Positions 1 through 64,000 of a stretch of DNA of 64,000 nt are shown in pieces; positions within the stretch are counted from its first letter, which is position 1, and every line of letters begins with the position of its first letter. This DNA comes from Vulcanimicrobiota bacterium. Its GTDB lineage: Bacteria > Vulcanimicrobiota > Vulcanimicrobiia > Vulcanimicrobiales > Vulcanimicrobiaceae. The notes beneath the pieces were generated by a model that did no database searches, was not told the origin of the DNA, and saw nothing but the letters and a program-made list of their open reading frames with translations. The stretch covers positions 62,001 to 126,000 of the forward strand of contig DAHUZB010000028.1 of the NCBI GenBank assembly GCA_027306785.1. The letters run 5' to 3'. The position numbers were made by a program, and so were the translations under genes.

Positions 1-661
1 CGAGTAACGCTTTCGCGGCATCGACGCGCAGGCGCGTGATGCACTCGTGCGGCGTCTCGCCCGTGCTCGCCTTGAATTGTCGCAGCGCGGTGTAAGGGCT
101 TAGCCCGACCTCGCTTGCGATGTCGGAGAGCGTGATCGGCTCGGCGATGTGGAGTTCAATGAAGCGCAGCATGCGCTGCACGCGCATGCCGATACGGAGG
201 TCTCGGCGGCCTCCCTCGTACGAACGAATCGAGGCGAGATCGAACAGCTCACACATGATCGAATCGAACTCCTCATTGTCGAAGCACGCGGCTGCACGCA
301 TGACGTAGCCGATCGCGTCATCGACGGCGATGACCGAAGATTTGAAGAGCGGATCGACCTCCGAATCGACGGCGCTCGGGTCGAGGGTAAGGATGAAGTT
401 TGCGTTCGGTTGACGTCGGAAATGCGCGCATGCATACTGCACGTCCGGCATCCCGACGGTCACGGCTCCCGGTGTGAGCACGTGTTCCCGCCTCCCGTAG
501 CGATACCGCCACTTCCCGGCGACGGTGAGATTCATGGCATAGCCGGAGTTCGTCTGCGTCAGCATTCGCGCCGAGCGATCCGGCGAGTATCGGTACAAAC
601 CGATCGTCGCGGCGCGCGTCATGCGAATCGGCACGAGCGAACCGCATCCAAAATCGAACAT
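1..661 (-). CDS. AraC-family transcriptional regulator (partial, 3' end off the window)
   Basis: The reading frame is open from an ATG at 661 to the window edge, about 220 residues. SD-like AAGGAA sits 8 nt before the ATG. The last 60 residues are a clear AraC/XylS helix-turn-helix: 'ITLSDIASEVGLSPYTALRQF' is followed by 'TGETPHECITRLRVDAAKALL', where the second recognition helix begins. The N-terminal part looks like a small ligand-binding cupin-type domain ('HVLTPGAVTVGMPD'), which is usual for this family. The gene lies downstream of, and on the same strand as, an MDR oxidoreductase and a SnoaL-like gene. Its promoter resembles theirs, so it probably regulates both itself and that operon (inference). 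The missing part should be about 30-40 residues. Confidence 0.85.
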   Translation of the reverse strand, partial: MFDFGCGSLVPIRMTRAATIGLYRYSPDRSARMLTQTNSGYAMNLTVAGKWRYRYGRREHVLTPGAVTVGMPDVQYACAHFRRQPNANFILTLDPSAVDSEVDPLFKSSVIAVDDAIGYVMRAAACFDNEEFDSIMCELFDLASIRSYEGGRRDLRIGMRVQRMLRFIELHIAEPITLSDIASEVGLSPYTALRQFKASTGETPHECITRLRVDAAKALL

Positions 662-720
662 GCGGATGGTTCCTTTCGGCTGCGAAGGCGAGGGAATTCA
701 CGCGCCACCGTGTTCTTCGT

Positions 721-760
721 CACCATAGCGCAGGGCCGTCGATAATGGCAAGAAAACACA
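721..760 (-). promoter_or_regulatory. Probable araC promoter with activator half-site
   Basis: On the minus strand TTGCCA (complement of 746-751) and TATGGT (complement of 722-727) are 18 bp apart, as expected for -35 and -10 boxes. The sequence around the -35 (tggcaagaaaacaca on the plus strand) closely matches the one at 2238-2252, in front of the SnoaL-MDR operon. The 'caccatagcgc' string that contains the -10 is identical at both places. Confidence 0.5.
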
Positions 761-791
761 ATAAAGGCGTCAATATATGACAAGCTTTAGA

Positions 792-1799
792 TCAGCCGCC
801 CGTAATGACGACTTTGCCGATCTGCTTGCGGCTCGCGAAATAACGATACGCGTCCTTCGCTTCTCCGAATTCGAACGCGCGCGAGATCACCGGCTGCAGT
901 CGGTTGGCTGAAATCGCCCGATTCATCGCCTCGAAGCCGGTGCGGCTACCGACGTAGGTGCGGCGGAGCATGATCGGATTGAATAGGCAGCGCGGATCGA
1001 ATGTCGCGTCGGTCAACGCGGCGATGAACGTCACGACGCCTCCCTCCGCGGTAGAGGCGACGGAGCGCGCCAACGTCTCGATCGAGCCGGTCTCGACCAC
1101 GTGCTCCACGCCGCGCCCGCCGGTTCGTTCGCGTACGGCGCGATCCCAGTCCGGGGTGGTGACGTAGTTGATGACCTCGTCCGCACCGAGCTCGCGCAGA
1201 CGCTGCGCCTTGGCGTCGGACGAGGTGATCGACACGACCGTTGCGCCGAACAATTTGGCGAACTGCAGCGCGAAGATTGCGACGCCGCCGGTGCCGATCG
1301 TGAGCACGGACTCGCCCGGGAGGATGGGGCGGGGGCCGATCAGGGCCGACCACGCCGTGAGGCCTGCGCACGGCAGCGCTGCGCCTTCCTCGAACGAGAG
1401 GTGCTCCGGCAGTTTGACGAGAGCATTTTCGTGCACGGCGGTGAGCTCGGCGAGCATGCCGTCGCGCGTGCAGCCGAATTGATCGGTTGCTACGCGCAAC
1501 GAGAACGGCCCGTCGATCCAAGCCGGAAAATACGTCGCCGCGACGCGATCGCCGACGGCGAATCGGCTGACGGCCTCGCCGACGGCGACGACCTCTCCCG
1601 CTCCGTCCGAGAGGGCGACCGCCCCCGGGCGCCCGGCGACGGGATAGATTCCGTCGAGGATTCTGAGATCGCGATTATTTACCGATCGCGCGTGGATATC
1701 GACCACGACTTCGTGCGGACCGGGCTGCGGTTCAGCGCGGTCGCGCAGCGCGAGTCCTTCGAGGCCGGCGCCGAGGCGCTCGAAAATATATGCTTGCAT
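792..1799 (-). CDS. Zinc-independent MDR family NAD(P)-dependent oxidoreductase
   Basis: This 335-residue protein belongs to the medium-chain dehydrogenase/reductase family, quinone oxidoreductase-like. It has an N-terminal GroES-like fold ('PGPHEVVVDIHARSVNNRD') and a Rossmann domain from about residue 165 with the nucleotide-binding stretch 'TIGTGGVAIFALQFAKLFGA'. The cysteine and histidine zinc ligands of true alcohol dehydrogenases are missing, so it should be a zinc-free reductase acting on enones, quinones or aldehydes. The substrate cannot be told. It begins 12 nt after the SnoaL-like gene ends, so the two form an operon. The AraC regulator lies just downstream on the same strand. Confidence 0.85.
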   Translation of the reverse strand: MQAYIFERLGAGLEGLALRDRAEPQPGPHEVVVDIHARSVNNRDLRILDGIYPVAGRPGAVALSDGAGEVVAVGEAVSRFAVGDRVAATYFPAWIDGPFSLRVATDQFGCTRDGMLAELTAVHENALVKLPEHLSFEEGAALPCAGLTAWSALIGPRPILPGESVLTIGTGGVAIFALQFAKLFGATVVSITSSDAKAQRLRELGADEVINYVTTPDWDRAVRERTGGRGVEHVVETGSIETLARSVASTAEGGVVTFIAALTDATFDPRCLFNPIMLRRTYVGSRTGFEAMNRAISANRLQPVISRAFEFGEAKDAYRYFASRKQIGKVVITGG

Positions 1800-1811
1800 C
1801 GTGGCCGTGCT

Positions 1812-2174
1812 TCAGACGATGAACTGATAATCGACGAGAATGCGGCCCTCGGCGTCGACTCGGAGCACCTCGAGACCGACGGCGAGGACTTCGTCCGCTT
1901 TGCCGTCCAGCATCTCCCAGTGGAAAGTGACGACGTCGCGGAGCGCCTGTGCATCCTGCACGGCGCGGAATCGCCGTCCGCCGTCGCGTACGTTTCTGTT
2001 GTGCGAGCCGATGATCCGTTGCTCGAGTTCCGAATAGCCGTGGGCTTCGCGCTCGTCGACATAATGCCGACCGTCGGGCAGCCACAGCGCCGCGATCTGC
2101 TGCCGCCGGTTCTCCGCGTCGGTCTCGTTCCAGACCGCCACGTACATCTCGGCGAGACGTTGTGCATCAAACAT
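1812..2174 (-). CDS. SnoaL-like / nuclear transport factor 2-fold protein
   Basis: The chosen start is the ATG at 2174, preceded by GAGGAG with a 9-nt spacer. This gives 120 residues; a longer frame to 2243 exists but lacks a ribosome site. The pattern 'AEMYVAVWNETDAENRRQQIAALWLPDGRHY' (in two parts) followed by 'FHWEMLDGKADEVLAVGLEVL' is typical of the SnoaL-like NTF2 fold, a cone-shaped small-molecule enzyme or binding domain. No catalytic set can be assigned. It is the first gene of the operon with the MDR oxidoreductase and lies behind the AraC-type promoter at 2214-2268. It may act on the same small substrate as the reductase. Confidence 0.75.
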   Translation of the reverse strand: MFDAQRLAEMYVAVWNETDAENRRQQIAALWLPDGRHYVDEREAHGYSELEQRIIGSHNRNVRDGGRRFRAVQDAQALRDVVTFHWEMLDGKADEVLAVGLEVLRVDAEGRILVDYQFIV

Positions 2175-2213
2175 GGTTCGTTTCTCCTCGGGTGACGCGC
2201 CGGGGCGCTTCGA

Positions 2214-2268
2214 CACCATAGCGCGGCGCCGGAGGGCGGGCAAGAAATATCAAAAATTAGGGCAAGAA
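2214..2268 (-). promoter_or_regulatory. Promoter and direct-repeat operator of the SnoaL-MDR operon
   Basis: On the minus strand TTGCCC (complement of 2238-2243) and TATGGT (complement of 2215-2220) are separated by 17 bp. The plus-strand 9-mer gggcaagaa occurs at 2238-2246 and again at 2260-2268, 22 bp apart. One copy overlaps the -35. Two direct half-sites about two helical turns apart, with the nearer one touching the -35, is the classic layout for AraC-family activation. Confidence 0.55.
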
Positions 2269-2289
2269 GAGACAAATACGATCGACGGG

Positions 2290-3102
2290 TCACCGTGGAA
2301 TCGGAAGCTCGAACACGTTCGATTCGTTTCCGTTGCCTGCCGTGAAGAGCAGTATATCGGGGCGCGGGCCGAAGGTGAGGCAGCATGCGGAACCGTCGCG
2401 TCGTTCGTCGCGGTACCGTACGCGGGTGACCGGACCCCACGAAGCACCGTCGGCGCGGACGATGTAGATGTGTTGTGCGTGATCGTCGCTCCCGGAACGT
2501 CCGGAACTGACGAAGAGGACGAAGGATTGATCCGGAGCGACGAGCGGATCGGCATCGCGCGTCGACGGAGAGCTAAACGGGAGCGCGCGCGCGGAGAGAT
2601 AGGTTCCGTGTTCGTAGCGAGCGCGTTCGAGTTGATGCTCGTGAGCGGCGCTGCTGCGCAGAAAGTAGAGGGTCCCGTCGCTTGCGATGCTCGGAGCGAA
2701 TTCATCGGGTGAGATATTCACGGTGCTCGGAAGGTGTACCGGACGACCCCACGTTTCACCGCGCCGCGAAACGCGCCAGAGGTTCGTCGTCTTTCCGCGC
2801 GCATCGGGCGCGGACCGCGACGAGGCGAAGATGACGTACGCATCGTCCGGTCCGAACGCGGGATCCATGTCTTGCCCGCGTCCCGAGAATGCCGCGATGC
2901 GCGGCGGCGACCAGCCGTCGGCGGTGCGATGCGACTCCATGATCACGGAGCGTCCGTCGGATTGGCGGGTGAAGAGCATCGTCTTCCCGTCGTGCGAGAT
3001 GGCGGGCGAGAGCGCCGTGCCTGCGAGCATCTTCGGCTCGAACGGAACGGGGCGGGGCAGAGCGGCGGAGAGCGCAATGGTAAGCGCGATCAGAGCGAAC
3101 AT
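2290..3102 (-). CDS. Secreted TolB-like PD40 beta-propeller protein
   Basis: The protein has 270 residues from the ATG at 3102. It starts with a hydrophobic segment ('MFALIALTIALSAALP') that looks like a signal peptide. Repeated WD40-like/PD40 blades follow: 'LSPAISHDGKTMLFTRQSDG', 'MDPAFGPDDAYVIFASSRS', 'FAPSIASDGTLYFLRSS', 'ADPLVAPDQSFVLFVSSGRS'. This is the TolB-type propeller, usually periplasmic and used for protein contact rather than catalysis. A GTG at 3141 with GAGGG in front is an alternative start that would add 13 residues. It is divergent from the CadC-like regulator with 69 bp between the starts. Such regulators are often next to PD40 genes, so regulation by it is plausible. Confidence 0.75.
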   Translation of the reverse strand: MFALIALTIALSAALPRPVPFEPKMLAGTALSPAISHDGKTMLFTRQSDGRSVIMESHRTADGWSPPRIAAFSGRGQDMDPAFGPDDAYVIFASSRSAPDARGKTTNLWRVSRRGETWGRPVHLPSTVNISPDEFAPSIASDGTLYFLRSSAAHEHQLERARYEHGTYLSARALPFSSPSTRDADPLVAPDQSFVLFVSSGRSGSDDHAQHIYIVRADGASWGPVTRVRYRDERRDGSACCLTFGPRPDILLFTAGNGNESNVFELPIPR

Positions 3103-3171
3103 GGCGAAACCGTACCAGCAGCGCGCATCAAACGTACTCACGAAACCCTCACGAGAATCCGGAGGCGCACC

Positions 3172-4329
3172 ATGAGATTCGAGATCGGAAAGCTCGTCGT
3201 CGACGATCGATCGCGTACGCTCGCGTGCGGTGCGCGCATCATCGCAGCGCCGCCCCAGGTCGTGCGGCTGCTCGCGCTGCTGGCGGCCTCCCCCGGAGCG
3301 ATCGTCGCAAAATCGACGCTGCTTGCCGAGCTGTGGCCCGATGCGGCTGCCGACGACTCGGTGCTCTGGCAGCTCGTCTATCTCGCGCGCAAGCTGCTCG
3401 CAGAGCATGCGGCGGGCTCGATCGAGACGGTCCCGCGCCGAGGCTACCGCTTGATGCCTGCGGCGCCCGCGCCGGTCGTCGGCAACCCTCGTCGAGCGCC
3501 GCGCTGGAGCTCGGCAGCCGCGCTGCTCTGCGTCGTCGGAGTGCTCGCGCTCTTGGTCGCGGTGCGGCCGCGGCAGGCACCCTCGCCGCCGCCGAGTGCG
3601 ATGCGAGCCTATCGACTCGGCATGTATTATCTGCGCCTCCGAACGAGCGCATCCGCGCGCCGTGCGGACGAGGAGATGCAAGTCGCCTTGCGCGCGGCGC
3701 CGGGGGACCCGGTGATTCTCGGGGGACTCGCTCAAGCGTACGTGCTGGAGGCGATCGAGCGTCAGGCGCTCCGCGCAGACTACGCGGCGAAGGCGGTAGC
3801 GACGGCGCAGCGCGCGCTTGCGCACGATGCCTGTTCCTCCGACGCGCTCTCCGCCATCGGCGCGGCGCGCAGCATCGTGCTGCCGCCCCGTAGCGACGGG
3901 CCGCAACGCGCCGCTATTGCGGGCACGTTTCGTCGAGCGATCGCATGCGATCCGCGCAATTCGACCGCGCGGATGTATTACGGAGCGTTCTTGTTACAGT
4001 ACGGAGATATCGCGGCAGCCGACGCGCAACTGCAGCGCGCGGTCGACGTCGACCCGACGTTGAGCTACGCCGATGTCCTGCTTGCCGAAGCCGAGCTCAA
4101 GCGCGGAGATGCCGTCTCCGCGATCCACTACGCGACCGAAGGTATCGGGTTCGGAACATCCGACAAAGTCGACGCACTGCAAACGCTCGGGTACGGGTAC
4201 ACGCGGGTGCGTGCCTTCGCATCGGCGAGCCGGGCGTTCCACCGCCTCGAACGCTATGCGCCGCAACTCGCCGCTGCGGGTGCTCACGCGATCAGTTCGA
4301 TGCGATTGCCGAACGGATCGTCGATGTAG
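3172..4329 (+). CDS. CadC-like membrane-bound winged-helix regulator with periplasmic TPRs
   Basis: The start at 3172 has a strong SD (GGAGG, 6-nt spacer) and gives 385 residues. Residues 1-95 are an OmpR/PhoB-type winged helix without a receiver domain. It has the usual 'LLAELWPDAAADDSVLWQLVY' region and ends in 'VPRRGYRL', a hallmark of the family. One membrane segment follows at about 113-131. The rest is a periplasmic tetratricopeptide array (about residues 140-370). This is the CadC/ToxR architecture, in which an outside signal is passed to a DNA-binding head. The last 46 nt overlap the convergent glyoxalase-fold gene, so the final residues are antisense to that gene's C-terminus. Sequencing drift or a recently lost stop could explain it. 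Confidence 0.8.
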   Translation: MRFEIGKLVVDDRSRTLACGARIIAAPPQVVRLLALLAASPGAIVAKSTLLAELWPDAAADDSVLWQLVYLARKLLAEHAAGSIETVPRRGYRLMPAAPAPVVGNPRRAPRWSSAAALLCVVGVLALLVAVRPRQAPSPPPSAMRAYRLGMYYLRLRTSASARRADEEMQVALRAAPGDPVILGGLAQAYVLEAIERQALRADYAAKAVATAQRALAHDACSSDALSAIGAARSIVLPPRSDGPQRAAIAGTFRRAIACDPRNSTARMYYGAFLLQYGDIAAADAQLQRAVDVDPTLSYADVLLAEAELKRGDAVSAIHYATEGIGFGTSDKVDALQTLGYGYTRVRAFASASRAFHRLERYAPQLAAAGAHAISSMRLPNGSSM

Positions 4330-4640
4330 GCGCGGCGCTGCGAGGGCAGATCGTCTTCGCGGACGTCGATGCCGTGCGCGCGCAGATGCGCGACCAGCGC
4401 GTCGTAATCGGTGCAGCGCAAGCCCGGATGCGCTTTGCGCGCGGGGCGAAAGTCGGTCTCGACGCCCAGATGAATCTGCACGACGCCGCTTGCGAACCAG
4501 CAGCCGCCGCGTCCGGCGAGTTCGGGCGGTTTGGGGAGTTCCGTCATGCCGAGGATGCCGCAGTAGAACGCCCTCGCTCGATCTTCGAGCGAGGGCGGCA
4601 TTGCGAGTTGCACGTGATCGATCGCGTCGAAGGCGATCAC
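4284..4640 (-). CDS. Glyoxalase/bleomycin-resistance-fold (VOC) protein
   Basis: The 118-residue protein starts at a GTG (4640) whose bases form a GTGA overlap with the stop of the DUF151 gene, so translation is coupled. The opening 'FDAIDHVQLAMPPSLEDRARAFY' (in two parts), the middle 'VQIHLGVE' and the end 'IDDPFGNRIELIA' are standard for the vicinal oxygen chelate fold. Conserved metal-type positions are visible: His near residue 8, His in 'VQIHLG', Glu in 'NRIELI'. Function could be metal-dependent lyase, dioxygenase or antibiotic sequestration, and cannot be fixed from sequence. Its 3' end overlaps the convergent CadC-like gene by 46 nt. Confidence 0.8.
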   Translation of the reverse strand: MIAFDAIDHVQLAMPPSLEDRARAFYCGILGMTELPKPPELAGRGGCWFASGVVQIHLGVETDFRPARKAHPGLRCTDYDALVAHLRAHGIDVREDDLPSQRRAYIDDPFGNRIELIA

Positions 4641-5113
4641 CGGTTGAAATCCGACGGTTTGAGCTCGTCGAGGAATTTCTTGAACTTCGCCGTCTCGGTG
4701 TCGTCGACGGGTTTTTTCTCGGCGCTCGCCTCTTCCAGCACGATCTTGTCGGAAACGTAGATCGGCGCATTCATGCGCAGCGCGAGCGCGATTCCGTCGG
4801 ACGGACGCGAATCGATCTCTTGCAGTTCGCCGTCGGAGCGCACGATGAGCTTGGCGAAAAACGTGGAGTCTTTGATGTCGTGGATGATCACCTGCTCGAG
4901 CGATGCGTCGAGCGTTTCGAGGATGCTGCGCATCAGATCGTGCGAGAGCGGGCGGGGGACGGGCGCGCCTTCCAGAGCCAAGGCGATCGCGGTCGCTTCG
5001 AACGGACCGATCAAGATCGGAAGGTAGTGGGCCCCGTCCATATCCTTGAGGATGACCACGGGATCGTGCGTGAGCAGGTCGATGCCGAGTTTGTCGACCT
5101 TCATTTGGCGCAT
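4637..5113 (-). CDS. Bifunctional nuclease family protein (DUF151/BFN)
   Basis: The 158-residue product has the whole DUF151 core: 'PVVILKDMDGAHYLPILIGP' followed by 'FEATAIALALEGAPVPRPLS' and 'HDLMRSILETLD', then 'SRPSDGIALALRMNAPIYVS'. Members bind or cut nucleic acid (plant BFN) and are common single genes in many bacteria. The cellular role is uncertain. The first ATG (5113) has GGA a few bases in front. An ATG three codons later is possible. The gene is coupled to the VOC-fold gene by a GTGA overlap and is divergent from ychF. Confidence 0.85.
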   Translation of the reverse strand: MRQMKVDKLGIDLLTHDPVVILKDMDGAHYLPILIGPFEATAIALALEGAPVPRPLSHDLMRSILETLDASLEQVIIHDIKDSTFFAKLIVRSDGELQEIDSRPSDGIALALRMNAPIYVSDKIVLEEASAEKKPVDDTETAKFKKFLDELKPSDFNR

Positions 5114-5190
5114 AGCATCCTATCCGACGTTTCGAGAAGATTCTCTTGCCGTATCGTCCCGCCAAGGCGAGGAGGCGGCAAGGGGGGCAA

Positions 5191-5217
5191 ACGGCCCTAG
5201 GGCGAACCGAGGGCCGT
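5191..5217 (+). promoter_or_regulatory. Hairpin covering the ychF ribosome-binding site
   Basis: ACGGCCCT (5191-5198) pairs perfectly with AGGGCCGT (5210-5217) across an 11-nt loop. The 3' arm holds the GAGGG that should serve as the SD for the ATG at 5223. In mRNA the stem would mask the ribosome site. Confidence 0.5.
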
Positions 5218-5222
5218 TCATC

Positions 5223-6317
5223 ATGGCTCTTTCATGCGGCATCGTCGGCTTGCCCAACGTCGGCAAGTCCACCATCTTCAACGCCCTCACGCGCTCGGCG
5301 CAAGCTCTCGCCGCGAACTACCCGTTCGCGACCATCGAGCCGAACGTCGGCGAGGTCGCCGTGCCCGACGAGCGCCTGCACGTGCTCCAGCAGCTCGTGA
5401 GCGGCGAGCGCGTCGTCCCGGCGACCGTGAAATTCGTCGACATCGCGGGGCTCGTGCGGGGCGCGAGCGCGGGCGAGGGCCTGGGCAACGCCTTCCTGAG
5501 TCACATCCGCGAGACCGATGCGATCGCGATGGTCGTACGCTGCTTCGAAGACGCGAACGTGACCCACGTCGAGGGCAGCCCCGATCCCAAGCGCGACATC
5601 GAGATCATCGCGATCGAACTCGCGCTGGCCGACCTCGCGACGATGCAAAAACGCGTCGACAAGCTCGAGCGCGAGGCGCGTTCGAATCCCAAGCTCCGGG
5701 ACCGCCTGGAGGCCGCCAAGCGCCTCACCGCCTCGCTCGAAGCCGGTCGTCCGGCGCGCGTCTTCGGCCCCGAGTCCCCGGAGCACGAGGTCGCGCTCGA
5801 ATCGTTCCTGCTGACCGCCAAGCCGCTGCTCTACGTCGCCAACGTCGACGAGGCGCAGATCGGGGCGCCCGGGCCGCTCGTGTCGGCGGTGCGCGAGGTT
5901 GCCGTGAGCGAGGGCAGCCGGGTGGTCGTGCTCTCGGGCAAGATCGAATCGGAGCTCGCCGGGCTCTCCGACGAGGAGGCCAGGGAGTTCTGCTCCGAGC
6001 TCGGGATCGAGCGCAGCGGTCTCGATGAGTTGGCGCTGACCGCCTACGATCTGCTCGGCCTGATGACGTTTCTCACCGCGGGCGAAAAGGAAGTCCGGGC
6101 CTGGACGATCGCCAAAGGGACCAAGGCGCCGCAGGCGGCGGGCAAGATCCACAGCGATATCGAGCGCGGCTTCATCCGTGCCGAGATCGTGTCCTACGAT
6201 GATTACGTCGCCTTCAAGACCATGGACGCGATGCGCGCTGCCGGAAAAGTCCGAAGCGAGGGCAAGGAGTACGTGATGCAAGAGGGCGACGTCGTCAACT
6301 TCCGCTTCAACGTCTAG
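5223..6317 (+). CDS. ychF: Redox-regulated ATPase/GTPase YchF (Obg family, OLA1-like)
   Basis: The 364-residue length is normal for YchF. The P-loop is 'GLPNVGKST' (residues 9-17), followed by 'FATIEPNVG' and '[17 protein letters not shown]', the switch II region. The insert '[20 protein letters not shown]' is specific to YchF, and a C-terminal TGS domain ends in '[15 protein letters not shown]'. YchF hydrolyses ATP in preference to GTP and associates with ribosomes and the stress response. The ATG at 5223 is preceded by GAGGG inside a hairpin (5191-5217). gdhA follows 85 nt later. Confidence 0.95.
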
Positions 6318-6338
6318 CGTTTTGCCGTAATTTATCAA

Positions 6339-6385
6339 GGTGGAGCGGGCCTTTTTGCCCAATCGTCCAGGGTTTGAACTCCACC
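6339..6385 (+). promoter_or_regulatory. Inverted repeat in the gdhA leader
   Basis: GGTGGAG (6339-6345) pairs with CTCCACC (6379-6385), which directly precedes the GGAGG of the gdhA ribosome site. The loop contains a short GGGC-cttttt-GCCC hairpin. It could be a weak ychF terminator or a leader structure that affects gdhA translation. Confidence 0.3.
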
Positions 6386-6402
6386 GGAGGCTGTTTTAAT
6401 CT

Positions 6403-7662
6403 ATGACCACTGCTGTGCGAGAAGTCTCGGTTTTCGGAGACGGTATCGCTTACTTTAACGAAGCGGCCGATCTTCTCGAACTCGATGCCGGGATGCGCCG
6501 TATCCTGACGCATCCGTCGCGTCAGATCATTTTTTCGATCCCGTTCCAACGTGATAGCGGCGAGATGGAAGTCTTCACCGGCTACCGCGTGCAGTACAAC
6601 TTCGCGCGCGGTCCGGCCAAGGGCGGCATTCGCTTTCATCCGGGCGTGACGCTCGACGAAGTGACCGCACTCGCGTTCTGGATGACGTGGAAGTGCGCGG
6701 TGGTCGATCTGCCGTTCGGCGGCGGTAAAGGCGGCGTCACCTGCGACCCCGCGACGCTTTCGCAGAACGAACTCGAGCGTATCACGCGCCGCTATGCGGC
6801 CGAGCTCGTGGAAGTCGTGGGTCCGGATAAAGACGTTCCGGCGCCCGACGTGAACACGACGCCGCAAGTGATGGCGTGGTTCATGGACACGTACTCGATG
6901 CACGTGCGTCAGAACGTCCCCGGCGTCGTCACCGGCAAGCCGCTCGAAATCGGCGGTTCGCGCGGACGCGTCGAAGCAACCGGACGCGGCGTCACGATCT
7001 GCGCGCTCGACGAGATGGCGCAGATGGGCCTCGTTCCGGAGAAGACGAACATCGTCATCCAGGGCTTCGGCAACGTCGGTCTCTACGCGGCGAAACTCTT
7101 CGCCGAGCGCGGCTGCAAGGTCGTCGGTATCTCCGACGTCACCGGCGCCTACTACAACAAGGGCGGCATCGACATCCCCGCCGCGATCGAGCACACCTCG
7201 AAGCATCGCAATCTCGACGGCTTCAAGGGCGGCGATAAGATCAGCAACGGCGAGCTCCTCACGAGCGAGTGCGACGTGCTGGTTCCCGCAGCGCTCGAGA
7301 AGGTCTTCACCGCCGAGAACGCCTCGCACGTGAAAGCGAAGCTGATCGTCGAAGGCGCGAACGGACCGACCACGCCGGAAGCGGCGCGCACGTTCAAGCA
7401 GAACGGCATCCGCGTGATTCCCGACATCATGGCGAATGCGGGCGGCGTGACCGTCTCGTACTTCGAGTGGGTTCAGGATCGCATGGGCTACTTCTGGAAG
7501 GAATCCGAAGTCAACGAGAAGCTTGAGGACGTCATGCTCGCCAATCTCGGCGAACTGCGCGCGCTCAAGCAGAAGCACAACACGACGTTCCGCGTGGCCG
7601 CCTACGCGCTCGCGATCGATCGGGTTGTGAAAGCCCTCCGCCTCCGCGGCATCTACGCCTAG
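6403..7662 (+). CDS. gdhA: Glutamate dehydrogenase (Glu/Leu/Phe/Val dehydrogenase family)
   Basis: The 419-residue enzyme is the hexameric type that interconverts glutamate with 2-oxoglutarate and ammonia. Substrate-side residues are present: K73 in 'ARGPAKGGIRFHP', K97 in 'TWKCAVVDLP', and the catalytic K109 in 'PFGGGKGGV'. The Rossmann domain carries 'IQGFGNVGLYAAKLFAE'. The C-terminal 'IMANAGGVTVSYFEWVQD' is standard for the short NAD-type enzymes. The ATG at 6403 follows GGAGG with a long spacer (12 nt). It stands alone after ychF and ends in front of a duplicated hairpin region. Coenzyme choice cannot be read with certainty. Confidence 0.95.
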   Translation: MTTAVREVSVFGDGIAYFNEAADLLELDAGMRRILTHPSRQIIFSIPFQRDSGEMEVFTGYRVQYNFARGPAKGGIRFHPGVTLDEVTALAFWMTWKCAVVDLPFGGGKGGVTCDPATLSQNELERITRRYAAELVEVVGPDKDVPAPDVNTTPQVMAWFMDTYSMHVRQNVPGVVTGKPLEIGGSRGRVEATGRGVTICALDEMAQMGLVPEKTNIVIQGFGNVGLYAAKLFAERGCKVVGISDVTGAYYNKGGIDIPAAIEHTSKHRNLDGFKGGDKISNGELLTSECDVLVPAALEKVFTAENASHVKAKLIVEGANGPTTPEAARTFKQNGIRVIPDIMANAGGVTVSYFEWVQDRMGYFWKESEVNEKLEDVMLANLGELRALKQKHNTTFRVAAYALAIDRVVKALRLRGIYA

Positions 7663-7671
7663 GGCGATCTC

Positions 7672-7764
7672 GCGGCGCATCTGCGTCGTCGGCCCCGGTC
7701 TCGCGTACCGTTTGTACGCGTCGACCGGGGCCTTCTCGCATCTGCACCACGATATCGCCCTAGG
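7672..7764. repeat. Hairpin repeat, copy 1 (downstream of gdhA)
   Basis: This 93-bp unit is nearly identical to the one at 7800-7891. Its core is a long stem: GGCCCCGGTC (7691-7700) pairs with GACCGGGGCC (7723-7732). A nested GCGTAC/GTACGC stem closes a CGTTT loop. It lies between convergent genes and probably terminates transcription from gdhA. Confidence 0.8.
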
Positions 7765-7799
7765 CGGGCGTTAGCTGCGTGCATTCACGGCGTGCAGGC

Positions 7800-7891
7800 G
7801 CGGCGCAGCTGCGTCGTCGGCCCCGGCTCGCGTACCGTTTGTACGCTTCGACCGGGGCCTTCTCGCATCTGCACCATGATATCGGCTTAGG
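7800..7891. repeat. Hairpin repeat, copy 2 (reaches the stop codon of the next gene)
   Basis: This is a direct copy of 7672-7764 at a distance of 128 bp, with one deleted T and a few substitutions. The stem is GGCCCCGG (7819-7826) with CCGGGGCC (7852-7859) and the same inner GCGTAC/GTACGC hairpin. Its last bases include the stop codon of the minus-strand gene at 7887. It can serve as terminator for both convergent genes. Confidence 0.8.
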
Positions 7892-10037
7892 TTCCTTTGC
7901 CGGCGCCGATGTAGCGGATGAGTTTGACGTAGAGCGCGGGGACCGTTTGTAATCGGTTCGGGTTGCCGTAGACGACGTAGAGTTCGTTTGTTCCCTGAAA
8001 GTAGTGGAACGCGGCCGATAGGTTCGTCGCATTCGTGAACGTCGCGGTCGACCCGAGCGGTGCGTAGGCATACGGCTGCTCCGTTCCGATGATGCGACGC
8101 AGGCCGACGTCGACGGATACGGCGCGGTCGAGCTGATAGCTCAGGCTCGAACGCTCCAGCCACTGTGAGGTGTCGGGCTCGCTCGGGAGCGAGGACACAT
8201 ACGTGCTGTCGTCTCCTTCGAGGATGAGCGTCATGCGGCGCGAGAGCGGCAGCGAGACCGCACGCAGCCATGAATCGAGACGGCCGTGATAGTATGCGCC
8301 CGTCATATACATCAGCGTGGACGGATGCGACGTGTTCGCCGCATACTGCACCATCACACCGCTGCTGTTGTACGGGAGGAACCGTCGCTCGCAGGTCGCC
8401 GCGCGCGCGAGCGGCACACACGTTTGCAGCGAAGAGAGCCCCTGCATCGCGGTCACGCTGATCAGATCCTTGAAATCGACGCGTACGTTGTCGAAGAGAT
8501 CCGCCTGGTTCACCTCGCCGCCGGGAGCGTGGTAGCGATCGAGTTGCAGCGAGACCGCGGCATCGAGCACCTCGGCGCTTCGTGCAAAATCGAACTGCTT
8601 ATCGGCAACGCCCGTGTATCCGGCGATTCCGGGTTCGCCCGGCGGCTGATCGGCGTACCCGTCGGCCGGTGAGAATTGCGCTCCCATCCGTTGCAGCGCG
8701 AAGGCGACCGACGTGGTCGCCGTTTGGTAGCTTTCACCGAGAGAGCGATACTCGGCGTCGCTCGGCGACGTGACGGATGTTCCCGTTTCCGATGCGATAT
8801 CGGCGAATGACGTGAGGCGGCTGTTCGGGTTGAAGTACGAGATGCTCTCCTCGTCGACGAGATCGCGGAACGGCTTGCCGCCCGCAGCGGTGTCGACGGC
8901 GACGCGTTGCATGCCGACGGTGAGCTCTTGATGCCGGTCGCTCGCGAAGAGCGAAACGGCGCTGTCGTCGCGACCGTTCCCCGTTGCGGAGAAGGCACCG
9001 TATGAGATCGCTCCTCGGTGTCCCTCGGCACCGAGGCCATTCTTGAACGACGGGATGGCCGGCGTGTAGAGTACGCTCATCGGAGCGTTCAGATCGGTTT
9101 GCGCGCCGAAATTCGATGCGGCCTGGGTGAAGAACGGGCGTACCTCGGTATATCGCCGAGCGAATTCCGTCGGCGAGATCGATTGCTGGTCGGTCTCGAC
9201 GTTCGAGAAGTCCGGGTGAACCGTACCGAAGAGCGCGCTCGTGCCGGCGAACGGTATCGAGAAATCGACACCCGTGCGTACGAGCGATCCTCCTTGCGCG
9301 GGCGTAGCGGCTTGGCCGAGCCCGTAGATTTGCAACCGCGCTCGTCGGGCAGCGGCGCGCGTATCGTCGAGGCCGCCGATTCGGCCGCCGTAGCGAGCGT
9401 CGATAAATTGCGATTGGCCGGGAACAAGCTCCCAGACGAAGTTGCTATTCGAGGCGACGACGATGCGATGAAACTGCATCCGCCAATCGGCCGGCTTCTG
9501 CAGGTGCAGCGCATTGAGCGGGATCTCGAGAATTGCGATGTACCCGCCGTGCGTTCGTCGGCCGTACGCGAACCAGCTCGGCGCGTACGCCGAATTCTCG
9601 CTCGAGTATTGGTCGCGCGCCCCGAGCGGGTTCGCGGCAAACCAATAGGCGAAGCCGTTCAACCCGTTCGGCCAGATGTGCACCATCACGGCGTCACCGG
9701 CAAGGACGCCGCTTCCGTTCGTGAGCTGCGTCGCCTCAACGGGCTCGCGCTGCCGTGCATCGAATGCGACATACAGGTTGCCCGCGAAACGTCCGATGCG
9801 CACGATCGTATCCTCGTGCGCCCGCGTTCGGTCGGTTGCGTCGTAGCCGAGATGCACGACCGCGGCCGAGCTCCAGGCGCCGTCGAGCGCCGCATCAAAT
9901 GGCGGCTTGGCCGGAAGCCGCGGTATGCCGAGTGTCGGCGGGTGGTTGCTCCCGATGTCGGCGCGAGCGGCGATCGGCACCAGGCAGATCATCGCCGCGA
10001 AGGCAGTCATAAACGCAAGGCGCGGAAGGGCATTCAT
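7887..10037 (-). CDS. DUF5916-like protein with N-terminal CBM9-type domain, outer-membrane associated
   Basis: The protein has 716 residues from the ATG at 10037, with a signal peptide cleaved after about residue 26 ('AMICLVPIAARA'). Residues about 45-230 resemble a family 9 carbohydrate-binding-type beta sandwich ('PFDAALDGAWSSAAVVHLGY', 'LYVAFDARQREPVEA'). The segment 'VHPDFSNVETDQQSISPTEF' with 'RRYTEVRPFF' matches the DUF5916 signature (PDFS.VE.D ... E.RPFF). The remainder is rich in alternating beta strands, as expected for an outer-membrane barrel. The family is often linked to polysaccharide or surface structures, but no reaction is known. It is divergent from the LytS/LytTR pair, which may control it. 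Confidence 0.75.
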   Translation of the reverse strand: MNALPRLAFMTAFAAMICLVPIAARADIGSNHPPTLGIPRLPAKPPFDAALDGAWSSAAVVHLGYDATDRTRAHEDTIVRIGRFAGNLYVAFDARQREPVEATQLTNGSGVLAGDAVMVHIWPNGLNGFAYWFAANPLGARDQYSSENSAYAPSWFAYGRRTHGGYIAILEIPLNALHLQKPADWRMQFHRIVVASNSNFVWELVPGQSQFIDARYGGRIGGLDDTRAAARRARLQIYGLGQAATPAQGGSLVRTGVDFSIPFAGTSALFGTVHPDFSNVETDQQSISPTEFARRYTEVRPFFTQAASNFGAQTDLNAPMSVLYTPAIPSFKNGLGAEGHRGAISYGAFSATGNGRDDSAVSLFASDRHQELTVGMQRVAVDTAAGGKPFRDLVDEESISYFNPNSRLTSFADIASETGTSVTSPSDAEYRSLGESYQTATTSVAFALQRMGAQFSPADGYADQPPGEPGIAGYTGVADKQFDFARSAEVLDAAVSLQLDRYHAPGGEVNQADLFDNVRVDFKDLISVTAMQGLSSLQTCVPLARAATCERRFLPYNSSGVMVQYAANTSHPSTLMYMTGAYYHGRLDSWLRAVSLPLSRRMTLILEGDDSTYVSSLPSEPDTSQWLERSSLSYQLDRAVSVDVGLRRIIGTEQPYAYAPLGSTATFTNATNLSAAFHYFQGTNELYVVYGNPNRLQTVPALYVKLIRYIGAGKGT

Positions 10038-10104
10038 GACTCTCAGTCTCGCATCGAGCCGCGAACGCCGCGAGTCCGCTCGCTGCATCCTTCCGGGTCT
10101 TCGC

Positions 10105-10150
10105 TGCAAAACACTTTGCACGCGGCCCGGCAATCGGTAAAATGACGCCG
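10105..10150 (+). promoter_or_regulatory. Promoter of the LytS/LytTR operon with overlapping dyad
   Basis: TTGCAC (10116-10121) and TAAAAT (10138-10143) are 16 bp apart. A perfect dyad TGCAAA-N4-TTTGCA (10105-10120) overlaps the -35. Transcription would start at about 10150-10151, exactly at an in-frame ATG, so the message may be leaderless. Confidence 0.5.
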
Positions 10151-11242
10151 ATGCGCATCCGTGACCTTCGCGATCGGCCGGGCCCCGCCGTGTGGATATT
10201 GATCGCATGGTGCGCGTTCGCGCTGACCGATGCGGTTCGCACCGTCGGCTCGATGCACGCGGAGGGGATGCACCACAACTGGCTGCTGCTCTTTGCGGTC
10301 GAGACGTTGTCGTGGCTGCCTTGGGCCGCCGGATCGTTGCTCGTCGTACGCTTCGTAGATCGGCTGCGCGCTGCGCCGCCGCTCCTCGAATGGGGCGGTC
10401 ACATCGCCGCGGCGCTCTCGATCGGCCTCGTGAATACGCTGTGGTTCAATCTGCTCATCGAGCGGTTCCAGCCGTACGCACCCGAATTCACGCACTGGAG
10501 ACCGCAGTGGCCGGCTGCGTTTTACGACGGGCTGCTCTCGAACTTCGTGCTCTATGCCTGCGTGCTACTCGGGTACCGCTTGATCGAATCGCGCGCGCGA
10601 ATAGCCGCTCGCGATCTCGAGCTCGCCCAACTGAATGAGCTGCTCGCACGCGCGGATTTGCAGGCGTTACGCAGTCGGATCGAGCCGCATTTCCTCTTCA
10701 ACGCGCTCAACGCCGTCGCGGGATTGATCCGTGAGGGGCGCTCGGATGCAGCCGTGGACACGATCGTTCAATTGAGCGATTTTCTTCGACACACGTTATC
10801 GGAGGTGAGTCGCCGTGAGGTACCACTGGCCGAGGAGATGGATTACGCACGCCGCTACCTGAGCATCCAGCAGACGCGTTTCGCCGAGCGACTACGACTT
10901 GATATCGACGTGCAAGAGGGCTTGGAGAACGTCGCGGTTCCGCATCTTATCTTGCAGCCGCTCGTGGAAAATGCGGTCAAGCACGGCATCGCCCATCGCA
11001 AGGAGGGAGGCACGATTCACCTGGCGGCAAGCGCGAACGAAGACGGGCTGAATCTCCGTATTGCCAACGACGGTCCGAGTCTGCCGGAAAGCCGGAACGA
11101 AGGCTCCGCGGGCGTCGGCCTCGACAACGTTTGCGGGCGGTTGCGTGCGCTCTACGGTGACGCGGCCCGCTTCGATATTCGGAATCGAAGCGGCGGCGGT
11201 GTCGAAGTCCTGATGCGCATTCCCTTACGTGCGATCGAATGA
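10142..11242 (+). CDS. LytS-type sensor histidine kinase
   Basis: The product has up to 366 residues. The N-terminal 150 residues hold about four membrane helices. The kinase core is of the His_kinase (LytS/YehU) type: the phospho-acceptor His183 lies in 'RSRIEPHFLFNALNAVAGLI'. The ATP-binding N-box is 'LQPLVENAVKHGIAHR', and the G-box region is 'GVGLDNVCGRLRALYG'. There is no SD in front of either ATG. The promoter at 10116-10143 would start transcription at the second ATG (10151), which makes this the better start; the longer frame is given as the outer bound. It overlaps the response regulator by ATGA, so both are made together. Confidence 0.9.
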   Translation: MTPMRIRDLRDRPGPAVWILIAWCAFALTDAVRTVGSMHAEGMHHNWLLLFAVETLSWLPWAAGSLLVVRFVDRLRAAPPLLEWGGHIAAALSIGLVNTLWFNLLIERFQPYAPEFTHWRPQWPAAFYDGLLSNFVLYACVLLGYRLIESRARIAARDLELAQLNELLARADLQALRSRIEPHFLFNALNAVAGLIREGRSDAAVDTIVQLSDFLRHTLSEVSRREVPLAEEMDYARRYLSIQQTRFAERLRLDIDVQEGLENVAVPHLILQPLVENAVKHGIAHRKEGGTIHLAASANEDGLNLRIANDGPSLPESRNEGSAGVGLDNVCGRLRALYGDAARFDIRNRSGGGVEVLMRIPLRAIE

Positions 11243-11961
11243 CGATACGGGTGTTGATCGCCGACGATGAGCCGTTGTCGCGTCGAAACGTGGTCGCCGA
11301 GTTGCGGCGCGACGCCGACCTCACGTTGCTCGGAGAGTGCGCTTCCGGAGCGGAGGCGCTCAACGAGATTCGGAGATTGCGTCCCGATCTCGTCTTTCTC
11401 GATGTCGAAATGCCGGAGTGCGGGGGCTTCGACGTGCTCGAAATGCTCGGCTCGGACGTACCGCCGGCGGTCATCTTCGTGACCGCGTATGACAAGTATG
11501 CGATTCGAGCGTTCGAGGTCGGTGCGCTCGACTATCTCCTCAAGCCTTTCGACGGCGCGAGATTCGCCATGGCGGTCGCGCGAGGCAAAGAGCGTATCGC
11601 GGCGTACCGCACCGCGCCTCGCGCAAGCGAGCGGCTGGCCATCAAAGAAATCGGCGGGGTGAGGTTCGTGGAGATCGCGGAGATCGACTGGATCGAAGCC
11701 TGCGATTACTACTCACGCTTGCATACGGGTGGAAAGACGCACCTGATTCGCCGCAGTATGGCCGATCTGGAGCGGGATCTGCGCGGTCGCGCATTTCGCC
11801 GGGTCCATCGATCGACGATCGTCAACCTCGAGCGCGTTCGCGGGCTCGAGGTTAACGAGATCGGCGAGTACGACGTTCGCCTGAGCGACGGATCGAAACA
11901 CCGCGTGAGTCGCACCCATCGTCGCGATCTGCTCGCGGCCCTGAAAGATGACTCCGCGTAG
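11239..11961 (+). CDS. LytTR-family response regulator
   Basis: The 240-residue protein has a CheY-like receiver (residues 1-120) and a C-terminal LytTR DNA-binding domain (about 135-235). The receiver carries the acidic pair D9/D10, phospho-acceptor D55 in 'LVFLDVEMPE', the Thr of 'VTAYDKYAI' and the Lys of 'LLKPFDG'. The LytTR domain shows 'FVEIAEIDWIEACDYYSRLH' and 'FRRVHRSTIVNLERV', both standard for the family. Its ATG overlaps the kinase stop by 4 nt. Targets are not visible. The divergent outer-membrane gene is the obvious candidate. Confidence 0.92.
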   Translation: MTIRVLIADDEPLSRRNVVAELRRDADLTLLGECASGAEALNEIRRLRPDLVFLDVEMPECGGFDVLEMLGSDVPPAVIFVTAYDKYAIRAFEVGALDYLLKPFDGARFAMAVARGKERIAAYRTAPRASERLAIKEIGGVRFVEIAEIDWIEACDYYSRLHTGGKTHLIRRSMADLERDLRGRAFRRVHRSTIVNLERVRGLEVNEIGEYDVRLSDGSKHRVSRTHRRDLLAALKDDSA

Positions 11962-11987
11962 CGAATCGCGGTCGCTCGAATGGGGAG

Positions 11988-12137
11988 TTAGGCGCTGGTG
12001 TTGATCGTCGCGCCGACGTTCTCGTCGCCGTCTTGAACGTTAGCTTGGGCTTCCTTGAGGGCTTCTTGCTGCGTGGCGACGAGGCTCGGAACTCCCGTTG
12101 CGACGCTGGAACCGAGACCGACGGAAGGGATATTCAT
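11988..12137 (-). CDS. Small 49-residue protein
   Basis: A short open frame runs from an ATG at 12137 (GGAGA 11 nt upstream) to TAA at 11990-11988. The protein begins 'MNIPSVGLGSSVATGVPSL' and contains an amphipathic helix 'VATQQEALKEAQANV'. It ends 'VGATINTSA'. The 'M-x-IP' start, small size, central helix and end with an I-N/D-T motif recall YjfB-type putative motility proteins, but the match is weak. It has no signal peptide or membrane segment. It lies between the convergent LytTR gene and the upstream rhodanese gene on its own strand. Confidence 0.5.
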   Translation of the reverse strand: MNIPSVGLGSSVATGVPSLVATQQEALKEAQANVQDGDENVGATINTSA

Positions 12138-12252
12138 TGCTGTGATGTTCTCCACGATACGAAAGGGGCGTACTTCATTGTTCGGCAGGACGAGCGTATT
12201 CGCGTAGTCGCCCGCAACTCGATTCGGTGCGTACGGTTCTCTTCTGACGCAT

Positions 12253-12552
12253 TTATGACGAACCGATCGATTCGGTCTCGTATCCGGCCTCTCTCCAGGC
12301 TGCGTAGCCGCCGGTGAGCGCGATCGTATCGTAGCCGCGCTCGCGGAGTTCGGTGGCGATACGCGAGCACGAGTTGCCGCTGCCGCAATAGAGCACCACG
12401 CGTTCGTCTTTCGAGAACGGCGGATGAGCCGCGAGCGCTTCGCCGTCTCGTCGCTCGGAGTGGGGGATTTGCCGATCGTCGGGTTTCTTGCGAATGTCGA
12501 TGATGCGCACGCCGTGTGCGTCGCGTAGATCCTGCGCGGATATCTGCTCCAT
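12253..12552 (-). CDS. Rhodanese-like domain protein
   Basis: The single-domain protein has 99 residues from the ATG at 12552 (AGGTG six bases upstream). It follows the rhodanese pattern: 'ISAQDLRDAHGVRIIDIRK', then 'VVLYCGSGNSCSRIATELRE' with the active-site Cys56, and 'GYDTIALTGGYAAWREAGY' at the end. The active loop is CGSGNS. The Arg that often ends the loop in sulfurtransferases is absent, so thiosulfate sulfurtransferase activity is uncertain. It may carry persulfide or serve as a redox or metal-binding domain. It is downstream of, and co-oriented with, the SGNH gene but separated from it by a strong terminator. Confidence 0.88.
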   Translation of the reverse strand: MEQISAQDLRDAHGVRIIDIRKKPDDRQIPHSERRDGEALAAHPPFSKDERVVLYCGSGNSCSRIATELRERGYDTIALTGGYAAWREAGYETESIGSS

Positions 12553-12610
12553 GCGCATCACCTACGCACTTCGCACGGTGCGAACCTGGCGCGGTAATCA
12601 TGCGAAAAAA

Positions 12611-12641
12611 GCGAGGCCCGGGCATTGTGCCCGAGCCTCGC
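12611..12641 (-). terminator. Intrinsic terminator of the porin-SGNH operon
   Basis: A 14-bp stem with one mismatch (12611-12624 with 12628-12641) closes a 3-nt loop. On the minus strand it is followed by six T (complement of 12605-12610), and on the plus strand by a T-rich stretch. It may work in both directions. Confidence 0.85.
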
Positions 12642-12666
12642 TTCTTTCCGGAGGTCGCGTTCGCGC

Positions 12667-14295
12667 TTACGGAAGCGGGAAGGGCGACGGACCGAGGATG
12701 TAGGGATTGTAGAGATCGCTCGCGGCCACGGTCGAGAGATTAATGGGTGTCATGGTCATGCCGAACGAGGTGTCCGCCGTTTGGATGAACGCATTCGCGA
12801 TCACGGCGTAGCCGGTGTTCGAGGGATGCAGACCGTCCCAGCTGACGAGACCGCCGCCGAACTGCAGCGTGAACGTGTTTCCGCCGACCGGTACGCCGGT
12901 GGTGGCGGCTTGCGTGAACGCCGCGGTGATCGGCACGAGCGCGACGTTCGGACCGGAGCTCTTGGCGATGCCGTCGATGATCTGGTTATACGCGGTGTTG
13001 AGCGCCTGGAGATCGCCGACGAGCTTGGTCGTCAGATACGCGCCGCCTTGACCGCTGCCCGGTCCGCTCGGATCGAGCGAGATCTTCGTGAAGTCCGGCT
13101 GCAGCGGGTTGGCTTTCACCGCCGCAACCGTCTGTTGGAAGAGCCCGAGGAAGCCGGTCTCGGTGAGATACCAGCCGCCCGAAGCGGGCAGATAGGTCGA
13201 CTCGTTCGCCTCGAGCGCGGTGATCGCGCCGGTGGCGTAGGCTTGTCCGACCGGGGCCGAGATCTGTCCGCCGCTCGTCGCTACGAGAAGCTGCGTCAGA
13301 TCGGCGCCGAGCGTTGCCGAGGAGAAGAACTGCGGCACCGCGCGGCCGCCTTGGGCCGCGGTCGGGATCAGGTTGGGCAGATCGGCGAGCAGCACTTTCG
13401 AGCCGCCCTTCACGAGCGTCGTGACGATCTGCGTGAGATCGGCCTGGAATTGCTGCGGCGAATCGGTGACGGGCGACTGCTCGTTCGAGAAGACGAACTT
13501 GAGCAGATCGTTCGCGCCGAGCCACACCGTCGCCATCTGCGGATGCAGCGCGGCGGCCGCGGTGAGCATGGTCGTGTGCGGTCCGAGCGGCTCGAAGTTC
13601 CCGAGCACCGGATAGTACATCTCGCTCTCACCCGCGACGAGCGATTGTAGGCCGCCCGAGGTCGGGTCGCCCGCGATCGTCGCGTACGGATTGCAGCCGG
13701 TACCAGCGCTGTTCGGCGTCTGCGGACCGGTGAGCGGGCCCGTCATCGTGACCGCTTCGTGCATCGTGATGCCGGGGACGCCGAGATCGAGTGGCGTCGA
13801 GCTCGGGGAGACGCGGGTATTCACCCATGCGGTCGGCGAGAAGGCTGCCTGGTTGAACGTATCGCACGCGAGATGCGTGTTCGCGAAGAGCGTGGTCGAG
13901 TTGAGCACGATCTGATCCGCGAGGCCGGGGCCCGCGATCAGCGGTAGCACGGCGGCCGCCGCATTCGGGGGGGTCTGCGGGGTCTGCATCGCGTTGTAGA
14001 GGTCGGCCCAGAAGCCCGCCGTTTGGCCCTCCGGAACGATGTTTCCGGGGTAGCTGGAGAGCGGGCTCGTGACGGGGGCCGCGCCCAGGAAGCCGCTCGA
14101 CTGGTAGCCCGCGGTAAGGCTGTCGCCGATGCCGACGAGTATCGCCGGAGCGGCGGGCGGATTGACGGGGCCCGAAGGCGTGCCGTTCGAGGGCGGGTTG
14201 GCCGGGGGCGCCACGGCGGTGCCGCTGCCGCCGCCGCCGCACGCGGCGAGCGCGAAGAGCGCGACCACGGCGAGAGGACGATTGAATCGCTTCAT
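12667..14295 (-). CDS. SGNH/GDSL-family hydrolase lipoprotein
   Basis: From the ATG at 14295 the protein has 542 residues. It opens with a lipoprotein signal: 'MKRFNRPLAVVALFALAAC' gives lipobox L-A-A-C with the lipidated Cys19, followed by a Gly- and Pro-rich linker. Block I is 'VGIGDSLTAGY' with nucleophile Ser59. Block III is 'VWLGANDLL', and block V is 'WDGLHPSNTGYAVIANAF' with the Asp/His pair. It is therefore a secreted, membrane-tethered esterase or lipase of the SGNH superfamily. A large insert (about residues 130-230) separates blocks I and III. It starts 16 nt after the beta-barrel gene, in one operon ending at the terminator 12611-12641. An ATG at 14310 is less likely, since it would bury the signal peptide. 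Confidence 0.88.
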   Translation of the reverse strand: MKRFNRPLAVVALFALAACGGGGSGTAVAPPANPPSNGTPSGPVNPPAAPAILVGIGDSLTAGYQSSGFLGAAPVTSPLSSYPGNIVPEGQTAGFWADLYNAMQTPQTPPNAAAAVLPLIAGPGLADQIVLNSTTLFANTHLACDTFNQAAFSPTAWVNTRVSPSSTPLDLGVPGITMHEAVTMTGPLTGPQTPNSAGTGCNPYATIAGDPTSGGLQSLVAGESEMYYPVLGNFEPLGPHTTMLTAAAALHPQMATVWLGANDLLKFVFSNEQSPVTDSPQQFQADLTQIVTTLVKGGSKVLLADLPNLIPTAAQGGRAVPQFFSSATLGADLTQLLVATSGGQISAPVGQAYATGAITALEANESTYLPASGGWYLTETGFLGLFQQTVAAVKANPLQPDFTKISLDPSGPGSGQGGAYLTTKLVGDLQALNTAYNQIIDGIAKSSGPNVALVPITAAFTQAATTGVPVGGNTFTLQFGGGLVSWDGLHPSNTGYAVIANAFIQTADTSFGMTMTPINLSTVAASDLYNPYILGPSPFPLP

Positions 14296-14311
14296 CTGTT
14301 CGAATCCCATC

Positions 14312-15511
14312 TTAGAACGGAAGCACGACCGGCGAGCCGATGCCGAACTGCAGTTGGAGCTGCGTCGCCTTCAGGCCGCCGACGGCGGGAACGGTGTTCT
14401 GGGAGCACGGCAGCGCGTAGCACTGGAGATAGCTCACGCCGTAGGGCTTGTAGTTCGTCGGGCCGCCGCTGTTGAGCACGAGCTGCACGAAGCCGGCCTT
14501 TCCTACGCGCTCGGTCGCGCCGAGGAAGTAGGCCGCGAGGTGCTGCGCGTACGGATCGGTCGGCAGGTAATCGCGCGAGCTCTGCGGCTCGAAGAAGAAG
14601 CGCAGATTCTTGTTCACGTTGTACTCGAGATACAGAATCTGATAGAGCTGAATCGAGTTCTGCTCGTTCACGCCGTTGAGATGCGTGAGCATGGTCGGCG
14701 CGACCGTGAAGGTGCCGAACATCTTCGGCGTCTTCAGGAAGGGCGCGGTGAACGCGATCGAATCGTACTGCGCGGTGCGCGTGTGGATGTCGAAGTGCGG
14801 AATGCCCTTCGCATCGACGAACGGCACGACGTCGCTATGCGCGTACGGCGATGCCGCGACCGTCGACCAGCGCGACACGTAGGTCGGCGTGATCACGAGC
14901 GGAATCGGGCGATGCTTCATCGTGCCGAGCGTGACGAGCTGTTCGAAGCTCAGCAGCAGGAAGCGATCCTTCGTCGTCAGGTTGAGATTCAGTGAGGAGA
15001 GATCGGTCGGGCTCGGATTTGCGACCGACGGCGGGAACGCGGGCGGCAAATAGAGCGGAACGGTGCCGCTATTGAAGCCGACCGGGTAGTGCTGCAGTTC
15101 GTAGTACGACGCCACGACGCGCTGCGTCGGGTTGAAGCCGTACGACGCCATCGCATCGAGACCGCCCGGCAGCCAACGCTTGCCGGTGCCGATGTTCCCG
15201 AACGGATATGCGACCGAGAGATCGGCGAAGTAGGTGAAGCCGGTCGGGAGGCCTTGCTGCTGCTGACCGCCGACGGGCTGCTGATTGATCGGGGGAACCT
15301 GGGCGAGGGAGCCCGGCGGCAGACTGTCCTTCAGTTTCGACTGCTGCTTGGGCTGCGGACGCTCCATGGCATTTCGGATCGCGGTGTTCGCTCCGCTGAC
15401 CACGCCGGTCGCGAGCGCTTCGCCGGTATCCGCGTTCGCCGGAATGGCGGACAAGCCGAACGACGCAGCGACGATCATTGCTGCACCCGTTCGGAAAAAG
15501 CTCTTGAGCAT
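14312..15511 (-). CDS. Putative outer-membrane beta-barrel protein
   Basis: The ATG at 15511 has GGAGA five bases upstream and gives 399 residues. A signal peptide covers about residues 1-28 ('SFGLSAIPANA'). Next comes a Gln/Pro-rich linker ('INQQPVGGQQQQGLP'), then many alternating strands such as 'FTYFADLSVAYPFG', 'RVVASYYELQHYPVGF', 'NLRFFFEPQSSRDYLP', 'GKAGFVQLVLNSGG'. The protein ends in Phe ('GIGSPVVLPF'), as BAM-assembled barrels do. No specific family is recognised. It is transcribed with the SGNH lipoprotein and may export, anchor or feed it. Confidence 0.7.
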   Translation of the reverse strand: MLKSFFRTGAAMIVAASFGLSAIPANADTGEALATGVVSGANTAIRNAMERPQPKQQSKLKDSLPPGSLAQVPPINQQPVGGQQQQGLPTGFTYFADLSVAYPFGNIGTGKRWLPGGLDAMASYGFNPTQRVVASYYELQHYPVGFNSGTVPLYLPPAFPPSVANPSPTDLSSLNLNLTTKDRFLLLSFEQLVTLGTMKHRPIPLVITPTYVSRWSTVAASPYAHSDVVPFVDAKGIPHFDIHTRTAQYDSIAFTAPFLKTPKMFGTFTVAPTMLTHLNGVNEQNSIQLYQILYLEYNVNKNLRFFFEPQSSRDYLPTDPYAQHLAAYFLGATERVGKAGFVQLVLNSGGPTNYKPYGVSYLQCYALPCSQNTVPAVGGLKATQLQLQFGIGSPVVLPF

Positions 15512-15617
15512 AGACTTCTCCAACTCGAGGGGGCCGGAGTATTAAAAGTATCAGCTTCCGGTTGCGGACAAAGTTGGATTAACCCGCCTTAAACCCTCGT
15601 AAAAGTGCCGGAAAAGT

Positions 15618-15639
15618 CGGGGGTCTTGGGAGACCCCCG
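15618..15639 (-). terminator. Terminator of the RND pump gene
   Basis: CGGGGGTCT (15618-15626) pairs with AGACCCCCG (15631-15639) across a 4-nt loop. Read on the minus strand it is followed by ACTTTTCC. It sits just after the RND stop codon. Confidence 0.7.
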
Positions 15640-15644
15640 GCGGC

Positions 15645-18600
15645 TTACATGGGCGAGGGCAGGCCGTGCTGCTCACCCGGGGCGACCTCGCCCGTGCTCT
15701 TGCCGTTGGTGCGGGGGCGGTTCCCGCCCAGTTCGAGCGTCTTGATGATGATGTAGAGCACCGGCGTGATCGCGAGGTTGAGGAACGTCGAGATCAGCAT
15801 GCCGCCGAAGACGACCGTTCCGAGCGAGTGTCGCGCGGCGCTGCCCGCGCCCGAGGCGTAGACCAGCGGCAGCATCGCGATCACGAACGCGATCGAGGTC
15901 ATGAGGATCGGGCGAAGCCGCGTCTGCGCGGCGCGGAGCGCCGCCGTGACCACGTCCGCGCCCGCCTTCAGTTGCTGGTTTGCGAACTCCACGATCAGAA
16001 TCGCCGATTTGCTCGCGAGCCCGATCAACATCACGTAACCCACTTGCGCGTATGCGTCTTGCGAAAGCGCGCCGTCGCCGCCGATCAGCGCGGCGATGAT
16101 GACGATCGGCAGCGGCATGCCCGGCGTCTGAATCAGATGGCCGAGGAAGAGCCGGAAGTTCATGAAGAGCAGCGAGCCGAGCAGCGCGGTCGGCACCGCG
16201 AGCACCACGATCAACGGATCGATGAAGCTCTCGTACTGCGCGGAGAGGACCAGGAACACGAAGATGATTCCGAGACCGAAGATGATCGCGGTCTGCGCGC
16301 CCGACTGAATCTGATCGAGCGTCAAGCCCGACCATTCGTAGTCGACGCCCGGCGGCATCAGCTTCTTCGCGTTGCGCTCCATCGCGGCGATCGCCTGCCC
16401 CGAACCGTAGCCCGGCTTGGTCTGACCGTTGATCTCGATGTTGCGGAAGAGGTTGTAGTGCGTGATGATCGGCGCCGATTTACGCATCTTCGTATCGATG
16501 AAGTTGCTCACCGGGGAGAGGCCGCCCGAGGCGGAGCGCACGTAGAGCGAGTTGAGCGCGCTCACGCTATCGCGGTACGGCGCGTCGGCTTGCACGTACA
16601 CGCGATACGAACGGTTGAGGTAGTTGAAGTCGTTGACGTAGACCGATCCGAGATTGGTCTGCATCGTATCGAAAACATCGGTCAGCGACGCGCCCACCGC
16701 CTTGACTTTGTTGCGGTCGACGTTGACTTCGAGCTCCGGCGAGTTGTTGCGGAACTGCGTCTGCACCTGCGAGAGCGGGCTGTCCGGTTCGTTGCCGGCG
16801 GCGATGATTTGATTCGCGACCTGCGTGAGCTTGTCCAAACCGACGTTCCCGCGATCTTCGAGTTCGAAGGAAAAGCCGAACGTATCGAGACCGAAGATCG
16901 CGGGCGGCGGAAACGCCGCGACGACGGCCTCGGGAATCTTTTTCTGAAATTGCGGCACGATGGCGTTCGGCCCGGCGTAGAGCGTGCCGATCACCGACTC
17001 CGCGAAGCTCGTGCGTTCAGACCACGGCTTGAGCTGCACGAACATGATGCCTTTGTTCGGTGCCGCGCCCGTGAAGCTGAATCCGCCGACATCGAAGACA
17101 TCGCGCACGGCGGGCGCTTTGCGGATGATCTTTTCCGCCTTGATCGAGATCGCACGCTCGTTTGCAAGCGAGGTGCCCTCGGGCGCCTGGACGATCGTGA
17201 GGAAGTAGCCCTGATCTTCGGTCGGGATGAAGCCGGTCGGCGTCGTCTTGAAGAGCACGCCCGTGAAGACGAGCGCGGCGACGAAGACGCCGAAGACTAC
17301 CCAGCGGTTCGCGCTGAATTTCGGCAGCAGTCCGCGGTACCACGCCCGGAACTCTTCGAACTTGCGGTTGAACCAGCCGAAGAAGCCGCGCGTCGCTTCG
17401 GGTTTGTCATAGAGCAGCATCGAGGAGAGCACCGGCGCGAGCGTCAGTGCGGCGAAGAGCGAGATCGAGATCGATGCCGCGATGGTCAGCGCGAATTGCT
17501 TGTAGAGCAGGCCGGTGGTTCCCGGAAAGAACGCGACCGGCACGAAGACCGAGAAGAGAACGAGCGACGACGCTACGACCGCGCTTTGAATCTCGTTCAT
17601 CGCGGCTTGCGCACCCGCGACGCCGCCGAGTTTGTGCTCTTTCATGTAGCGCGCGATGTTCTCGATGACGACGATCGCGTCGTCGACCACTAATCCGGCG
17701 GCGAGCGTGAGTCCGAAGAGCGTGATCGTGTTGATCGTGAACCCCGCGACCTTCATGATGAAGAAGGTGCCGACAAGCGAGATCGGGATCGTCGTCGCGG
17801 GAATGATCGTCGAGCGTCCGCTCTGCAAGAAGAGGTAGATGACGAGCACCACGAGCAGAATCGAGAGCAGCAGCGTGATGATGACTTCTTTGATCGATTC
17901 TTTCACGAAGAGCGTGGTGTCGAACGCGACCTTGTAGTGCACACCGGAGGGGAAGCTCTTCGCGAGCTCGTCGAGCTTGGCTTTGACGCCCTTGGCGACA
18001 TCGAGTGCGTTTGCCGAAGGAAGCTGTTGCACGCCCAGGCCGACGACGTTCTGGTTGCCGTCGAAGCGAATGAAACTGTTGTAATCCTCGGCGCCGAGCT
18101 GGATGCGCGCGACGTCGCCCAGGCGGGTAAATCCGCCGTCGGGATCGGTACGCAGGATGATGTTGCGGAACTGTTCGGGCGTGGTCAGGCGGCCGACCGC
18201 GTTGATCGTGTAGGTGTAGGGTTGGTCCTTGGGCTCGGGTGCGGAGCCGATGCTGCCCGCGGCGACGTTGACGTTCTGCTCCTGCAGCGCATTCACGACA
18301 TCGGTCGCGGTGAGGCCGCGTGCTTGCAACTCGTTCGGATTCAGCCATACCCGCATCGCATAGCGACGCTCGCCGAAGATCTGCACGTTCGAAACGCCCT
18401 GCACGCGCTTGAGATCGTTGACGATGTTGAGCTCGGCGTAGTTGCTCAAGAAGAGCGAGTCGTGCGCGCTCGAATCCGATTCGAGCGCGATCGCCATCAC
18501 GAACGAGCCGTTGTTCTTGCTGACCGTGACGCCGGTCTGTTTGACCTCGTTCGGCAGTCGTCCGAGTGCCGTCTGCACGGCATTCTGTACGTCGGTCGCC

Positions 18601-18905
18601 GCGATGTCCAGATTCGTGCCGAGATCGAACGTCGCGGTGACGGTGGAGGTACCCTGACTACTCGTCGAGCTGATGTAGCGCAGGCCTTCGACGCCGTTGA
18701 TCGCGTTCTCGAGCGGCGTGGTGACGGCGCTTTCGACCGATTCGGGGCTCGCACCGATGTAGTTCGCAACGACGGTGACGACGGGCGGCGCGATCTGCGG
18801 ATATTGGGCGATCGGCAGCGTCGGAATCGCGACGAGACCCATGATGAGGATCACGAGCGAACAGACGATGGCGAAGATCGGTCGGGCAAGGAAGAAGCGC
18901 GTCAT
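15645..18905 (-). CDS. RND multidrug efflux permease (HAE1/AcrB-like)
   Basis: The length of 1086 residues is normal. The opening 'FFLARPIFAIVCSLVILIMG' is the first helix of HAE1 pumps. The porter domains show 'PQIAPPVVTVVANYIGASPE' and 'VQNAVQTALGRLPNEVKQTG'. The fourth membrane helix has the proton-relay Asp pair in 'GLVVDDAIVVIENIARYM'. Late helices include 'IFVFLVLSAQYESFIDPL'. It drives drug or lipid export with proton antiport and normally needs a periplasmic adaptor and TolC. Neither adaptor nor TolC is adjacent, and the only set in the window belongs to the MacAB-like operon. It follows lipA at a distance of 59 bp. There is no clear SD; an inverted repeat lies just before the ATG. 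Confidence 0.93.
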   Translation of the reverse strand: MTRFFLARPIFAIVCSLVILIMGLVAIPTLPIAQYPQIAPPVVTVVANYIGASPESVESAVTTPLENAINGVEGLRYISSTSSQGTSTVTATFDLGTNLDIAATDVQNAVQTALGRLPNEVKQTGVTVSKNNGSFVMAIALESDSSAHDSLFLSNYAELNIVNDLKRVQGVSNVQIFGERRYAMRVWLNPNELQARGLTATDVVNALQEQNVNVAAGSIGSAPEPKDQPYTYTINAVGRLTTPEQFRNIILRTDPDGGFTRLGDVARIQLGAEDYNSFIRFDGNQNVVGLGVQQLPSANALDVAKGVKAKLDELAKSFPSGVHYKVAFDTTLFVKESIKEVIITLLLSILLVVLVIYLFLQSGRSTIIPATTIPISLVGTFFIMKVAGFTINTITLFGLTLAAGLVVDDAIVVIENIARYMKEHKLGGVAGAQAAMNEIQSAVVASSLVLFSVFVPVAFFPGTTGLLYKQFALTIAASISISLFAALTLAPVLSSMLLYDKPEATRGFFGWFNRKFEEFRAWYRGLLPKFSANRWVVFGVFVAALVFTGVLFKTTPTGFIPTEDQGYFLTIVQAPEGTSLANERAISIKAEKIIRKAPAVRDVFDVGGFSFTGAAPNKGIMFVQLKPWSERTSFAESVIGTLYAGPNAIVPQFQKKIPEAVVAAFPPPAIFGLDTFGFSFELEDRGNVGLDKLTQVANQIIAAGNEPDSPLSQVQTQFRNNSPELEVNVDRNKVKAVGASLTDVFDTMQTNLGSVYVNDFNYLNRSYRVYVQADAPYRDSVSALNSLYVRSASGGLSPVSNFIDTKMRKSAPIITHYNLFRNIEINGQTKPGYGSGQAIAAMERNAKKLMPPGVDYEWSGLTLDQIQSGAQTAIIFGLGIIFVFLVLSAQYESFIDPLIVVLAVPTALLGSLLFMNFRLFLGHLIQTPGMPLPIVIIAALIGGDGALSQDAYAQVGYVMLIGLASKSAILIVEFANQQLKAGADVVTAALRAAQTRLRPILMTSIAFVIAMLPLVYASGAGSAARHSLGTVVFGGMLISTFLNLAITPVLYIIIKTLELGGNRPRTNGKSTGEVAPGEQHGLPSPM

Positions 18906-18906
18906 G

Positions 18907-18941
18907 GCAACCGAGACCGTTCGCCGCGGAGCGTCGGTTGC
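18907..18941 (-). promoter_or_regulatory. Inverted repeat at the RND pump start
   Basis: GCAACCGA (18907-18914) and TCGGTTGC (18934-18941) form perfect 8-bp arms around 19 nt, one base from the start codon. It could be a repressor site or an mRNA hairpin. A run of eight T (complement of 18957-18964) follows the lipA stop and may end that message. Confidence 0.35.
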
Positions 18942-18964
18942 ATCCGTCGCTTAACGAAAAAAAA

Positions 18965-19867
18965 CTAGACCGGGAAGGCTTGTTCCGCGTGATACGACGA
19001 GCGGGAGAGCGGGCTCGAAACGACTTGATGGAATCCTTTCGAGCGCGCGAGCGCGCCGAGGCGTTCGAACTTCTCCGGCGTGACGAACTCGACGACCGGC
19101 AGATGCTTCTTCGTGGGCTGCAGGTACTGACCCATCGTGAAAATATCGATGCCCACCGCGCGCGCATCGTCCATCGCCTGCTCCACCTCGGCTTCGCTCT
19201 CGCCGAGGCCCAGCATCAGCGACGTCTTGGTGTAGCGTTCCGGCGCGCGTCGTTTCGCATGCGCGAGCACGGCGAGCGATTGATCGTAGGTCGCACGCTT
19301 GTCACGCACGCTCGGCGTGAGGCGACGCACGGTCTCGAGATTGTGGGCGAAGACATCCGGTGCGGCATCCATCACGATGTCGAGCGCGTTCGTGTCGCCG
19401 CGATAATCGCCGCTCAGAATCTCGACCTTGGCGCCGGGAACGCGCTCGTGGATCGCGCGGATCGTGTTCGCGAAAATCAGCGCGCCGCCGTCGGCGAGGT
19501 CGTCGCGATCGACCGCGGTGAGCACGAGATACTTCCAGCCCATGTCGCGCACCGCGTCGGCGACGCGCACCGGCTCCATCCAATCGACGACGCCTTTGGG
19601 ATTGCCCGTCTTCACGTTGCAGAAGCGGCAGCCGCGCGTACACGTGTCGCCGAGAATCATGATCGTCGCGGTTCCCGCGCCCCAGCACTCCGCGAGGTTC
19701 GGGCATGCCGCCTCTTTGCAGACCGTGTTGAGCGCCAGCGTGTTGACCTTGGCCTTCACGCGCTCGTAATCGTCGCCCATCGGCAGCGAAACGCGCAGCC
19801 AATCCGGCTTGCGCACATGCTTGGGCTTTTGCGGGTCGCTCTCGATCAGATTAATCTCAATCGCCAT
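18965..19867 (-). CDS. lipA: Lipoyl synthase
   Basis: The 300-residue radical SAM enzyme inserts two sulfurs into octanoyl groups on carrier proteins. The auxiliary cluster cysteines are C50, C55 and C61 ('CKEAACPNLAEC'). The SAM cluster cysteines are C76, C80 and C83 ('CTRGCRFC'). The C-terminal 'SSPLSRSSYHAEQAF' supplies the Ser ligand to the auxiliary cluster. The start is the ATG at 19867 with a GAAG SD; a GTG at 19885 lies inside the repeat array. lipB is upstream across that array. Confidence 0.96.
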   Translation of the reverse strand: MAIEINLIESDPQKPKHVRKPDWLRVSLPMGDDYERVKAKVNTLALNTVCKEAACPNLAECWGAGTATIMILGDTCTRGCRFCNVKTGNPKGVVDWMEPVRVADAVRDMGWKYLVLTAVDRDDLADGGALIFANTIRAIHERVPGAKVEILSGDYRGDTNALDIVMDAAPDVFAHNLETVRRLTPSVRDKRATYDQSLAVLAHAKRRAPERYTKTSLMLGLGESEAEVEQAMDDARAVGIDIFTMGQYLQPTKKHLPVVEFVTPEKFERLGALARSKGFHQVVSSPLSRSSYHAEQAFPV

Positions 19868-19884
19868 ACTAACTTCTTCAAACA

Positions 19885-20098
19885 CCCTTCGACACGCTCA
19901 GGGTGACACGGATGGTCGTGTCCCCCTTCGACACGCTCAGGGTGACACGGGTGGTCGTGTCCCCTTCGACGCGCTCAGGGTGACACGGATGCTCGTGTCC
20001 CCTTCGATCAGGCTCAGGGTGACACGGGTGGTCGTGTCCCCTTCGACGGGCTCAGGGTGACACGGATGCGCCGGTGTCACCCTGAGCTTGTCGAAGGG
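19885..20098. repeat. Array of five direct plus one inverted copies of a palindromic repeat
   Basis: The core motif ttcgacacgctcagggtgac recurs at 19885, 19924, 19962, 20000 and 20039 (unit 38-39 bp), with the spacer 'acggatggtcgtgtccc'-like. An inverted copy fills 20074-20098. The same family frames the dnaK-grpE gap at 44456-44576. It is of the dispersed intergenic palindrome (REP-like) kind. It lies between lipB and lipA, and the first unit borders the lipA leader. Confidence 0.9.
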
Positions 20099-20735
20099 TC
20101 ACGCCGAAAGCTTGTTCCAGTTCCTCGATGAGGATCGGCTTGACCTCATCGAGGCTCACCGCGCGGCCGGTCTCCTTGCTGATCGAGGTGATGCCCCGGT
20201 CGGTCAAGCCGCAGGGGTTGATCAGGCGATCGTAGTCGAGCTCGGTCGAGACGTTCAGCGCGATGCCATGCAAGGATACCATCTTCTGCACCGCGAGGCC
20301 GATGGCACATATCTGATCCCGTCCGACCCAGACGCCTGCATGCTCGCTCCAGCGGTCCGCGCCGATCCCGAAGCGCCCCACGGTCGCGATCACCGCCCCT
20401 TCGAGCGAGCGCACCAGCGGCACGACCTCGCGAAAGCGCTCGAGCTTGCGAATCGGATAGACGACCAACTGCCCCGGCCCGTGGTAGGTCACATCCCCGC
20501 CGCGCTCGATCTGCACGAGATCGACCCCGCGCGACGCGAGCATTTCCTCCGAAAGCAGCACGTTCTCGCGCTTGGCCTGCCGCCCCATCGTCACCACCGG
20601 CAGATGCTCGACCAAAATCCAGGTCTCGGGCTCGCTCCCATCCCGCACCCCCTCATGCAGCCGATGCTGAAGCTCCCAAACCTCGCGGTACGCCCGCCGC
20701 CCAAGATCCAAAACCCGCCCCACACGCTCGCTCAT
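20052..20735 (-). CDS. lipB: Octanoyltransferase LipB with altered active-site lysine and repeat-derived tail
   Basis: This enzyme moves octanoyl from acyl carrier protein to lipoyl domains. The core is clear: 'ERGGDVTYHGPGQLVVYPI', 'SLHGIALNVST' and the nucleophile Cys175 in 'INPCGLTDRGITS'. The catalytic Lys of the family normally opens a 'K-[IV]-A-[AS]-[IL]-G' motif. Here the aligned stretch is 'DQICAIG', giving Gln141. The last residues, 'TLRQAQGDTGASVSP', and the stop codon come from the repeat array. The native end was probably near residue 213. The ATG at 20735 has GGGGGATGG in front; upstream frames run through a palindromic element. The gene is followed by lipA. Confidence 0.92.
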   Translation of the reverse strand: MSERVGRVLDLGRRAYREVWELQHRLHEGVRDGSEPETWILVEHLPVVTMGRQAKRENVLLSEEMLASRGVDLVQIERGGDVTYHGPGQLVVYPIRKLERFREVVPLVRSLEGAVIATVGRFGIGADRWSEHAGVWVGRDQICAIGLAVQKMVSLHGIALNVSTELDYDRLINPCGLTDRGITSISKETGRAVSLDEVKPILIEELEQAFGVTLRQAQGDTGASVSP

Positions 20736-20772
20736 ATCCATCCCCCACAACAGTAACGCCCGCCGCCCGGGT

Positions 20773-20925
20773 GCACGAAGAGCCTCACTCCTCGTCGATG
20801 CACGGGCGTCTGAGAACCTTGCGAAGCCAGGATGGCGAGAGCAAGGTTCGAGGCGAGCTCTGATTTTCACACGAGGTGAAAATCAGAGCGTCCCGGGCAG
20901 CGATGAGGAGTGAGGCTCTTCGTGC
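20773..20925. repeat. Nested palindromic element between lpd and lipB
   Basis: The outer arms are cacgaagagcctcactcctc (20774-20793) and its exact complement at 20905-20924, extended by one more pair. An inner perfect 14-bp stem, 20857-20870 with 20876-20889, closes a 5-nt loop. A side hairpin gaaccttgc/gcaaggttc (20814-20822, 20841-20849) sits on the left arm only. The whole could fold as a three-way junction. Confidence 0.8.
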
Positions 20926-20945
20926 GGAGCCGAGGCGAAAGGGCG

Positions 20946-22388
<1,443 letters not shown>

Positions 22389-22428
22389 TAGATGCTCCTA
22401 TTCGTGCGTTGAGGAAAAGGCTACGCTA

Positions 22429-24591
22429 CTATACCAGGCTTTCGCCGGCCGTGCTTCGACCTATTCCGTCCAACACCGCGAAGAGCATCTCGGCGGTCTG
22501 CACGGCCGGGCGCCGCTCGACCTCGACGCTCGCGTCGGCGAGGAGCTCGGAGGGGAGCAGCGCCTCGTCGGCGACCGCTTCGCGTGCCCGGAACCCCAGG
22601 CGATTGATGTGGTACTCACGCCGTAGGCGGCGTGCCGACGCGAAGGCGAGTGCGGCGTACCGCTGCGCGTTCATGCGCAGCGCGTACCGACCGATCGCCT
22701 CGGCGAGCTGCGCCGCGTAGCGCGGCTGCGGCGCTCGCCGCAGAAGGTCGGTGGCGATGGTGAGGTGCCGGTTCGCGGCGAGGACGTCGGCGCGAGCGAC
22801 CGCGATCCGCCCGAGGACCTCGTGCTGCCAGGCGATCATCGGAAGGTTGGAGACCGCTTCGAACTGGGCGATCGCTCGGCGCGCGAGCTCCGCGGCCAAG
22901 TCGTACTCAAGGCAGGCGTGCTCGAGTTCGGCCAGGTTGCCGAGCGCGATCCCGCGCAACTCGGAGGTGCCGCTCGTCTCCAGGCGCTCCAACGCTTCAC
23001 GATAGATCAGGCGGGCTCGCGCGAAGTCGCTCTTGCCGTCGAAGTAGACGTTGGCCTGATTGGTCAGGGCGCTCGCGATTCCGATCTCATGGCCGATCTG
23101 CGTGTAGATGCGCAGCGACATCTCGACGTTGTTCATCGCCTCGTCCACTTTGCCGGTGGAGAGCGCCGCGATCGCGAGCGCGTTGTAGGCGCGGGCGAGG
23201 CCGAGGCGGTTGCCCGCGATGCTGAAGGCGGAAATCACGAGCGGACCGTGCTCGAGCATCATCAGGTGATCGCTCGCCGCATGTGCGAGGCGCAGGCGCA
23301 GATAGTAGATACGGCCGCGCCGCTCGGGGCTCAGGCGCCCGGCGACCGCTTCGAGGCGATCGACGTAGCGCATACCCTCGGTGTAGCGGCCGCTCTGCGA
23401 CCAGATCTCCGAGAGCGCGGTGAAGGCGTCGTCGATGCGCTCCAGGCGTTCTTCGGGCTTCTTGAGCGCCCAGCCGAGGGCCGAGCATAGGTCGGAGTAG
23501 CGGGCGTAGAGACGTTGAAAGGCGGCGGTTCCGTCCCGTCCGCGCAGCTCCGCGATCGCCTCTTGCGAGAAGGCGACCATGCGGTCCGCGAAGGCTTCAT
23601 CGAGCGCCGCCCGGTTCGGGCGCGTCGCGAGCATCCGCCGGGCCACCGCCTGGATGGGCAGCAGCATCCGATAGGCAAGCTCGGTGCGTACCACGAGCGA
23701 GGAATCGACCAGCTCTCGCAGCGCCGCATCGACACGATCGGCCGAGATCGCCGCGAGCGCCGTCATGTCGGCCTCGTAGAAGGCGTCGGCGAAGAGGGAA
23801 CCGAGGGCAAATAGGTCCTGCGCGTCGGGGCTCAGGCGCGAGTGGGTCCAGGCGATGACGTTCCCGATCGTCCGGTGGCGCGGATCGTTGCCGCGCGTCG
23901 AGCGCAGCTGATAGGGTTTCAGGTTGGCGAGTTCGTCGGCCAGCTCTTCGAGCGAGAGCGATGCCAGGCGGGCGGCGGCAAGGTCGAGCGCGATCGCGAG
24001 CCCGTCGACCCGTTGGACGATCGCGCGCATCGTCTCGCGCTCGCCGGTCGTGAGGCGGGCTTGCTCGCGGCCGGAACGCGCGCAGAAGAACTCGATGCCG
24101 CTGCTCGTGGAGAAGGGTTCGAGCGCGAGCGCTTCTTCGTCGGCGTAGTCGAGCCGCTGCTGGCTCGTCGCGAGGATCGCGACGTTTTCGAGGGTGCGCA
24201 GGCGCTCGATCAGCGCGCTCGCCTCGTCGGGCACGTGCTCGCAATTGTCGAGCACGATCACGAGCGGTTCGCGCGCGAGGGCATCGTAGAGGGTCGCGAG
24301 GGGGTCGCGCGTGCCGTCCTGGCTGACGCCGAGCTCGGCCATCGCGGTGCCGAGAACGGCTTCGGGCGCGACGCCGACCAGGCTGATATAGGCCGTCGCG
24401 CGCGCGGTGTCGCGTTCGAAACGCTGGGTCGCCTCGAGCGCGAGCCGCGACTTTCCGACCCCTCCCGGCCCGACGAGCGTCATGGCGCCCCCTCGCCGTA
24501 AGAAGGCGAGGAGGCGTTGCAATTCCGATTCGCGGCCGACGAACGGGACGCGTGTATCGACGGGATGTGAATCGAGCACCTCCCCCACCAT
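22429..24591 (-). CDS. STAND/AfsR-like NTPase with TPR domain
   Basis: The 720-residue protein has an AfsR/LuxR-type NTPase core. It begins at 'VPFVGRESELQRLLAFLRRG', with the P-loop in 'GPGGVGKSRLALEA', Walker B in 'LVIVLDNCEHVPDEAS' and the sensor region 'ATSQQRLDYADEEALALEPF'. From about residue 330 to the end it is a TPR-like helical repeat array. Such STAND proteins normally carry an added DNA-binding head or tail (SARP, OmpR-type or LuxR), but none is seen here. It may act as a signalling partner or pair with another regulator. The ATG at 24591 lacks an SD; TTG at 24597 is possible. It is divergent from the MocR regulator. Confidence 0.75.
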   Translation of the reverse strand: MVGEVLDSHPVDTRVPFVGRESELQRLLAFLRRGGAMTLVGPGGVGKSRLALEATQRFERDTARATAYISLVGVAPEAVLGTAMAELGVSQDGTRDPLATLYDALAREPLVIVLDNCEHVPDEASALIERLRTLENVAILATSQQRLDYADEEALALEPFSTSSGIEFFCARSGREQARLTTGERETMRAIVQRVDGLAIALDLAAARLASLSLEELADELANLKPYQLRSTRGNDPRHRTIGNVIAWTHSRLSPDAQDLFALGSLFADAFYEADMTALAAISADRVDAALRELVDSSLVVRTELAYRMLLPIQAVARRMLATRPNRAALDEAFADRMVAFSQEAIAELRGRDGTAAFQRLYARYSDLCSALGWALKKPEERLERIDDAFTALSEIWSQSGRYTEGMRYVDRLEAVAGRLSPERRGRIYYLRLRLAHAASDHLMMLEHGPLVISAFSIAGNRLGLARAYNALAIAALSTGKVDEAMNNVEMSLRIYTQIGHEIGIASALTNQANVYFDGKSDFARARLIYREALERLETSGTSELRGIALGNLAELEHACLEYDLAAELARRAIAQFEAVSNLPMIAWQHEVLGRIAVARADVLAANRHLTIATDLLRRAPQPRYAAQLAEAIGRYALRMNAQRYAALAFASARRLRREYHINRLGFRAREAVADEALLPSELLADASVEVERRPAVQTAEMLFAVLDGIGRSTAGESLV

Positions 24592-24620
24592 CGGCAAGCG
24601 TTTGTTCCGGCTTTACCGAA

Positions 24621-26102
24621 ATGGACGGTACCCCCATGGCGAACATTGGATGGTCCGGCATTCTGCCGGAACTCGACCGCGATTCGATCGTCCCGCTCTA
24701 CCGGCAAATCTACGAGCATCTGCGCGAAGCGATCCTCGCGGGCACGTTGCCCGAATCGACACGCCTGCCGCCGGAACGCGCGATGGCGGACCGATTGAAC
24801 GTGAATCGCAGTACCATCGTGCATGCCTACCGCGAGCTGGTCGCCGACGGGCTGATCGAGCAGCGCGTCGGGTCGGGCTCGCGCGTGGTGCCGCAGCTTC
24901 GCGCCGGGCAGCCCGAACGTGCCGCGGGCGTACCCTGGTGGATCACCCTGCCGCCCTGGCGCGTCGGCGAATTTCCGAACATCCTCGGCGAGCTCGCGGC
25001 CAAGCAGGAGGCGGGACGCATCTCGTTCGTGCAGGGCGTCGCGCCGGACGAGCCGTCGCCGCTCGGCGAGCTCGCGCAATCCTTCGGCCGCGTCGCGAGC
25101 GATCCGCGCTTTATCCTGTCGTACGGGGACTCCGAAGGCTACGAGCCGTTGCGCGCGCTCGTCGCCGCGCGCATGAATGCGAGCGGCGCGACGAGCATCT
25201 CGCCCAAGAACGTGATCGTGCTCACCGGCTCGACGCAGGGCATCATGATCGTCGCGCAGAGCCTCGCCGAACCCGGCGACGAGATCATCGTCGAATCGCC
25301 GTCGTATCCCGGCGCGCTGCAGATCTTCCAGATCAACGGTCTGCGCGCGATTCCGGTACCGGTGGACGACGAGGGTATGCGCGTCGATCACGTCGAGGCG
25401 ATCCTGCGCACGCGACGGCCGCGCTTCATCTACACGATGCCGTCGCTGCACAATCCCACCAACGCGACGATGAATATGGATCGCCGCGAACGTCTGGCGA
25501 CGATCGCCAAACGCGCGGGCGTACCGATCATCGAGGACGATCCCTACGGTCCGCTCGCACGCGAACCGCTGCCGCCGCTCGTCTCGCTCGCGCCCGATCA
25601 CGTGGTGTACCTCTCCACGTTCTCTAAAACGGTCGCGCCGAGTCTGCGCGTCGGATGGCTCGCGGCGCCGCGCATGATCCTCGAACGGCTGCTGCTGCGA
25701 AAACAGGCCTACGACATGGCGACGAGCCTCTACGTCCAAGCCGCGGTGGTCGACTATCTGGAGCGCGGGTACGATGCGCACGTCGCGCAGCTGCGCGAGG
25801 AACTCTTGCTGCGTCGCGAGATCGCCGACGCCGCGATCGCCGAGCACTGGACGCAGAACGTGCGCGCGGTCGGTGCGCCGGGCGGATTCTATCTCTGGGC
25901 GGCGACGCCGCGCGAGGTGCGTGCGCGCGCATTGCTCGACGTGGCCGAGCGCATGGGGGCGTCGTTTCTCTTCGGCGAGGCGTTCTTCGCGGATTCGGGC
26001 GGCGACCATCACTTCCGGCTGGCGCTCACCGCCGTGCCGCGCGCCGAGATCGGCGAAGGCATCCGTCGCATCGGCGACGCGATCAAGCAGTTGCGCACGT
26101 GA
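24621..26102 (+). CDS. MocR-family (GntR plus aminotransferase) transcriptional regulator
   Basis: The product has up to 493 residues. The winged helix near residues 20-95 shows 'PLYRQIYEHLREAILAGTLP' and 'RLPPERAMADRLNVNRSTIV', a standard GntR head. The rest is a fold-type I aminotransferase domain ('ILSYGDSEGYEPLRALVA', 'PSYPGALQIFQINGLRAIPV', 'PSLHNPTNATM'). The PLP-binding Lys is in 'STFSKTVAPSLRVGW'. MocR proteins sense PLP or amino-acid derivatives. ATGs at 24621 and 24636 are both possible, with no clear SD. Its stop overlaps the GTG of mutY (GTGA), so the two are coupled. Confidence 0.92.
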   Translation: MDGTPMANIGWSGILPELDRDSIVPLYRQIYEHLREAILAGTLPESTRLPPERAMADRLNVNRSTIVHAYRELVADGLIEQRVGSGSRVVPQLRAGQPERAAGVPWWITLPPWRVGEFPNILGELAAKQEAGRISFVQGVAPDEPSPLGELAQSFGRVASDPRFILSYGDSEGYEPLRALVAARMNASGATSISPKNVIVLTGSTQGIMIVAQSLAEPGDEIIVESPSYPGALQIFQINGLRAIPVPVDDEGMRVDHVEAILRTRRPRFIYTMPSLHNPTNATMNMDRRERLATIAKRAGVPIIEDDPYGPLAREPLPPLVSLAPDHVVYLSTFSKTVAPSLRVGWLAAPRMILERLLLRKQAYDMATSLYVQAAVVDYLERGYDAHVAQLREELLLRREIADAAIAEHWTQNVRAVGAPGGFYLWAATPREVRARALLDVAERMGASFLFGEAFFADSGGDHHFRLALTAVPRAEIGEGIRRIGDAIKQLRT

Positions 26103-27019
26103 GCGCGGTCGCGCGCACGCGCGCGGCGCTGCTCGCGTGGTACCGGGGGCACGGCCGCGCGAATCTGCCGTGGCGCACCGTTCGCGATCCGTACTATACG
26201 CTCGTGAGCGAGTTCATGCTGCAGCAGACGCAGGTGGATCGGGTGGTGCCGAAGTTTCTCGCGTTCATCGAGCGCTTTCCCACGCTCGCGGCGCTCGCCG
26301 CATCGAGCACGGCGGAGGTCTTGCGACTCTGGCAAGGGCTCGGCTATAACTCGCGTGCGATTCGTCTGCGGGCCGTCGCGGTCGAGATCGTCGAGCGGTT
26401 CGGCGGAGCGATGCCGCGCGATGCCGATGCGCTGCGTTCGCTACCGGGGATCGGGCCCTACACCGTCGCCGCGATCCGCGCCTTCGGCTTCGATGAAGAC
26501 GATGCGCCGATCGATACCAACATCCGGCGGATCGTGCATCGGCTGTGCTTCGGCATCGAGTATCCGGCGCTCGCGAACGCCAAAGCGATCGACGCGCGCG
26601 CGAGAGAGCTTGCCGCGCCCGGCGAGGCGCACGATTGGAACTCGGCGTTGATGGATCTGGGCGCCACGCTCTGCACGGCGCGTGCGCCGAAATGTCTGCT
26701 CTGCCCGCTGCACGCCGCGTGCGCCGCCGCGCCGATCGATGCGACGCTCCTCGATGCGCGGCGGCGGGAGCATGCCAAAAAGCCGTCACCGCAAAATGCG
26801 ATTCCGTTCGAGCGCACCACCCGGTATGCGCGCGGACGCATCGTCGATCGGCTGCGCTCCCTCGCGCCCGGCGAACGGATATCTCTGCTCGATCTGCACC
26901 GCGATCTGCAACCGCTCTTACCCGAACGACCGTTGGAGGAGCTGGAACGTCTCGTGACCGTACTGGAACGAGACGGCCTCGTCGCATGCGACGGGGCATA
27001 TATCGCTCTACGTGATTAG
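26099..27019 (+). CDS. mutY: Adenine DNA glycosylase MutY, short form
   Basis: The 306-residue protein removes adenine opposite 8-oxoguanine. It has catalytic Glu38 in 'LVSEFMLQQTQVDRVVPKF', the helix-hairpin-helix 'LPGIGPYTVAAIRAF' and the essential Asp139 in 'APIDTNIRRIV'. The 4Fe-4S cluster is C-X6-C-X2-C-X5-C ('LCTARAPKCLLCPLHAAC'). After the cluster only about 95 residues remain, and they do not show the usual NUDIX-like 8-oxoG reader. This shortened form is also known from actinobacteria. The GTG start overlaps the MocR stop by 4 nt. Both frames fit well here. Confidence 0.92.
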   Translation: MSAVARTRAALLAWYRGHGRANLPWRTVRDPYYTLVSEFMLQQTQVDRVVPKFLAFIERFPTLAALAASSTAEVLRLWQGLGYNSRAIRLRAVAVEIVERFGGAMPRDADALRSLPGIGPYTVAAIRAFGFDEDDAPIDTNIRRIVHRLCFGIEYPALANAKAIDARARELAAPGEAHDWNSALMDLGATLCTARAPKCLLCPLHAACAAAPIDATLLDARRREHAKKPSPQNAIPFERTTRYARGRIVDRLRSLAPGERISLLDLHRDLQPLLPERPLEELERLVTVLERDGLVACDGAYIALRD

Positions 27020-27046
27020 GGACCGCGGTCCCGAGCGGAGGCGCGG

Positions 27047-29029
27047 ATGCGCATTCTCACCGGCGGCGTGCTCGTTGCACTGATTGCCGCCCTCGCAGGC
27101 CCCGCGCGTGCGTACGATTTTGCCGACGCGCGGCAGTTGACGTCGATCTCCGGCGCGCAGATATCTCCCGACGGCACGCGCGTCGTCTACGTGCGCGGCC
27201 GCGCGGATTTCAAGAACGATCGCGACGATCGTCAGTTGGTGCTGCTCGACGTGCGCACGCACGCGGAACGGCAACTCACCTTCGATCGCAAGGGCGTCTA
27301 CGGTCCGTCGTGGTCCCCGGACGGACGAACGATCTACTTCGCCGCGCTCGATCGCGAGAAGCACCCGCAGGAGCAGGTTTTCGCGATGCCGATGGACGGC
27401 GGTGACGCGCGCCAAGTCACGCATGCGAAGAACGGCGTCTTTTCATGGGCGGTCAGCCCGAACGGCCGCCGCGTCGCGTACGCGATGCAGGACGACGATC
27501 CGAATGCCAAGCGCATCGCCGAGCATCTCGACGCGTTCCGCGTGCACGACAACGATTATCTGCATCGCACGGCGACGCCGCCGGTGCACGTGTGGATCGT
27601 CGGCAGCGACGGCGGCTCCGCGCGTCAGGTAACGCGCGGCGTTTGGAGTGCGGCCGATGTGAACCCGGACGGCGGCGGCGATCTCACCTGGTCGCCCGAT
27701 AGTTCGCACCTCGTCCTCTTACACTTCCGCACGCCATTTATCGGGAACGCGCTCGAGGCGTATCTGGAGGTGCTCGATCCGACGAGCGGCGCGCTGCATC
27801 GCCTCACGCCGGGCAAAGCGATGGAAGGCAGTCCGGCCTACGCACCGCACGGCGGCGACGTCGCCTACGTGCGTAACGTGCACGGCGATTACACGCTGGG
27901 CGCCGATCTTTACGTCACGAACGGCTACGGGAAGCAGATCTACGATCTGCGTTCGCAACTGGACCGCAACGTCGATGCCTATGCGTGGAACGGCGTCGGC
28001 GACGCGCTCTGGATCGCGGGCGGCGACGGGGTGAATCGGGCTCTGTGGTACGCGCCGCTGCGGGGGCACGTCCGTCGCCTCGATCTCGACGGACTGCAGG
28101 TGCTCGCCCTCGGCAATGCCGCGCGCAGCGGCGCCTTCGTTTTCACCGCATCGCGTTCGAACGCGCCGAGCGAACTCTACGAACTCGCGTCTCCGAATGC
28201 GAAGCCGGTGCAGTTGACGCGCGAGAACGCAAAGCTCGCGCGGAGCGGCTTCGCGAAGAGCATCGGCGTGGAGTGGCGTGCGACGAAGGGGCATTTCACC
28301 GAGGACGGCATTCTCACGTATCCGCTGCACTACCGCGGCGGTAAAGCGCCGTTGATCCTGTTGATCCACGGCGGTCCGCAATCGTACTCATCGCTTGCGT
28401 TCAGCTCGCAGCGTCAGATTTTCGCGGCGCACGGATTCTTCGTCTTCGAGCCCAACTATCGCGGCAGCACGAACCTGGGCGATGCCTATCAGCACGCGAT
28501 CACGAACGATGCGGGCGACGGTCCGGGCAAGGACGTGATGGCGGGGCTCGCGCGGGTCGAATCACTCGTGCCGATCGACCGTTCGCGTGTCGGCGTCTCG
28601 GGCTGGTCGTACGGCGGCTACATGACCTCTTGGCTGATCGGACACTACCCGAACGTCTGGAAGGCGGCCGTGAGCGGTGCGTCGCTCGACGATTGGCTCG
28701 ACGACTACGACATCGCGTTCTACTACGATCTGGACGTGCCGTTCTTCCGCGGCAAGCCGTGGAACCCGGCGAATACGGCCGAGTGGCGCGAGCAGTCGCC
28801 GATCGCCGATGCCTCCAAGGCGAAGGCGCCGACGCTCATCATGGGCGACATCGGCGACAACAACGTCACGATCACGAACTCGTTCAAGCTCTATCACGCG
28901 CTCAAGGACAACGGAACCACGGTGAAGTTCGTCGCCTATCCGGTCCATGGGCATTTCCCCTCCGATCCGGTACGCTCGGAAGACGTCGTGAAGCGTTGGC
29001 TCGGCTGGCTCGAAGCGTATTTGAAGTAA
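27047..29029 (+). CDS. Secreted S9 family (prolyl oligopeptidase-type) peptidase
   Basis: The 660-residue enzyme has a signal peptide (about residues 1-22, 'LAGPARA'), then a seven-bladed propeller of PD40-type repeats ('ISPDGTRVVYVRG', 'PSWSPDGRTIYFAAL', 'LTWSPDSSHLVLLHF'). The C-terminal alpha/beta hydrolase has the oxyanion region 'LILLIHGGPQSYSS' and nucleophile Ser521 in 'GWSYGGYMTSWLIGHYP'. The Asp/His pair lies in 'MGDIGDNNVTIT' and 'YPVHGHFPSDPVR'. It resembles the acylaminoacyl-peptidase/DPP-like group and probably cuts short peptides in the periplasm. GGAGG lies five bases before the ATG. The paralog at 29040 follows after 10 nt. Confidence 0.92.
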   Translation: MRILTGGVLVALIAALAGPARAYDFADARQLTSISGAQISPDGTRVVYVRGRADFKNDRDDRQLVLLDVRTHAERQLTFDRKGVYGPSWSPDGRTIYFAALDREKHPQEQVFAMPMDGGDARQVTHAKNGVFSWAVSPNGRRVAYAMQDDDPNAKRIAEHLDAFRVHDNDYLHRTATPPVHVWIVGSDGGSARQVTRGVWSAADVNPDGGGDLTWSPDSSHLVLLHFRTPFIGNALEAYLEVLDPTSGALHRLTPGKAMEGSPAYAPHGGDVAYVRNVHGDYTLGADLYVTNGYGKQIYDLRSQLDRNVDAYAWNGVGDALWIAGGDGVNRALWYAPLRGHVRRLDLDGLQVLALGNAARSGAFVFTASRSNAPSELYELASPNAKPVQLTRENAKLARSGFAKSIGVEWRATKGHFTEDGILTYPLHYRGGKAPLILLIHGGPQSYSSLAFSSQRQIFAAHGFFVFEPNYRGSTNLGDAYQHAITNDAGDGPGKDVMAGLARVESLVPIDRSRVGVSGWSYGGYMTSWLIGHYPNVWKAAVSGASLDDWLDDYDIAFYYDLDVPFFRGKPWNPANTAEWREQSPIADASKAKAPTLIMGDIGDNNVTITNSFKLYHALKDNGTTVKFVAYPVHGHFPSDPVRSEDVVKRWLGWLEAYLK

Positions 29030-29039
29030 GGGAGCATCG

Positions 29040-31055
29040 ATGATGAAGAAGCACGGAATCGCGGCGCTCGCGCTCGCACTCGCCTGTTCGACACATGCCT
29101 TCGCGGCGGCGCGAACGCTGAGGCTCGACGACGTTCCCAAGATCGCGGGCGTCGGTGACGTGGCGATCGCGCACGACGGCGCACGCATCGCGTTCGTCGT
29201 GACCCGCGAGAACATGACGAGCGATACCGACGACAAGACGCTCGAACTCTACGACGTGGCGACGAAACGTTCGCGTGCGGTCACCTACGATCGCAAGGCG
29301 CTCTCGTCGCCCGCGTGGTCGCCCGACGATTCGAAGATCGCGTTCCTCGCACTCGCGGGCGGCAAAGATCCCAAGCAGCAGATCTTCGTGATGGATCTGC
29401 GCGGCGGCGACCCGGTGCCGGTAACGTCGTCGCCGACCGGCGTCGAACAGTTCGCGTGGCGTCCCGACGGCGGCGCGATCGCGTACGTCGCCGCGGATCG
29501 GCCCGCGAACGAAGCGCTGGTCAAAAAGCATCTCGACGCCTTCGTCGTCGGCGATCAGGCCTTCGACGATCGCTCGGCGCCGACGAGCAATCACATCTGG
29601 CTCGCGACGCGCGGCACCGACGGTGCCTGGTCGAGCCGGCGTCTCACGAGCGGCAGCTGGAGCATTCCCTCCGCGCAGCCGCCGAGCTCACCCGGGCCGC
29701 CGATTTCGTGGTCGCCGGACGGCACGCGGATCGTCTTCACCAAGATGCCGAACGCCTACGATGCCGACTCCGACCGTGCGGTCGTGGCCGTGCTTGACGT
29801 GGCGACCGGCGCGATTCATGCGCTCACCGCGCACGGACGCTACGAAGGGTTCGGTGAGTTCTCGCCGGACGGAAAGTACGTTTCGTACTGGTATCCGCGC
29901 GGCGGCGACCAGGCGGCGGTCAACGACATCTTCGTCGCACCCGCGGCGGGCGGCAACGGCACCGACGTGACCGCGCCGGAGATCGATACCAACGTTCAGC
30001 GCGCGATCTGGATGCCGAACGACGATCTGCTGATCTCCGGGCACGAAGGGACCGATGCGGCGCTCTGGATCAAACCGCTGCACGCGCGCGCACGGCGGCT
30101 CGATCTGCACGGCGTGCAGCCCGCGCAGTTCTTCTGGCTCGATGCGTCGGTCTCGAAGACCGGCGCGATCGCATTTGCGGGAAGTGAGTCGGGGCGCCCG
30201 TCGGAGCTCTATTACATGGCGAACGCGACGGCGGCGCCGGAGCGGTTGACCTCGTTCAACGATGCGACCGCGCGACTCGATCTCGGAGCGGTCGAACCGA
30301 TTGCGTGGTCGTTCGAAGGCTTCCGCGAGGACGGCGTGGTGACGTTACCGCCGGGGTACGATGCGGCGAAGCGCTATCCGCTCGTGCTGGTCATCCACGG
30401 CGGCCCGAACTCCGCCTCGATCACCTCGTTCAGCGCGCTCAACCAGCTCTTCGCCGCGCACGGCTACGTCGTGTTCAATCCGAACTATCGCGGTAGCGAC
30501 AATCTCGGGGCGGCGTACTGGCACGCGATCGTCGGCGACGCGGGAGCGGGACCCGGACGCGACGTGATGGCGGGCATCTCCGCGCTCGAAAAACGCTATC
30601 CGATCGATACGAAACGCATCGCGGTATCGGGATGGTCGTACGGCGGCTACATGACCTCGTGGCTGATCGGCCACTATCACATCTGGGCGGCGGCGGTCTC
30701 CGGTGCCGCGGTCAACGACCTGATCGACGAGTATTCGCTCGCCGACAACGGGACCGGCTGGCGCTACGAGTTCGGCGGTTCGCCGTTCGTCCGCGGTAAC
30801 GCGGCGCGCTACATCGCGCAATCCCCGATCTCGTCGGCATGGAACGTCACCACGCCGACACTGATCCTGAGCGACGTCGACGATCAGCGCGTGCCGATCT
30901 CGCAGTCGTACAAATTCTTCCATGCGCTGCACGATCGCGGAACGACCGTGCAGTTCTGGGCCTATCCGGTCGCGGGACATTTCCCGAGCGATCCGGTGCG
31001 TTCGCTCGACGTCGAACGACGCTGGATCGACTGGATCGTCGACTATCTGAAGTAG
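29040..31055 (+). CDS. Second secreted S9 family peptidase (paralog)
   Basis: The 671-residue protein has the same layout as its neighbour: a signal peptide (about residues 1-23, 'CSTHAFAA'), a PD40 propeller, and the hydrolase domain with Ser533 in 'SGWSYGGYMTSWLIGHYH'. The Asp is in 'LILSDVDDQRVPIS' and the His in 'YPVAGHFPSDPVR'. The 'SGWSYGGYMTSWLIGHY' block is identical in both, pointing to tandem duplication with later divergence of the propeller. GGGAG precedes the ATG at 29040. An MFS transporter gene starts 8 nt after its stop, so the three genes are likely one operon for peptide breakdown and transport. Confidence 0.92.
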   Translation: MMKKHGIAALALALACSTHAFAAARTLRLDDVPKIAGVGDVAIAHDGARIAFVVTRENMTSDTDDKTLELYDVATKRSRAVTYDRKALSSPAWSPDDSKIAFLALAGGKDPKQQIFVMDLRGGDPVPVTSSPTGVEQFAWRPDGGAIAYVAADRPANEALVKKHLDAFVVGDQAFDDRSAPTSNHIWLATRGTDGAWSSRRLTSGSWSIPSAQPPSSPGPPISWSPDGTRIVFTKMPNAYDADSDRAVVAVLDVATGAIHALTAHGRYEGFGEFSPDGKYVSYWYPRGGDQAAVNDIFVAPAAGGNGTDVTAPEIDTNVQRAIWMPNDDLLISGHEGTDAALWIKPLHARARRLDLHGVQPAQFFWLDASVSKTGAIAFAGSESGRPSELYYMANATAAPERLTSFNDATARLDLGAVEPIAWSFEGFREDGVVTLPPGYDAAKRYPLVLVIHGGPNSASITSFSALNQLFAAHGYVVFNPNYRGSDNLGAAYWHAIVGDAGAGPGRDVMAGISALEKRYPIDTKRIAVSGWSYGGYMTSWLIGHYHIWAAAVSGAAVNDLIDEYSLADNGTGWRYEFGGSPFVRGNAARYIAQSPISSAWNVTTPTLILSDVDDQRVPISQSYKFFHALHDRGTTVQFWAYPVAGHFPSDPVRSLDVERRWIDWIVDYLK

Positions 31056-31063
31056 ACGCGCGG

Positions 31064-32311
31064 ATGCGTGATCTCTTCGCCGGCCGCCGCGGACTCGTGG
31101 CGGCCGGTCTGCTCGTCGCCGAATTCGCGGCGGCGACGCAAGCCTTGGTGATCGCCACGATCATGCCGCGCATCGCCGCCGATCTCCGCGGCGTCGGACT
31201 CTACGGCGTCACGATCGGCGCGTTGGTCGTCGCGAGCGCGTTCGGGATGGCCTTTGCCGGCCCGCTCGCCGATCGCTTCGGCACGCGGCGGGTGCTCGCG
31301 TCCGCCTTCGTCTGCGTCGCGTGCGGCTTGCTCTGTTCGGCGCTCGCACGATCGATGCCGCAGTTGGCGGCGGCGCGTGCGATCGAAGGCGTGGGCGGCG
31401 GACTCGATTACGCGGCGTCGTTCGCCGCGATCGCCAAGCACTTCGAAGAAGGGCGGCGCGCGCGCATATTCGCGTGGCTCTCCGCGATGTGGGTGCTGCC
31501 GGCGCTCGTCGGGCCGAGCTTGGGTGCCGCGATCGCGTCGACGATCGGGTGGCGCTTTGCATTTGCGGCGTTTCTTCCGCTGATCGCGCTCGCCGCGCTG
31601 CTGGTACTGCCCTCGCTCGGCGAGCTCGGCGAGACGGTGCGCGAGGACGCCGATTCGCTCGCGGCACTGCGCCTGCTCGTTTCGCGCGCCACGCTCGCGA
31701 TGCGCGGAGAACGGCATGCGGCCTTCGTCGCCTTCGGTTTACTGCAAGCGGCGTTCTTCGGGGCCGACGCATACGTGACGCTCAATCTCACCGCGCTGCG
31801 CGGGGCGACGCTTGCGCTCGCGGGGCTGTGCGTGACGCTCGGAGCGCTCGGCTGGTCGGCAGCGAGCGCCCTGCAACCTGCGCTTCTCGAGCGCTTCGGG
31901 ACGCGCGTGCTCGTGATCGCGGGCGCCCTCTGCGAACTCGCGGCCTGTGCCGGGATGATCGCGATCGCGCTACGCGTTCCGCTCGCGTGGGCGTTTCCGG
32001 CATGGGCGATCGCGGGCGCGGGTATCGGGCTCGCCTATCCGACGCTCACTCTTGCGGCGCTCGCGGGAGCCGATCCGGGCAGCGAAGGCGCAATCTCTTC
32101 GGCGACGCTGCTCGCGGGCACGATCGGCATGGCGCTCGGGGTGCTCCTGTGCGGCGTTCCGATTGCCTATGCGGCGCACGCGCACGGGATGCTCGAACCC
32201 GCGATGATCGCGACGTTCACGATCGCGGCGGCGGCGGCGCTCGTCTTACTGCCGGTCGCGGCGACGCGCTTGCGGCGGGCGGGCGATCAAAGATCGACGA
32301 CGGCGTCGTAG
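31064..32311 (+). CDS. MFS transporter (drug/solute antiporter type)
   Basis: The 415-residue protein has about 12 membrane helices. The loop between helices 2 and 3, 'GPLADRFGTRRVLASAFV', is the MFS signature. Helix 1 contains 'AEFAAATQALVIATIMPRIA' and helix 5 'PALVGPSLGAAIASTIGWRF', as in DHA-type exporters. The substrate cannot be named. It starts 8 nt after the second S9 peptidase. Its last 25 nt overlap the convergent cysteine dioxygenase gene, so the C-terminal 'GDQRSTTAS' is antisense to that gene's end. Confidence 0.9.
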   Translation: MRDLFAGRRGLVAAGLLVAEFAAATQALVIATIMPRIAADLRGVGLYGVTIGALVVASAFGMAFAGPLADRFGTRRVLASAFVCVACGLLCSALARSMPQLAAARAIEGVGGGLDYAASFAAIAKHFEEGRRARIFAWLSAMWVLPALVGPSLGAAIASTIGWRFAFAAFLPLIALAALLVLPSLGELGETVREDADSLAALRLLVSRATLAMRGERHAAFVAFGLLQAAFFGADAYVTLNLTALRGATLALAGLCVTLGALGWSAASALQPALLERFGTRVLVIAGALCELAACAGMIAIALRVPLAWAFPAWAIAGAGIGLAYPTLTLAALAGADPGSEGAISSATLLAGTIGMALGVLLCGVPIAYAAHAHGMLEPAMIATFTIAAAAALVLLPVAATRLRRAGDQRSTTAS

Positions 32312-32805
32312 TGCGGCTGCATCGCGCGGCAGAGACCGGTCAGATCGTCGACGATCGTGAACGTGCCGAGCGGCTTGGCATAGAGCTGCAGCGAGTAGGT
32401 CCCGATCTCGCCGAGATTTCGCACGCGATGGAGTTCGCGCGCAGTGAGCCGGTGGTCGAGCGCGCCCGCCTCGAAGTGCGCGGTGCCGCTATGCCGCAGT
32501 CGGGCGAGCGGCTCGCGCTCGTCGAGGCGGTCGTAGTTCTCCACGTCGAGCGATCCTTCGAGCACGATCACCCAACAGCGCGAGTCGCCGTGATCGTGAA
32601 TCGGGCTCACCGAGCCCGGCGCCCACAGCATAGCGATCACTTCGTACTCGTCGGTCTTCTCGAGCAGCGTGCGCGTGTACGCGCGCGGCGCGAGCGGCAT
32701 GAAGGCGCGATAGCGCGTAAACGCCTCGATGCCGCGCCGTAGCGCGCGGACGAACTGCGGAACCTCGATGACGTCGGCGAGCGTACGTTCGTTCATGTCG
32801 ATCAT
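32287..32805 (-). CDS. Cysteine dioxygenase (type I, Arg-type)
   Basis: The 172-residue cupin oxidises cysteine to cysteine sulfinate with a non-haem Fe(II). The ligands are His70 and His72 ('SPIHDHGDSRCWV') and His126 ('ELHRVRN'). Arg45 ('YTRTLLEK') matches the Arg that binds the cysteine carboxylate. Cys77 and Tyr142 match the Cys-Tyr crosslink pair of the mammalian enzyme. In the Ser-His-Tyr triad the middle His is replaced by Gln140 ('YSLQLY'). The ATG overlaps the flavoprotein stop (ATGA), so it is the third gene of a coupled operon. Confidence 0.92.
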   Translation of the reverse strand: MIDMNERTLADVIEVPQFVRALRRGIEAFTRYRAFMPLAPRAYTRTLLEKTDEYEVIAMLWAPGSVSPIHDHGDSRCWVIVLEGSLDVENYDRLDEREPLARLRHSGTAHFEAGALDHRLTARELHRVRNLGEIGTYSLQLYAKPLGTFTIVDDLTGLCRAMQPHYDAVVDL

Positions 32806-34157
32806 GATGCCTCAACGGTGAGAGCGGCGCGGTGTTCGCGCAGGATGTCGCGCGCGATCGCGGCGGCGTGTCGCGTAATCTCCGGAATCGCGGTTGTCTC
32901 GTACCAGCGGCCGCGCACGAGCGGACCCATCGCGAAGGCGCGCGCGTCGGGCCGACCGTTCGCGTCGAGCGTGTTGAACGTCTCGGAGATCGCGATCCCG
33001 AGCCGCAGCGGATCCGCCGTGATGATGCCGCCCGCGAGCGCGCTGCGCACGAGCGGCGATGCGACGCGGGTGAGATCGGCGTTCGGTCCGGTGCAGTTGA
33101 CGGCGCCCGCCACGCGCAGGATGCCGCGTGCTCCGCGCTCGTCGAGCTCGAGCGCGAAGCCGCGGGTCGCCGCGGTCGCGCCGACGATGCGGGCGCGATG
33201 CACCACGATGCGACCGGCCGCGCGCAAACGCGCGTAGACGGCGTAGGTCGCGGGCGGAACGCGATAACGGTGGATCGCCCACAGCGATTCGCAGTGGCGG
33301 AGAAAGCGGCGTCGCTCGCGCGGATTCCAGGCCGCCCAGATGTGCGGCGTGACCGGGCGTAGCGCCTCGACGACCGCACGCCAGTCGCCCGGATAGTCGT
33401 CGATCGTGCGCCGAAGCGAGCGTAGCAGCGTGTAAGGCGTGCTCGTATCGAGGCGAGCGAGAACCGTCGCATCGCCGCGCGCGCGCGGATCTTCGACGAA
33501 AGGAACGCGCCCGTGGCGCGAGATGAGGTGAATGCGTCCGCTCGCGGCGTGTTCGTCGAGCAGCGCGATCACGTCCATCGCGGTGAGGCGACTGCCGATG
33601 AGCGCGATGTCGCCGCTTCGAAAGCGGCCGACGTCGGCGCGCCACGGATCGTTCGCGAAATCGGCGGACGCGCGTATGCTCTCGGGGAGAAAACTCGCGT
33701 CGGGTGCGAAGTTCCCCATCGCGAAGACGACGCGCCGCGTGCGGTGGACACGCGCTTCGGCATCGACGAGAACGAAGCCGTCGCGTTCGCGCGCGATCTC
33801 CGCGATCTCGACCGGTGCATGGCGAATGCCGCGATGCGCGGCCAGTGCGCCCGCCGCGGTTGCGCGCATGTACGCGCCGTAGCGCGCGCGGCAGATCAGC
33901 GCATCGTCGGGTTCATCGACGAGATAGCGTTTGAGATGCGAGGGATCGCCCGGTACGGCCGACATCGCGCGCACCGGGCCGTTGAGGAGCAGGCTCGCCG
34001 ATTGCGGCGCGTAGGCGGTGCCGGGGCCGAGTCCCGACGGATCGAACACGCACGCGGTAAAATCCGGCGGCGCGCTCGCCGCGAGGGCGATCGCGAGCGC
34101 CGTTCCGGAGACGCCGCCGCCGATGACGGCGACGTCGAGCTGGCCGCGTGGATCCAT
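32802..34157 (-). CDS. YdhS-like FAD/NAD(P)-binding protein (COG4529 type)
   Basis: The 451-residue protein starts with a dinucleotide fold, 'VAVIGGGVSGTALAIALAAS'. It continues with 'GLGPGTAYAPQSASLLLNGP' and 'RTRRVVFAMGNFAPDASFL', all in the pattern of the FAD/NAD(P)-binding family related to YdhS. A second motif, 'GDIALIGSRLTAMDVIALL', suggests binding of NAD(P). 'GAVNCTGPNADLTRVASPLV' lies toward the C-terminus. The reaction is unknown; amine or sulfur oxidation would suit the family. It begins 6 nt after the ATP-grasp gene and overlaps cysteine dioxygenase by 4 nt, which argues for a shared pathway. Confidence 0.85.
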   Translation of the reverse strand: MDPRGQLDVAVIGGGVSGTALAIALAASAPPDFTACVFDPSGLGPGTAYAPQSASLLLNGPVRAMSAVPGDPSHLKRYLVDEPDDALICRARYGAYMRATAAGALAAHRGIRHAPVEIAEIARERDGFVLVDAEARVHRTRRVVFAMGNFAPDASFLPESIRASADFANDPWRADVGRFRSGDIALIGSRLTAMDVIALLDEHAASGRIHLISRHGRVPFVEDPRARGDATVLARLDTSTPYTLLRSLRRTIDDYPGDWRAVVEALRPVTPHIWAAWNPRERRRFLRHCESLWAIHRYRVPPATYAVYARLRAAGRIVVHRARIVGATAATRGFALELDERGARGILRVAGAVNCTGPNADLTRVASPLVRSALAGGIITADPLRLGIAISETFNTLDANGRPDARAFAMGPLVRGRWYETTAIPEITRHAAAIARDILREHRAALTVEAS

Positions 34158-34163
34158 CTGTCT

Positions 34164-35441
34164 CTAGGTATCGGCAGCTTTGCGGCGGTCGATCATCTGC
34201 TCGACCGCGCGATAAATCCTCGGGATGTAGCGATGTTTGTAAGGATACCGTTCGATTGGATCGCTCGTGTGCACGAGCATCGCCGGATCGGCTTCGAAAA
34301 CGAGCACGCGCCCGTCGGGTGCGATCGTGCAATCGATCCCGAAGTATTCGAGACCCACGGCGCTCGCGATCTCGCGCAGCGCCGCCGCGCGCGCGCCGTC
34401 GAAGACGCCGTGGACGTCGGCGAGAAAGCGTGCTTCCTCGTCGCGCATCCAGGCGTTCTCCGCCATCGGGGCGTTGTAGTAGTGAATCATCCAGTTCGGC
34501 GAGATCGCGAGGTGGACCGCGAACGGCTCGCCGTCGACGAAGACGACCCGGTACTTACGGTAATAGCCGTCGGCGCTGCGGTAGTCGACGAAGGGGCTCG
34601 CGTAGTAGGCGTCGCTCGGCGCGCGCTCGGTGTAGGCAGCGCACTGTGCCGCCGTATCGAGTCGCTCGAGTCCGTGCCCCGCGTGCGAACCGACCGGCCG
34701 CACAATAATCGGAAAGGCGAACGGCACCTCGCCGTGCGCGAGCGCCTCGCGCGAACGTTCCGCGATCGGCGCGACGACGGCGCCGGTCGCGCGCAGCGTC
34801 TCGCCCAACTGCATGCGCGCGGTCGCGAGCACGCGCGCGGAGAGATTGAGAAACGGGCGCTGCGCGGCGCGAGCGACGAGATCGGCGAGCGCGAGATACG
34901 GCAGCGCGTCGGGGGATTCGGCGATCGTGTTCCAGATCACGTCGTGCTCGGGGATCGCCTCCGCGAGTAGGCGCGGGGTATCGAGCAGATAGAGCTTGTG
35001 GACGGTCGTGCTCGTCCGATCGAAGAGAAAGTCGACCGGAATGTTCGCTTGCCAGTCGCCCGGAGCGCAGAGCACGAGCACGCGGCGGCGTTCGTTCGGG
35101 GCGGCGCTCGAGAAGAGGCGTCGCGTTTCGAGAACGCGACGCTGATGCGCGAGCGCGCGCTCGCGATCGCCGGTCATCTGCAGCAGTTCGGAGAGCGCGA
35201 GGTTCGAGGTGAGGTCGCCCGGTTCGTCCGCGAGCACGCCCTCGTGTTCGCCGATTGCTCCCGGCGCGTCGCCGGTTTCGTAGAGCAGCTGAGCGAGGTT
35301 TTGGCGTAGCGCGGGAACCCGCGGAAAACGCGCGATCGCGGCGCGGAAAACGGCGATCGCCTCGGTTACGCGCCCCTGCGCGCGCAGCTCGATGGCGCGC
35401 GCATTGGCCTCGGCTGCGGTGGCGGGCTCGCTCGGCATCAT
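34164..35441 (-). CDS. TPR plus ATP-grasp ligase-like protein
   Basis: The 425-residue protein has N-terminal tetratricopeptide repeats (about residues 5-110: 'ANARAIELRAQGRVTEAIAV', 'LRQNLAQLLYETGDAPGAIG'). An ATP-grasp fold follows: 'FAFPIIVRPVGSHAGHGLER' is the nucleotide loop and 'APDGRVLVFEADPAMLVHTS' the Mg-binding end. Such enzymes join a carboxylate to an amine, thiol or hydroxyl through an acyl phosphate. Neither partner can be named. The ATG at 35441 (second ATG at 35438) has no strong SD; a longer frame overlaps the divergent nth start. It leads the operon with the flavoprotein and cysteine dioxygenase. Confidence 0.8.
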   Translation of the reverse strand: MMPSEPATAAEANARAIELRAQGRVTEAIAVFRAAIARFPRVPALRQNLAQLLYETGDAPGAIGEHEGVLADEPGDLTSNLALSELLQMTGDRERALAHQRRVLETRRLFSSAAPNERRRVLVLCAPGDWQANIPVDFLFDRTSTTVHKLYLLDTPRLLAEAIPEHDVIWNTIAESPDALPYLALADLVARAAQRPFLNLSARVLATARMQLGETLRATGAVVAPIAERSREALAHGEVPFAFPIIVRPVGSHAGHGLERLDTAAQCAAYTERAPSDAYYASPFVDYRSADGYYRKYRVVFVDGEPFAVHLAISPNWMIHYYNAPMAENAWMRDEEARFLADVHGVFDGARAAALREIASAVGLEYFGIDCTIAPDGRVLVFEADPAMLVHTSDPIERYPYKHRYIPRIYRAVEQMIDRRKAADT

Positions 35442-35494
35442 CGGCGTCACGCGAGATGGGTTCGAACGGCGCGCGGAAAACACCGCCTGCAGCG

Positions 35495-36190
35495 ATGGCA
35501 AAGATTCCGTTTCCGACCCGCCGGGTGACCCGCGCGCGTGCGCTCGAAGAGCTTTCGATCCTCGAGCGCACCTATCCGCACGCGGTGACCGCGCTCGACT
35601 ACCGCAACCCCTACGAACTGCTGATCGCGGTGATCCTTTCGGCGCAGTGTACCGACGCGCGCGTGAATCTCACCACGCCTGCGCTCTTCGCGAAGTATCC
35701 GACGCCGCATGCGCTCGCCCGCGCGAAGCAGCACGACGTCGAGGCGATCGTCAAATCGTGCGGGTTCTATCGGATGAAAGCGAAGAACATCATCAGCGCC
35801 GCGCGCGATCTGGACGAAAGGCACGACGGCGTGGTGCCGCGCGAGCGCGAAGCGCTCGAGGCGCTTGCCGGCGTCGGGCGCAAGACCGCCAACGTGGTGA
35901 TGTCGGTCGCGTTCGAGGAGGCGGCGTTCGCCGTGGATACGCACGTCTTCCGTGTCGCGCATCGCTTGGGCCTGACGCTCGGTACCACGCCGCGACGCGT
36001 GGAAGAAGATGTCACCAAGCTCGTTCCCGAAGCCAAGTGGCGCTTCGCGCATCATTGGCTGATCCTCCACGGGCGCGCTCTCTGCAAGGCGCCGACCCCG
36101 CTCTGTTCGCGGTGTCCCGTCGCGGAGATCTGTCCGACGCCGCCGATCATCGCCAAAATGAATCGTGCCCGCGCTTCGGGCAAGCGCTGA
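35495..36190 (+). CDS. nth: Endonuclease III
   Basis: The 231-residue DNA glycosylase/AP lyase removes oxidised pyrimidines. It has the helix-hairpin-helix 'LAGVGRKTANVV' with the nucleophile Lys130, catalytic Asp148 in 'FAVDTHVFRVAHRLGLTLG', and a 4Fe-4S cluster of four Cys in C-X6-C-X2-C-X5-C ('LCKAPTPLCSRCPVAEIC'). The start 'MAKIPFPTRR' at 35495 gives normal length. It is divergent from the ATP-grasp operon (53 bp between starts) and convergent with the next gene, with only three bases between the stops. Confidence 0.96.
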   Translation: MAKIPFPTRRVTRARALEELSILERTYPHAVTALDYRNPYELLIAVILSAQCTDARVNLTTPALFAKYPTPHALARAKQHDVEAIVKSCGFYRMKAKNIISAARDLDERHDGVVPREREALEALAGVGRKTANVVMSVAFEEAAFAVDTHVFRVAHRLGLTLGTTPRRVEEDVTKLVPEAKWRFAHHWLILHGRALCKAPTPLCSRCPVAEICPTPPIIAKMNRARASGKR

Positions 36191-36193
36191 TCG

Positions 36194-36712
36194 CTAGAGC
36201 GCGAGCGGGCCCGAGCCGTCGAGGTGCGGGGGGCGCGGCAGTTCCGCATCGTGCGCGATCGCTTTCAACAGCGACGACGCGGTCAGCGCCTCTCCGTATG
36301 CCGCATCGGTTGAGATCTTCGAGATATTGAAGAGGGCCGGTACCGGGCTCGAGAGATCGAACTGGTAGTCGCCGTCGAGTCCGAGCCCGTGCACGCGAAC
36401 GAGCTGGTGCACCTCGTCGAGATCCAGGCTCACGCGTTTCTCGCCGAAGCGCACGCGCAGACGTAACGGCCGCTCCAGGCGCACGACCTTGGCGCCGTTC
36501 GGGCCGAGGATCGCGTTCAAACGTTTCGCGCCCGCCTGCAGGTGCTCGTAGAAGAGCCGCAGCGATTCTTCGGCGTCCTCCGGAGCGCGCGGGGCATTCT
36601 CGGCCGCGGCGTCGTCGATCGCGCGCGCGAGTTCGCGTCGAGCGCGAATGCGGCTCGCGGCTTCGACGATCGGATTTTGGGCCGTGAATTCCGGCTTCAT
36701 CGGGTCTGCCAT
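36194..36712 (-). CDS. Hypothetical protein, 172 residues
   Basis: I do not recognise a family. The N-terminal half is helical and charged ('ASRIRARRELARAIDDAAAE', 'LRLFYEHLQAGAKRLNAILG'). A beta-rich middle follows ('AKVVRLERPLRLRVRFGEKR', 'VSLDLDEVHQLVRVHGLG'), and the end is 'LPRPPHLDGSGPLAL'. It has no signal peptide or membrane helix, so it should be cytoplasmic. Base composition is like its neighbours. It is convergent with nth and lies just downstream of the lysine-rich protein gene, behind a terminator at 36728-36762. Confidence 0.75.
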   Translation of the reverse strand: MADPMKPEFTAQNPIVEAASRIRARRELARAIDDAAAENAPRAPEDAEESLRLFYEHLQAGAKRLNAILGPNGAKVVRLERPLRLRVRFGEKRVSLDLDEVHQLVRVHGLGLDGDYQFDLSSPVPALFNISKISTDAAYGEALTASSLLKAIAHDAELPRPPHLDGSGPLAL

Positions 36713-36727
36713 GCTCGCACCAGCATA

Positions 36728-36762
36728 GCAAAAAAATTCGGCGCAGCCTTGCGACTGCGCCG
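36728..36762 (-). terminator. Terminator of the lysine-rich protein gene
   Basis: CGGCGCAG (36739-36746) pairs with CTGCGCCG (36755-36762). On the minus strand the stem is followed by AA and a run of seven T (complement of 36730-36736). Confidence 0.85.
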
Positions 36763-36792
36763 ATAGGTAACGAGAGAAGGATAAAAACGAGG

Positions 36793-37194
36793 TTACGGCT
36801 TCTTGGTCGCCTTCGGGGCCGGCTTCTTGGTCGACTTCATCGACGTAGCCGCCTTCTTGGTCGTCTTCATCGACTTCGTCGCCTTGGTCGACTTCTTAGC
36901 GGCCTTGGCCGTTTTGGTCGCCTTCTTGGCAGCCTTCTTGTCGGCCGTCTTCTGGAGGACCGGCTTCTTGGTCGCCTTCGGCGCGGGCTTGGTCGACTTC
37001 ATCGACTTGGCCGCCTTCTTGGTCGACTTCATCGACTTCATCGACGTAGCCGTCTTCTTGGTGGCCTTGGCCGACTTCATCGTGGCCTTGGTCGCCGTCT
37101 TCGCGGCCGGAGCCGTCTTCGCGGTACCGGCAGCCATGGCCGGAGCGGCCATCAGGAATGCCGCCGCGAGAAGCGTTGCGAGCGTCTTTTTCAT
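36793..37194 (-). CDS. Secreted lysine/alanine/threonine-rich repeat protein
   Basis: The 133-residue protein has a clean signal peptide ('MKKTLATLLAAAFLMAAPAM' then A-A-G). The remaining ~110 residues are nearly all Lys, Ala, Thr, Ser, Met and Pro, in loose repeats such as 'KSMKSTKKA', 'KATKKP' and 'KKAAKKATK'. It has no Cys, Trp or Tyr and very few acidic residues. It resembles histone H1-like tails but is exported, so it may bind acidic polymers such as extracellular DNA, teichoic-like or polyphosphate material. The ribosome site AAGGAGGT with a 7-nt spacer is the strongest in the window, hinting at high expression. It ends in a strong terminator. Confidence 0.8.
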   Translation of the reverse strand: MKKTLATLLAAAFLMAAPAMAAGTAKTAPAAKTATKATMKSAKATKKTATSMKSMKSTKKAAKSMKSTKPAPKATKKPVLQKTADKKAAKKATKTAKAAKKSTKATKSMKTTKKAATSMKSTKKPAPKATKKP

Positions 37195-37297
37195 GTAGTA
37201 CACCTCCTTCTGTAGCAAAATCTCCCGCGCGAGGGTGCGCGCGGCCGCAGCTACGTTCCCATGAACGCAGCGCTGGGCCTTAAAGTTCGCATAAGGA

Positions 37298-37323
37298 ATG
37301 GCCCTCCCTTGCGGGAGGGCCAT
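37298..37323 (-). terminator. Hairpin after the acyl-CoA dehydrogenase gene
   Basis: ATGGCCCTCCC (37298-37308) and GGGAGGGCCAT (37313-37323) form a perfect 11-bp stem with a TTGC loop. Only a short T stretch follows, so termination strength is uncertain. It lies 30 bp past the stop of the gene at 37353. Confidence 0.6.
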
Positions 37324-37352
37324 GATTGCGTTAAGACCGGGAGGGACCGGAG

Positions 37353-38519
37353 CTATTTGCCCTTGCCGACCATCGCGCGGGAGATCACGAGGCGTTGGAT
37401 CTGCTGGGTGCCTTCGTAGATCTGGGTGATCTTGGCGTCGCGCATCATGCGCTCGACCGGGTATTCCGCCGAGTAGCCGAAGCCGCCGAGCACTTGGACG
37501 GCGTCGGTCGAGACCGACATCGCCACGTCGCCGCATTTGAGCTTCGCCATCGAGGCCCAGAGCGAGACGTCGGGCGCGCTCTCGTCGCACTTGCGTGCCG
37601 ATTCGTAGAGCAGCAGACGCGCCGCTTCGACTTCGGTCTTCATGTCGGCGAGCATGAACCCGACGCCCTGATGCTGTCCGATCGGCTTGCCGAACGCGAT
37701 GCGATCCTTGGCGTACTGGGTCGCGTAGTCGAGCGCGCCCGCCGCGATACCGAGCGCCTGCGCGGCGATACCCGGACGCGACTTATCGAGCACCTTCATC
37801 GCGATCTTGAAGCCTTCGCCCTCTTCGCCGAGACGATTGGCGGCGGGAACGACGCAGTTGTCGAAAATCAGTTCGACGGTGGGCGATCCCTTGATGCCCA
37901 TCTTCTTTTCTTTCTTGCCGACGGTAAAACCGGGCGTGCCCTTCTCGACGACGAACGCGCTGACGCCGCGCGAGCCCGCGGCCGGATCGGTGACGGCGAA
38001 GACGCAGACGACGTCGGCGACGCTGCCGTTCGTGATCCAAATCTTCTGGCCGCTCAGCACGTAGTCGTCGCCTTTACGTTCGGCGCGCGTCTTCATCGAG
38101 CCGAGCGCGTCGGAGCCGCTCGAAACTTCGGTCAGCGCGTACGCGGCGATCTTCTTGCCCGATGCGATGTCGGGCAGAAAGCGTTTCTTCTGCTCTTCGC
38201 TGCCGCCGATGAGGATCGGCAGCATGCCGAGCTCCTGCACCGCGACGATGAGCGAGCTCGACGCGCACGCCTTCGCGATCTCTTCGACGACCTTGACGTA
38301 GGTCAGGAAGGTGCCGCCGAGGCCGCCGTATTCCACCGGAATCGGAATGCCCATCAGGTCGTTCTGCGCGAAGAGCTCTTTGATGTCGTACGGGAACTCG
38401 CCGGACTCGTCGATCTCGGCGGCGCGCGGTGCGACTTTTTCCGCAACTAACTCGCGCACCATCTGGAGGATCATGGCCTCTTCATCGGATTCGTGCGCGC
38501 GCGGCGGTGCGATACTCAT
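37353..38519 (-). CDS. Acyl-CoA dehydrogenase
   Basis: The 388-residue flavoenzyme introduces the alpha-beta double bond of acyl-CoA. FAD/substrate motifs are 'AAYALTEVSSGSDALGSMKT' and 'WITNGSVADV'. 'SRPGIAAQALGIAAGALDYA' and 'VQVLGGFGYSAEYPVERMMR' mark the C-terminal helical domain. The catalytic base is Glu369 in 'IYEGTQQIQRLVISR', the short-chain/butyryl-type position. AGGTGAT lies about seven bases before the ATG. It is divergent from the CoA-transferase genes with 95 bp between them. Together they suit breakdown of short acyl or 3-oxoacid compounds. Confidence 0.93.
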   Translation of the reverse strand: MSIAPPRAHESDEEAMILQMVRELVAEKVAPRAAEIDESGEFPYDIKELFAQNDLMGIPIPVEYGGLGGTFLTYVKVVEEIAKACASSSLIVAVQELGMLPILIGGSEEQKKRFLPDIASGKKIAAYALTEVSSGSDALGSMKTRAERKGDDYVLSGQKIWITNGSVADVVCVFAVTDPAAGSRGVSAFVVEKGTPGFTVGKKEKKMGIKGSPTVELIFDNCVVPAANRLGEEGEGFKIAMKVLDKSRPGIAAQALGIAAGALDYATQYAKDRIAFGKPIGQHQGVGFMLADMKTEVEAARLLLYESARKCDESAPDVSLWASMAKLKCGDVAMSVSTDAVQVLGGFGYSAEYPVERMMRDAKITQIYEGTQQIQRLVISRAMVGKGK

Positions 38520-38614
38520 AGATCAAATCACCTGTGGTCGTTGGAGAAATTCGGGACGTTTCATCTTCCACGCGAGAGGGAGCCGTTCCGTCCGTCGGCG
38601 CATAGAGAATAGCG

Positions 38615-39379
38615 ATGAACAAGGTGTTTTCGACGTGCGCCGAGGCCGTCGCCGACATTCCGAGCGGTGCATCCCTCGCGGTCGGCGGATTCGGTCTCAA
38701 CGGCATCCCGCACAACCTGATCCAAGCGCTGCTCGATCAGGGCGCGACCGATCTCGTGACCGTCTCGAACAACTGCGGCGTGGACGGCTGGGGGCTGGGC
38801 GTGCTGCTCGATCACAAGCGCATCCGCCGCACCACGGGCTCGTACGTGGGTGAGAACAAAGAATTCGAACGTCAGTACCTGAGCGGCGAGCTCGAGGTCG
38901 AGCTCGTTCCGCAGGGCACCCTTGCCGAGCGTTTGCGCGCGGGCGGCTGCGGCATTCCGGCCTTCTACACGCCGGCGGGGGTCGGGACGCTCGTGGCCGA
39001 CGGCGGCCTGCCGTGGAAGCACCGCGTCGACGGCAGCGTCGCGCTCGCGTCGCCGAAGAAGGAGACGCGTACGTTCGGCGGCCGCGACTACGTGCTCGAA
39101 GAGGGGATCGTGTGCGACTATGCGCTCGTGCGCGCCTCGGTCGGCGACACCGCGGGAAATTTGATCTTCCACAAGGCGACGCGCAACTTCAATCCGCTCT
39201 GTGCGATGGCGGGCAAGATCACGATCGCCGAAGTCGAGGAGTTGGTCGAACCCGGCACGATCGATCCCGAAACGGTGCATCTGCCGGGCATCTTCGTGCA
39301 GCGTATCGTGCACGTCGGTCCCGAAGGCAAGCGCATCGAACGCGTCACCACGCGCCCCACGACACGTTCCGGATCCTAA
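38615..39379 (+). CDS. scoA: 3-oxoacid CoA-transferase subunit A
   Basis: The 254-residue protein has the subunit A pattern: '[20 protein letters not shown]', '[20 protein letters not shown]', '[20 protein letters not shown]' and '[13 protein letters not shown]'. With subunit B it moves CoA between succinyl-CoA and a 3-oxoacid such as acetoacetate. SD-like AGAGAA precedes the ATG. Subunit B begins 16 nt after its stop. Succinyl-CoA:acetoacetate specificity is likely but could also be 3-oxoadipate. Confidence 0.92.
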
Positions 39380-39395
39380 AGGCAGGTACACAGCA

Positions 39396-40067
39396 GTGGC
39401 TCTCACTCGAACGCAGCTCGCCGCGCGCGTTGCACAGGAACTTCGCGACGGGCAATACGTGAATCTCGGCATCGGTCTGCCGACGCTGATTCCGAACTAC
39501 GTTCCCGCGAACGTCACCGTCACGCTGCAGAGCGAGAACGGCATCCTCGGCATGGGGCCGTATCCGTACGCGGGTGAAGAAGACGCCGACCTCATCAACG
39601 CGGGCAAAGAGACGGTGACCGTGCTTCCGGGCGCGTCGTTCTTCGACTCCTCGCTCTCGTTCGGGATGATTCGCGGCGGTCACATCGATCTCGCCGTGCT
39701 CGGCGCGATGCAGGTCTCCGAACGCGGCGATCTCGCCAACTGGATGATCCCCGGCAAGATGGTCAAAGGCATGGGCGGCGCGATGGATCTCGTGCACGGC
39801 GCAAAGCGCGTCATCGTGATGATGGAGCACGTCGCCAAGGGTAACGAGCACAAGATCGTGCGTGCCTGCACGCTGCCGCTCACGGGTCGCGCGGTGGTGC
39901 AGCGCATCATCACCGATCTCGCGACGATCGACGTCACGCCCGACGGTATGGTGCTGCGCGAAGTCGCGCCCGGCGTGAGCGCGGACGACGTACAGGCCGC
40001 GACGGGGCCGACGCTGCTGATGCCGCAGCCGCCGTCGGAGATGCGTATTCCGAGCGGCGTGGCCTAG
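39396..40067 (+). CDS. scoB: 3-oxoacid CoA-transferase subunit B
   Basis: The protein has 223 residues from a GTG at 39396. The catalytic Glu47 forms the thioester intermediate in '[13 protein letters not shown]'. Before it is '[16 protein letters not shown]'. '[20 protein letters not shown]' and '[20 protein letters not shown]' complete the fold. The AAGG-like SD lies about 11 nt before the start. The stop TAG shares the palindrome CTAG with the stop of the convergent LuxR-type gene, so the two genes overlap by 4 nt. Confidence 0.93.
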
Positions 40068-40585
40068 TCGCCGTCGTAGCGCAGCACGCGCGCGCTCAGT
40101 TCCGCGCGGTTGCGCGATCCGGTTTTTTTGAGCAGGCTCTTCACGTAGTAGCCCGCGGTGGTCTCCGCGAGCGTGAGGAGTTCGGCGATCTCGGCGGTCG
40201 TGTGCCCGCGCAGCAGCAGCGCGAGCACCTCGCGCTCGCGATGGGTTAGGCGGAACTCCGCCACGGCGTAGTCGAGGTGCTCGCGGCGGCGCTGTTCGGC
40301 CAGATGGACGACCGCGAAACCGTCACGCACGCCTTCGAGAAGGGCGATCCGGGCGAACGCGGGGCCGAGATCGACCGGCCCGTCATCGGCGCCGTCGACG
40401 AGCCGGCGCCGCACGATCTCTTCGAGCGGTCGCGGCAGGTGGTCCGTGTCGGCCTGCGGGCCGTAGGTGAGTTCGAGGAGTTCGATCGCCCCCGGTTCGT
40501 AGAAGAGGACGGAGAGATCCGGCCGCACGACGATAGCGTGCTGCCGCGTGCGGCGCTGCGCGATTGGCTCTTCACAAGGTCTCAT
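40064..40585 (-). CDS. LuxR-type helix-turn-helix regulator
   Basis: From the ATG at 40585 (GAGG upstream) the product has 173 residues. The C-terminal HTH is clear: '[20 protein letters not shown]' followed by '[20 protein letters not shown]' and '[18 protein letters not shown]'. The N-terminal 100 residues ('[20 protein letters not shown]') look like a PAS-like or small sensor domain, so this is not a classic receiver-type response regulator: no phospho-acceptor pattern is seen. A TAAAAT box on the minus strand at 40668-40673 could be its -10. It may regulate the convergent CoA-transferase operon. Confidence 0.88.
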
Positions 40586-40722
40586 CTCCACCTCGACGTG
40601 TCAGAAACCCAGCCCGCTTCCTTCGTCGTTCGAGACGAGCGTCGCCGCGCCTTGGGTCTTTGTGCCTATTTTACGGCCTTGTTTGTAAAGAAAGAAGAAA
40701 AAGCTGTTCGGGTTGCGAGGCG

Positions 40723-42534
40723 TCAGGCGGTGACGGTGCGGTCGCGGAACTGGCTGCGGTAGAGCGCGGCGTAGGCGCCGTTGCGCTCGATCAGTTCGGC
40801 ATGCGTGCCGCGCTCCACGATCCGGCCGTGCTCCATCACGAAGATGACATCGGCATTGACGACGGTCGAGAGCCGATGTGCGATGACCAGGCTCGTGCGT
40901 CCGCGCATCACCCGGTCGAGCGCCTCCTGAATCGCGGCCTCGTTATGCGAGTCGAGCGCGCTCGTCGCTTCGTCGAGGATGAGGATGCGGGGATTCTTGA
41001 GCAGCACCCGCGCGATCGCCAGGCGCTGGCGCTCGCCGCCCGAGAGCTTGTGGCCGCGCTCGCCGACGATGGTCTCGTAGCCGTCGGGCAGCGAGGCGAT
41101 GAAGGCGTGGATGTTCGCGGCCGTCGCGGCGGCGACGAGCTCCGAATCACTCGCGTCGGGCTTGGCGTAGCGCAGATTCGCGGCGATCGTGTCGTGGAAG
41201 AGATAGGTCTCCTGCGTGACGATGCCGATGTCGCGCCGCAGCGATTCGAGCGTGACCGTGCGAACGTCGTGCCCGTCGATCAGCACCGCTCCGGCGCTTG
41301 CATCGTAGAATCGCGGTACGAGTTGCGTGACGGTCGATTTGCCCGCGCCCGAGGCACCGACGAAGGCCGCGATCTGTCCCGGTTCGATGTGAAACGAAAG
41401 GTCGGCGAGCACGGTGCGCTCTTCGGAGTAGCCGAAGGTGACGCGATCGAAGCGCACGTCGCCGCGCAGTTCGTTCAGCACGATCGCGTTCGGCGGTTCG
41501 TATTGCTCGGTCGCCATGTCGAGATATTCGAAGATACGTTCGAAGACCGCGAGCGCGCTCACGATCTGCACTTGAATGCCGACGAGCGCCGCCGCCGGGC
41601 CGTAGAGGCGTCCTTGGATGTAGCCGATGAACGCGACGATCACGCCGACGTCGAGCATTCCCCGTACGGCGAGCCAGCCGCCGCCGAGCCACACGATCGC
41701 CGGGCCGACGATCACCATCGCACCGACCGAGGCGAGAAACCAGCGGCCTACCATCGCGAGCCGGATCTCGAGGCCCATCAGCTTCGTGCCGACATCGTAA
41801 AAGCGCGTCCGTTCGAAGGCCTCGCGCGCGAACGATTTGATCAGCGTGATGCCGGAGATCGAGAGCGTCTCCTGGGTGATCGATTCGATGGTGTCGCGCT
41901 GCTCGCGGGTGCGCTTGCGGATGTCGTACATCCGGCGCCCCACCGGGCCGAGCGGGAGCACCATGAAGGGCACGACCACGAGCGAGATCAGCGCGAGCCG
42001 CCAATTCCACACGAACATCGCGATCAGCGTCGTCACGATCATCACGATGTTGGTGACGATCGTCGTCAGCGTGCCGGTAACGACGCCGTCGATATTGTCG
42101 ACGTCGTTCGAGACGCGGTTCATGATCTCGCCGGTCTTGGTTCCGGTGAAGAACGAAAGCGGCATGCGATGCAGATGCCCGACCAGGCTCGTGCGTATAT
42201 CGCGCATGATGCCTTCACCGACGACCGAGTTCAGGTAGCCTTGAACCACACCGAAGGCCATCGAGAGCACCGCGGTGCCGAGAATGACGGCGACGTCGAC
42301 TAGGATCTCATGAAAGCTGTGATGCGGGATCGCGACATCGATGATGCGCGCCGTCATGATGCCGGGGATCAATCCGAGCAGTGCGGCGATCACGATGCAC
42401 GCGAGGACGAGCGCCTGCTGACGCCCGTAGGGCGCAAAGAGCCCGCCGATGCGGCGCCACTCGACGCGTTTGCGAACTTGCGGCTTGTCGGGTCGATACA
42501 TGCTCGACCACATCAGCCCGTGACCGGACATCAT
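40723..42534 (-). CDS. MsbA-like ABC exporter (fused permease and ATPase)
   Basis: The protein has 603 residues from the ATG at 42534 (AGGAAG nine bases upstream). A six-helix exporter domain comes first, beginning 'LVLACIVIAALLGLIPGIMT' and including the coupling motif 'TKTGEIMNRVSNDVDNIDG'. The ATPase has Walker A 'GASGAGKST', Q-loop 'IGIVTQETYLFHDTIAANL', signature 'LSGGERQRLAIARVLL', Walker B 'ILILDEATSALDS' and switch 'IAHRLSTV'. It works as a homodimer, likely moving lipid or hydrophobic drugs. The gene stands alone. A T-rich stretch follows its stop. Confidence 0.92.
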   Translation of the reverse strand: MMSGHGLMWSSMYRPDKPQVRKRVEWRRIGGLFAPYGRQQALVLACIVIAALLGLIPGIMTARIIDVAIPHHSFHEILVDVAVILGTAVLSMAFGVVQGYLNSVVGEGIMRDIRTSLVGHLHRMPLSFFTGTKTGEIMNRVSNDVDNIDGVVTGTLTTIVTNIVMIVTTLIAMFVWNWRLALISLVVVPFMVLPLGPVGRRMYDIRKRTREQRDTIESITQETLSISGITLIKSFAREAFERTRFYDVGTKLMGLEIRLAMVGRWFLASVGAMVIVGPAIVWLGGGWLAVRGMLDVGVIVAFIGYIQGRLYGPAAALVGIQVQIVSALAVFERIFEYLDMATEQYEPPNAIVLNELRGDVRFDRVTFGYSEERTVLADLSFHIEPGQIAAFVGASGAGKSTVTQLVPRFYDASAGAVLIDGHDVRTVTLESLRRDIGIVTQETYLFHDTIAANLRYAKPDASDSELVAAATAANIHAFIASLPDGYETIVGERGHKLSGGERQRLAIARVLLKNPRILILDEATSALDSHNEAAIQEALDRVMRGRTSLVIAHRLSTVVNADVIFVMEHGRIVERGTHAELIERNGAYAALYRSQFRDRTVTA

Positions 42535-42651
42535 GCGTGTATACTTCCTGCCTTCTTCAGGCTGACAACCGCGTCTCGTCGGGGCTTCGTTGCACCCGGC
42601 GTCCACAAGGCGGAAACGCGCGCGTCACGAAGGGAGGCTACCCTCACGATC

Positions 42652-42900
42652 ATGCAGCAGCCTTCAATGCAGGACATTCTCGACGCGATGCTCGGCTTCC
42701 GCGAAGCCGTCGAGCGGCAATTCGTGCGCGTGGACGAGCGCTTCGATCGGGTGGATCTGCGGCTCGAGCGCGTCGAGACGCGGCTCGATCTGGTCGAGAC
42801 GCGGCTGGATCGCGTCGAGCGTCGCCTCACGGGGCTCGACGACGGCGTTGCTCGGATCGACGCGCGATTGTCGATGCTCGAGCGCCGTCGCCGCCGCTAA
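42652..42900 (+). CDS. Short heptad-repeat coiled-coil protein
   Basis: The 82-residue protein is a nearly continuous coiled coil. After '[20 protein letters not shown]' come perfect heptads of the type '[13 protein letters not shown]', repeated at the DNA level, and it ends in five Arg ('MLERRRRR'). There is no membrane segment. It may oligomerise or bind nucleic acid through its tail; no function can be assigned. The ATG at 42652 follows GGGAGG at a long distance. Its stop overlaps the convergent dnaJ stop by 4 nt. It is divergent from the MsbA-like exporter. Confidence 0.65.
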
Positions 42901-43916
42901 CCCTTTTTGCCGTTGCGCAGTGCGGCGAGTTCTTTGAAGAGCTTGCGCTCTTTGTCGCTGAGCGTCTGCGGAAGCTGACCGATCAAACGCACGTACTGAT
43001 CGCCCGCGCCGCCGCCTTTGACCTTCGGCATCCCCTTGCCGCTCAGGCGCAGCAGTCGATTGTTCTGAGTGCCTTCGGGAATCGTCATCGCCACCTGTCC
43101 GCCCATCGTCGGCACCTTCACCTCACCGCCGAGCACCAGATCGTAGACGCTCACCGGCAGATCGACGTAGAGATCGTCGCCCTTGCGTTTGTACGTGGCG
43201 TCGTCGACCAGCTTGACGATCAGGTACAGGTCGCCGTTCGGGCCGCCGTGCATGCCCGCGCCGCCCTGCCCCGCGAGCCGGATGCGCTGGGTGTCGCCGA
43301 TGCCTTTGGGGATCGAGACCTCGAACTTTTTCGCGACCAGCACGTGGCCGGTACCGCTGCACTGCGGACAGAGTCGTCCGGCATCGGTGCCGGTGCCGCG
43401 GCAGCGCGGACAGAGATCTTCGAGCTGCAGCGAGACCGCTTTCTTACCGCCGTCGTACACGTCGCGCAGCGAGAGCTCGATCGTCGTCTCCAGATCTTGT
43501 CCCCGCTGCGCGAAGCCCGGCTGCTGCGCGCTCTGGCGCCGTCCGATGCCGGAGAAGAACATGTCGAAGAAATCCGAGAAACCGGTCGGCCCGCCCGGCG
43601 CGGCTCCCGCGTTGCCGAAATCGAACGAGAAGTCACCCTCGCCGTAGCGCGTGCGGTACTGCCGCTGTTGTTCGGCTTGGCGAGCGGCGCGCTGCCAATC
43701 CGAGCCGAGCATATCGTACTTCTTGCGCTTCTCGGGATCGCCGAGCACCTCGTAGGCCTCCGAGAGCTCTTTGAACTTCTCTTCGGCCTCTTTGGGATTC
43801 TCGGGATTCGCATCGGGATGCCACTTGCGCGCGAGCTTCCGATAGGCGGACTTGATATCTTTCTCCGCCGCGCTCTTCGGGACGCCCAGAATCGCGTAGT
43901 AGTCTTTGTAGTTCAT
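42897..43916 (-). CDS. dnaJ: DnaJ-type co-chaperone with a single CXXCXGXG pair
   Basis: The 339-residue protein has a J domain (residues 1-70) with His33-Pro34-Asp35 in '[11 protein letters not shown]', a G/F-rich linker and C-terminal substrate domains. Only two zinc repeats are present, C169/C172 and C183/C186 ('[18 protein letters not shown]'), instead of the usual four. The end has no typical long dimer tail. It stimulates DnaK ATPase and delivers clients. The ATG at 43916 shares a base with the grpE stop (TGATG); GTG at 43919 is an alternative. It ends in a 4-nt overlap with the convergent coiled-coil gene. Confidence 0.93.
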
Positions 43917-44437
43917 CACGCCTTCTTGGCGACGAGCACCTTCGCCGGGCGCAGCAACTGCTCGCCGATCGTGTAGCCCTTTTCGGCGACTTCGAGCACG
44001 ACATCGTCGTCGACGCCGTCGGGTGCGGGCATCGTGCCGATCGCCTCGGCGACGTGCGGATCGAAGGGTTTGTGCTTGACCTCGATCGCCTTCACGCCCT
44101 CGCTCGCGAGCACCGCTTCGAATCCGCGCAGCGTATTCTCGATGCCGCCGCGCAGTTTTTCACCGCCGGATTGATCGAACTGCAGCGCGCGTTCGAGATT
44201 GTCCATCACCGGAAGAAAGCGTTCGAGCAGTTTGCGGCGGTGATCGGTGACGATCGATACGATGTCACGCTCCATGCGCTTCTTGTAGTTCTCGAAGTCC
44301 GCCATCGCGAGCAGAAACTTTTGGTAGTTGTCGTCGGCTTTGGCGTTCGCGGCATCGAGTTGCGCGCGCAGGTCGTCGCCCGCCGTCTCGATCGTCGCTT
44401 CGCCGGCCTCGGTAATCAAATCGTTCTCGTTCATCAT
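43916..44437 (-). CDS. grpE: GrpE nucleotide exchange factor
   Basis: The 173-residue protein has the long N-terminal helix and the head domain of GrpE: '[19 protein letters not shown]', '[20 protein letters not shown]', '[20 protein letters not shown]' and the closing '[20 protein letters not shown]'. It opens the DnaK nucleotide site. ATGs at 44437 and 44434 both lack a strong SD. A palindromic repeat lies between dnaK and grpE, while dnaJ follows with a one-base overlap. Confidence 0.94.
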
Positions 44438-44455
44438 CTCAATGTCGAAAGAGCG

Positions 44456-44576
44456 CCCTTCGACAGGCTCAGGGTAACACCGTCGTCCCCGCGTGCAACG
44501 GGCCGTGCCCGCGTGTCACGTGGTTGCGTGCGTCGCGCGGGCACGAGGTCGTGTCACCCTGAGCCGTGTCGAAGGG
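44456..44576. repeat. Palindromic repeat pair between dnaK and grpE
   Basis: The motif cccttcgacaggctcagggt starts at 44456, and an inverted copy gtgtcaccctgagccgtgtc fills 44551-44570, then gaaggg to 44576. Inside, CGTGCCCGCG (44504-44513) pairs with CGCGGGCACG (44536-44545). The element lies just after the dnaK stop. It belongs to the same family as 19885-20098. Confidence 0.85.
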
Positions 44577-44581
44577 GTGCG

Positions 44582-46435
44582 TTATTTGGCTTCTTTGAAC
44601 TCCGCGTCGATGACGTCTTCGGACGGAGCTCCGCCCGTCTGCGCGCCGACGCCCGCGGTCTCGCCTTCCGGGGCCGCGCCCGCCGCTTCGCCGTTCGGCG
44701 ACGCGGCTTTGTAGAGCAGTTCGGCCATCTTGTAGCTCGCCTGCTGGAGTTTCTCGATTGCCGGTTTGATCTCGGCGATCGTGCCGTTCTCGCTGATGCG
44801 CTTGAGATCGGCGAGCGCGGTTTCGACTTCGCCGCGCGCGGTCGCGTCGAGCTTGTCGCCGACTTCCTTGAGCGATTTTTCGGTCGAGTAGATCAGGCTC
44901 GATGCGCTGTTGCGCACCTCGGCCTCTTCGCGCTTGGCCTTGTCGGCCGCGGCTTGCAGTTCGGCGTCCTTGACCATGCGATCGACTTCGTCTTTGTTGA
45001 GGTTGGTCGACGCGGTGATCGTGATCTGCTGCTCTTTGCCCGTGCCGAGATCTTTGGCACCGACGTTCACGATGCCGTTGGCATCGATGTTGAAGGTGAC
45101 TTCGACCTGCGGAACGCCGCGCGGAGCCGGCGGAATCCCTTCGAGACGGAAGCGTCCGAGCGTCTTGTTATCCTGCGCCATCGGGCGTTCGCCTTGCAGC
45201 ACGTGGATATCGACCGAGGTCTGGCCGTCTTCGGCGGTGGTGAAGACCTGCGACTTCTTGGTCGGGATCGTCGTGTTGCGTTCGATGAGCGTCGTCATGA
45301 CGCCGCCGAGCGTTTCGAGACCGAGCGAGAGCGGGGTCACGTCGAGCAGCACGACGTCGCGCACTTCACCCGCGAGGACGCCCGCTTGAATCGCCGCGCC
45401 GACCGCGACGACTTCGTCGGGGTTGACGGTGAGATTCGGCTCTTTGCCGGTGAGCTTCTTGACGAGTTCCTGAATGACGGGCATGCGGGTCGAACCGCCG
45501 ACCATCACGACCTCGTCGATCTGCGAGACGTCGATCTTCGCGTCGGCGAGCGCGTTCTTGAACGGAGCGATGCAGCGATCGGTGAGATCGGCGGTGAGCT
45601 CCTCGAACTTCGCACGCGTGAGCGTGATGTCGAGATGCTTCGGACCCTCGGCATCCGCCGTGATGAACGGCAGGTTGATCGAGGTTTGCACGACCGCGGA
45701 GAGTTCGATCTTGGCCTTTTCGGCCGCTTCGGTGAGACGCTGCATCGCCTGCTTGTCCTTGCTCAGATCGATGCCTTGCTCTTTGCGGAACTCCGCGACG
45801 AGCCACTCGACGATGCGATGGTCGTAATCGTCGCCGCCGAGGCGCGTGTCGCCGTTGGTCGACTTCACCTCGAAGACGCCGTCGCCGACTTCGAGGATCG
45901 ACACGTCGAACGTGCCGCCGCCGAGGTCCCACACGAGGATCGTCTCGTTGCCCTTTTTATCGAGGCCGTACGCGAGCGCCGCCGCGGTCGGCTCGTTGAT
46001 GATACGCAGCACTTCGAGGCCCGCGATCTTACCCGCATCCTTCGTCGCTTGACGCTGCGCGTCGTTGAAATAGGCGGGCACGGTGATGACCGCTTTGGTC
46101 ACGCGCTCGCCGAGATAGTTGCTCGCGTCGTTGACGAGCTTTTGCAGGACCATCGCGCTGATCTCTTGCGGCGTGTAATCCTTGCCGTCGACCTTGACGC
46201 GATAGTCGCCTTCGCCCATGTGACGCTTGATCGAAGCGATCGTGCGATCGGGATTGGTGATCGCTTGACGCTTCGCGAGCTGTCCCACGAGGCGTTCGCC
46301 GGTCTTCGTGAAGGCGACGACCGACGGGGTCGTGCGCGACCCTTCGGAATTCGGAATGACGACGGGCGAGCTGCCCTCCATCACGGCGACGACCGAGTTG
46401 GTCGTGCCGAGGTCGATACCGACCACTTTTGCCAT
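44582..46435 (-). CDS. dnaK: Hsp70 chaperone DnaK
   Basis: The 617-residue chaperone has the phosphate loops '[16 protein letters not shown]' and '[19 protein letters not shown]', the adenosine motif '[20 protein letters not shown]', and the interdomain linker '[18 protein letters not shown]'. The C-terminus '[12 protein letters not shown]' has the usual EEVD-like bacterial end. GAGGTAAG precedes the ATG by eight bases. No CIRCE (HrcA) inverted repeat is seen upstream, so heat control likely differs. Gene order is dnaK, grpE, dnaJ rather than grpE first, and hrcA is not adjacent. Confidence 0.97.
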
Positions 46436-46761
46436 TAGATTGTCTTACCTCATCTGTGATCTATGCGAACGTTCCCGGACCAGCTATTCCCGTTTGTCGC
46501 CGCAGTCGAGCCGATGCGTCCGCGCCCTTGAGGTGGGGGCGAGGCCGCGAAGGTCCGGCGATGCAGGCGGGGCGGGATGCGCCTTGCCGCTTACGGACTC
46601 GTTCGCACGAGTGTTACCCGACGATCATACACGACCGGACGGGCATTTGTTTCTTCCCTAGTCGCACGAGGCGACCGTGGTTCCACGGTCCCAATGACAA
46701 AGAGCCGGCATGAAAGGTTGCACCTTTCATGCCGGCTCTCGAGCCGCTCGGGGGAGGCGAT
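46436..46761 (-). other. Noncoding region between htrA and dnaK
   Basis: This 326-bp gap contains no convincing gene. It holds the dnaK leader, a small perfect hairpin gaccgtgg/ccacggtc (46673-46680, 46683-46690) and the long htrA terminator (46701-46739). A CIRCE element, a sigma-32 box and a tRNA were looked for and not seen. Confidence 0.7.
46701..46739 (-). terminator. Terminator of htrA
   Basis: AGAGCCGGCATGAAAGG (46701-46717) pairs perfectly with 46723-46739 over 17 bp, with a 5-nt loop. The stem is the longest perfect one in the window, but a T tract is not obvious. It lies 22 bp after the htrA stop, and a second small hairpin follows at 46673-46690. Confidence 0.8.
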
Positions 46762-47976
46762 CTACGGCTGCTGTTGTTGCTGTTGCGGGGGAACCTGCTG
46801 GGCGGCCGGACGCTCCTCGAGCGTGACCGCGATGAACTTCTTGACGCCTTGCGACCAGACGTTCAGATGCAGGGTGTCGCCCGGCTTCTTGGAGGCGATG
46901 TACTTGCGCAGGTCCGCGGCCGTTTTGAACACCTTGCCGTCCGCCTGGAGGATCACGTCGCCCGGTTCGAGGCCCGCTTTATCCGCGGGGGTGCCCGGAA
47001 TGACTTCGACGACGGCGATACCCTGCGTGCCGGAGTACCCGATCTGATTGCGCAGGCCGCGCGAGAGATCGGCCGGAGCAAAGCCCGCGAAGGCGGTGTC
47101 GGTGCCCTGGTGCACGCCCGGATGCGCGAGGAGCTCGGGGATCACCCGCTTGACGGTGTTCGAGGGAATCGCAAAGCCGATGCCCTGCGCCGCTTCGTTC
47201 GTGAGCTGGTTGACGCCGATGACCTGGCCGTCGATGTCGATCAGCGGACCGCCGGAGTTGCCGGGGTTGATCGGCGCCGAGGTCTGCAGCAGGCCCTTGA
47301 AGTTGTAGTCGAGGTTGCCTTCCTGCACCTGTTCGTCGCGCTGGAAGGCGGAGACCACGCCGAGCGTCACCGTCTGCTTGAGCTCGTAGGGTTCGCCGAT
47401 CGCGATCGCCCATTGACCCTGCTCGAGCTTATCGGAGTCCGCGAGCTGCAGCGGCGGCGGGAGCTTCTTGTAGTTATCGACCTTGATCACGGCGAGGTCC
47501 TGACCGAGGCTCATCGAGACGACGTGCGCGGGCACGCGGTCGCCGTTCGGGAAGACCACGGTGAGGTTCGAGATCTTGCCGCCGGTCGGCGGTCGCACCA
47601 CGTGGGCGTTGGTGACGATGTCGCCCTTGGTGTCGTAGATGAACCCGGAGCCGGATGCCCGGCCCTGGTAGCGGCGGACGATGCCGGGACCCTGCTGGCC
47701 GAAGAACTGCTGCAGGAACGGATCGACCGGGACGACCTGCTGGCCGTTGATCGTCTCGGTGATCGCGACCACCGAGGCCTTGGTGCGCTTGACGGCGCTG
47801 ACGATTCGGTCCTGATCGCTCACGCCCGTGAGCGGAGCAGCAGCGACGGCCGGCGGCGTATGATTCGGCCCGGCTACGTTCGAGAAGTGTGTGCTCGCGT
47901 AGAGCATCATGACAAAGCTGCCGAGGATGGCCCCCACCAATCCGACGATGAGGGTGGGCATGACGCGGTTCTTCAC
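46762..47976 (-). CDS. HtrA/DegS-type membrane-anchored serine protease
   Basis: The 404-residue protein has an N-terminal anchor (residues 8-27, 'TLIVGLVGAILGSFVMMLYA'), a trypsin-like domain and one PDZ domain. The triad is His125 ('TNAHVV'), Asp160 ('LGQDLAVIKVD') and Ser241 ('INPGNSGGPLIDI'). The PDZ part starts near 'GIAVVEVIPGTPADKAGLEP'. The end is Gln-rich ('AAQQVPPQQQQQQP'). It degrades or senses misfolded envelope proteins. The start is a GTG at 47976 with AGGAG a few bases before, or ATG 47961. It is followed by its terminator and then the dnaK leader. Confidence 0.94.
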   Translation of the reverse strand: MKNRVMPTLIVGLVGAILGSFVMMLYASTHFSNVAGPNHTPPAVAAAPLTGVSDQDRIVSAVKRTKASVVAITETINGQQVVPVDPFLQQFFGQQGPGIVRRYQGRASGSGFIYDTKGDIVTNAHVVRPPTGGKISNLTVVFPNGDRVPAHVVSMSLGQDLAVIKVDNYKKLPPPLQLADSDKLEQGQWAIAIGEPYELKQTVTLGVVSAFQRDEQVQEGNLDYNFKGLLQTSAPINPGNSGGPLIDIDGQVIGVNQLTNEAAQGIGFAIPSNTVKRVIPELLAHPGVHQGTDTAFAGFAPADLSRGLRNQIGYSGTQGIAVVEVIPGTPADKAGLEPGDVILQADGKVFKTAADLRKYIASKKPGDTLHLNVWSQGVKKFIAVTLEERPAAQQVPPQQQQQQP

Positions 47977-48075
47977 GGTTCTCCTGAATTCAGCGTACGA
48001 AAAGAGTGCGGGATCGGGTATTCTTGGTTGTCCGTACCCACCCCGGCACCCCGCTGTTGCACAGGAGTTCCCCAG

Positions 48076-48798
48076 CTAACCGGTCGGACTGGTGCTCGGC
48101 TGCTCGTCGGCGACGATCAGTCCGTCGCGTAGGCGGATGATGCGCCGCGCCTGGCGGGCCACGTCTTCATCGTGGGTGACCATGATGATCGTGCGCCCTT
48201 GGTCGTGGAGCTTGTCGAAGAGCGCCATGATGTCGGCGCTGGTCTTGGTGTCCAGATTGCCGGTCGGTTCGTCGGCGAGCAGCACCGCGGGATCGTTGAT
48301 CAGCGCGCGCGCGATCGCGACGCGCTGCTGCTGGCCGCCGGAGAGTTCGTTGGGTTTATGCTTCGCGCGGTCCGAGAGGCCGACTTCGTCGAGCGCCGCG
48401 AGCGCGCGTCGCTCGCGCTCGCGCACACCGATCCCCGCGTAGAAGAGCGGCAGCGAGACGTTCTTGATCGCGTCGGTACGGGCGAGCAGGTTGAAGCCCT
48501 GGAAGATGAAGCCCAGCTTGCGCAGGCGGATCGCGGCGAGTGCGTTGTCGTCGAGGTTCGACACGTCCTCGCCGTCGAGGTGATAGGTACCGCTCGTCGC
48601 GCGATCGAGACAGCCGATGATGTTCATCATCGTCGACTTGCCCGATCCCGACGGACCCATGATCGCCACGTACTCGCCGTGGCGCACGAGCAGATCGATG
48701 CCGTGCAGCACCGGCACCTCGAGCGAGCCGTTCTTGTAGGTCTTGGTGACGCGATCGAAGCGGATCGCGGCTTGCGATGACGTCGAGCCGTTATTCAT
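48076..48798 (-). CDS. MacB-like ABC transporter ATPase
   Basis: From the ATG at 48798 the protein has 240 residues. Motifs: Walker A 'GPSGSGKSTMMNIIGCLD', Q-loop 'LGFIFQGFNLLARTDAIKNV', signature 'LSGGQQQRVAIARALIN', Walker B 'VLLADEPTGNLDTKTS' and 'VTHDEDVARQARRIIRLRDG'. These are the LolD/MacB/FtsE pattern, which powers mechanotransmission rather than transport through the membrane. The start overlaps the upstream permease stop by 8 nt. It is the last gene of the efflux operon. Confidence 0.93.
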   Translation of the reverse strand: MNNGSTSSQAAIRFDRVTKTYKNGSLEVPVLHGIDLLVRHGEYVAIMGPSGSGKSTMMNIIGCLDRATSGTYHLDGEDVSNLDDNALAAIRLRKLGFIFQGFNLLARTDAIKNVSLPLFYAGIGVRERERRALAALDEVGLSDRAKHKPNELSGGQQQRVAIARALINDPAVLLADEPTGNLDTKTSADIMALFDKLHDQGRTIIMVTHDEDVARQARRIIRLRDGLIVADEQPSTSPTG

Positions 48799-49990
48799 AG
48801 CGGAGAGCCTCAATGGGGTCGAGACGAGCGGCGCGGTAGGCCGGATAGGTACCGAACGCGAGCGTGACGATCACGGCGAAGCTCGCGGCGATCGCGATCG
48901 CTTGGGCAAACGGAATACCGACCGTCGTGCCGGTGAGCCGTACGATGAAGGCGCTGTTGACGAAGCCGCCGATCCCGAGGCCGATCACCAGGCCGATCAG
49001 GCAGCCGAAGCTGCATAAGAGCAGCGCCTCGATGAAAAATTGCCAGAGAATCTGCGCACGGCGCGCGCCGATCGCTTTGCGCACGCCGATCTCGCGGGTG
49101 CGTTCGGCGACCGAGACCAGCATGATGTTCATGATACCGATGCCGGCGACGAGCAGCGAGACCGCGCCGATCAGTCCGACCACGATCGTGATCGCGTTGA
49201 AGATGCCGTTGATCGAACCGGTGATCTTCGATTTGTCGAACGTTTGGTAGGCGAGCCCCTGCGCGCCGCCGCGCATCTCGCGCAGCTTCTTGATGACGGC
49301 GAGTTCGAGATCGGGAATCTGCGAGGCGTTGCCGGTCACGAAGCGCGCGGCGTAGATCGTGTTCCCGTGCACGTAGTTGCGCACGTAGGTCGACCACGGA
49401 ATCGAGATGCCGCCGCCGCCGAAGTTGGCGTTCAGAAAGCCCTGCTTCGGTTTGGTGAGCACGCCGATGATCAGATAGCGGTGCGAACCGACGTAGATAC
49501 TCTGCCCGACCGGGTTGCCGCCCTTGGGAAAGAGGCGTGTGTAGGCGTCGTACGGCAGCACGCACACGTCGGTCGCGAGGTTCACGTCGTCGGTATCGAT
49601 GATGCGCCCGTACAGCGGGGGAAGGTTGTTGAACGGGATCGCGCCTTCGGCGCCGATGCTTTCGCGCGCCAGATTGTGTCCGGCGCGAACGATGTCCTGA
49701 AATTGGCCGATCGGCAGCGCGTCGACGATGCCGGGGATCTGCCGCAACGCGGGAAGATCGCTCAGGCGAATCGCCGCCTGACGCACGTTGCGCTGCGTCG
49801 CGTTGGGAAAGATGATGAACGTATTGTCGGCAAAGTTGCCGAGCGCGCCGTTGACGGCGCCCGCCATGCTGTTGCCGAGCACTTGAATCGCGACGACTGC
49901 GCCGACGCCGATGATGAGACCGAGCGTGGTGAGCAGCGAGCGCACGCGGTTGGCGAGCAGCACGCGCCAGGCTTCTTCGAGGTAGATCAC
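48791..49990 (-). CDS. MacB-like ABC permease (second copy)
   Basis: The 399-residue protein has an N-terminal helix ('NRVRSLLTTLGLIIGVGAVV'), a large periplasmic MacB_PCD-type domain and three C-terminal helices. The sequence 'GIGIMNIMLVSVAERTREIG' followed by 'VRKAIGARRAQILWQFFIEA' is the FtsX/MacB hallmark. The end is 'YPAYRAARLDPIEALRYE'. It overlaps the first permease by 4 nt and the ATPase by 8 nt. Usual MacB pumps use one fused protein as a homodimer. Here the permease genes are separate and clearly different, so a heterodimer is likely. Confidence 0.9.
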   Translation of the reverse strand: MIYLEEAWRVLLANRVRSLLTTLGLIIGVGAVVAIQVLGNSMAGAVNGALGNFADNTFIIFPNATQRNVRQAAIRLSDLPALRQIPGIVDALPIGQFQDIVRAGHNLARESIGAEGAIPFNNLPPLYGRIIDTDDVNLATDVCVLPYDAYTRLFPKGGNPVGQSIYVGSHRYLIIGVLTKPKQGFLNANFGGGGISIPWSTYVRNYVHGNTIYAARFVTGNASQIPDLELAVIKKLREMRGGAQGLAYQTFDKSKITGSINGIFNAITIVVGLIGAVSLLVAGIGIMNIMLVSVAERTREIGVRKAIGARRAQILWQFFIEALLLCSFGCLIGLVIGLGIGGFVNSAFIVRLTGTTVGIPFAQAIAIAASFAVIVTLAFGTYPAYRAARLDPIEALRYE

Positions 49991-51186
49991 GAGCGCAGCG
50001 CCTCGATCGGGTCCATCGCCGCCGCGCGCATCGCCGGGTAGGAACCGAAGACGGTGCCGACCAGCAGCGAAAAAGCGAGCGCGATGCTGACGATGAGCAG
50101 GTAGGGAATGAGCAGCGTGCCGAGCTGTTTGCTCAGCAGGCTCGCCGCGCCGACGGTGGCGAGGATGCCGAAGAGCATGCCGGTCAGGCCGCCGCCGAGC
50201 GAGAGCAGCACCGCTTCGATCAAAAACTGCGCGATGATGTCGCGGCGGTTTGCGCCGATCGATTTGCGGATGCCGATCTCGCGGGTTCGCTCGGTGACCG
50301 AGACCAGCATGATGTTCATGATGCCGATTCCGGCGACGACGAGCGCGACGCCGCCGATCGCGGAGAGTCCGGTGCCGATGATGCCGAGCACGTTCGTAAA
50401 GGCCTGCAGCTGCGCGGCTCCGTTCTGCACGTTGTACTGCGCGCGCTCGCCGTGAATGTGCTTGAGCACCTTAACCGTCGACTTGCCGACGGCTTCGTCG
50501 GCGAGCGGATCGGTCGGGAAGACCAGCAGAAAGTCCGGCGGCTGCTTGAAGGCGAGCAGATCGTGATAGGTGGTATAGGGAACGAGCACGGTCGAGCTGC
50601 CCGCGAGACTATTGAAGAGCGAGCCGCTGATGTCGCCGTAGACGCCCACGACTTTGAAGCGAATGCCGTTGATGCGCAGCTCCCGGCCGAGCGCGGGGGC
50701 GTCGCCGAAGAACTTCTTCGCGAGGTCGTGCGTGATCACGACGACGCGCTGCGCCCCCTCGACCTCGTCGACCGTGAACTTGTGGCCCTCGGCCATCGTC
50801 AAACCGTCGGCGTGATAGCTGCCGTCCTGCGTCGCGTTCACGTGCTCGGTGATCGCTCCCGCGCTTACCTTCACCGAGGTGTTCCACTGCGGCGTCACCG
50901 CGCGCGCGCGATCTCCGAGCGCGTCGCGCACCGCGGCGATGTCGCGATAGTGGATTTGCGCGATGCTCGGGTAGAGCTGCGAGGGATCGGCGAAGATGAC
51001 CGCCGGCTGCTGACCGAACGATGCGAAACTCGCGGCGATCCCGCTCGTCGCCGCCTTGCTGATGCCGAAGACCGTGATAATCGACGCACTGCCGATGATC
51101 ATGCCGAGCATCGTGAGCGCCGAGCGCACGCGGTTGCGCCAGAGCGAGGCGAGCGCCTCTTCGAAGTAGGCGAAGAAGCGCGTCAC
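49987..51186 (-). CDS. MacB-like ABC permease (first copy)
   Basis: The 399-residue protein has the same layout as its neighbour: 'NRVRSALTMLGMIIGSASII' at the start, then a periplasmic domain. The hallmark 'GIGIMNIMLVSVTERTREIG' plus 'IRKSIGANRRDIIAQFLIEA' is close to the C-terminus, which ends 'GSYPAMRAAAMDPIEALRS'. The two permeases share this core but differ in the periplasmic part. The GTG start at 51186 forms a GTGA overlap with the adaptor gene. Confidence 0.9.
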   Translation of the reverse strand: MTRFFAYFEEALASLWRNRVRSALTMLGMIIGSASIITVFGISKAATSGIAASFASFGQQPAVIFADPSQLYPSIAQIHYRDIAAVRDALGDRARAVTPQWNTSVKVSAGAITEHVNATQDGSYHADGLTMAEGHKFTVDEVEGAQRVVVITHDLAKKFFGDAPALGRELRINGIRFKVVGVYGDISGSLFNSLAGSSTVLVPYTTYHDLLAFKQPPDFLLVFPTDPLADEAVGKSTVKVLKHIHGERAQYNVQNGAAQLQAFTNVLGIIGTGLSAIGGVALVVAGIGIMNIMLVSVTERTREIGIRKSIGANRRDIIAQFLIEAVLLSLGGGLTGMLFGILATVGAASLLSKQLGTLLIPYLLIVSIALAFSLLVGTVFGSYPAMRAAAMDPIEALRS

Positions 51187-52484
51187 GGCGACGATGACGG
51201 CGAAGGACTCGTCGTCGGCAACGGTTTCACGGCGGTGCCGTCGGTGAGGTCGAGCGTCTTTTGCGTGACGATCTCGTCGCCCGCCGCGAGCCCCGATTTT
51301 ACGAGGGTCGTCGAATCGCCGGCGCGTCCGAGCGTCACGAGCGTCTTCTTCGCGATGCCGCCCTTCACGACGTAGACGTAGGATTTGCCCTTTTCGGTGA
51401 CGATCGCGTCGTTCGGTACGGCGAGCGCATGCGGGATCTCGGTCGTCAGAATGTCGACGTCGGCCGTCATGCCGTCGCGTAGATATGACGGTGAATCGTC
51501 CAGCACGATCGTGGTGAGCACCTGCATCGCGGTGCTCGACGCGTCGGTCGATTTCTGCGCGACCGGCGAGATCGCGGTCACGTGGCCGCGCAGCGTCTTG
51601 CCGGGGAAATCCTGACCCGTCACGTTCACGCGCTGACCGACGTGCACGTTGATGATGTCCTGCTCGTCGACTTGCGCTTTCACGATGAAGCGCTCGCTCG
51701 AGGCGATCGTGAAGAGGGCCTGACCCGCGCTGACGGCGTCGCCCGGCTGCAGCGAGCGCAGCGGATTGTTCGTCTCCGCGGCGACGGTTTGGATCACGCC
51801 GTCGAACGGGGCCGTGATACGGAGATACGCCACCTGCTCCTGATTCTGGGCATTGACGATCTTGGCTTTTTCGGCGGCCGCCTTGGCCGCTTGCACGCTG
51901 TCCTGACCGTATCCGGTCACCGCACCGAGCTTCAACTGCTCGACCGCCTGGTCGTAGGCGACCTGCGCCTGTACGAGCTTGGCCTTGTCGGCATCGACTT
52001 GATTGCGGGCGATCGCCTTCTGCTTGAGCAGCGCGACATCGGCATCGTAGACGCGGCGCGCCTCGTCGAGGTTGCTCTTCTGCGTCGCGACCGCGGCTTG
52101 ATAGGTTACGCGCGCGTTGCGCTCGTTGATGCGCGCGGTGGCGACGTTTGCAACCGAGTTGCCGTAGTCGGCTTGCGAGCCTTCCGCGGTATAGCTAAGC
52201 GTGGGATTGGTCAGCGTCGCGAGCAGTTCGCCGCGCGTCACGTGCGCGCCGGCTTTGACGAAGATCTGATCGAGGTTGCCGCCGACGAGCGCGGGGATCG
52301 TCGCGGTCTGCGGATGCATGATCGTGCCCTGCTCGGGCAGTTTGACCGTGAAGTCGGTGTAAGAGAGGCGCGCGGTCTTGACGGGGAGCGCGGGTTTGTC
52401 TCGATGCGAGGCGAGCACGGCGACGACGACGACCGCAACCAAAGCGGCGACGACGATCAGAGCGTTACGAGTACGGGCGTTCAT
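51183..52484 (-). CDS. Periplasmic adaptor (HlyD/MacA type)
   Basis: The 433-residue membrane fusion protein has a signal anchor (residues about 8-27, 'ALIVVAALVAVVVVAVLASH'). A biotinyl-lipoyl-like half-domain 'GGNLDQIFVKAGAHVTRGEL' follows, then a long helical hairpin rich in Ala, Gln and Lys (residues about 110-210). The second half-domain is 'LRITAPFDGVIQTVAAETNN', and beta-barrel strands follow. It bridges the inner permease pair and TolC. The Ser/Pro-rich end ('TTSPSPSSSP') is unusual. It overlaps the first permease by GTGA and begins 9 nt after the TolC-like gene. Confidence 0.92.
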   Translation of the reverse strand: MNARTRNALIVVAALVAVVVVAVLASHRDKPALPVKTARLSYTDFTVKLPEQGTIMHPQTATIPALVGGNLDQIFVKAGAHVTRGELLATLTNPTLSYTAEGSQADYGNSVANVATARINERNARVTYQAAVATQKSNLDEARRVYDADVALLKQKAIARNQVDADKAKLVQAQVAYDQAVEQLKLGAVTGYGQDSVQAAKAAAEKAKIVNAQNQEQVAYLRITAPFDGVIQTVAAETNNPLRSLQPGDAVSAGQALFTIASSERFIVKAQVDEQDIINVHVGQRVNVTGQDFPGKTLRGHVTAISPVAQKSTDASSTAMQVLTTIVLDDSPSYLRDGMTADVDILTTEIPHALAVPNDAIVTEKGKSYVYVVKGGIAKKTLVTLGRAGDSTTLVKSGLAAGDEIVTQKTLDLTDGTAVKPLPTTSPSPSSSP

Positions 52485-52493
52485 GGATCGCGG

Positions 52494-53897
52494 TCATTCC
52501 TTCCGTGCGTTCGCGGCGGTGAGATCGGCGACGGCGCGTTTGGCGTCGTAGATGCCGAGGGAGACGCGTAGCTTGACGACCGCGTCGACGTACGCGACGC
52601 GCGCGGCGACGAAGTCGTACTGCGCGGAGACGGATTGTGATTGGGTCTGGATCACGTCCGAGAGCGCGATCAGCCCGTGTTGATACTGCAGTTGCGCGAC
52701 GCGCGCGGACTCGGCTCCCAAGCGCGCTTCGTCGCGCGCGTAGGAAAGTTGCGCGAGCGCCGTCTGCGCGGCGCGGTAGCTTTGGCGAACGTCGAGTTCG
52801 GCCTGCGACTTCGCCTGCGCGAGCGCGGCCTCGGCCGAGGCGAGTTGCGCGTCGTCGTTCGCGCGCTCGGTCCGCCGTTGGCCGTAGTCCACCAACGGGA
52901 GCTGGAACGTCGTCGTGGCGTTGATCGTCCAGAATCCGGGATTGCCGCGCGGCAGCAGGACCGGATGGCCGTTGACGACCTTGCTCGTCGAGGGAATATT
53001 CGTCGCGCTGAACTGGTTGCCGAAGGCGGCGCCGACCTGCACCGACGGGAAGAGCTCGCGATCGTAGCCCTTGCGGGTGTAGCGTGCGGCGAGCAGCGAC
53101 TCGTTCGCGGCTTTCACGTCGCTGCGGTTCGCGAGCGCGATCGCTTCGAGGCGGTCGATGCTCCCTTGAGGCAGCGGCGGCTGGGCGATGTCGTCGGCAA
53201 AAACGAAGCGCTGATCGAGCGATGCGCCGATCGTCTGCGCGAGGCTCTCGGTCGCGTCGGCGACGTCGGCGCGGGCGCCGACGAGGACCGACGCGCTCTT
53301 GGCCTGTGCGACCTGCGCTTTGAGGACGTCGACGCCGGCGACGACGCCCGCGTGCTCCTTGGCTTTCGCGTCGTTGACGAGTGCGTTTTGATAGTTCAAA
53401 TCGGCTTCGTCGACGACGACGTTCGCACGCTTCTGCACGACGGTGTAGTAGGCGTTGGTAACGGTGGTCGCGAGTTGATCCTCGGTGCTTGCGAGATCGT
53501 GCTCCGCTTGCGCGGCGCTCGCCCGTGCGGCGGCGAGCTGGATGAACGCGAGGCCGCCCGACGAGATGTTGAGGTTCGCGCCGATCTGCGCGGTGTTCTG
53601 ACTGAACTGCTGCGAGATTTGAGCGCCGTTGAGGATTGCGTAGGCGCCGCCGTAGTTGGCATTCTTCTGCAGTTGACTCTGGGCGAGCGCGTTGACGGTG
53701 GGAAACGCGTTTCCGCGCGCTTGTGCGAGCGCATGCTCGGCCTGCGTGACGGCGGCGTACTTCTGCGCGATCGTCGGGCTGTGATCGAGCGCGTAGGACA
53801 CCGCGTCGGCGAGCGTCATCGGCTGCGCGACCGCGTGAATCGGGAGCGCGGCCGCCGACGCGAAGAGCGCGGCGGCCGCGAAACGGAGCACGGACAT
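52494..53897 (-). CDS. TolC-like outer-membrane efflux protein
   Basis: The 467-residue protein has a signal peptide (about residues 1-24, 'AAALPIHAVA') and two long helical outer-membrane efflux domains ('LADAVSYALDHSPTIAQKYA', 'AEHALAQARGNAFPTVNALA', 'LAQAKSQAELDVRQSYRAAQ'). The second half repeats the first, as in TolC. It supplies the outer-membrane channel for the MacAB-like pump and could also serve the lone RND pump at 15645. The start is 9 nt after the YIP1-family gene's stop. Confidence 0.92.
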   Translation of the reverse strand: MSVLRFAAAALFASAAALPIHAVAQPMTLADAVSYALDHSPTIAQKYAAVTQAEHALAQARGNAFPTVNALAQSQLQKNANYGGAYAILNGAQISQQFSQNTAQIGANLNISSGGLAFIQLAAARASAAQAEHDLASTEDQLATTVTNAYYTVVQKRANVVVDEADLNYQNALVNDAKAKEHAGVVAGVDVLKAQVAQAKSASVLVGARADVADATESLAQTIGASLDQRFVFADDIAQPPLPQGSIDRLEAIALANRSDVKAANESLLAARYTRKGYDRELFPSVQVGAAFGNQFSATNIPSTSKVVNGHPVLLPRGNPGFWTINATTTFQLPLVDYGQRRTERANDDAQLASAEAALAQAKSQAELDVRQSYRAAQTALAQLSYARDEARLGAESARVAQLQYQHGLIALSDVIQTQSQSVSAQYDFVAARVAYVDAVVKLRVSLGIYDAKRAVADLTAANARKE

Positions 53898-53906
53898 CGG
53901 CAGCGT

Positions 53907-54632
53907 CTATTTAGCGAACGCGGCCGCGATGAGTGCCGGAACGAGCAGGAGGGTGATGCCCGCAAGCCACGCTGAGGTCTTGTTCGCGCGGCCGATCGTC
54001 GAGACCGCGGTCGCGGTCAGGAAGACCGCCCAGAGCGCGAACGGGGAGACCGCTCCGAGAAACGCGGAGAGCTTGACGCTGCTCGCCGGGACGAGGAGCG
54101 CGAGCGACGGGAGCGCCTGCTGCACCGACTGCATGGTATCGAAGCTTGCCGCGCCGCGCGCCAACACGATGACGGCGAGCACGACGCTGCCCAGACCCGA
54201 GGTGACGAGCGTGATGTTGCACGCGGCCGCCCAGTATTTGCCGAACGTCCCCTCGCCGCGGCCGATCTTGTCGAACACGAGCATGACCACCGCGGAGATG
54301 AGCGCGGCGAACGGCACGCCGAGCATCACGAATACCCAGGTGAAAGAGATGCCCTTTTCCTGCATCGCCATGATCTGCTGCTGCTGCTGCTGGCTCATCG
54401 CCGCGATCTGCGGATTGGTCGCCGCCTCATGGGCAAAGGTGGACGGGACGACGTGCTGATACGCCGGAACCATAAGGAACGCGCTGAGAGCGCCGAGCAC
54501 GATCGCGACGGCCAGGGGAAGGCCCCAGGTCGGGACGACGCGGATCGCGGCGAACGCTTCTTTGGGGGCAATGATCGTATCGAGCATCGTCTTTACGGCG
54601 TTTGCCTTCGATGCTTCGGGCTCGGCAACCAT
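53907..54632 (-). CDS. YIP1-family membrane protein
   Basis: The 241-residue protein has about five membrane helices: 'WGLPLAVAIVLGALSAFLMV', 'FVMLGVPFAALISAVVMLVF', 'VTSGLGSVVLAVIVLARGAA', 'SAFLGAVSPFALWAVFLTAT', 'TSAWLAGITLLLVPALIAAA'. A Gln tract ('MSQQQQQQIMAM') lies in the first loop. Bacterial YIP1-type proteins are often placed with ABC transporters; their role is unknown. AAAGGGTG lies five bases before the ATG at 54632. It opens the efflux operon. Confidence 0.8.
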   Translation of the reverse strand: MVAEPEASKANAVKTMLDTIIAPKEAFAAIRVVPTWGLPLAVAIVLGALSAFLMVPAYQHVVPSTFAHEAATNPQIAAMSQQQQQQIMAMQEKGISFTWVFVMLGVPFAALISAVVMLVFDKIGRGEGTFGKYWAAACNITLVTSGLGSVVLAVIVLARGAASFDTMQSVQQALPSLALLVPASSVKLSAFLGAVSPFALWAVFLTATAVSTIGRANKTSAWLAGITLLLVPALIAAAFAK

Positions 54633-54667
54633 CGAGACACCCTTTCAACTGGAAAGCGATAACTGAA

Positions 54668-54689
54668 ACTACTCTTGACAAAGAGTAGT
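54668..54689 (-). promoter_or_regulatory. 9-bp dyad at the head of the efflux operon
   Basis: ACTACTCTT-GACA-AAGAGTAGT is a perfect inverted repeat (54668-54676, 54681-54689) 36 bp before the YIP1 start. It covers the stop codon of the small gene upstream. It could be a repressor operator or a weak terminator between the two genes. Confidence 0.5.
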
Positions 54690-54998
54690 CGTGTTCGGCC
54701 GCTTTTGTTTCAACGGGCGGTGCGGCCTGCCTGACCGGGGCCGACGACCCGGTTCGGAGCGCAGCAGTGCATCGACCGGGAGCCGGCGCTCGATGACGGC
54801 GCGCACCCGCTCGAGGCGGGCCTCTCGCAGTTCGAGCATCCGTAACTGCAGCAGCGTGCGAGCCCGTCGGATCGCCCGTGCCGAGTAGAGTGAAGGGTCG
54901 AGGCGACAGGGATTATGCGGCTCAATAGTGACTCCGGTCAATAAAAACGAGAGGGCGAGCGAGGTCAGGGCGACCCGGGCGCGGTATCCGTCGATCAT
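54669..54998 (-). CDS. Small membrane-anchored or secreted helical protein, 109 residues
   Basis: The start has an excellent ribosome site (GGAGG, 6-nt spacer). The N-terminus 'RARVALTSLALSFLLTGVTI' is a signal or membrane segment. The following region 'ARAIRRARTLLQLRMLELRE' and 'ARLERVRAVIERRLPVDALL' is a charged helix pair, followed by an Arg- and Pro-rich tail. It vaguely recalls small periplasmic helical stress proteins of the Spy/CpxP kind, without their motif. It lies just upstream of the YIP1-efflux operon and divergent from RNase J. Confidence 0.6.
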   Translation of the reverse strand: MIDGYRARVALTSLALSFLLTGVTIEPHNPCRLDPSLYSARAIRRARTLLQLRMLELREARLERVRAVIERRLPVDALLRSEPGRRPRSGRPHRPLKQKRPNTTTLCQE

Positions 54999-55009
54999 AT
55001 GTATCCTCC

Positions 55010-55031
55010 GGGACGGCCTTCACGCCGTCCC
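55010..55031 (+). promoter_or_regulatory. Hairpin in the RNase J leader
   Basis: GGGACGGC (55010-55017) pairs with GCCGTCCC (55024-55031) across CTTCAC, 25 nt before the RNase J start and 12 nt before the divergent small gene's start. Confidence 0.4.
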
Positions 55032-55055
55032 TGCCCCATGTAAAGCGGCCTTTTG

Positions 55056-56750
55056 GTGAATTCCGATACCTTCGTGCTCCCGGCGCCCCCCAAAGAACCG
55101 TTCGTCCGCGTCGTGCCGCTCGGCGGCTGCGGCGAGATCGGGCGCAACATGACCGTCGTCGAGACGAACGACGATCTGGTGGTGGTCGATTGCGGATTGA
55201 TGTTCCCCGACGCGGAGATGTTCGGGGTGGACGTCGTCATCAACGACTTCACCTACGTTCGCGAGCGCGCGCACAAGCTGCGCGCCGTGCTCGTCACCCA
55301 CGGGCACGAAGACCACATCGGCGGCATTCCGTATTTTCTCAAAGCCTTTCCGCAGACGCCGGTCGTCGGCACCGCGCTCTCGATCGCGCTGATCAAGGCG
55401 AAGTCGCGCGAACACAAATTCGGCGAGATCGAATTCGTGACGGTCGAGCCCGGTGACCGCGTGCGCTACGGCGCGATCGAGACCGAGTTCATCCACATCA
55501 ATCACTCGGTCGCGGGCGCCTGTTCGCTCGCGCTGCGCACGCCGGTCGGCACGATCTTCCACACCGGCGATTTCAAGTTCGACCAGACGCCGATCGACAA
55601 CAAACCCGCGGATTTCGCGCGCATCGCGCGCATCGGTGACGAAGGCGTGCTCTGCATGCTCGCCGATTCGACCAACGCGGAGCGCCCCGGACACACCCTC
55701 TCCGAGCGTATCGTCGGCGAGGCCTTCACCGCGATCTTCCAGCGCGCGAAAGGACGTATCGTCGTCGCCTCGTTCGCATCCAACGTGCCGCGCCTCCAGC
55801 AGGCCGTCGATCACGCGGTGCGATTCGGACGCAAGGTCGCCTTTCTCGGGCGCTCGCTGCAGAACGTGGTGCACTTCTCGAGCGAGCTCGGCTACCTGCG
55901 GATTCCGCCGGGTACCGTCATCAAGATCGAAGACGTGGAGAGCTATCCGCCCGAGCAGGTGGTCGTGCTCACGACCGGTTCGCAGGGCGAACCGATGAGC
56001 GGTCTCGCGCGCATGTCGGTGCGCGATCACAAAAAGTTCAAGATCGTTCCCGGCGACACGATCGTCATCTCGGCGACCCCGATTCCGGGCAACGAGAAGA
56101 GCGTCTACAAGACGATCAACAACCTCTACAAGCTCGGCGCGACGGTGATCCACGGCACCGACGGTCGCTCGCACGTTTCCGGGCATGCATCGCAAGAAGA
56201 GCTGCTTCTGATGCTCAACCTGGTGCGACCCGAATTCTTCGTGCCGGTGCACGGCGAGTATCGCATGCTCGTGCAGCACGGTCGACTCGCGGTGCAGACC
56301 GGCGTGGAGAGCGAGAACGTCTTCGTGGTGGAGAACGGGGACGTGCTCGAGTTTACGGCCGAGTACGGCGATAAAGTCGGGAAGACGTACGGCGGCAACG
56401 TGCTCGTCGACGGATCCGATATCGGCGGCGTCGGCGAAGCGGTGCTGCGCGATCGCAAGGCGCTTTCGAACGACGGCGTGATGATGGTCGTCGTCGCGAT
56501 CGACGCCGAGGAGGCCCGCGTGATCGGCGATCCCGATCTGATTTCAAAGGGCGTCTTCTACATTCCCGAATCCGGCGAGATCATCGAGGAACTGCGGGCC
56601 ACGCTGCGCGCGGCGCTCAACGAAGTCTCGGTCGAGGCGCTACGCGACGTCAATAGCGTGCGCGAGCACATCCGCAACACGCTCTCGCGCGCGGTGCACG
56701 CGAAGACCAAGCGCCGTCCGGTCATCGTTCCGGTCGTGATGGAAGTCTAA
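55056..56750 (+). CDS. rnj: Ribonuclease J
   Basis: The 564-residue metallo-beta-lactamase/beta-CASP enzyme performs 5'-exonucleolytic and endonucleolytic RNA processing. The metal site 'LVTHGHEDHIGGIPYFLKAF' is intact, with 'TIFHTGDFKFDQTP' and 'ADSTNAERPGHTLSE'. beta-CASP motifs include 'VVLTTGSQGEPMSGLARM' and 'HGTDGRSHVSGHASQEEL' (motif C), and 'VHGEYRMLVQHGRLA' follows. The C-terminal domain is present. Starts are weak: GTG at 55056 or TTG at 55053. A hairpin (55010-55031) lies in the leader. RNase J in a diderm points away from typical Proteobacteria. Confidence 0.95.
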   Translation: MNSDTFVLPAPPKEPFVRVVPLGGCGEIGRNMTVVETNDDLVVVDCGLMFPDAEMFGVDVVINDFTYVRERAHKLRAVLVTHGHEDHIGGIPYFLKAFPQTPVVGTALSIALIKAKSREHKFGEIEFVTVEPGDRVRYGAIETEFIHINHSVAGACSLALRTPVGTIFHTGDFKFDQTPIDNKPADFARIARIGDEGVLCMLADSTNAERPGHTLSERIVGEAFTAIFQRAKGRIVVASFASNVPRLQQAVDHAVRFGRKVAFLGRSLQNVVHFSSELGYLRIPPGTVIKIEDVESYPPEQVVVLTTGSQGEPMSGLARMSVRDHKKFKIVPGDTIVISATPIPGNEKSVYKTINNLYKLGATVIHGTDGRSHVSGHASQEELLLMLNLVRPEFFVPVHGEYRMLVQHGRLAVQTGVESENVFVVENGDVLEFTAEYGDKVGKTYGGNVLVDGSDIGGVGEAVLRDRKALSNDGVMMVVVAIDAEEARVIGDPDLISKGVFYIPESGEIIEELRATLRAALNEVSVEALRDVNSVREHIRNTLSRAVHAKTKRRPVIVPVVMEV

Positions 56751-56757
56751 CTCGGCG

Positions 56758-57600
56758 TTGTTCGGGATCGTCTGCAGTTTGATTGCGGCGGTCGCGTACG
56801 GCGCCGCCGATTTCTGCGGCGGCCTGGCGTCGCGCCGCACCGCGATCCTCGCGGTCGTCGTGCTCTCGCAGCTGGCGGGACTCGTCGTCCTGCTCGTGGT
56901 GCGCCCCTTCATTCCCGCGCACGCGGTGCTCTCCGATGAGCTCTGGGGCGCGCTCGCGGGCATCTGCGGCGGCATCGGCATCGCGCTGCTCTACCATGCG
57001 CTTGCGATCGGGAAGATGGGGGTGGTCTCGCCGATCACCGCGGTGCTCGCCGCCGCCGTTCCGCTCGTGGTCGGCGTCGTGCGCGGCGAGCACCTCACCC
57101 CGCTGCAAGCGCTCGGGATCGGGATCGCGCTCGTCGCGATCGTGCTGATCTCGGTCTCCACCGAGGAGAGCGGTACGCGCGAGATCGCGACCGCGGGCGT
57201 GCGCGAAGCGATTCTCTCCGGGCTCGTGCTCGGCGCGTTCTACGTGTTTCTCGCGCTGCCGCATCGACGTGCCGGCCTCGATCCGCTGCTCGCGGCGCGT
57301 GCGGCCTCGGTGATGATGCTTGCGCTCGTCGCGTTCGCCGCGCGCACGACCCTTCGTCCGCAGCGCGCGAGTATCGGCTTGATCGTGCTCGGCGGGGTGC
57401 TCGATATGTCCGCGAATGCGCTCTACGTCGCGGCGGCGTATGCCGGATACATCTCGATCGCGGCGGTGCTCACCTCGCTCTATCCGGCGAGTACGGTCGT
57501 GCTCGCGCGCGTCGTGCTGCGCGAACGGCTGCAGCGATCTCAGTGGGCGGGGGTGTTGCTCGCGCTCGTCGGCGTCGGGCTGATCGCGGCACGCGTGTAG
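56758..57600 (+). CDS. EamA-family (DMT) transporter
   Basis: The 280-residue protein has ten membrane helices in two EamA repeats, such as 'GIVCSLIAAVAYGAADFCGG' and 'YISIAAVLTSLYPASTVVLA', with 'HALAIGKMGVVSPITAVLAA' in the first half. The second repeat ends 'RLQRSQWAGVLLALVGVGLI'. It exports a small metabolite, not named. The first possible start is a TTG at 56758: an in-frame stop just upstream rules out an earlier one. It follows RNase J after 7 nt. Its last 61 nt overlap the convergent glycosyltransferase gene. Confidence 0.85.
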   Translation: MFGIVCSLIAAVAYGAADFCGGLASRRTAILAVVVLSQLAGLVVLLVVRPFIPAHAVLSDELWGALAGICGGIGIALLYHALAIGKMGVVSPITAVLAAAVPLVVGVVRGEHLTPLQALGIGIALVAIVLISVSTEESGTREIATAGVREAILSGLVLGAFYVFLALPHRRAGLDPLLAARAASVMMLALVAFAARTTLRPQRASIGLIVLGGVLDMSANALYVAAAYAGYISIAAVLTSLYPASTVVLARVVLRERLQRSQWAGVLLALVGVGLIAARV

Positions 57601-58721
57601 GCGCGCAGCGTCGCTTCGGCCGCGCGCTCCCAGGTGTAGTCGCGGCGGATACGGGCGGCGAGTTCCGCGCGGCGCGGGGCATCCTCATCGAAGCGATCCC
57701 AGGCGCTGCGTACCGCGCGCTCGATCGAGAACGCATCGCACGGATCGCAGTAATAGGCGCCGTCCCGAAAATACTCGCTCTCGAAGGCGAGATTGCCGAC
57801 GACGACCGCGCGTTCGAGCAGCGCTGCTTCGAGCGAGGCGAGCCCCGGCGACTCGAAGAGGCTCGGCAGCACGTGCACGCGCGCGCCCGCGTACAGATGC
57901 TTCAATCGCGCGTGCGACATGAACGGATAGTAGTAGACCGGAGCGTTGCGCGTGCTCGCGATCGCGCGCATGCGCGCGAATATCTCCGCATCGGTCGCCT
58001 CCCCGACGAAGACGAGCGGAAGATCGAGGCGCTTGAGCGCGAGCGCGACGAAATCTTGCTGCTTGCGCGCATCGAAGCGGGCGCTCATCAGCACGTAAGG
58101 CCGTGCGCGCAATTCGTCGGGAAGTTCGAGCGGATCGGCATCGGCGAAATCGCGTGCGTCGACCGCGTTCGGGACCACGCCGTACGCGGCGTAGTCGCCG
58201 AGAAAGGTGAAGATCGCGGAGAGCTCCATCCACGAATTCGGGAGAATCAGATCGACGTGTTCGAGGACCGCGCGGCATTCGGCCGTGAACGGATGCGGCG
58301 CGAAGGCCGCGAGCGTGCGGCCGTCGAGCGTAAAGTCGAGCGCCCGCGAAGCGATCGCGCGCAGATCGTTCGCTGCGCTCGCCGGGTCGAGATGCGTCGC
58401 GTCGGGATAGCGGGAGAAAAGCCAGCGGCGCGCCGCGTCCATCCAGCGTAGAAGATGGTGCGGCGCCCAGATCGGCGAGAACGCGATCGGCACGCGGCCG
58501 CGCAGCGGCGCAAGCCGTTCGAGCTGCGGCATCAGCATGTGCGGCACGTGCAGGCTCGTCCATAGATGCACGACGTCGTAGTCGGCGCTCGCGCTTTCGG
58601 CGGGACCGACATCGACGACGACGCCGAGGGCACGGAGCGCCTCGGCGGTTTTGGTCATCTGCACGACGTCGCCGCCGAAGATGCGGTCGGCGTCGCTGCG
58701 GGGGACGAAGAGTGCGCGCAT
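57540..58721 (-). CDS. GT4-type glycosyltransferase
   Basis: The 393-residue enzyme follows the GT-B fold: 'MRALFVPRSDADRIFGGDVV' at the N-terminus, 'PNSWMELSAIFTFLGDY' and 'PNAVDARDFADADPLELPDE' in the middle, and the nucleotide-sugar E-x7-E region 'FESPGLASLEAALLERAVVV' at the C-terminus. It transfers a sugar to lipid, protein or polysaccharide. The last 16 residues ('ISPTPTSASNTPAH' and neighbours) lie in the overlap with the EamA gene. The start has no strong SD. Confidence 0.85.
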   Translation of the reverse strand: MRALFVPRSDADRIFGGDVVQMTKTAEALRALGVVVDVGPAESASADYDVVHLWTSLHVPHMLMPQLERLAPLRGRVPIAFSPIWAPHHLLRWMDAARRWLFSRYPDATHLDPASAANDLRAIASRALDFTLDGRTLAAFAPHPFTAECRAVLEHVDLILPNSWMELSAIFTFLGDYAAYGVVPNAVDARDFADADPLELPDELRARPYVLMSARFDARKQQDFVALALKRLDLPLVFVGEATDAEIFARMRAIASTRNAPVYYYPFMSHARLKHLYAGARVHVLPSLFESPGLASLEAALLERAVVVGNLAFESEYFRDGAYYCDPCDAFSIERAVRSAWDRFDEDAPRRAELAARIRRDYTWERAAEATLRAYTRAAISPTPTSASNTPAH

Positions 58722-58740
58722 GCTGCGCGTTGCTTCGCAG

Positions 58741-59616
58741 TTAGGCGTTGCGAATCTTCGAGAGTTGGACCGCGTGGGTGAAGCGCGCGATCTCCTCGCG
58801 CGAGTAGCCGTCGATCTCGAGGAAGGCGACGCCGTAGACTTCGCGGTCGCGCACCGGCTGGAAGCGCGTGACGACGCGTCCGCGCAGGCGCATCTCTTCG
58901 AACGGACGGCGCAGATCGGGGCGGCCGGTGCGGCGCGGCGACGAACCGGATATGTCGAGGACCGCGGTCTCTTCGGGGTAGGCCTCGAGCACGCTCGAGG
59001 GCAGCGTGAAGCGCATCTCCACGAGCGCGCCGATCGGTAGCGGCTGCCCGCAGTTCATGCGCACGCCGGTGCTCGAGATGTCGCCGATACGCGCCTCGCT
59101 CCAGTCGTCGCCCTCTTTGCGATACCGCACCGGGAAGGCGCTGAGCGCGCGGTAGCTGCCGCGGCGTTCGCGATCGGTCGTAGGCAGCGCGTCGATCGCG
59201 CGCTGGATCGAGCGCGAGGCGGCGGCGCGGCGTTCGAGCTCGCGAATCGCGCGCGCGAGCGCGTCGACCTGCGCCTCACCCATCACGTCGAAGGTGAGGA
59301 AGTACTCGAAGCGGGCGCCGGCCGAGGCGTTGCGGCGCGCCTCGACCCGTGCGTTGACGGTCATCGTCGTGCCGCCGAGCCCGAGATCGAACTCGACCTC
59401 GGTCCCGCGCTCCATGAGCACGAGCGAACGAATCTTGGCGCCGCGACCTGTTACCTCCATCAGCGTGCCGTAGACGGGCGCAGGCAGGCGCCGCACGCTC
59501 ATGACGACCGGCATCTCGAGCGAGTGTCCGTGGGTGGGCATCTGCGCCGGAGCCGCCGCGGGTGTGGGAGCGGCGGCCGTCGAGGTCGTGTTCGAGCGTT
59601 TAGGAATCCAGGTCAT
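58741..59616 (-). CDS. Double-PilZ protein with degenerate first domain
   Basis: The 291-residue protein is a tandem of two PilZ folds. The second domain has the c-di-GMP motif: Arg152-x3-Arg156 ('RRGSYR') and Asp179-x-Ser-x-x-Gly184 ('GDISSTGVRM'). The first domain (about residues 28-125) keeps the fold ('PAPVYGTLMEVTGRGAKIRS') but lacks both motifs. The start is preceded by GGAGGGG. It is downstream of its paralog by 21 nt and co-transcribed. Confidence 0.88.
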   Translation of the reverse strand: MTWIPKRSNTTSTAAAPTPAAAPAQMPTHGHSLEMPVVMSVRRLPAPVYGTLMEVTGRGAKIRSLVLMERGTEVEFDLGLGGTTMTVNARVEARRNASAGARFEYFLTFDVMGEAQVDALARAIRELERRAAASRSIQRAIDALPTTDRERRGSYRALSAFPVRYRKEGDDWSEARIGDISSTGVRMNCGQPLPIGALVEMRFTLPSSVLEAYPEETAVLDISGSSPRRTGRPDLRRPFEEMRLRGRVVTRFQPVRDREVYGVAFLEIDGYSREEIARFTHAVQLSKIRNA

Positions 59617-59637
59617 TGTCGTCCCCTCCGAGGGATG

Positions 59638-60510
59638 TTATTCAGATCGCAGCCGTGCGAGCTGGACGGCGTGCGTGAATCGAGCGATCTCCTCACGCTG
59701 ATAGCCGTCGATATCGGTGAACTGTACGCCGAAGACTTCGCGCCCGCGGGTGGGCTGGAAGCGTGAGACGACACGACCCGAGATCGTCATTTCTTCGAAT
59801 GGGCGGCGGTTGTCGGGAATGCGCACCTGGCGCGGCCCGAACGGGGTGATCTCCGTCCGCTGCGAGGCGGGCGGAAAGACGGCGAGCACGCTGTTGGGCA
59901 GGGCGAAGCGTAGCTCGACGTGCGTGCCGAGCGCGATCGGTTCCTGACACATCAGGCGCAGCCCGCCGGTTGAGATGTCGTTGGCCTCGGCGACGATCGA
60001 GGGCTTGCCGGGCAGCCGATAGCGGACCGGGAACGCGACCATCGTGCGCACGCTGCCGCGTCGCTGCTTGCTCTTCGGCGTCGGCGCAGCCGCCCGTGCC
60101 GGTTCCTTGGACTCGGCGCGCGTGAGCGCTTCGCGGCGCTGCATCTCGTGGATCTCGCGGGCCAGCGCCGCGCGCTCGGTGTTGCTCATGCGCGAGAAGT
60201 TGACGCCGTACTCGTAGCCGCCCGCGTTCGGTGGGGTGGCACGCGTCACGATGCGTCCTTTGAGCGGCATCGGTGCCGCGCCCGGACGCGAGCGCAGTTC
60301 GAAGTTCACGTCGCGGTCGCGCTCGATGAGGATCAGCGAGCGCAGCCGGCAGCCGGTCTCCGAGATGTTGATCAAGGTCCCGTACACGGGCGCGGGAAGA
60401 CCGCTCACCTCGATCGCGATCGGGAGTTCAATCGACTGCCGGTAGAAACGCCGCTGATTGCTCCGTTCTAAGCCTTGAACGGAGCGGCGCGAGACCCATA
60501 GCATCCTCAT
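59638..60510 (-). CDS. Double-PilZ protein with two intact motifs
   Basis: The 290-residue paralog has two PilZ domains, each with an Arg-x3-Arg and an Asn/Asp-x-Ser-x-x-Gly motif: Arg20-x3-Arg24 with 'NISETG' (48-53), and Arg151-x3-Arg155 with 'NDISTGG' (177-183). The end 'GYQREEIARFTHAVQLARLR' is shared with the neighbour. It should bind cyclic di-GMP and act on motility, adhesion or polysaccharide export. No diguanylate cyclase or target gene is adjacent. Confidence 0.9.
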   Translation of the reverse strand: MRMLWVSRRSVQGLERSNQRRFYRQSIELPIAIEVSGLPAPVYGTLINISETGCRLRSLILIERDRDVNFELRSRPGAAPMPLKGRIVTRATPPNAGGYEYGVNFSRMSNTERAALAREIHEMQRREALTRAESKEPARAAAPTPKSKQRRGSVRTMVAFPVRYRLPGKPSIVAEANDISTGGLRLMCQEPIALGTHVELRFALPNSVLAVFPPASQRTEITPFGPRQVRIPDNRRPFEEMTISGRVVSRFQPTRGREVFGVQFTDIDGYQREEIARFTHAVQLARLRSE

Positions 60511-60584
60511 GTAGAGATCGGCCCCCCCAATCAGGCTCCTTAACGAATCGCTTACGCGGGATGAGTTGAAGGTCCCGGGTTTAT

Positions 60585-60602
60585 CGAAACTTTACAGTTT
60601 CG
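60585..60602 (-). terminator. Small hairpin after isocitrate dehydrogenase
   Basis: CGAAACT (60585-60591) pairs with AGTTTCG (60596-60602) with a TTAC loop, six bases after the stop of the gene at 60608. A T tract is not evident, so it may be only a weak terminator. Confidence 0.4.
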
Positions 60603-60607
60603 ACTCG

Positions 60608-61684
60608 CTACAGCGTCGACCATACATCCAATTTGCGGCGTACTCCCTCGATGACCGCGTCGGTGAACTCGGTGGTTCCGGCGCTGCCGCCGAGATCGGC
60701 GGTCGCCGTGCCTTCGTGCACCGCTTCGAGCGCGGCCTCGTAAACGGCGCGCGAAGCGTTGGCCGCGCGGCGATCGTCGACGTACGAGAGCAGCGCGCCC
60801 GCCGCGAGGATCATCGCGAGCGGATTGGCGACGTTCTTTCCGAAGAGGCGTGGCGCGGTTCCGTGCGGCGCCTCGGCCATCACGACCGAGGGTTTGAGAT
60901 CGGCGTCGAACGAGAGCAGCACCGATTCGGCGCCGGCGATCGAACCGAAGAGCTGCATGACCAGGTCCGAGAGGCAGTCGCCGTCGCGATTGAGCGAGGG
61001 GATCACGAGCGGATGATCGCCCGCGTTCGAGAGGAGCAGCGCGTAGGTCGCATCGATCAACTGCGGCTCGTAGGGAACCTCCGGATGGCGCGCGGCGGCT
61101 GCGTCCATCTCTTCTTTGAGCATCCCTTCGTACACCGGGCTCACCGTGTACTTGGGTCCGCCGAAGACCTTGGCGCCCGTTTTCTTGGCGTGCTCGAAGG
61201 CGTACTCGGAGACGAAGCGGCAGACGCTGCGCGAGATGACCTCGGTGCGATAGGCGACCTCATCGACGCCTTCGCCCTCGCGCCACTCCTTGGCGCCGTA
61301 GGCGTCTCCCACGGCCATGCGCACGACCGAGATCGGCGCGTGGATGCCCGCGACCGGACGCACGCGCGGCAGTTTCCGGCCGGTGCGCACGATCACTTTG
61401 CCGTCGATCGCCTTGCGCAGGATCGCGTTCGGCGAGCCGACATCGCCTTTGATCTCGGGCGTGATCGTCGCCGCTTTGAGTCCGAGCTTGTGAACGAGCA
61501 TCGCGGCGGCTGCATCGTGCACCACCTGATTGTTCGTCGCCCGTCGGTTTTCGAGCGAGAGATCGTAGTGCTCGAACGCGAGATCGATGTCGATGACCGA
61601 TTTGTCGAGGACGCGCAGCGATTCGGCGAGCAGTTCTTGTCCGGTCTGGTCGCCTTCCAGAACGACGATCGTGGGATTAGGCAA
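60608..61684 (-). CDS. Isocitrate/isopropylmalate-family dehydrogenase, probable isocitrate dehydrogenase
   Basis: The protein has 358 residues from a TTG at 61684 with TAGGAG five bases before. The substrate set Ser84-x-Asn86-x3-Arg90 ('GSPNAILRK') and Arg100 have the same spacing as Ser113/Asn115/Arg119/Arg129 of E. coli isocitrate dehydrogenase. Isopropylmalate enzymes lack the Ser-x-Asn. Further marks are 'NRDGDCLSDLVMQLFGSIAG' and 'EAPHGTAPRLFGKNVANP'. Where NADP enzymes have Lys-Tyr and NAD enzymes Asp-Ile, this one has Arg-Leu, so coenzyme choice is open. It is divergent from ftsK. Confidence 0.85.
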   Translation of the reverse strand: MPNPTIVVLEGDQTGQELLAESLRVLDKSVIDIDLAFEHYDLSLENRRATNNQVVHDAAAAMLVHKLGLKAATITPEIKGDVGSPNAILRKAIDGKVIVRTGRKLPRVRPVAGIHAPISVVRMAVGDAYGAKEWREGEGVDEVAYRTEVISRSVCRFVSEYAFEHAKKTGAKVFGGPKYTVSPVYEGMLKEEMDAAAARHPEVPYEPQLIDATYALLLSNAGDHPLVIPSLNRDGDCLSDLVMQLFGSIAGAESVLLSFDADLKPSVVMAEAPHGTAPRLFGKNVANPLAMILAAGALLSYVDDRRAANASRAVYEAALEAVHEGTATADLGGSAGTTEFTDAVIEGVRRKLDVWSTL

Positions 61685-61720
61685 GTGAACTCCTAGTGTG
61701 ACGACGAAACGACAGTGACC

Positions 61721-63976
61721 ATGGCTCGCGTACGCCGCAAGGCGAGTGCAAAAAAACTCAATCTCGAGATCGTCGGGATCGCCGCAATCGGAGCCGCGCT
61801 CCTCTTCGGCATTGCGCTCGCGGTGCCGGAGCACGCGGGCAACGTCGGCCGCTTCATCGCGGGCGGGTTGCGCCACTACTTTGGAGGAGCAGCCCCGCTT
61901 TTCCCGGTCCTCGTCGCGCTCTTCGGCGCGATCATCTTCCTTGAAATCAATGTTCCGCGCATGATCGCGGGGCTCGGCAGCGCGGCGCTCGCGTATTTTC
62001 TGCTGATCGACGCCGCGTTCGGCGCGGGCGGAACGCGGCGCGGCGGTCTGGTCGGCGGGAGCACCTGGTCGGCGCTTGCGAGTTTGGTCGGAGCGATCGG
62101 CGCATGGGTCGTGCTCGCGCTCATCGCGCTCACCCTCACGCTCTATCTCACGAACGCGAGCCTGAAAAAGATGATCGGCTGGCTGCTGATGCTGTTCGCA
62201 CGGCTGCGCCCGGCCGAGATGCCGAAGCTGCGTGTGAGCCTGCCCGAAGGGCACGGCTCGCTGCGCGAGGCCTTCGCGCTGCCCAAGCCCGAGCCGCGTA
62301 CGAAGCGCGCTCCCAAGCCCGCCGCCTTCGATGTCGACGAACCCGAAGAGGTCGAGGAGGAGGACGACGACGACTCCGGACCCGTCGTCGCGGTCTCGCA
62401 GGTCTTCGCGCCGGTCGCACCGCCGCCGGTTCCGGTTCCGGTGCGCCCCGTGCAGCGCGTCGAGGAGCCGGTGGTCGGCGACTACGAATCGGCCGATTTG
62501 GTCGCGGTGCGCAGCGAGCCCGGCGAGGGGCGCGTCTACAAGCTGCCCGACCTGCATCTCTTCGATCCGCCGCAAGCGCAGGTCGTCGACGACTCCAACC
62601 GCGCGCACGTGCTCGAAGACACCCTCGGCAGCTTCGGTGTCGGTGCGAAGGTGACGCACATCGAGCGCGGCCCGTCGATCACGCGCTACGAGTTGAAGCC
62701 CGATCGCGGCGTCAAGATCTCGAAGATCGCTTCGCTCGCCGACGATCTCGCGCTCGCGCTCGCGGCCACGAGCGTGCGCATCGAGGCTCCGATTCCGGGG
62801 AAGTCGGCGGTCGGCATCGAGGTGCCCAACAGCACCGTCTCGGTCGTCGCGATCCGTGAGATTCTCGATGCGCTGCCGAATCGCGGCACGGTCCCGCCGC
62901 TCTGGATGGCGCTCGGCAAGGATATCACCGGGCGCCCGGTCTTCGGCGATCTCGGCAAGATGCCGCATTTGCTCGTGGCGGGCGCGACCGGTTCGGGAAA
63001 ATCGGTCTGTCTCAACACGATCATCGCCTCGCTGCTCGTCTCGGCGACACCCGACCAGGTGCAGTTGCTGATGATCGATCCCAAGCGCGTCGAGCTCACC
63101 GTCTACAACGGCATCCCGCATCTCATCAAGGACGTGATCACCGACGCGCGGATGGCCGCGGGCGCGCTCTTCGAGATGACCAAGGAGATGGACGTTCGGT
63201 ACGAGCGTTTCGCCAAGGCGGGCGTGCGCAAGATCGAAGAGTATAACGCGAAGTTTCCCGACGAGAAACTGCCCTACGTCGTGATCGTGATCGATGAGTT
63301 GGCCGATTTGATGCTGGTGGCGCCCGCCAAGGTGGAGACCACGATCATGCGTCTCGCACAGCTCGCGCGCGCGACCGGCATCCATCTGATCGTCGCGACG
63401 CAGCGTCCGTCGGTCGACGTCATCACCGGTCTCATCAAGGCGAACATTCCGTCGCGCATCGCGTTCGCGGTGAGTTCGCAGGTCGATTCGCGCACGATTC
63501 TCGATATGGCGGGCGCGGAGCGCCTGCTCGGGCGCGGCGACATGCTCTACCTGCCGATCGACGCGCCGAAGCCGATTCGCGCTCAGGGTGCACTGATCAC
63601 CGGCAGCGAGGTCAATCGACTCGTCGAGTTCTGGGCCAAACAGTCGCGGCCCGAGAACCTGCTCGACGTGGAGGTGATGCCCGTCTCCGACGACGACGAG
63701 AAGGGCAAGCGCGAGAGCGACCCGCTCTGCTACGACGCCGCGAAGTTCATCATCGAGACCAACTACGCGTCGACCGCGCAGTTGCAGTCGCAGTTCTCGA
63801 TCGGTCATCCGCGCGCGGTTCGCCTGATGAAGCAGCTCGAAGACTTCAAGGTGGTCGGACCGCACGAAGGCACGAAGCCGCGCAAGATCCTCATCGGGCT
63901 CGGAGAGCTCGAGGTGATCGCGTCGCGCCTGGGCAAGAGCGACGACGGTCAGACCGAGCTCTTTGCCGATGCCTGA
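61721..63976 (+). CDS. ftsK: DNA translocase FtsK/SpoIIIE
   Basis: From the ATG at 61721 the protein has 751 residues (GTG at 61715 also possible). Four membrane helices (about residues 15-145) are followed by an acidic, Pro-rich linker. The motor domain has Walker A 'VAGATGSGKSVCLNTIIASL', Walker B 'VVIVIDELADLMLVAPA' and 'IVATQRPSVDVITGLIKANI'. The C-terminal gamma winged helix ('NYASTAQLQSQFSIGHPRAV') reads orienting sequences. It moves chromosomes at the septum. Its stop overlaps the next start by 8 nt. Confidence 0.95.
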   Translation: MARVRRKASAKKLNLEIVGIAAIGAALLFGIALAVPEHAGNVGRFIAGGLRHYFGGAAPLFPVLVALFGAIIFLEINVPRMIAGLGSAALAYFLLIDAAFGAGGTRRGGLVGGSTWSALASLVGAIGAWVVLALIALTLTLYLTNASLKKMIGWLLMLFARLRPAEMPKLRVSLPEGHGSLREAFALPKPEPRTKRAPKPAAFDVDEPEEVEEEDDDDSGPVVAVSQVFAPVAPPPVPVPVRPVQRVEEPVVGDYESADLVAVRSEPGEGRVYKLPDLHLFDPPQAQVVDDSNRAHVLEDTLGSFGVGAKVTHIERGPSITRYELKPDRGVKISKIASLADDLALALAATSVRIEAPIPGKSAVGIEVPNSTVSVVAIREILDALPNRGTVPPLWMALGKDITGRPVFGDLGKMPHLLVAGATGSGKSVCLNTIIASLLVSATPDQVQLLMIDPKRVELTVYNGIPHLIKDVITDARMAAGALFEMTKEMDVRYERFAKAGVRKIEEYNAKFPDEKLPYVVIVIDELADLMLVAPAKVETTIMRLAQLARATGIHLIVATQRPSVDVITGLIKANIPSRIAFAVSSQVDSRTILDMAGAERLLGRGDMLYLPIDAPKPIRAQGALITGSEVNRLVEFWAKQSRPENLLDVEVMPVSDDDEKGKRESDPLCYDAAKFIIETNYASTAQLQSQFSIGHPRAVRLMKQLEDFKVVGPHEGTKPRKILIGLGELEVIASRLGKSDDGQTELFADA

Positions 63977-64000
63977 CGCGCGCCGGCGCATCGCCGCCGC
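63969..64000 (+). CDS. Start of a downstream gene (partial)
   Basis: An ATG at 63969 lies inside the ftsK end, and its frame stays open to the window edge ('MPDARRRIAA'). Such overlap is common in this genome. Too little is visible to name it. Confidence 0.35.
   Translation, partial: MPDARRRIAA

What the first reader, a model, noticed from the sequence alone, without database searches (positions are those of the whole stretch)
32287..35441. Candidate new pathway: TPR/ATP-grasp, YdhS-like flavoprotein and cysteine dioxygenase
Three genes are packed with a 6-nt gap and a 4-nt overlap. A ligase of unknown partner, a flavoprotein of unknown reaction and cysteine dioxygenase together could make or modify a cysteine-derived compound, for example a peptide or conjugate with a sulfinate. 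No standard taurine or sulfite genes are beside them.
Basis: inference. Interest (0 to 1): 0.7.

Follow-up and report, generated by a model that had tools for sequence, protein, structure and literature searches.

The report
Cysteine-oxidation operon with ligase recruit
A bacterium of the little-studied phylum Eremiobacterota carries a conserved operon in which an enzyme that oxidises cysteine sits beside a flavin enzyme from a sulfur-linked family of unknown reaction, later joined by an amide-forming ligase that moved in from an amino-acid decarboxylase operon; together they predict an undescribed sulfur-metabolite pathway whose product is not known.

Summary
The three genes are real: TPR/ATP-grasp ligase (GRASP, 34164-35441), flavoprotein (FLAV, 32802-34157) and cysteine dioxygenase (CDO, 32287-32805), minus strand, 6-nt gap and 4-nt overlap. 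The set is conserved between nth and mutY in several Eremiobacterota genera. But the set has a history. FLAV-CDO is the older core (23 of 24 Eremiobacterota-type contigs; linkage in at least three places on the FLAV tree, in both gene orders). GRASP is a single later recruit: its orthologs sit beside a PLP decarboxylase, and in the six three-gene genomes checked that block survives, decarboxylase intact, GRASP gone. FLAV's nearest solved relative is the aspartate N-hydroxylase FzmM, and many relatives sit beside sulfur genes (cysC, ssuD, cysTWA, taurine transport, persulfide dioxygenase); one Eremiobacterota pair lies in an sbp-cysTWA-CDO-FLAV-TauE array. Best reading: CDO makes cysteine sulfinate, an aspartate isostere; FLAV oxygenates it or its product; GRASP probably forms an amide in the same pathway. 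Reactions and product are inferred. An undescribed operon, not shown to be a new kind of chemistry.

The parts
34164..35441 (-). TPR + ATP-grasp ligase (GRASP), first gene of the operon
   Evidence: TPR Pfam hits; AF2 model pLDDT 90 matches D-Ala-D-Ala ligase/LysX ATP-grasp folds; conserved R248, G251/H253/G255, K296-Y-R298, D370, E383; tree places it in one FLAV-linked clade, 98/95
32802..34157 (-). FAD/NADPH class-B-type flavoprotein (FLAV; PF13454, FzmM superfamily)
   Evidence: Pfam E 4.1e-26; AF2 pLDDT 92.7, best PDB match FzmM aspartate N-hydroxylase 8cp2, Foldseek E 2.6e-21; profile E 1.6e-21
32287..32805 (-). Cysteine dioxygenase (CDO), Arg-type, with Cys/Tyr crosslink residues and Gln in place of the triad His
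   Evidence: PF05995 E 1.7e-13; PDB match rat CDO E 5.9e-10; only CDO homolog found in this genome
35442..35494 (.). short divergent spacer between the operon and nth; probable operon promoter region (not tested)
   Evidence: gene calls
35495..36190 (+). nth-like gene (endonuclease III), flanking marker of the conserved site; not part of the function
   Evidence: HhH-GPD and HHH domains; same neighbour in relatives
26099..27019 (+). mutY-like gene, marker of the other side of the conserved site
   Evidence: Pfam HhH-GPD; same in relatives

Best explanation
A sulfur-metabolic operon. (1) CDO oxidises free L-cysteine to cysteine sulfinate (from family and active-site residues; about 85% likely). 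(2) FLAV, an FAD/NADPH class-B-type flavoprotein of the superfamily that contains the aspartate N-hydroxylase FzmM, oxygenates cysteine sulfinate (an isostere of aspartate) or its direct product. N-oxygenation, giving a hydroxylamine or oxime that can shed sulfite, is somewhat more likely than S-oxygenation to cysteate (inferred; about 55% for 'acts on the CDO product', about 30% for N-oxygenation specifically). (3) GRASP, recruited once from an operon with a PLP amino-acid decarboxylase that the genome still has, forms an amide between a carboxylate and an amine or amino acid of the same pathway (ligase activity about 80%; same pathway about 55%). In relatives without GRASP, FLAV-CDO alone would be a cysteine/sulfur turnover step, in keeping with sulfate-transport and TauE neighbours. 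The end product is unknown.
For: Three-gene set at one syntenic site in G000, G001, G002, G008, G011, G015 and in MAG loci L105, L106, L107, L109. FLAV-CDO adjacent in 23 of 24 Eremiobacterota-type loci. CDO linkage in at least three separate places on the FLAV tree, with order FLAV>CDO in one subclade and CDO>FLAV in another. One pair inside sbp-cysT-cysW-cysA-CDO-FLAV-TauE (L072). Acidimicrobiia L155: CDO-rhodanese divergent from DsrE-TusA-FLAV-MBL/rhodanese. FLAV relatives by cysC, a CBS-type gene, taurine transport, cysTWA, a DmoA-type monooxygenase, ssuD, cysD. FLAV closest to FzmM by structure and profile, catalytic Asn conserved. GRASP: one clade beside FLAV, sister to the decarboxylase-linked clade; decarboxylase block without GRASP in the six genomes checked; close decarboxylase absent from GRASP-less relatives searched.
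Against: No reaction was measured. Two genomes (G032, L104) keep GRASP-FLAV after losing CDO at the site, so GRASP-FLAV can persist without it. Most FLAV and most GRASP homologs lie away from CDO, and five of eight plasmid FLAV loci inspected last had no sulfur neighbour. FzmM's substrate Arg13 and its RxxRNxxR helix motif are not kept in FLAV, so the aspartate-like substrate is only an analogy. GRASP's move could be neutral. The decarboxylase is nearest to aromatic-acid and diaminobutyrate decarboxylases, less to cysteine-sulfinate decarboxylase. The triad His of CDO is Gln.
Confidence: 0.4

Rival explanations
1. Two independent modules. FLAV-CDO does cysteine/sulfur turnover (sulfinate, then sulfite). 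GRASP serves only the decarboxylase pathway (amine to amino acid ligation, as MfnA/MfnD do in methanofuran synthesis by general knowledge) and came to lie next to FLAV by neutral rearrangement.
For: GRASP's ancestral partner is the decarboxylase, still encoded. Genomes with GRASP plus decarboxylase but no FLAV or CDO match exist (G022, G029, G012), and FLAV-CDO without GRASP is common. GRASP-FLAV persists without CDO in G032 and L104.
Against: After the single move GRASP has stayed upstream of FLAV on the same strand in all 12 loci seen, with gaps of 3-8 nt in most, and the CDOs of this clade share a distinctive His155-to-Gln change, a hint of co-adaptation (or only of common descent).
Confidence: 0.3
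2. FLAV is an S-oxygenase: it turns sulfinates to sulfonates (cysteine sulfinate to cysteate, hypotaurine to taurine). The operon makes cysteate or taurine, perhaps capped by GRASP, as a solute or sulfur store.
For: The enzyme class includes S-oxygenating FMOs (general knowledge). FLAV relatives lie beside taurine and alkanesulfonate genes. A group II decarboxylase is present in the genome.
Against: The nearest solved structures are N-hydroxylases. Relatives sit by sulfonate uptake and degradation genes rather than synthesis genes. The decarboxylase is not closest to cysteine-sulfinate decarboxylase.
Confidence: 0.15
3. FLAV handles persulfide or sulfite in reactive-sulfur detoxification as a reductase-type flavoprotein rather than an oxygenase, and CDO clears excess cysteine; no conjugate is made.
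For: Acidimicrobiia FLAV lies in a DsrE-TusA-MBL/rhodanese cluster; a cyanobacterial FLAV lies beside an MBL-fold protein similar to it and O-acetylhomoserine sulfhydrylase; Rrf2 regulators adjacent in several loci.
Against: No redox-disulfide motif was seen in the alignment; the fold with its helical substrate domain is that of N-hydroxylases; many FLAV loci lack persulfide genes.
Confidence: 0.1

Closest known systems
Aspartate N-hydroxylases FzmM/CreE (and PcxL of the same group)
   Same: Same arrangement of FAD domain, NADPH domain and helical domain; best structural and profile match by far; conserved Asn (N59 = FzmM N62); profile-profile probability 98.4 over 440 columns
   Different: FLAV is about 150 residues or more shorter, lacks Arg13 and the RxxRNxxR motif of the aspartate chamber, has no CreD-type lyase neighbour, and is paired with CDO or sulfur genes
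Mammalian-type cysteine dioxygenase (CDO1)
   Same: Iron His triad, R60, C93 and Y157 equivalents
   Different: Triad His155 is Gln in the GRASP-linked clade; embedded in an operon with a flavoprotein and a ligase
SbzM-homolog cupin plus ATP-grasp clusters of actinomycetes (PMC9113183, Fig. 7D)
   Same: Cysteine-oxidising cupin next to an ATP-grasp ligase; product unknown there too
   Different: SbzM rearranges cysteine to a sulfonamide aldehyde; here a CDO-family enzyme with a PF13454 flavoprotein in another phylum. SbzM itself was not compared by sequence
Predicted oxygenase-cupin/ATP-grasp peptide systems (PMC2922099)
   Same: A cupin, a monooxygenase domain and ATP-grasp ligases in one operon
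   Different: Other cupin and monooxygenase families in the passages read; no CDO with PF13454 protein
MfnA/MfnD (tyrosine decarboxylase plus tyramine-glutamate ATP-grasp ligase)
   Same: Logic of a group II decarboxylase coupled to an ATP-grasp amide ligase, as in the ancestral GRASP-decarboxylase pair (recalled, not tested)
   Different: TPR fusion; substrates unknown; here the ligase has left the decarboxylase locus

Membership tests
Cysteine dioxygenase (PF05995) | Profile match above the gathering score | tested here: met
   50.9 bits against a cut-off of 23
Cysteine dioxygenase (PF05995) | Three-His iron site, Arg60 and Tyr157 equivalents | tested here: met
   Alignments
Cysteine dioxygenase (PF05995) | Ser-His-Tyr triad (typical of characterised members) | tested here: not met
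   His155 position is Gln in window, L063, L064, L066, L067, L068, L105, L106; CDOs not linked to GRASP have His. The alignment shows that chain 5efu is rat CDO with the same change. It lowers certainty about activity, not about kinship
Cysteine dioxygenase (PF05995) | Oxidises L-cysteine to the sulfinate | not testable with these tools
   Needs an enzyme assay
Aspartate N-hydroxylase (FzmM/CreE) | FAD and NADPH Rossmann domains with a helical domain, catalytic Asn | tested here: met
Aspartate N-hydroxylase (FzmM/CreE) | Aspartate entry chamber (Arg13, Arg409/Arg412/Asn413/Arg416) | tested here: not met
   R13 is Ser/Ala; the RxxRNxxR motif does not align. FLAV has its own conserved Arg residues (R260, R267, R297, R299). 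Not filed as an aspartate N-hydroxylase
Aspartate N-hydroxylase (FzmM/CreE) | Nitrosuccinate-lyase (CreD) type neighbour | tested here: not met
   A lyase-family gene overlaps the Streptomyces FzmM homologs; none here
ATP-grasp carboxylate-amine ligase | ATP-grasp fold | tested here: met
   Foldseek E about 5e-11 to D-Ala-D-Ala ligase and LysX
ATP-grasp carboxylate-amine ligase | Acidic Mg/ATP ligands (D...E-x-N) | tested here: inconclusive
   D370 and E383 kept; the usual Asn is Asp (E-A-D-P) in most of this subfamily
SbzM-type sulfonamide-forming cupin | Sequence kinship to SbzM and sulfonamide product | not tested
   SbzM sequence not at hand; no SbzM structure appeared

The most novel reading that the evidence does not exclude
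FLAV N-hydroxylates cysteine sulfinate (as FzmM does aspartate), and GRASP captures or cyclises the N-oxygenated sulfinate, or joins it to an amine made by the distant decarboxylase, giving a new class of N-O- or S-N-bearing sulfur metabolite in Eremiobacterota; PF13454 flavoproteins in sulfur-assimilation operons would be the sulfur branch of the aspartate N-hydroxylase superfamily.
Probability: 0.15. Interest if true: 0.78.

Novelty: new variant of a known kind. Interest (0 to 1): 0.5.

Why it matters
It ties a large uncharacterised flavoprotein family (PF13454; 'FAD/NAD(P)-binding protein', matches in 554 plasmid records) to sulfur metabolism and to the aspartate N-hydroxylase fold, and gives a concrete substrate guess (cysteine sulfinate) that one assay can test. 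It also gives a clear case of a ligase gene leaving one operon and settling in another, and a candidate metabolite from a mostly uncultured phylum.

Tried and rejected
Calling FLAV a plain S-oxygenating FMO from Pfam alone: dropped once structure and profile favoured FzmM. Filing FLAV as an aspartate N-hydroxylase: rejected because substrate residues and the CreD-type neighbour are missing. Treating the MFS gene (31064-32311) as the pathway's exporter: its 3' end overlaps CDO tail to tail and it is absent at several loci (L066, L068, L106). Reading the G031 locus with CDO near a decarboxylase (L102) as support: the genes lie on opposite strands and the decarboxylase is cut by the contig end. 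Literature searches for YdhS, PF13454/COG4529, CDO with ATP-grasp, and CDO in Eremiobacterota gave no paper on this operon. phmmer of FLAV alone against the PDB found nothing; only the profile did. tblastn of CDO against plasmids gave two weak hits. A first GRASP tree was discarded because rows had been trimmed to single domains.
Full report
OBSERVATION. Pfam gives CDO_I (E 1.7e-13), NAD_binding_9 (4.1e-26) and TPR repeats. The ATP-grasp half has no Pfam hit, but an AlphaFold2 model (pLDDT 90) matches D-Ala-D-Ala ligase, LysX and ArgX. The window lies in a 3.1-Mb draft genome; its near relatives are Candidatus Eremiobacterota MAGs.

CDO. Against rat CDO the iron ligands H86/H88/H140, R60, C93 and Y157 are present. 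R60 binds the carboxylate of free cysteine (general knowledge), so free L-cysteine rather than a peptide is the likely substrate. The GRASP-linked CDOs share Gln in place of H155; CDOs without GRASP have His. The alignment of solved chain 5efu shows rat CDO with the same change.

CONSERVATION. Searches of 60 relatives and gene calling show GRASP-FLAV-CDO in G000, G001, G002, G008, G011 and G015, between nth and mutY. G032 has GRASP-FLAV without CDO there; its CDO lies elsewhere beside a second FLAV. A scan of the genome collection with the FLAV alignment (79 loci) plus HMM searches found CDO next to FLAV in 23 of 24 Eremiobacterota-type loci (exception L104) and GRASP upstream in 8. Some of these loci are the same genomes as G001, G002, G015 and G026. 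Of 55 loci of other lineages only one (Acidimicrobiia L155) had a CDO in the stretch held. The scan used two conserved peptides, so it is a sample, not a census.

FLAV-CDO IS THE CORE. On the FLAV tree CDO linkage occurs in the main Eremiobacterota clade, in the deep branch of L073 (100/100 with L076) and in L155. Within the main clade one subclade has FLAV before CDO and another CDO before FLAV. Repeated coupling with changed order argues for functional linkage. Neighbours differ: nth/mutY; genes that read as glycine-cleavage genes (L120, L121, L122, L124, L070; named from sequence starts, not scanned); a sulfate transporter array sbp-cysT-cysW-cysA-CDO-FLAV followed by TauE (L072).

GRASP IS A RECRUIT. 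GRASP homologs are multi-copy in the family. The nearest ones stand beside a PLP group II decarboxylase (PF00282), in a block whose other members include a GGDEF protein, an M48 peptidase and an amino-acid-kinase-type protein and genes that read as gltX and glmU (not scanned). In G000, G001, G002, G008, G011 and G015 the same block exists with the decarboxylase but without GRASP. G026 shows the 'before' state: FLAV-CDO at nth/mutY (L069) and GRASP beside the decarboxylase (L089). A maximum-likelihood tree makes the 12 FLAV-linked GRASPs one clade (98/95), sister to the decarboxylase-linked clade (95/90), so a single move; CDO was lost once afterwards (L065 with L104, 100/99). The close decarboxylase occurs in the GRASP genomes searched (G007 excepted) and not in GRASP-less ones. 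It is nearest to DOPA and diaminobutyrate decarboxylases, less to cysteine-sulfinate decarboxylase. A Rhizobium tumorigenes plasmid also has a TPR-grasp gene two genes from a PLP decarboxylase.

WHAT FLAV IS. Its model (pLDDT 92.7) matches FzmM first (Foldseek E 2.6e-21), then the N-hydroxylases DesB, PvdA, SidA and DfoA. An HMM of the family hits FzmM at 1.6e-21, the next solved protein at 5e-07. FzmM's Asn62 in front of the flavin (PMC10404684) is FLAV's invariant N59. FzmM's substrate Arg13 is Ser/Ala and its RDLRNEVR helix does not align, so FLAV is a superfamily member, not an aspartate N-hydroxylase. FzmM is inhibited by sulfate bound at its Arg cluster, and PcxL of the same group makes an oxime of a phosphonate (PMC10404684). 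Cysteine sulfinate and taurine are isosteres of such substrates; that is an analogy, not a test.

SULFUR CONTEXT. FLAV relatives lie beside APS kinase (Pseudomonas, overlapping; Sinobacteraceae L146), a CBS-type PLP enzyme and taurine transport (Mesorhizobium), cysA-type and Rrf2 genes (M. albiziae; Shinella has cysT and sbp), a DmoA-type monooxygenase (Labrys), an MBL-fold protein and O-acetylhomoserine sulfhydrylase (cyanobacterium), ssuD (Mesorhizobium and Paracoccus plasmids, immediately upstream of FLAV), cysD plus a sulfonate transporter (Streptomyces), and DsrE-TusA-MBL/rhodanese (Acidimicrobiia). Some further neighbours were named only from their sequence starts. Five other plasmid loci inspected had no sulfur neighbour, so the link is strong but not universal.

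MECHANISM. Shown: gene set, conservation, history, folds, conserved residues. Inferred: CDO makes cysteine sulfinate; FLAV oxygenates it or a close product; GRASP makes an amide with an amine or amino acid of the same pathway, perhaps one made by the distant decarboxylase. N-oxygenation is favoured slightly over S-oxygenation by fold kinship, and would fit the TauE neighbours, since an oxime of sulfinopyruvate could shed sulfite. The main rival is that GRASP is a functionally separate passenger.

NOVELTY. Cupin plus ATP-grasp clusters have been predicted in actinomycetes (SbzM homologs, PMC9113183) and oxygenase-cupin-ATP-grasp operons elsewhere (PMC2922099). No paper found describes a CDO/PF13454 pair or this operon, within an open-access library only. 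Verdict: an undescribed variant of a known kind of system, worth an assay; interest 0.5.

Noticed in passing
window 36194-36712 (-): A 172-aa protein (MADPMKPEFTAQNPIVEAASRIRAR...) without any Pfam match is conserved next to nth in relatives with this site.
   Followed up: no
window 36811-37197 (-): Short secreted-looking protein: signal-peptide-like start followed by a Lys/Ala-rich repetitive tail, present near the same site in relatives with differing repeat number; no Pfam match.
   Followed up: partly
L193-L198 compared with L085-L092: Gene relocation with a preserved old site: GRASP missing from an otherwise intact decarboxylase block; a clean comparative case.
   Followed up: yes
L223 (Rhizobium sp. 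CCGE531 plasmid) 3953-9353: A FLAV relative lies beside a class I tRNA-ligase paralog, a cupin, a phytanoyl-CoA dioxygenase-type gene and a SidA/IucD/PvdA monooxygenase; looks like the non-ribosomal peptide system predicted in PMC2922099.
   Followed up: no
L114, L116, L117, L162: Four contigs of one MAG (JAJYRI, DX1.bin104) each carry a version of the FLAV-CDO site; the bin is probably a mixture of strains or species.
   Followed up: no
L078, L079, L080: CDO homologs without FLAV lie beside a class V-type aminotransferase (L079, L080) or a gcvPB-like gene (L078), suggesting other fates of cysteine sulfinate in the same family.
   Followed up: no
window 32287-32805 (-), residue C77: The CDO keeps the Cys of the Cys-Tyr crosslink; from memory most bacterial CDOs have Gly there, so these may be useful bacterial models of the crosslinked form. 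Not checked against bacterial structures.
   Followed up: no
window 12253-12558 (-): A small rhodanese-domain protein (PF00581), about 20 kb from the operon.
   Followed up: partly
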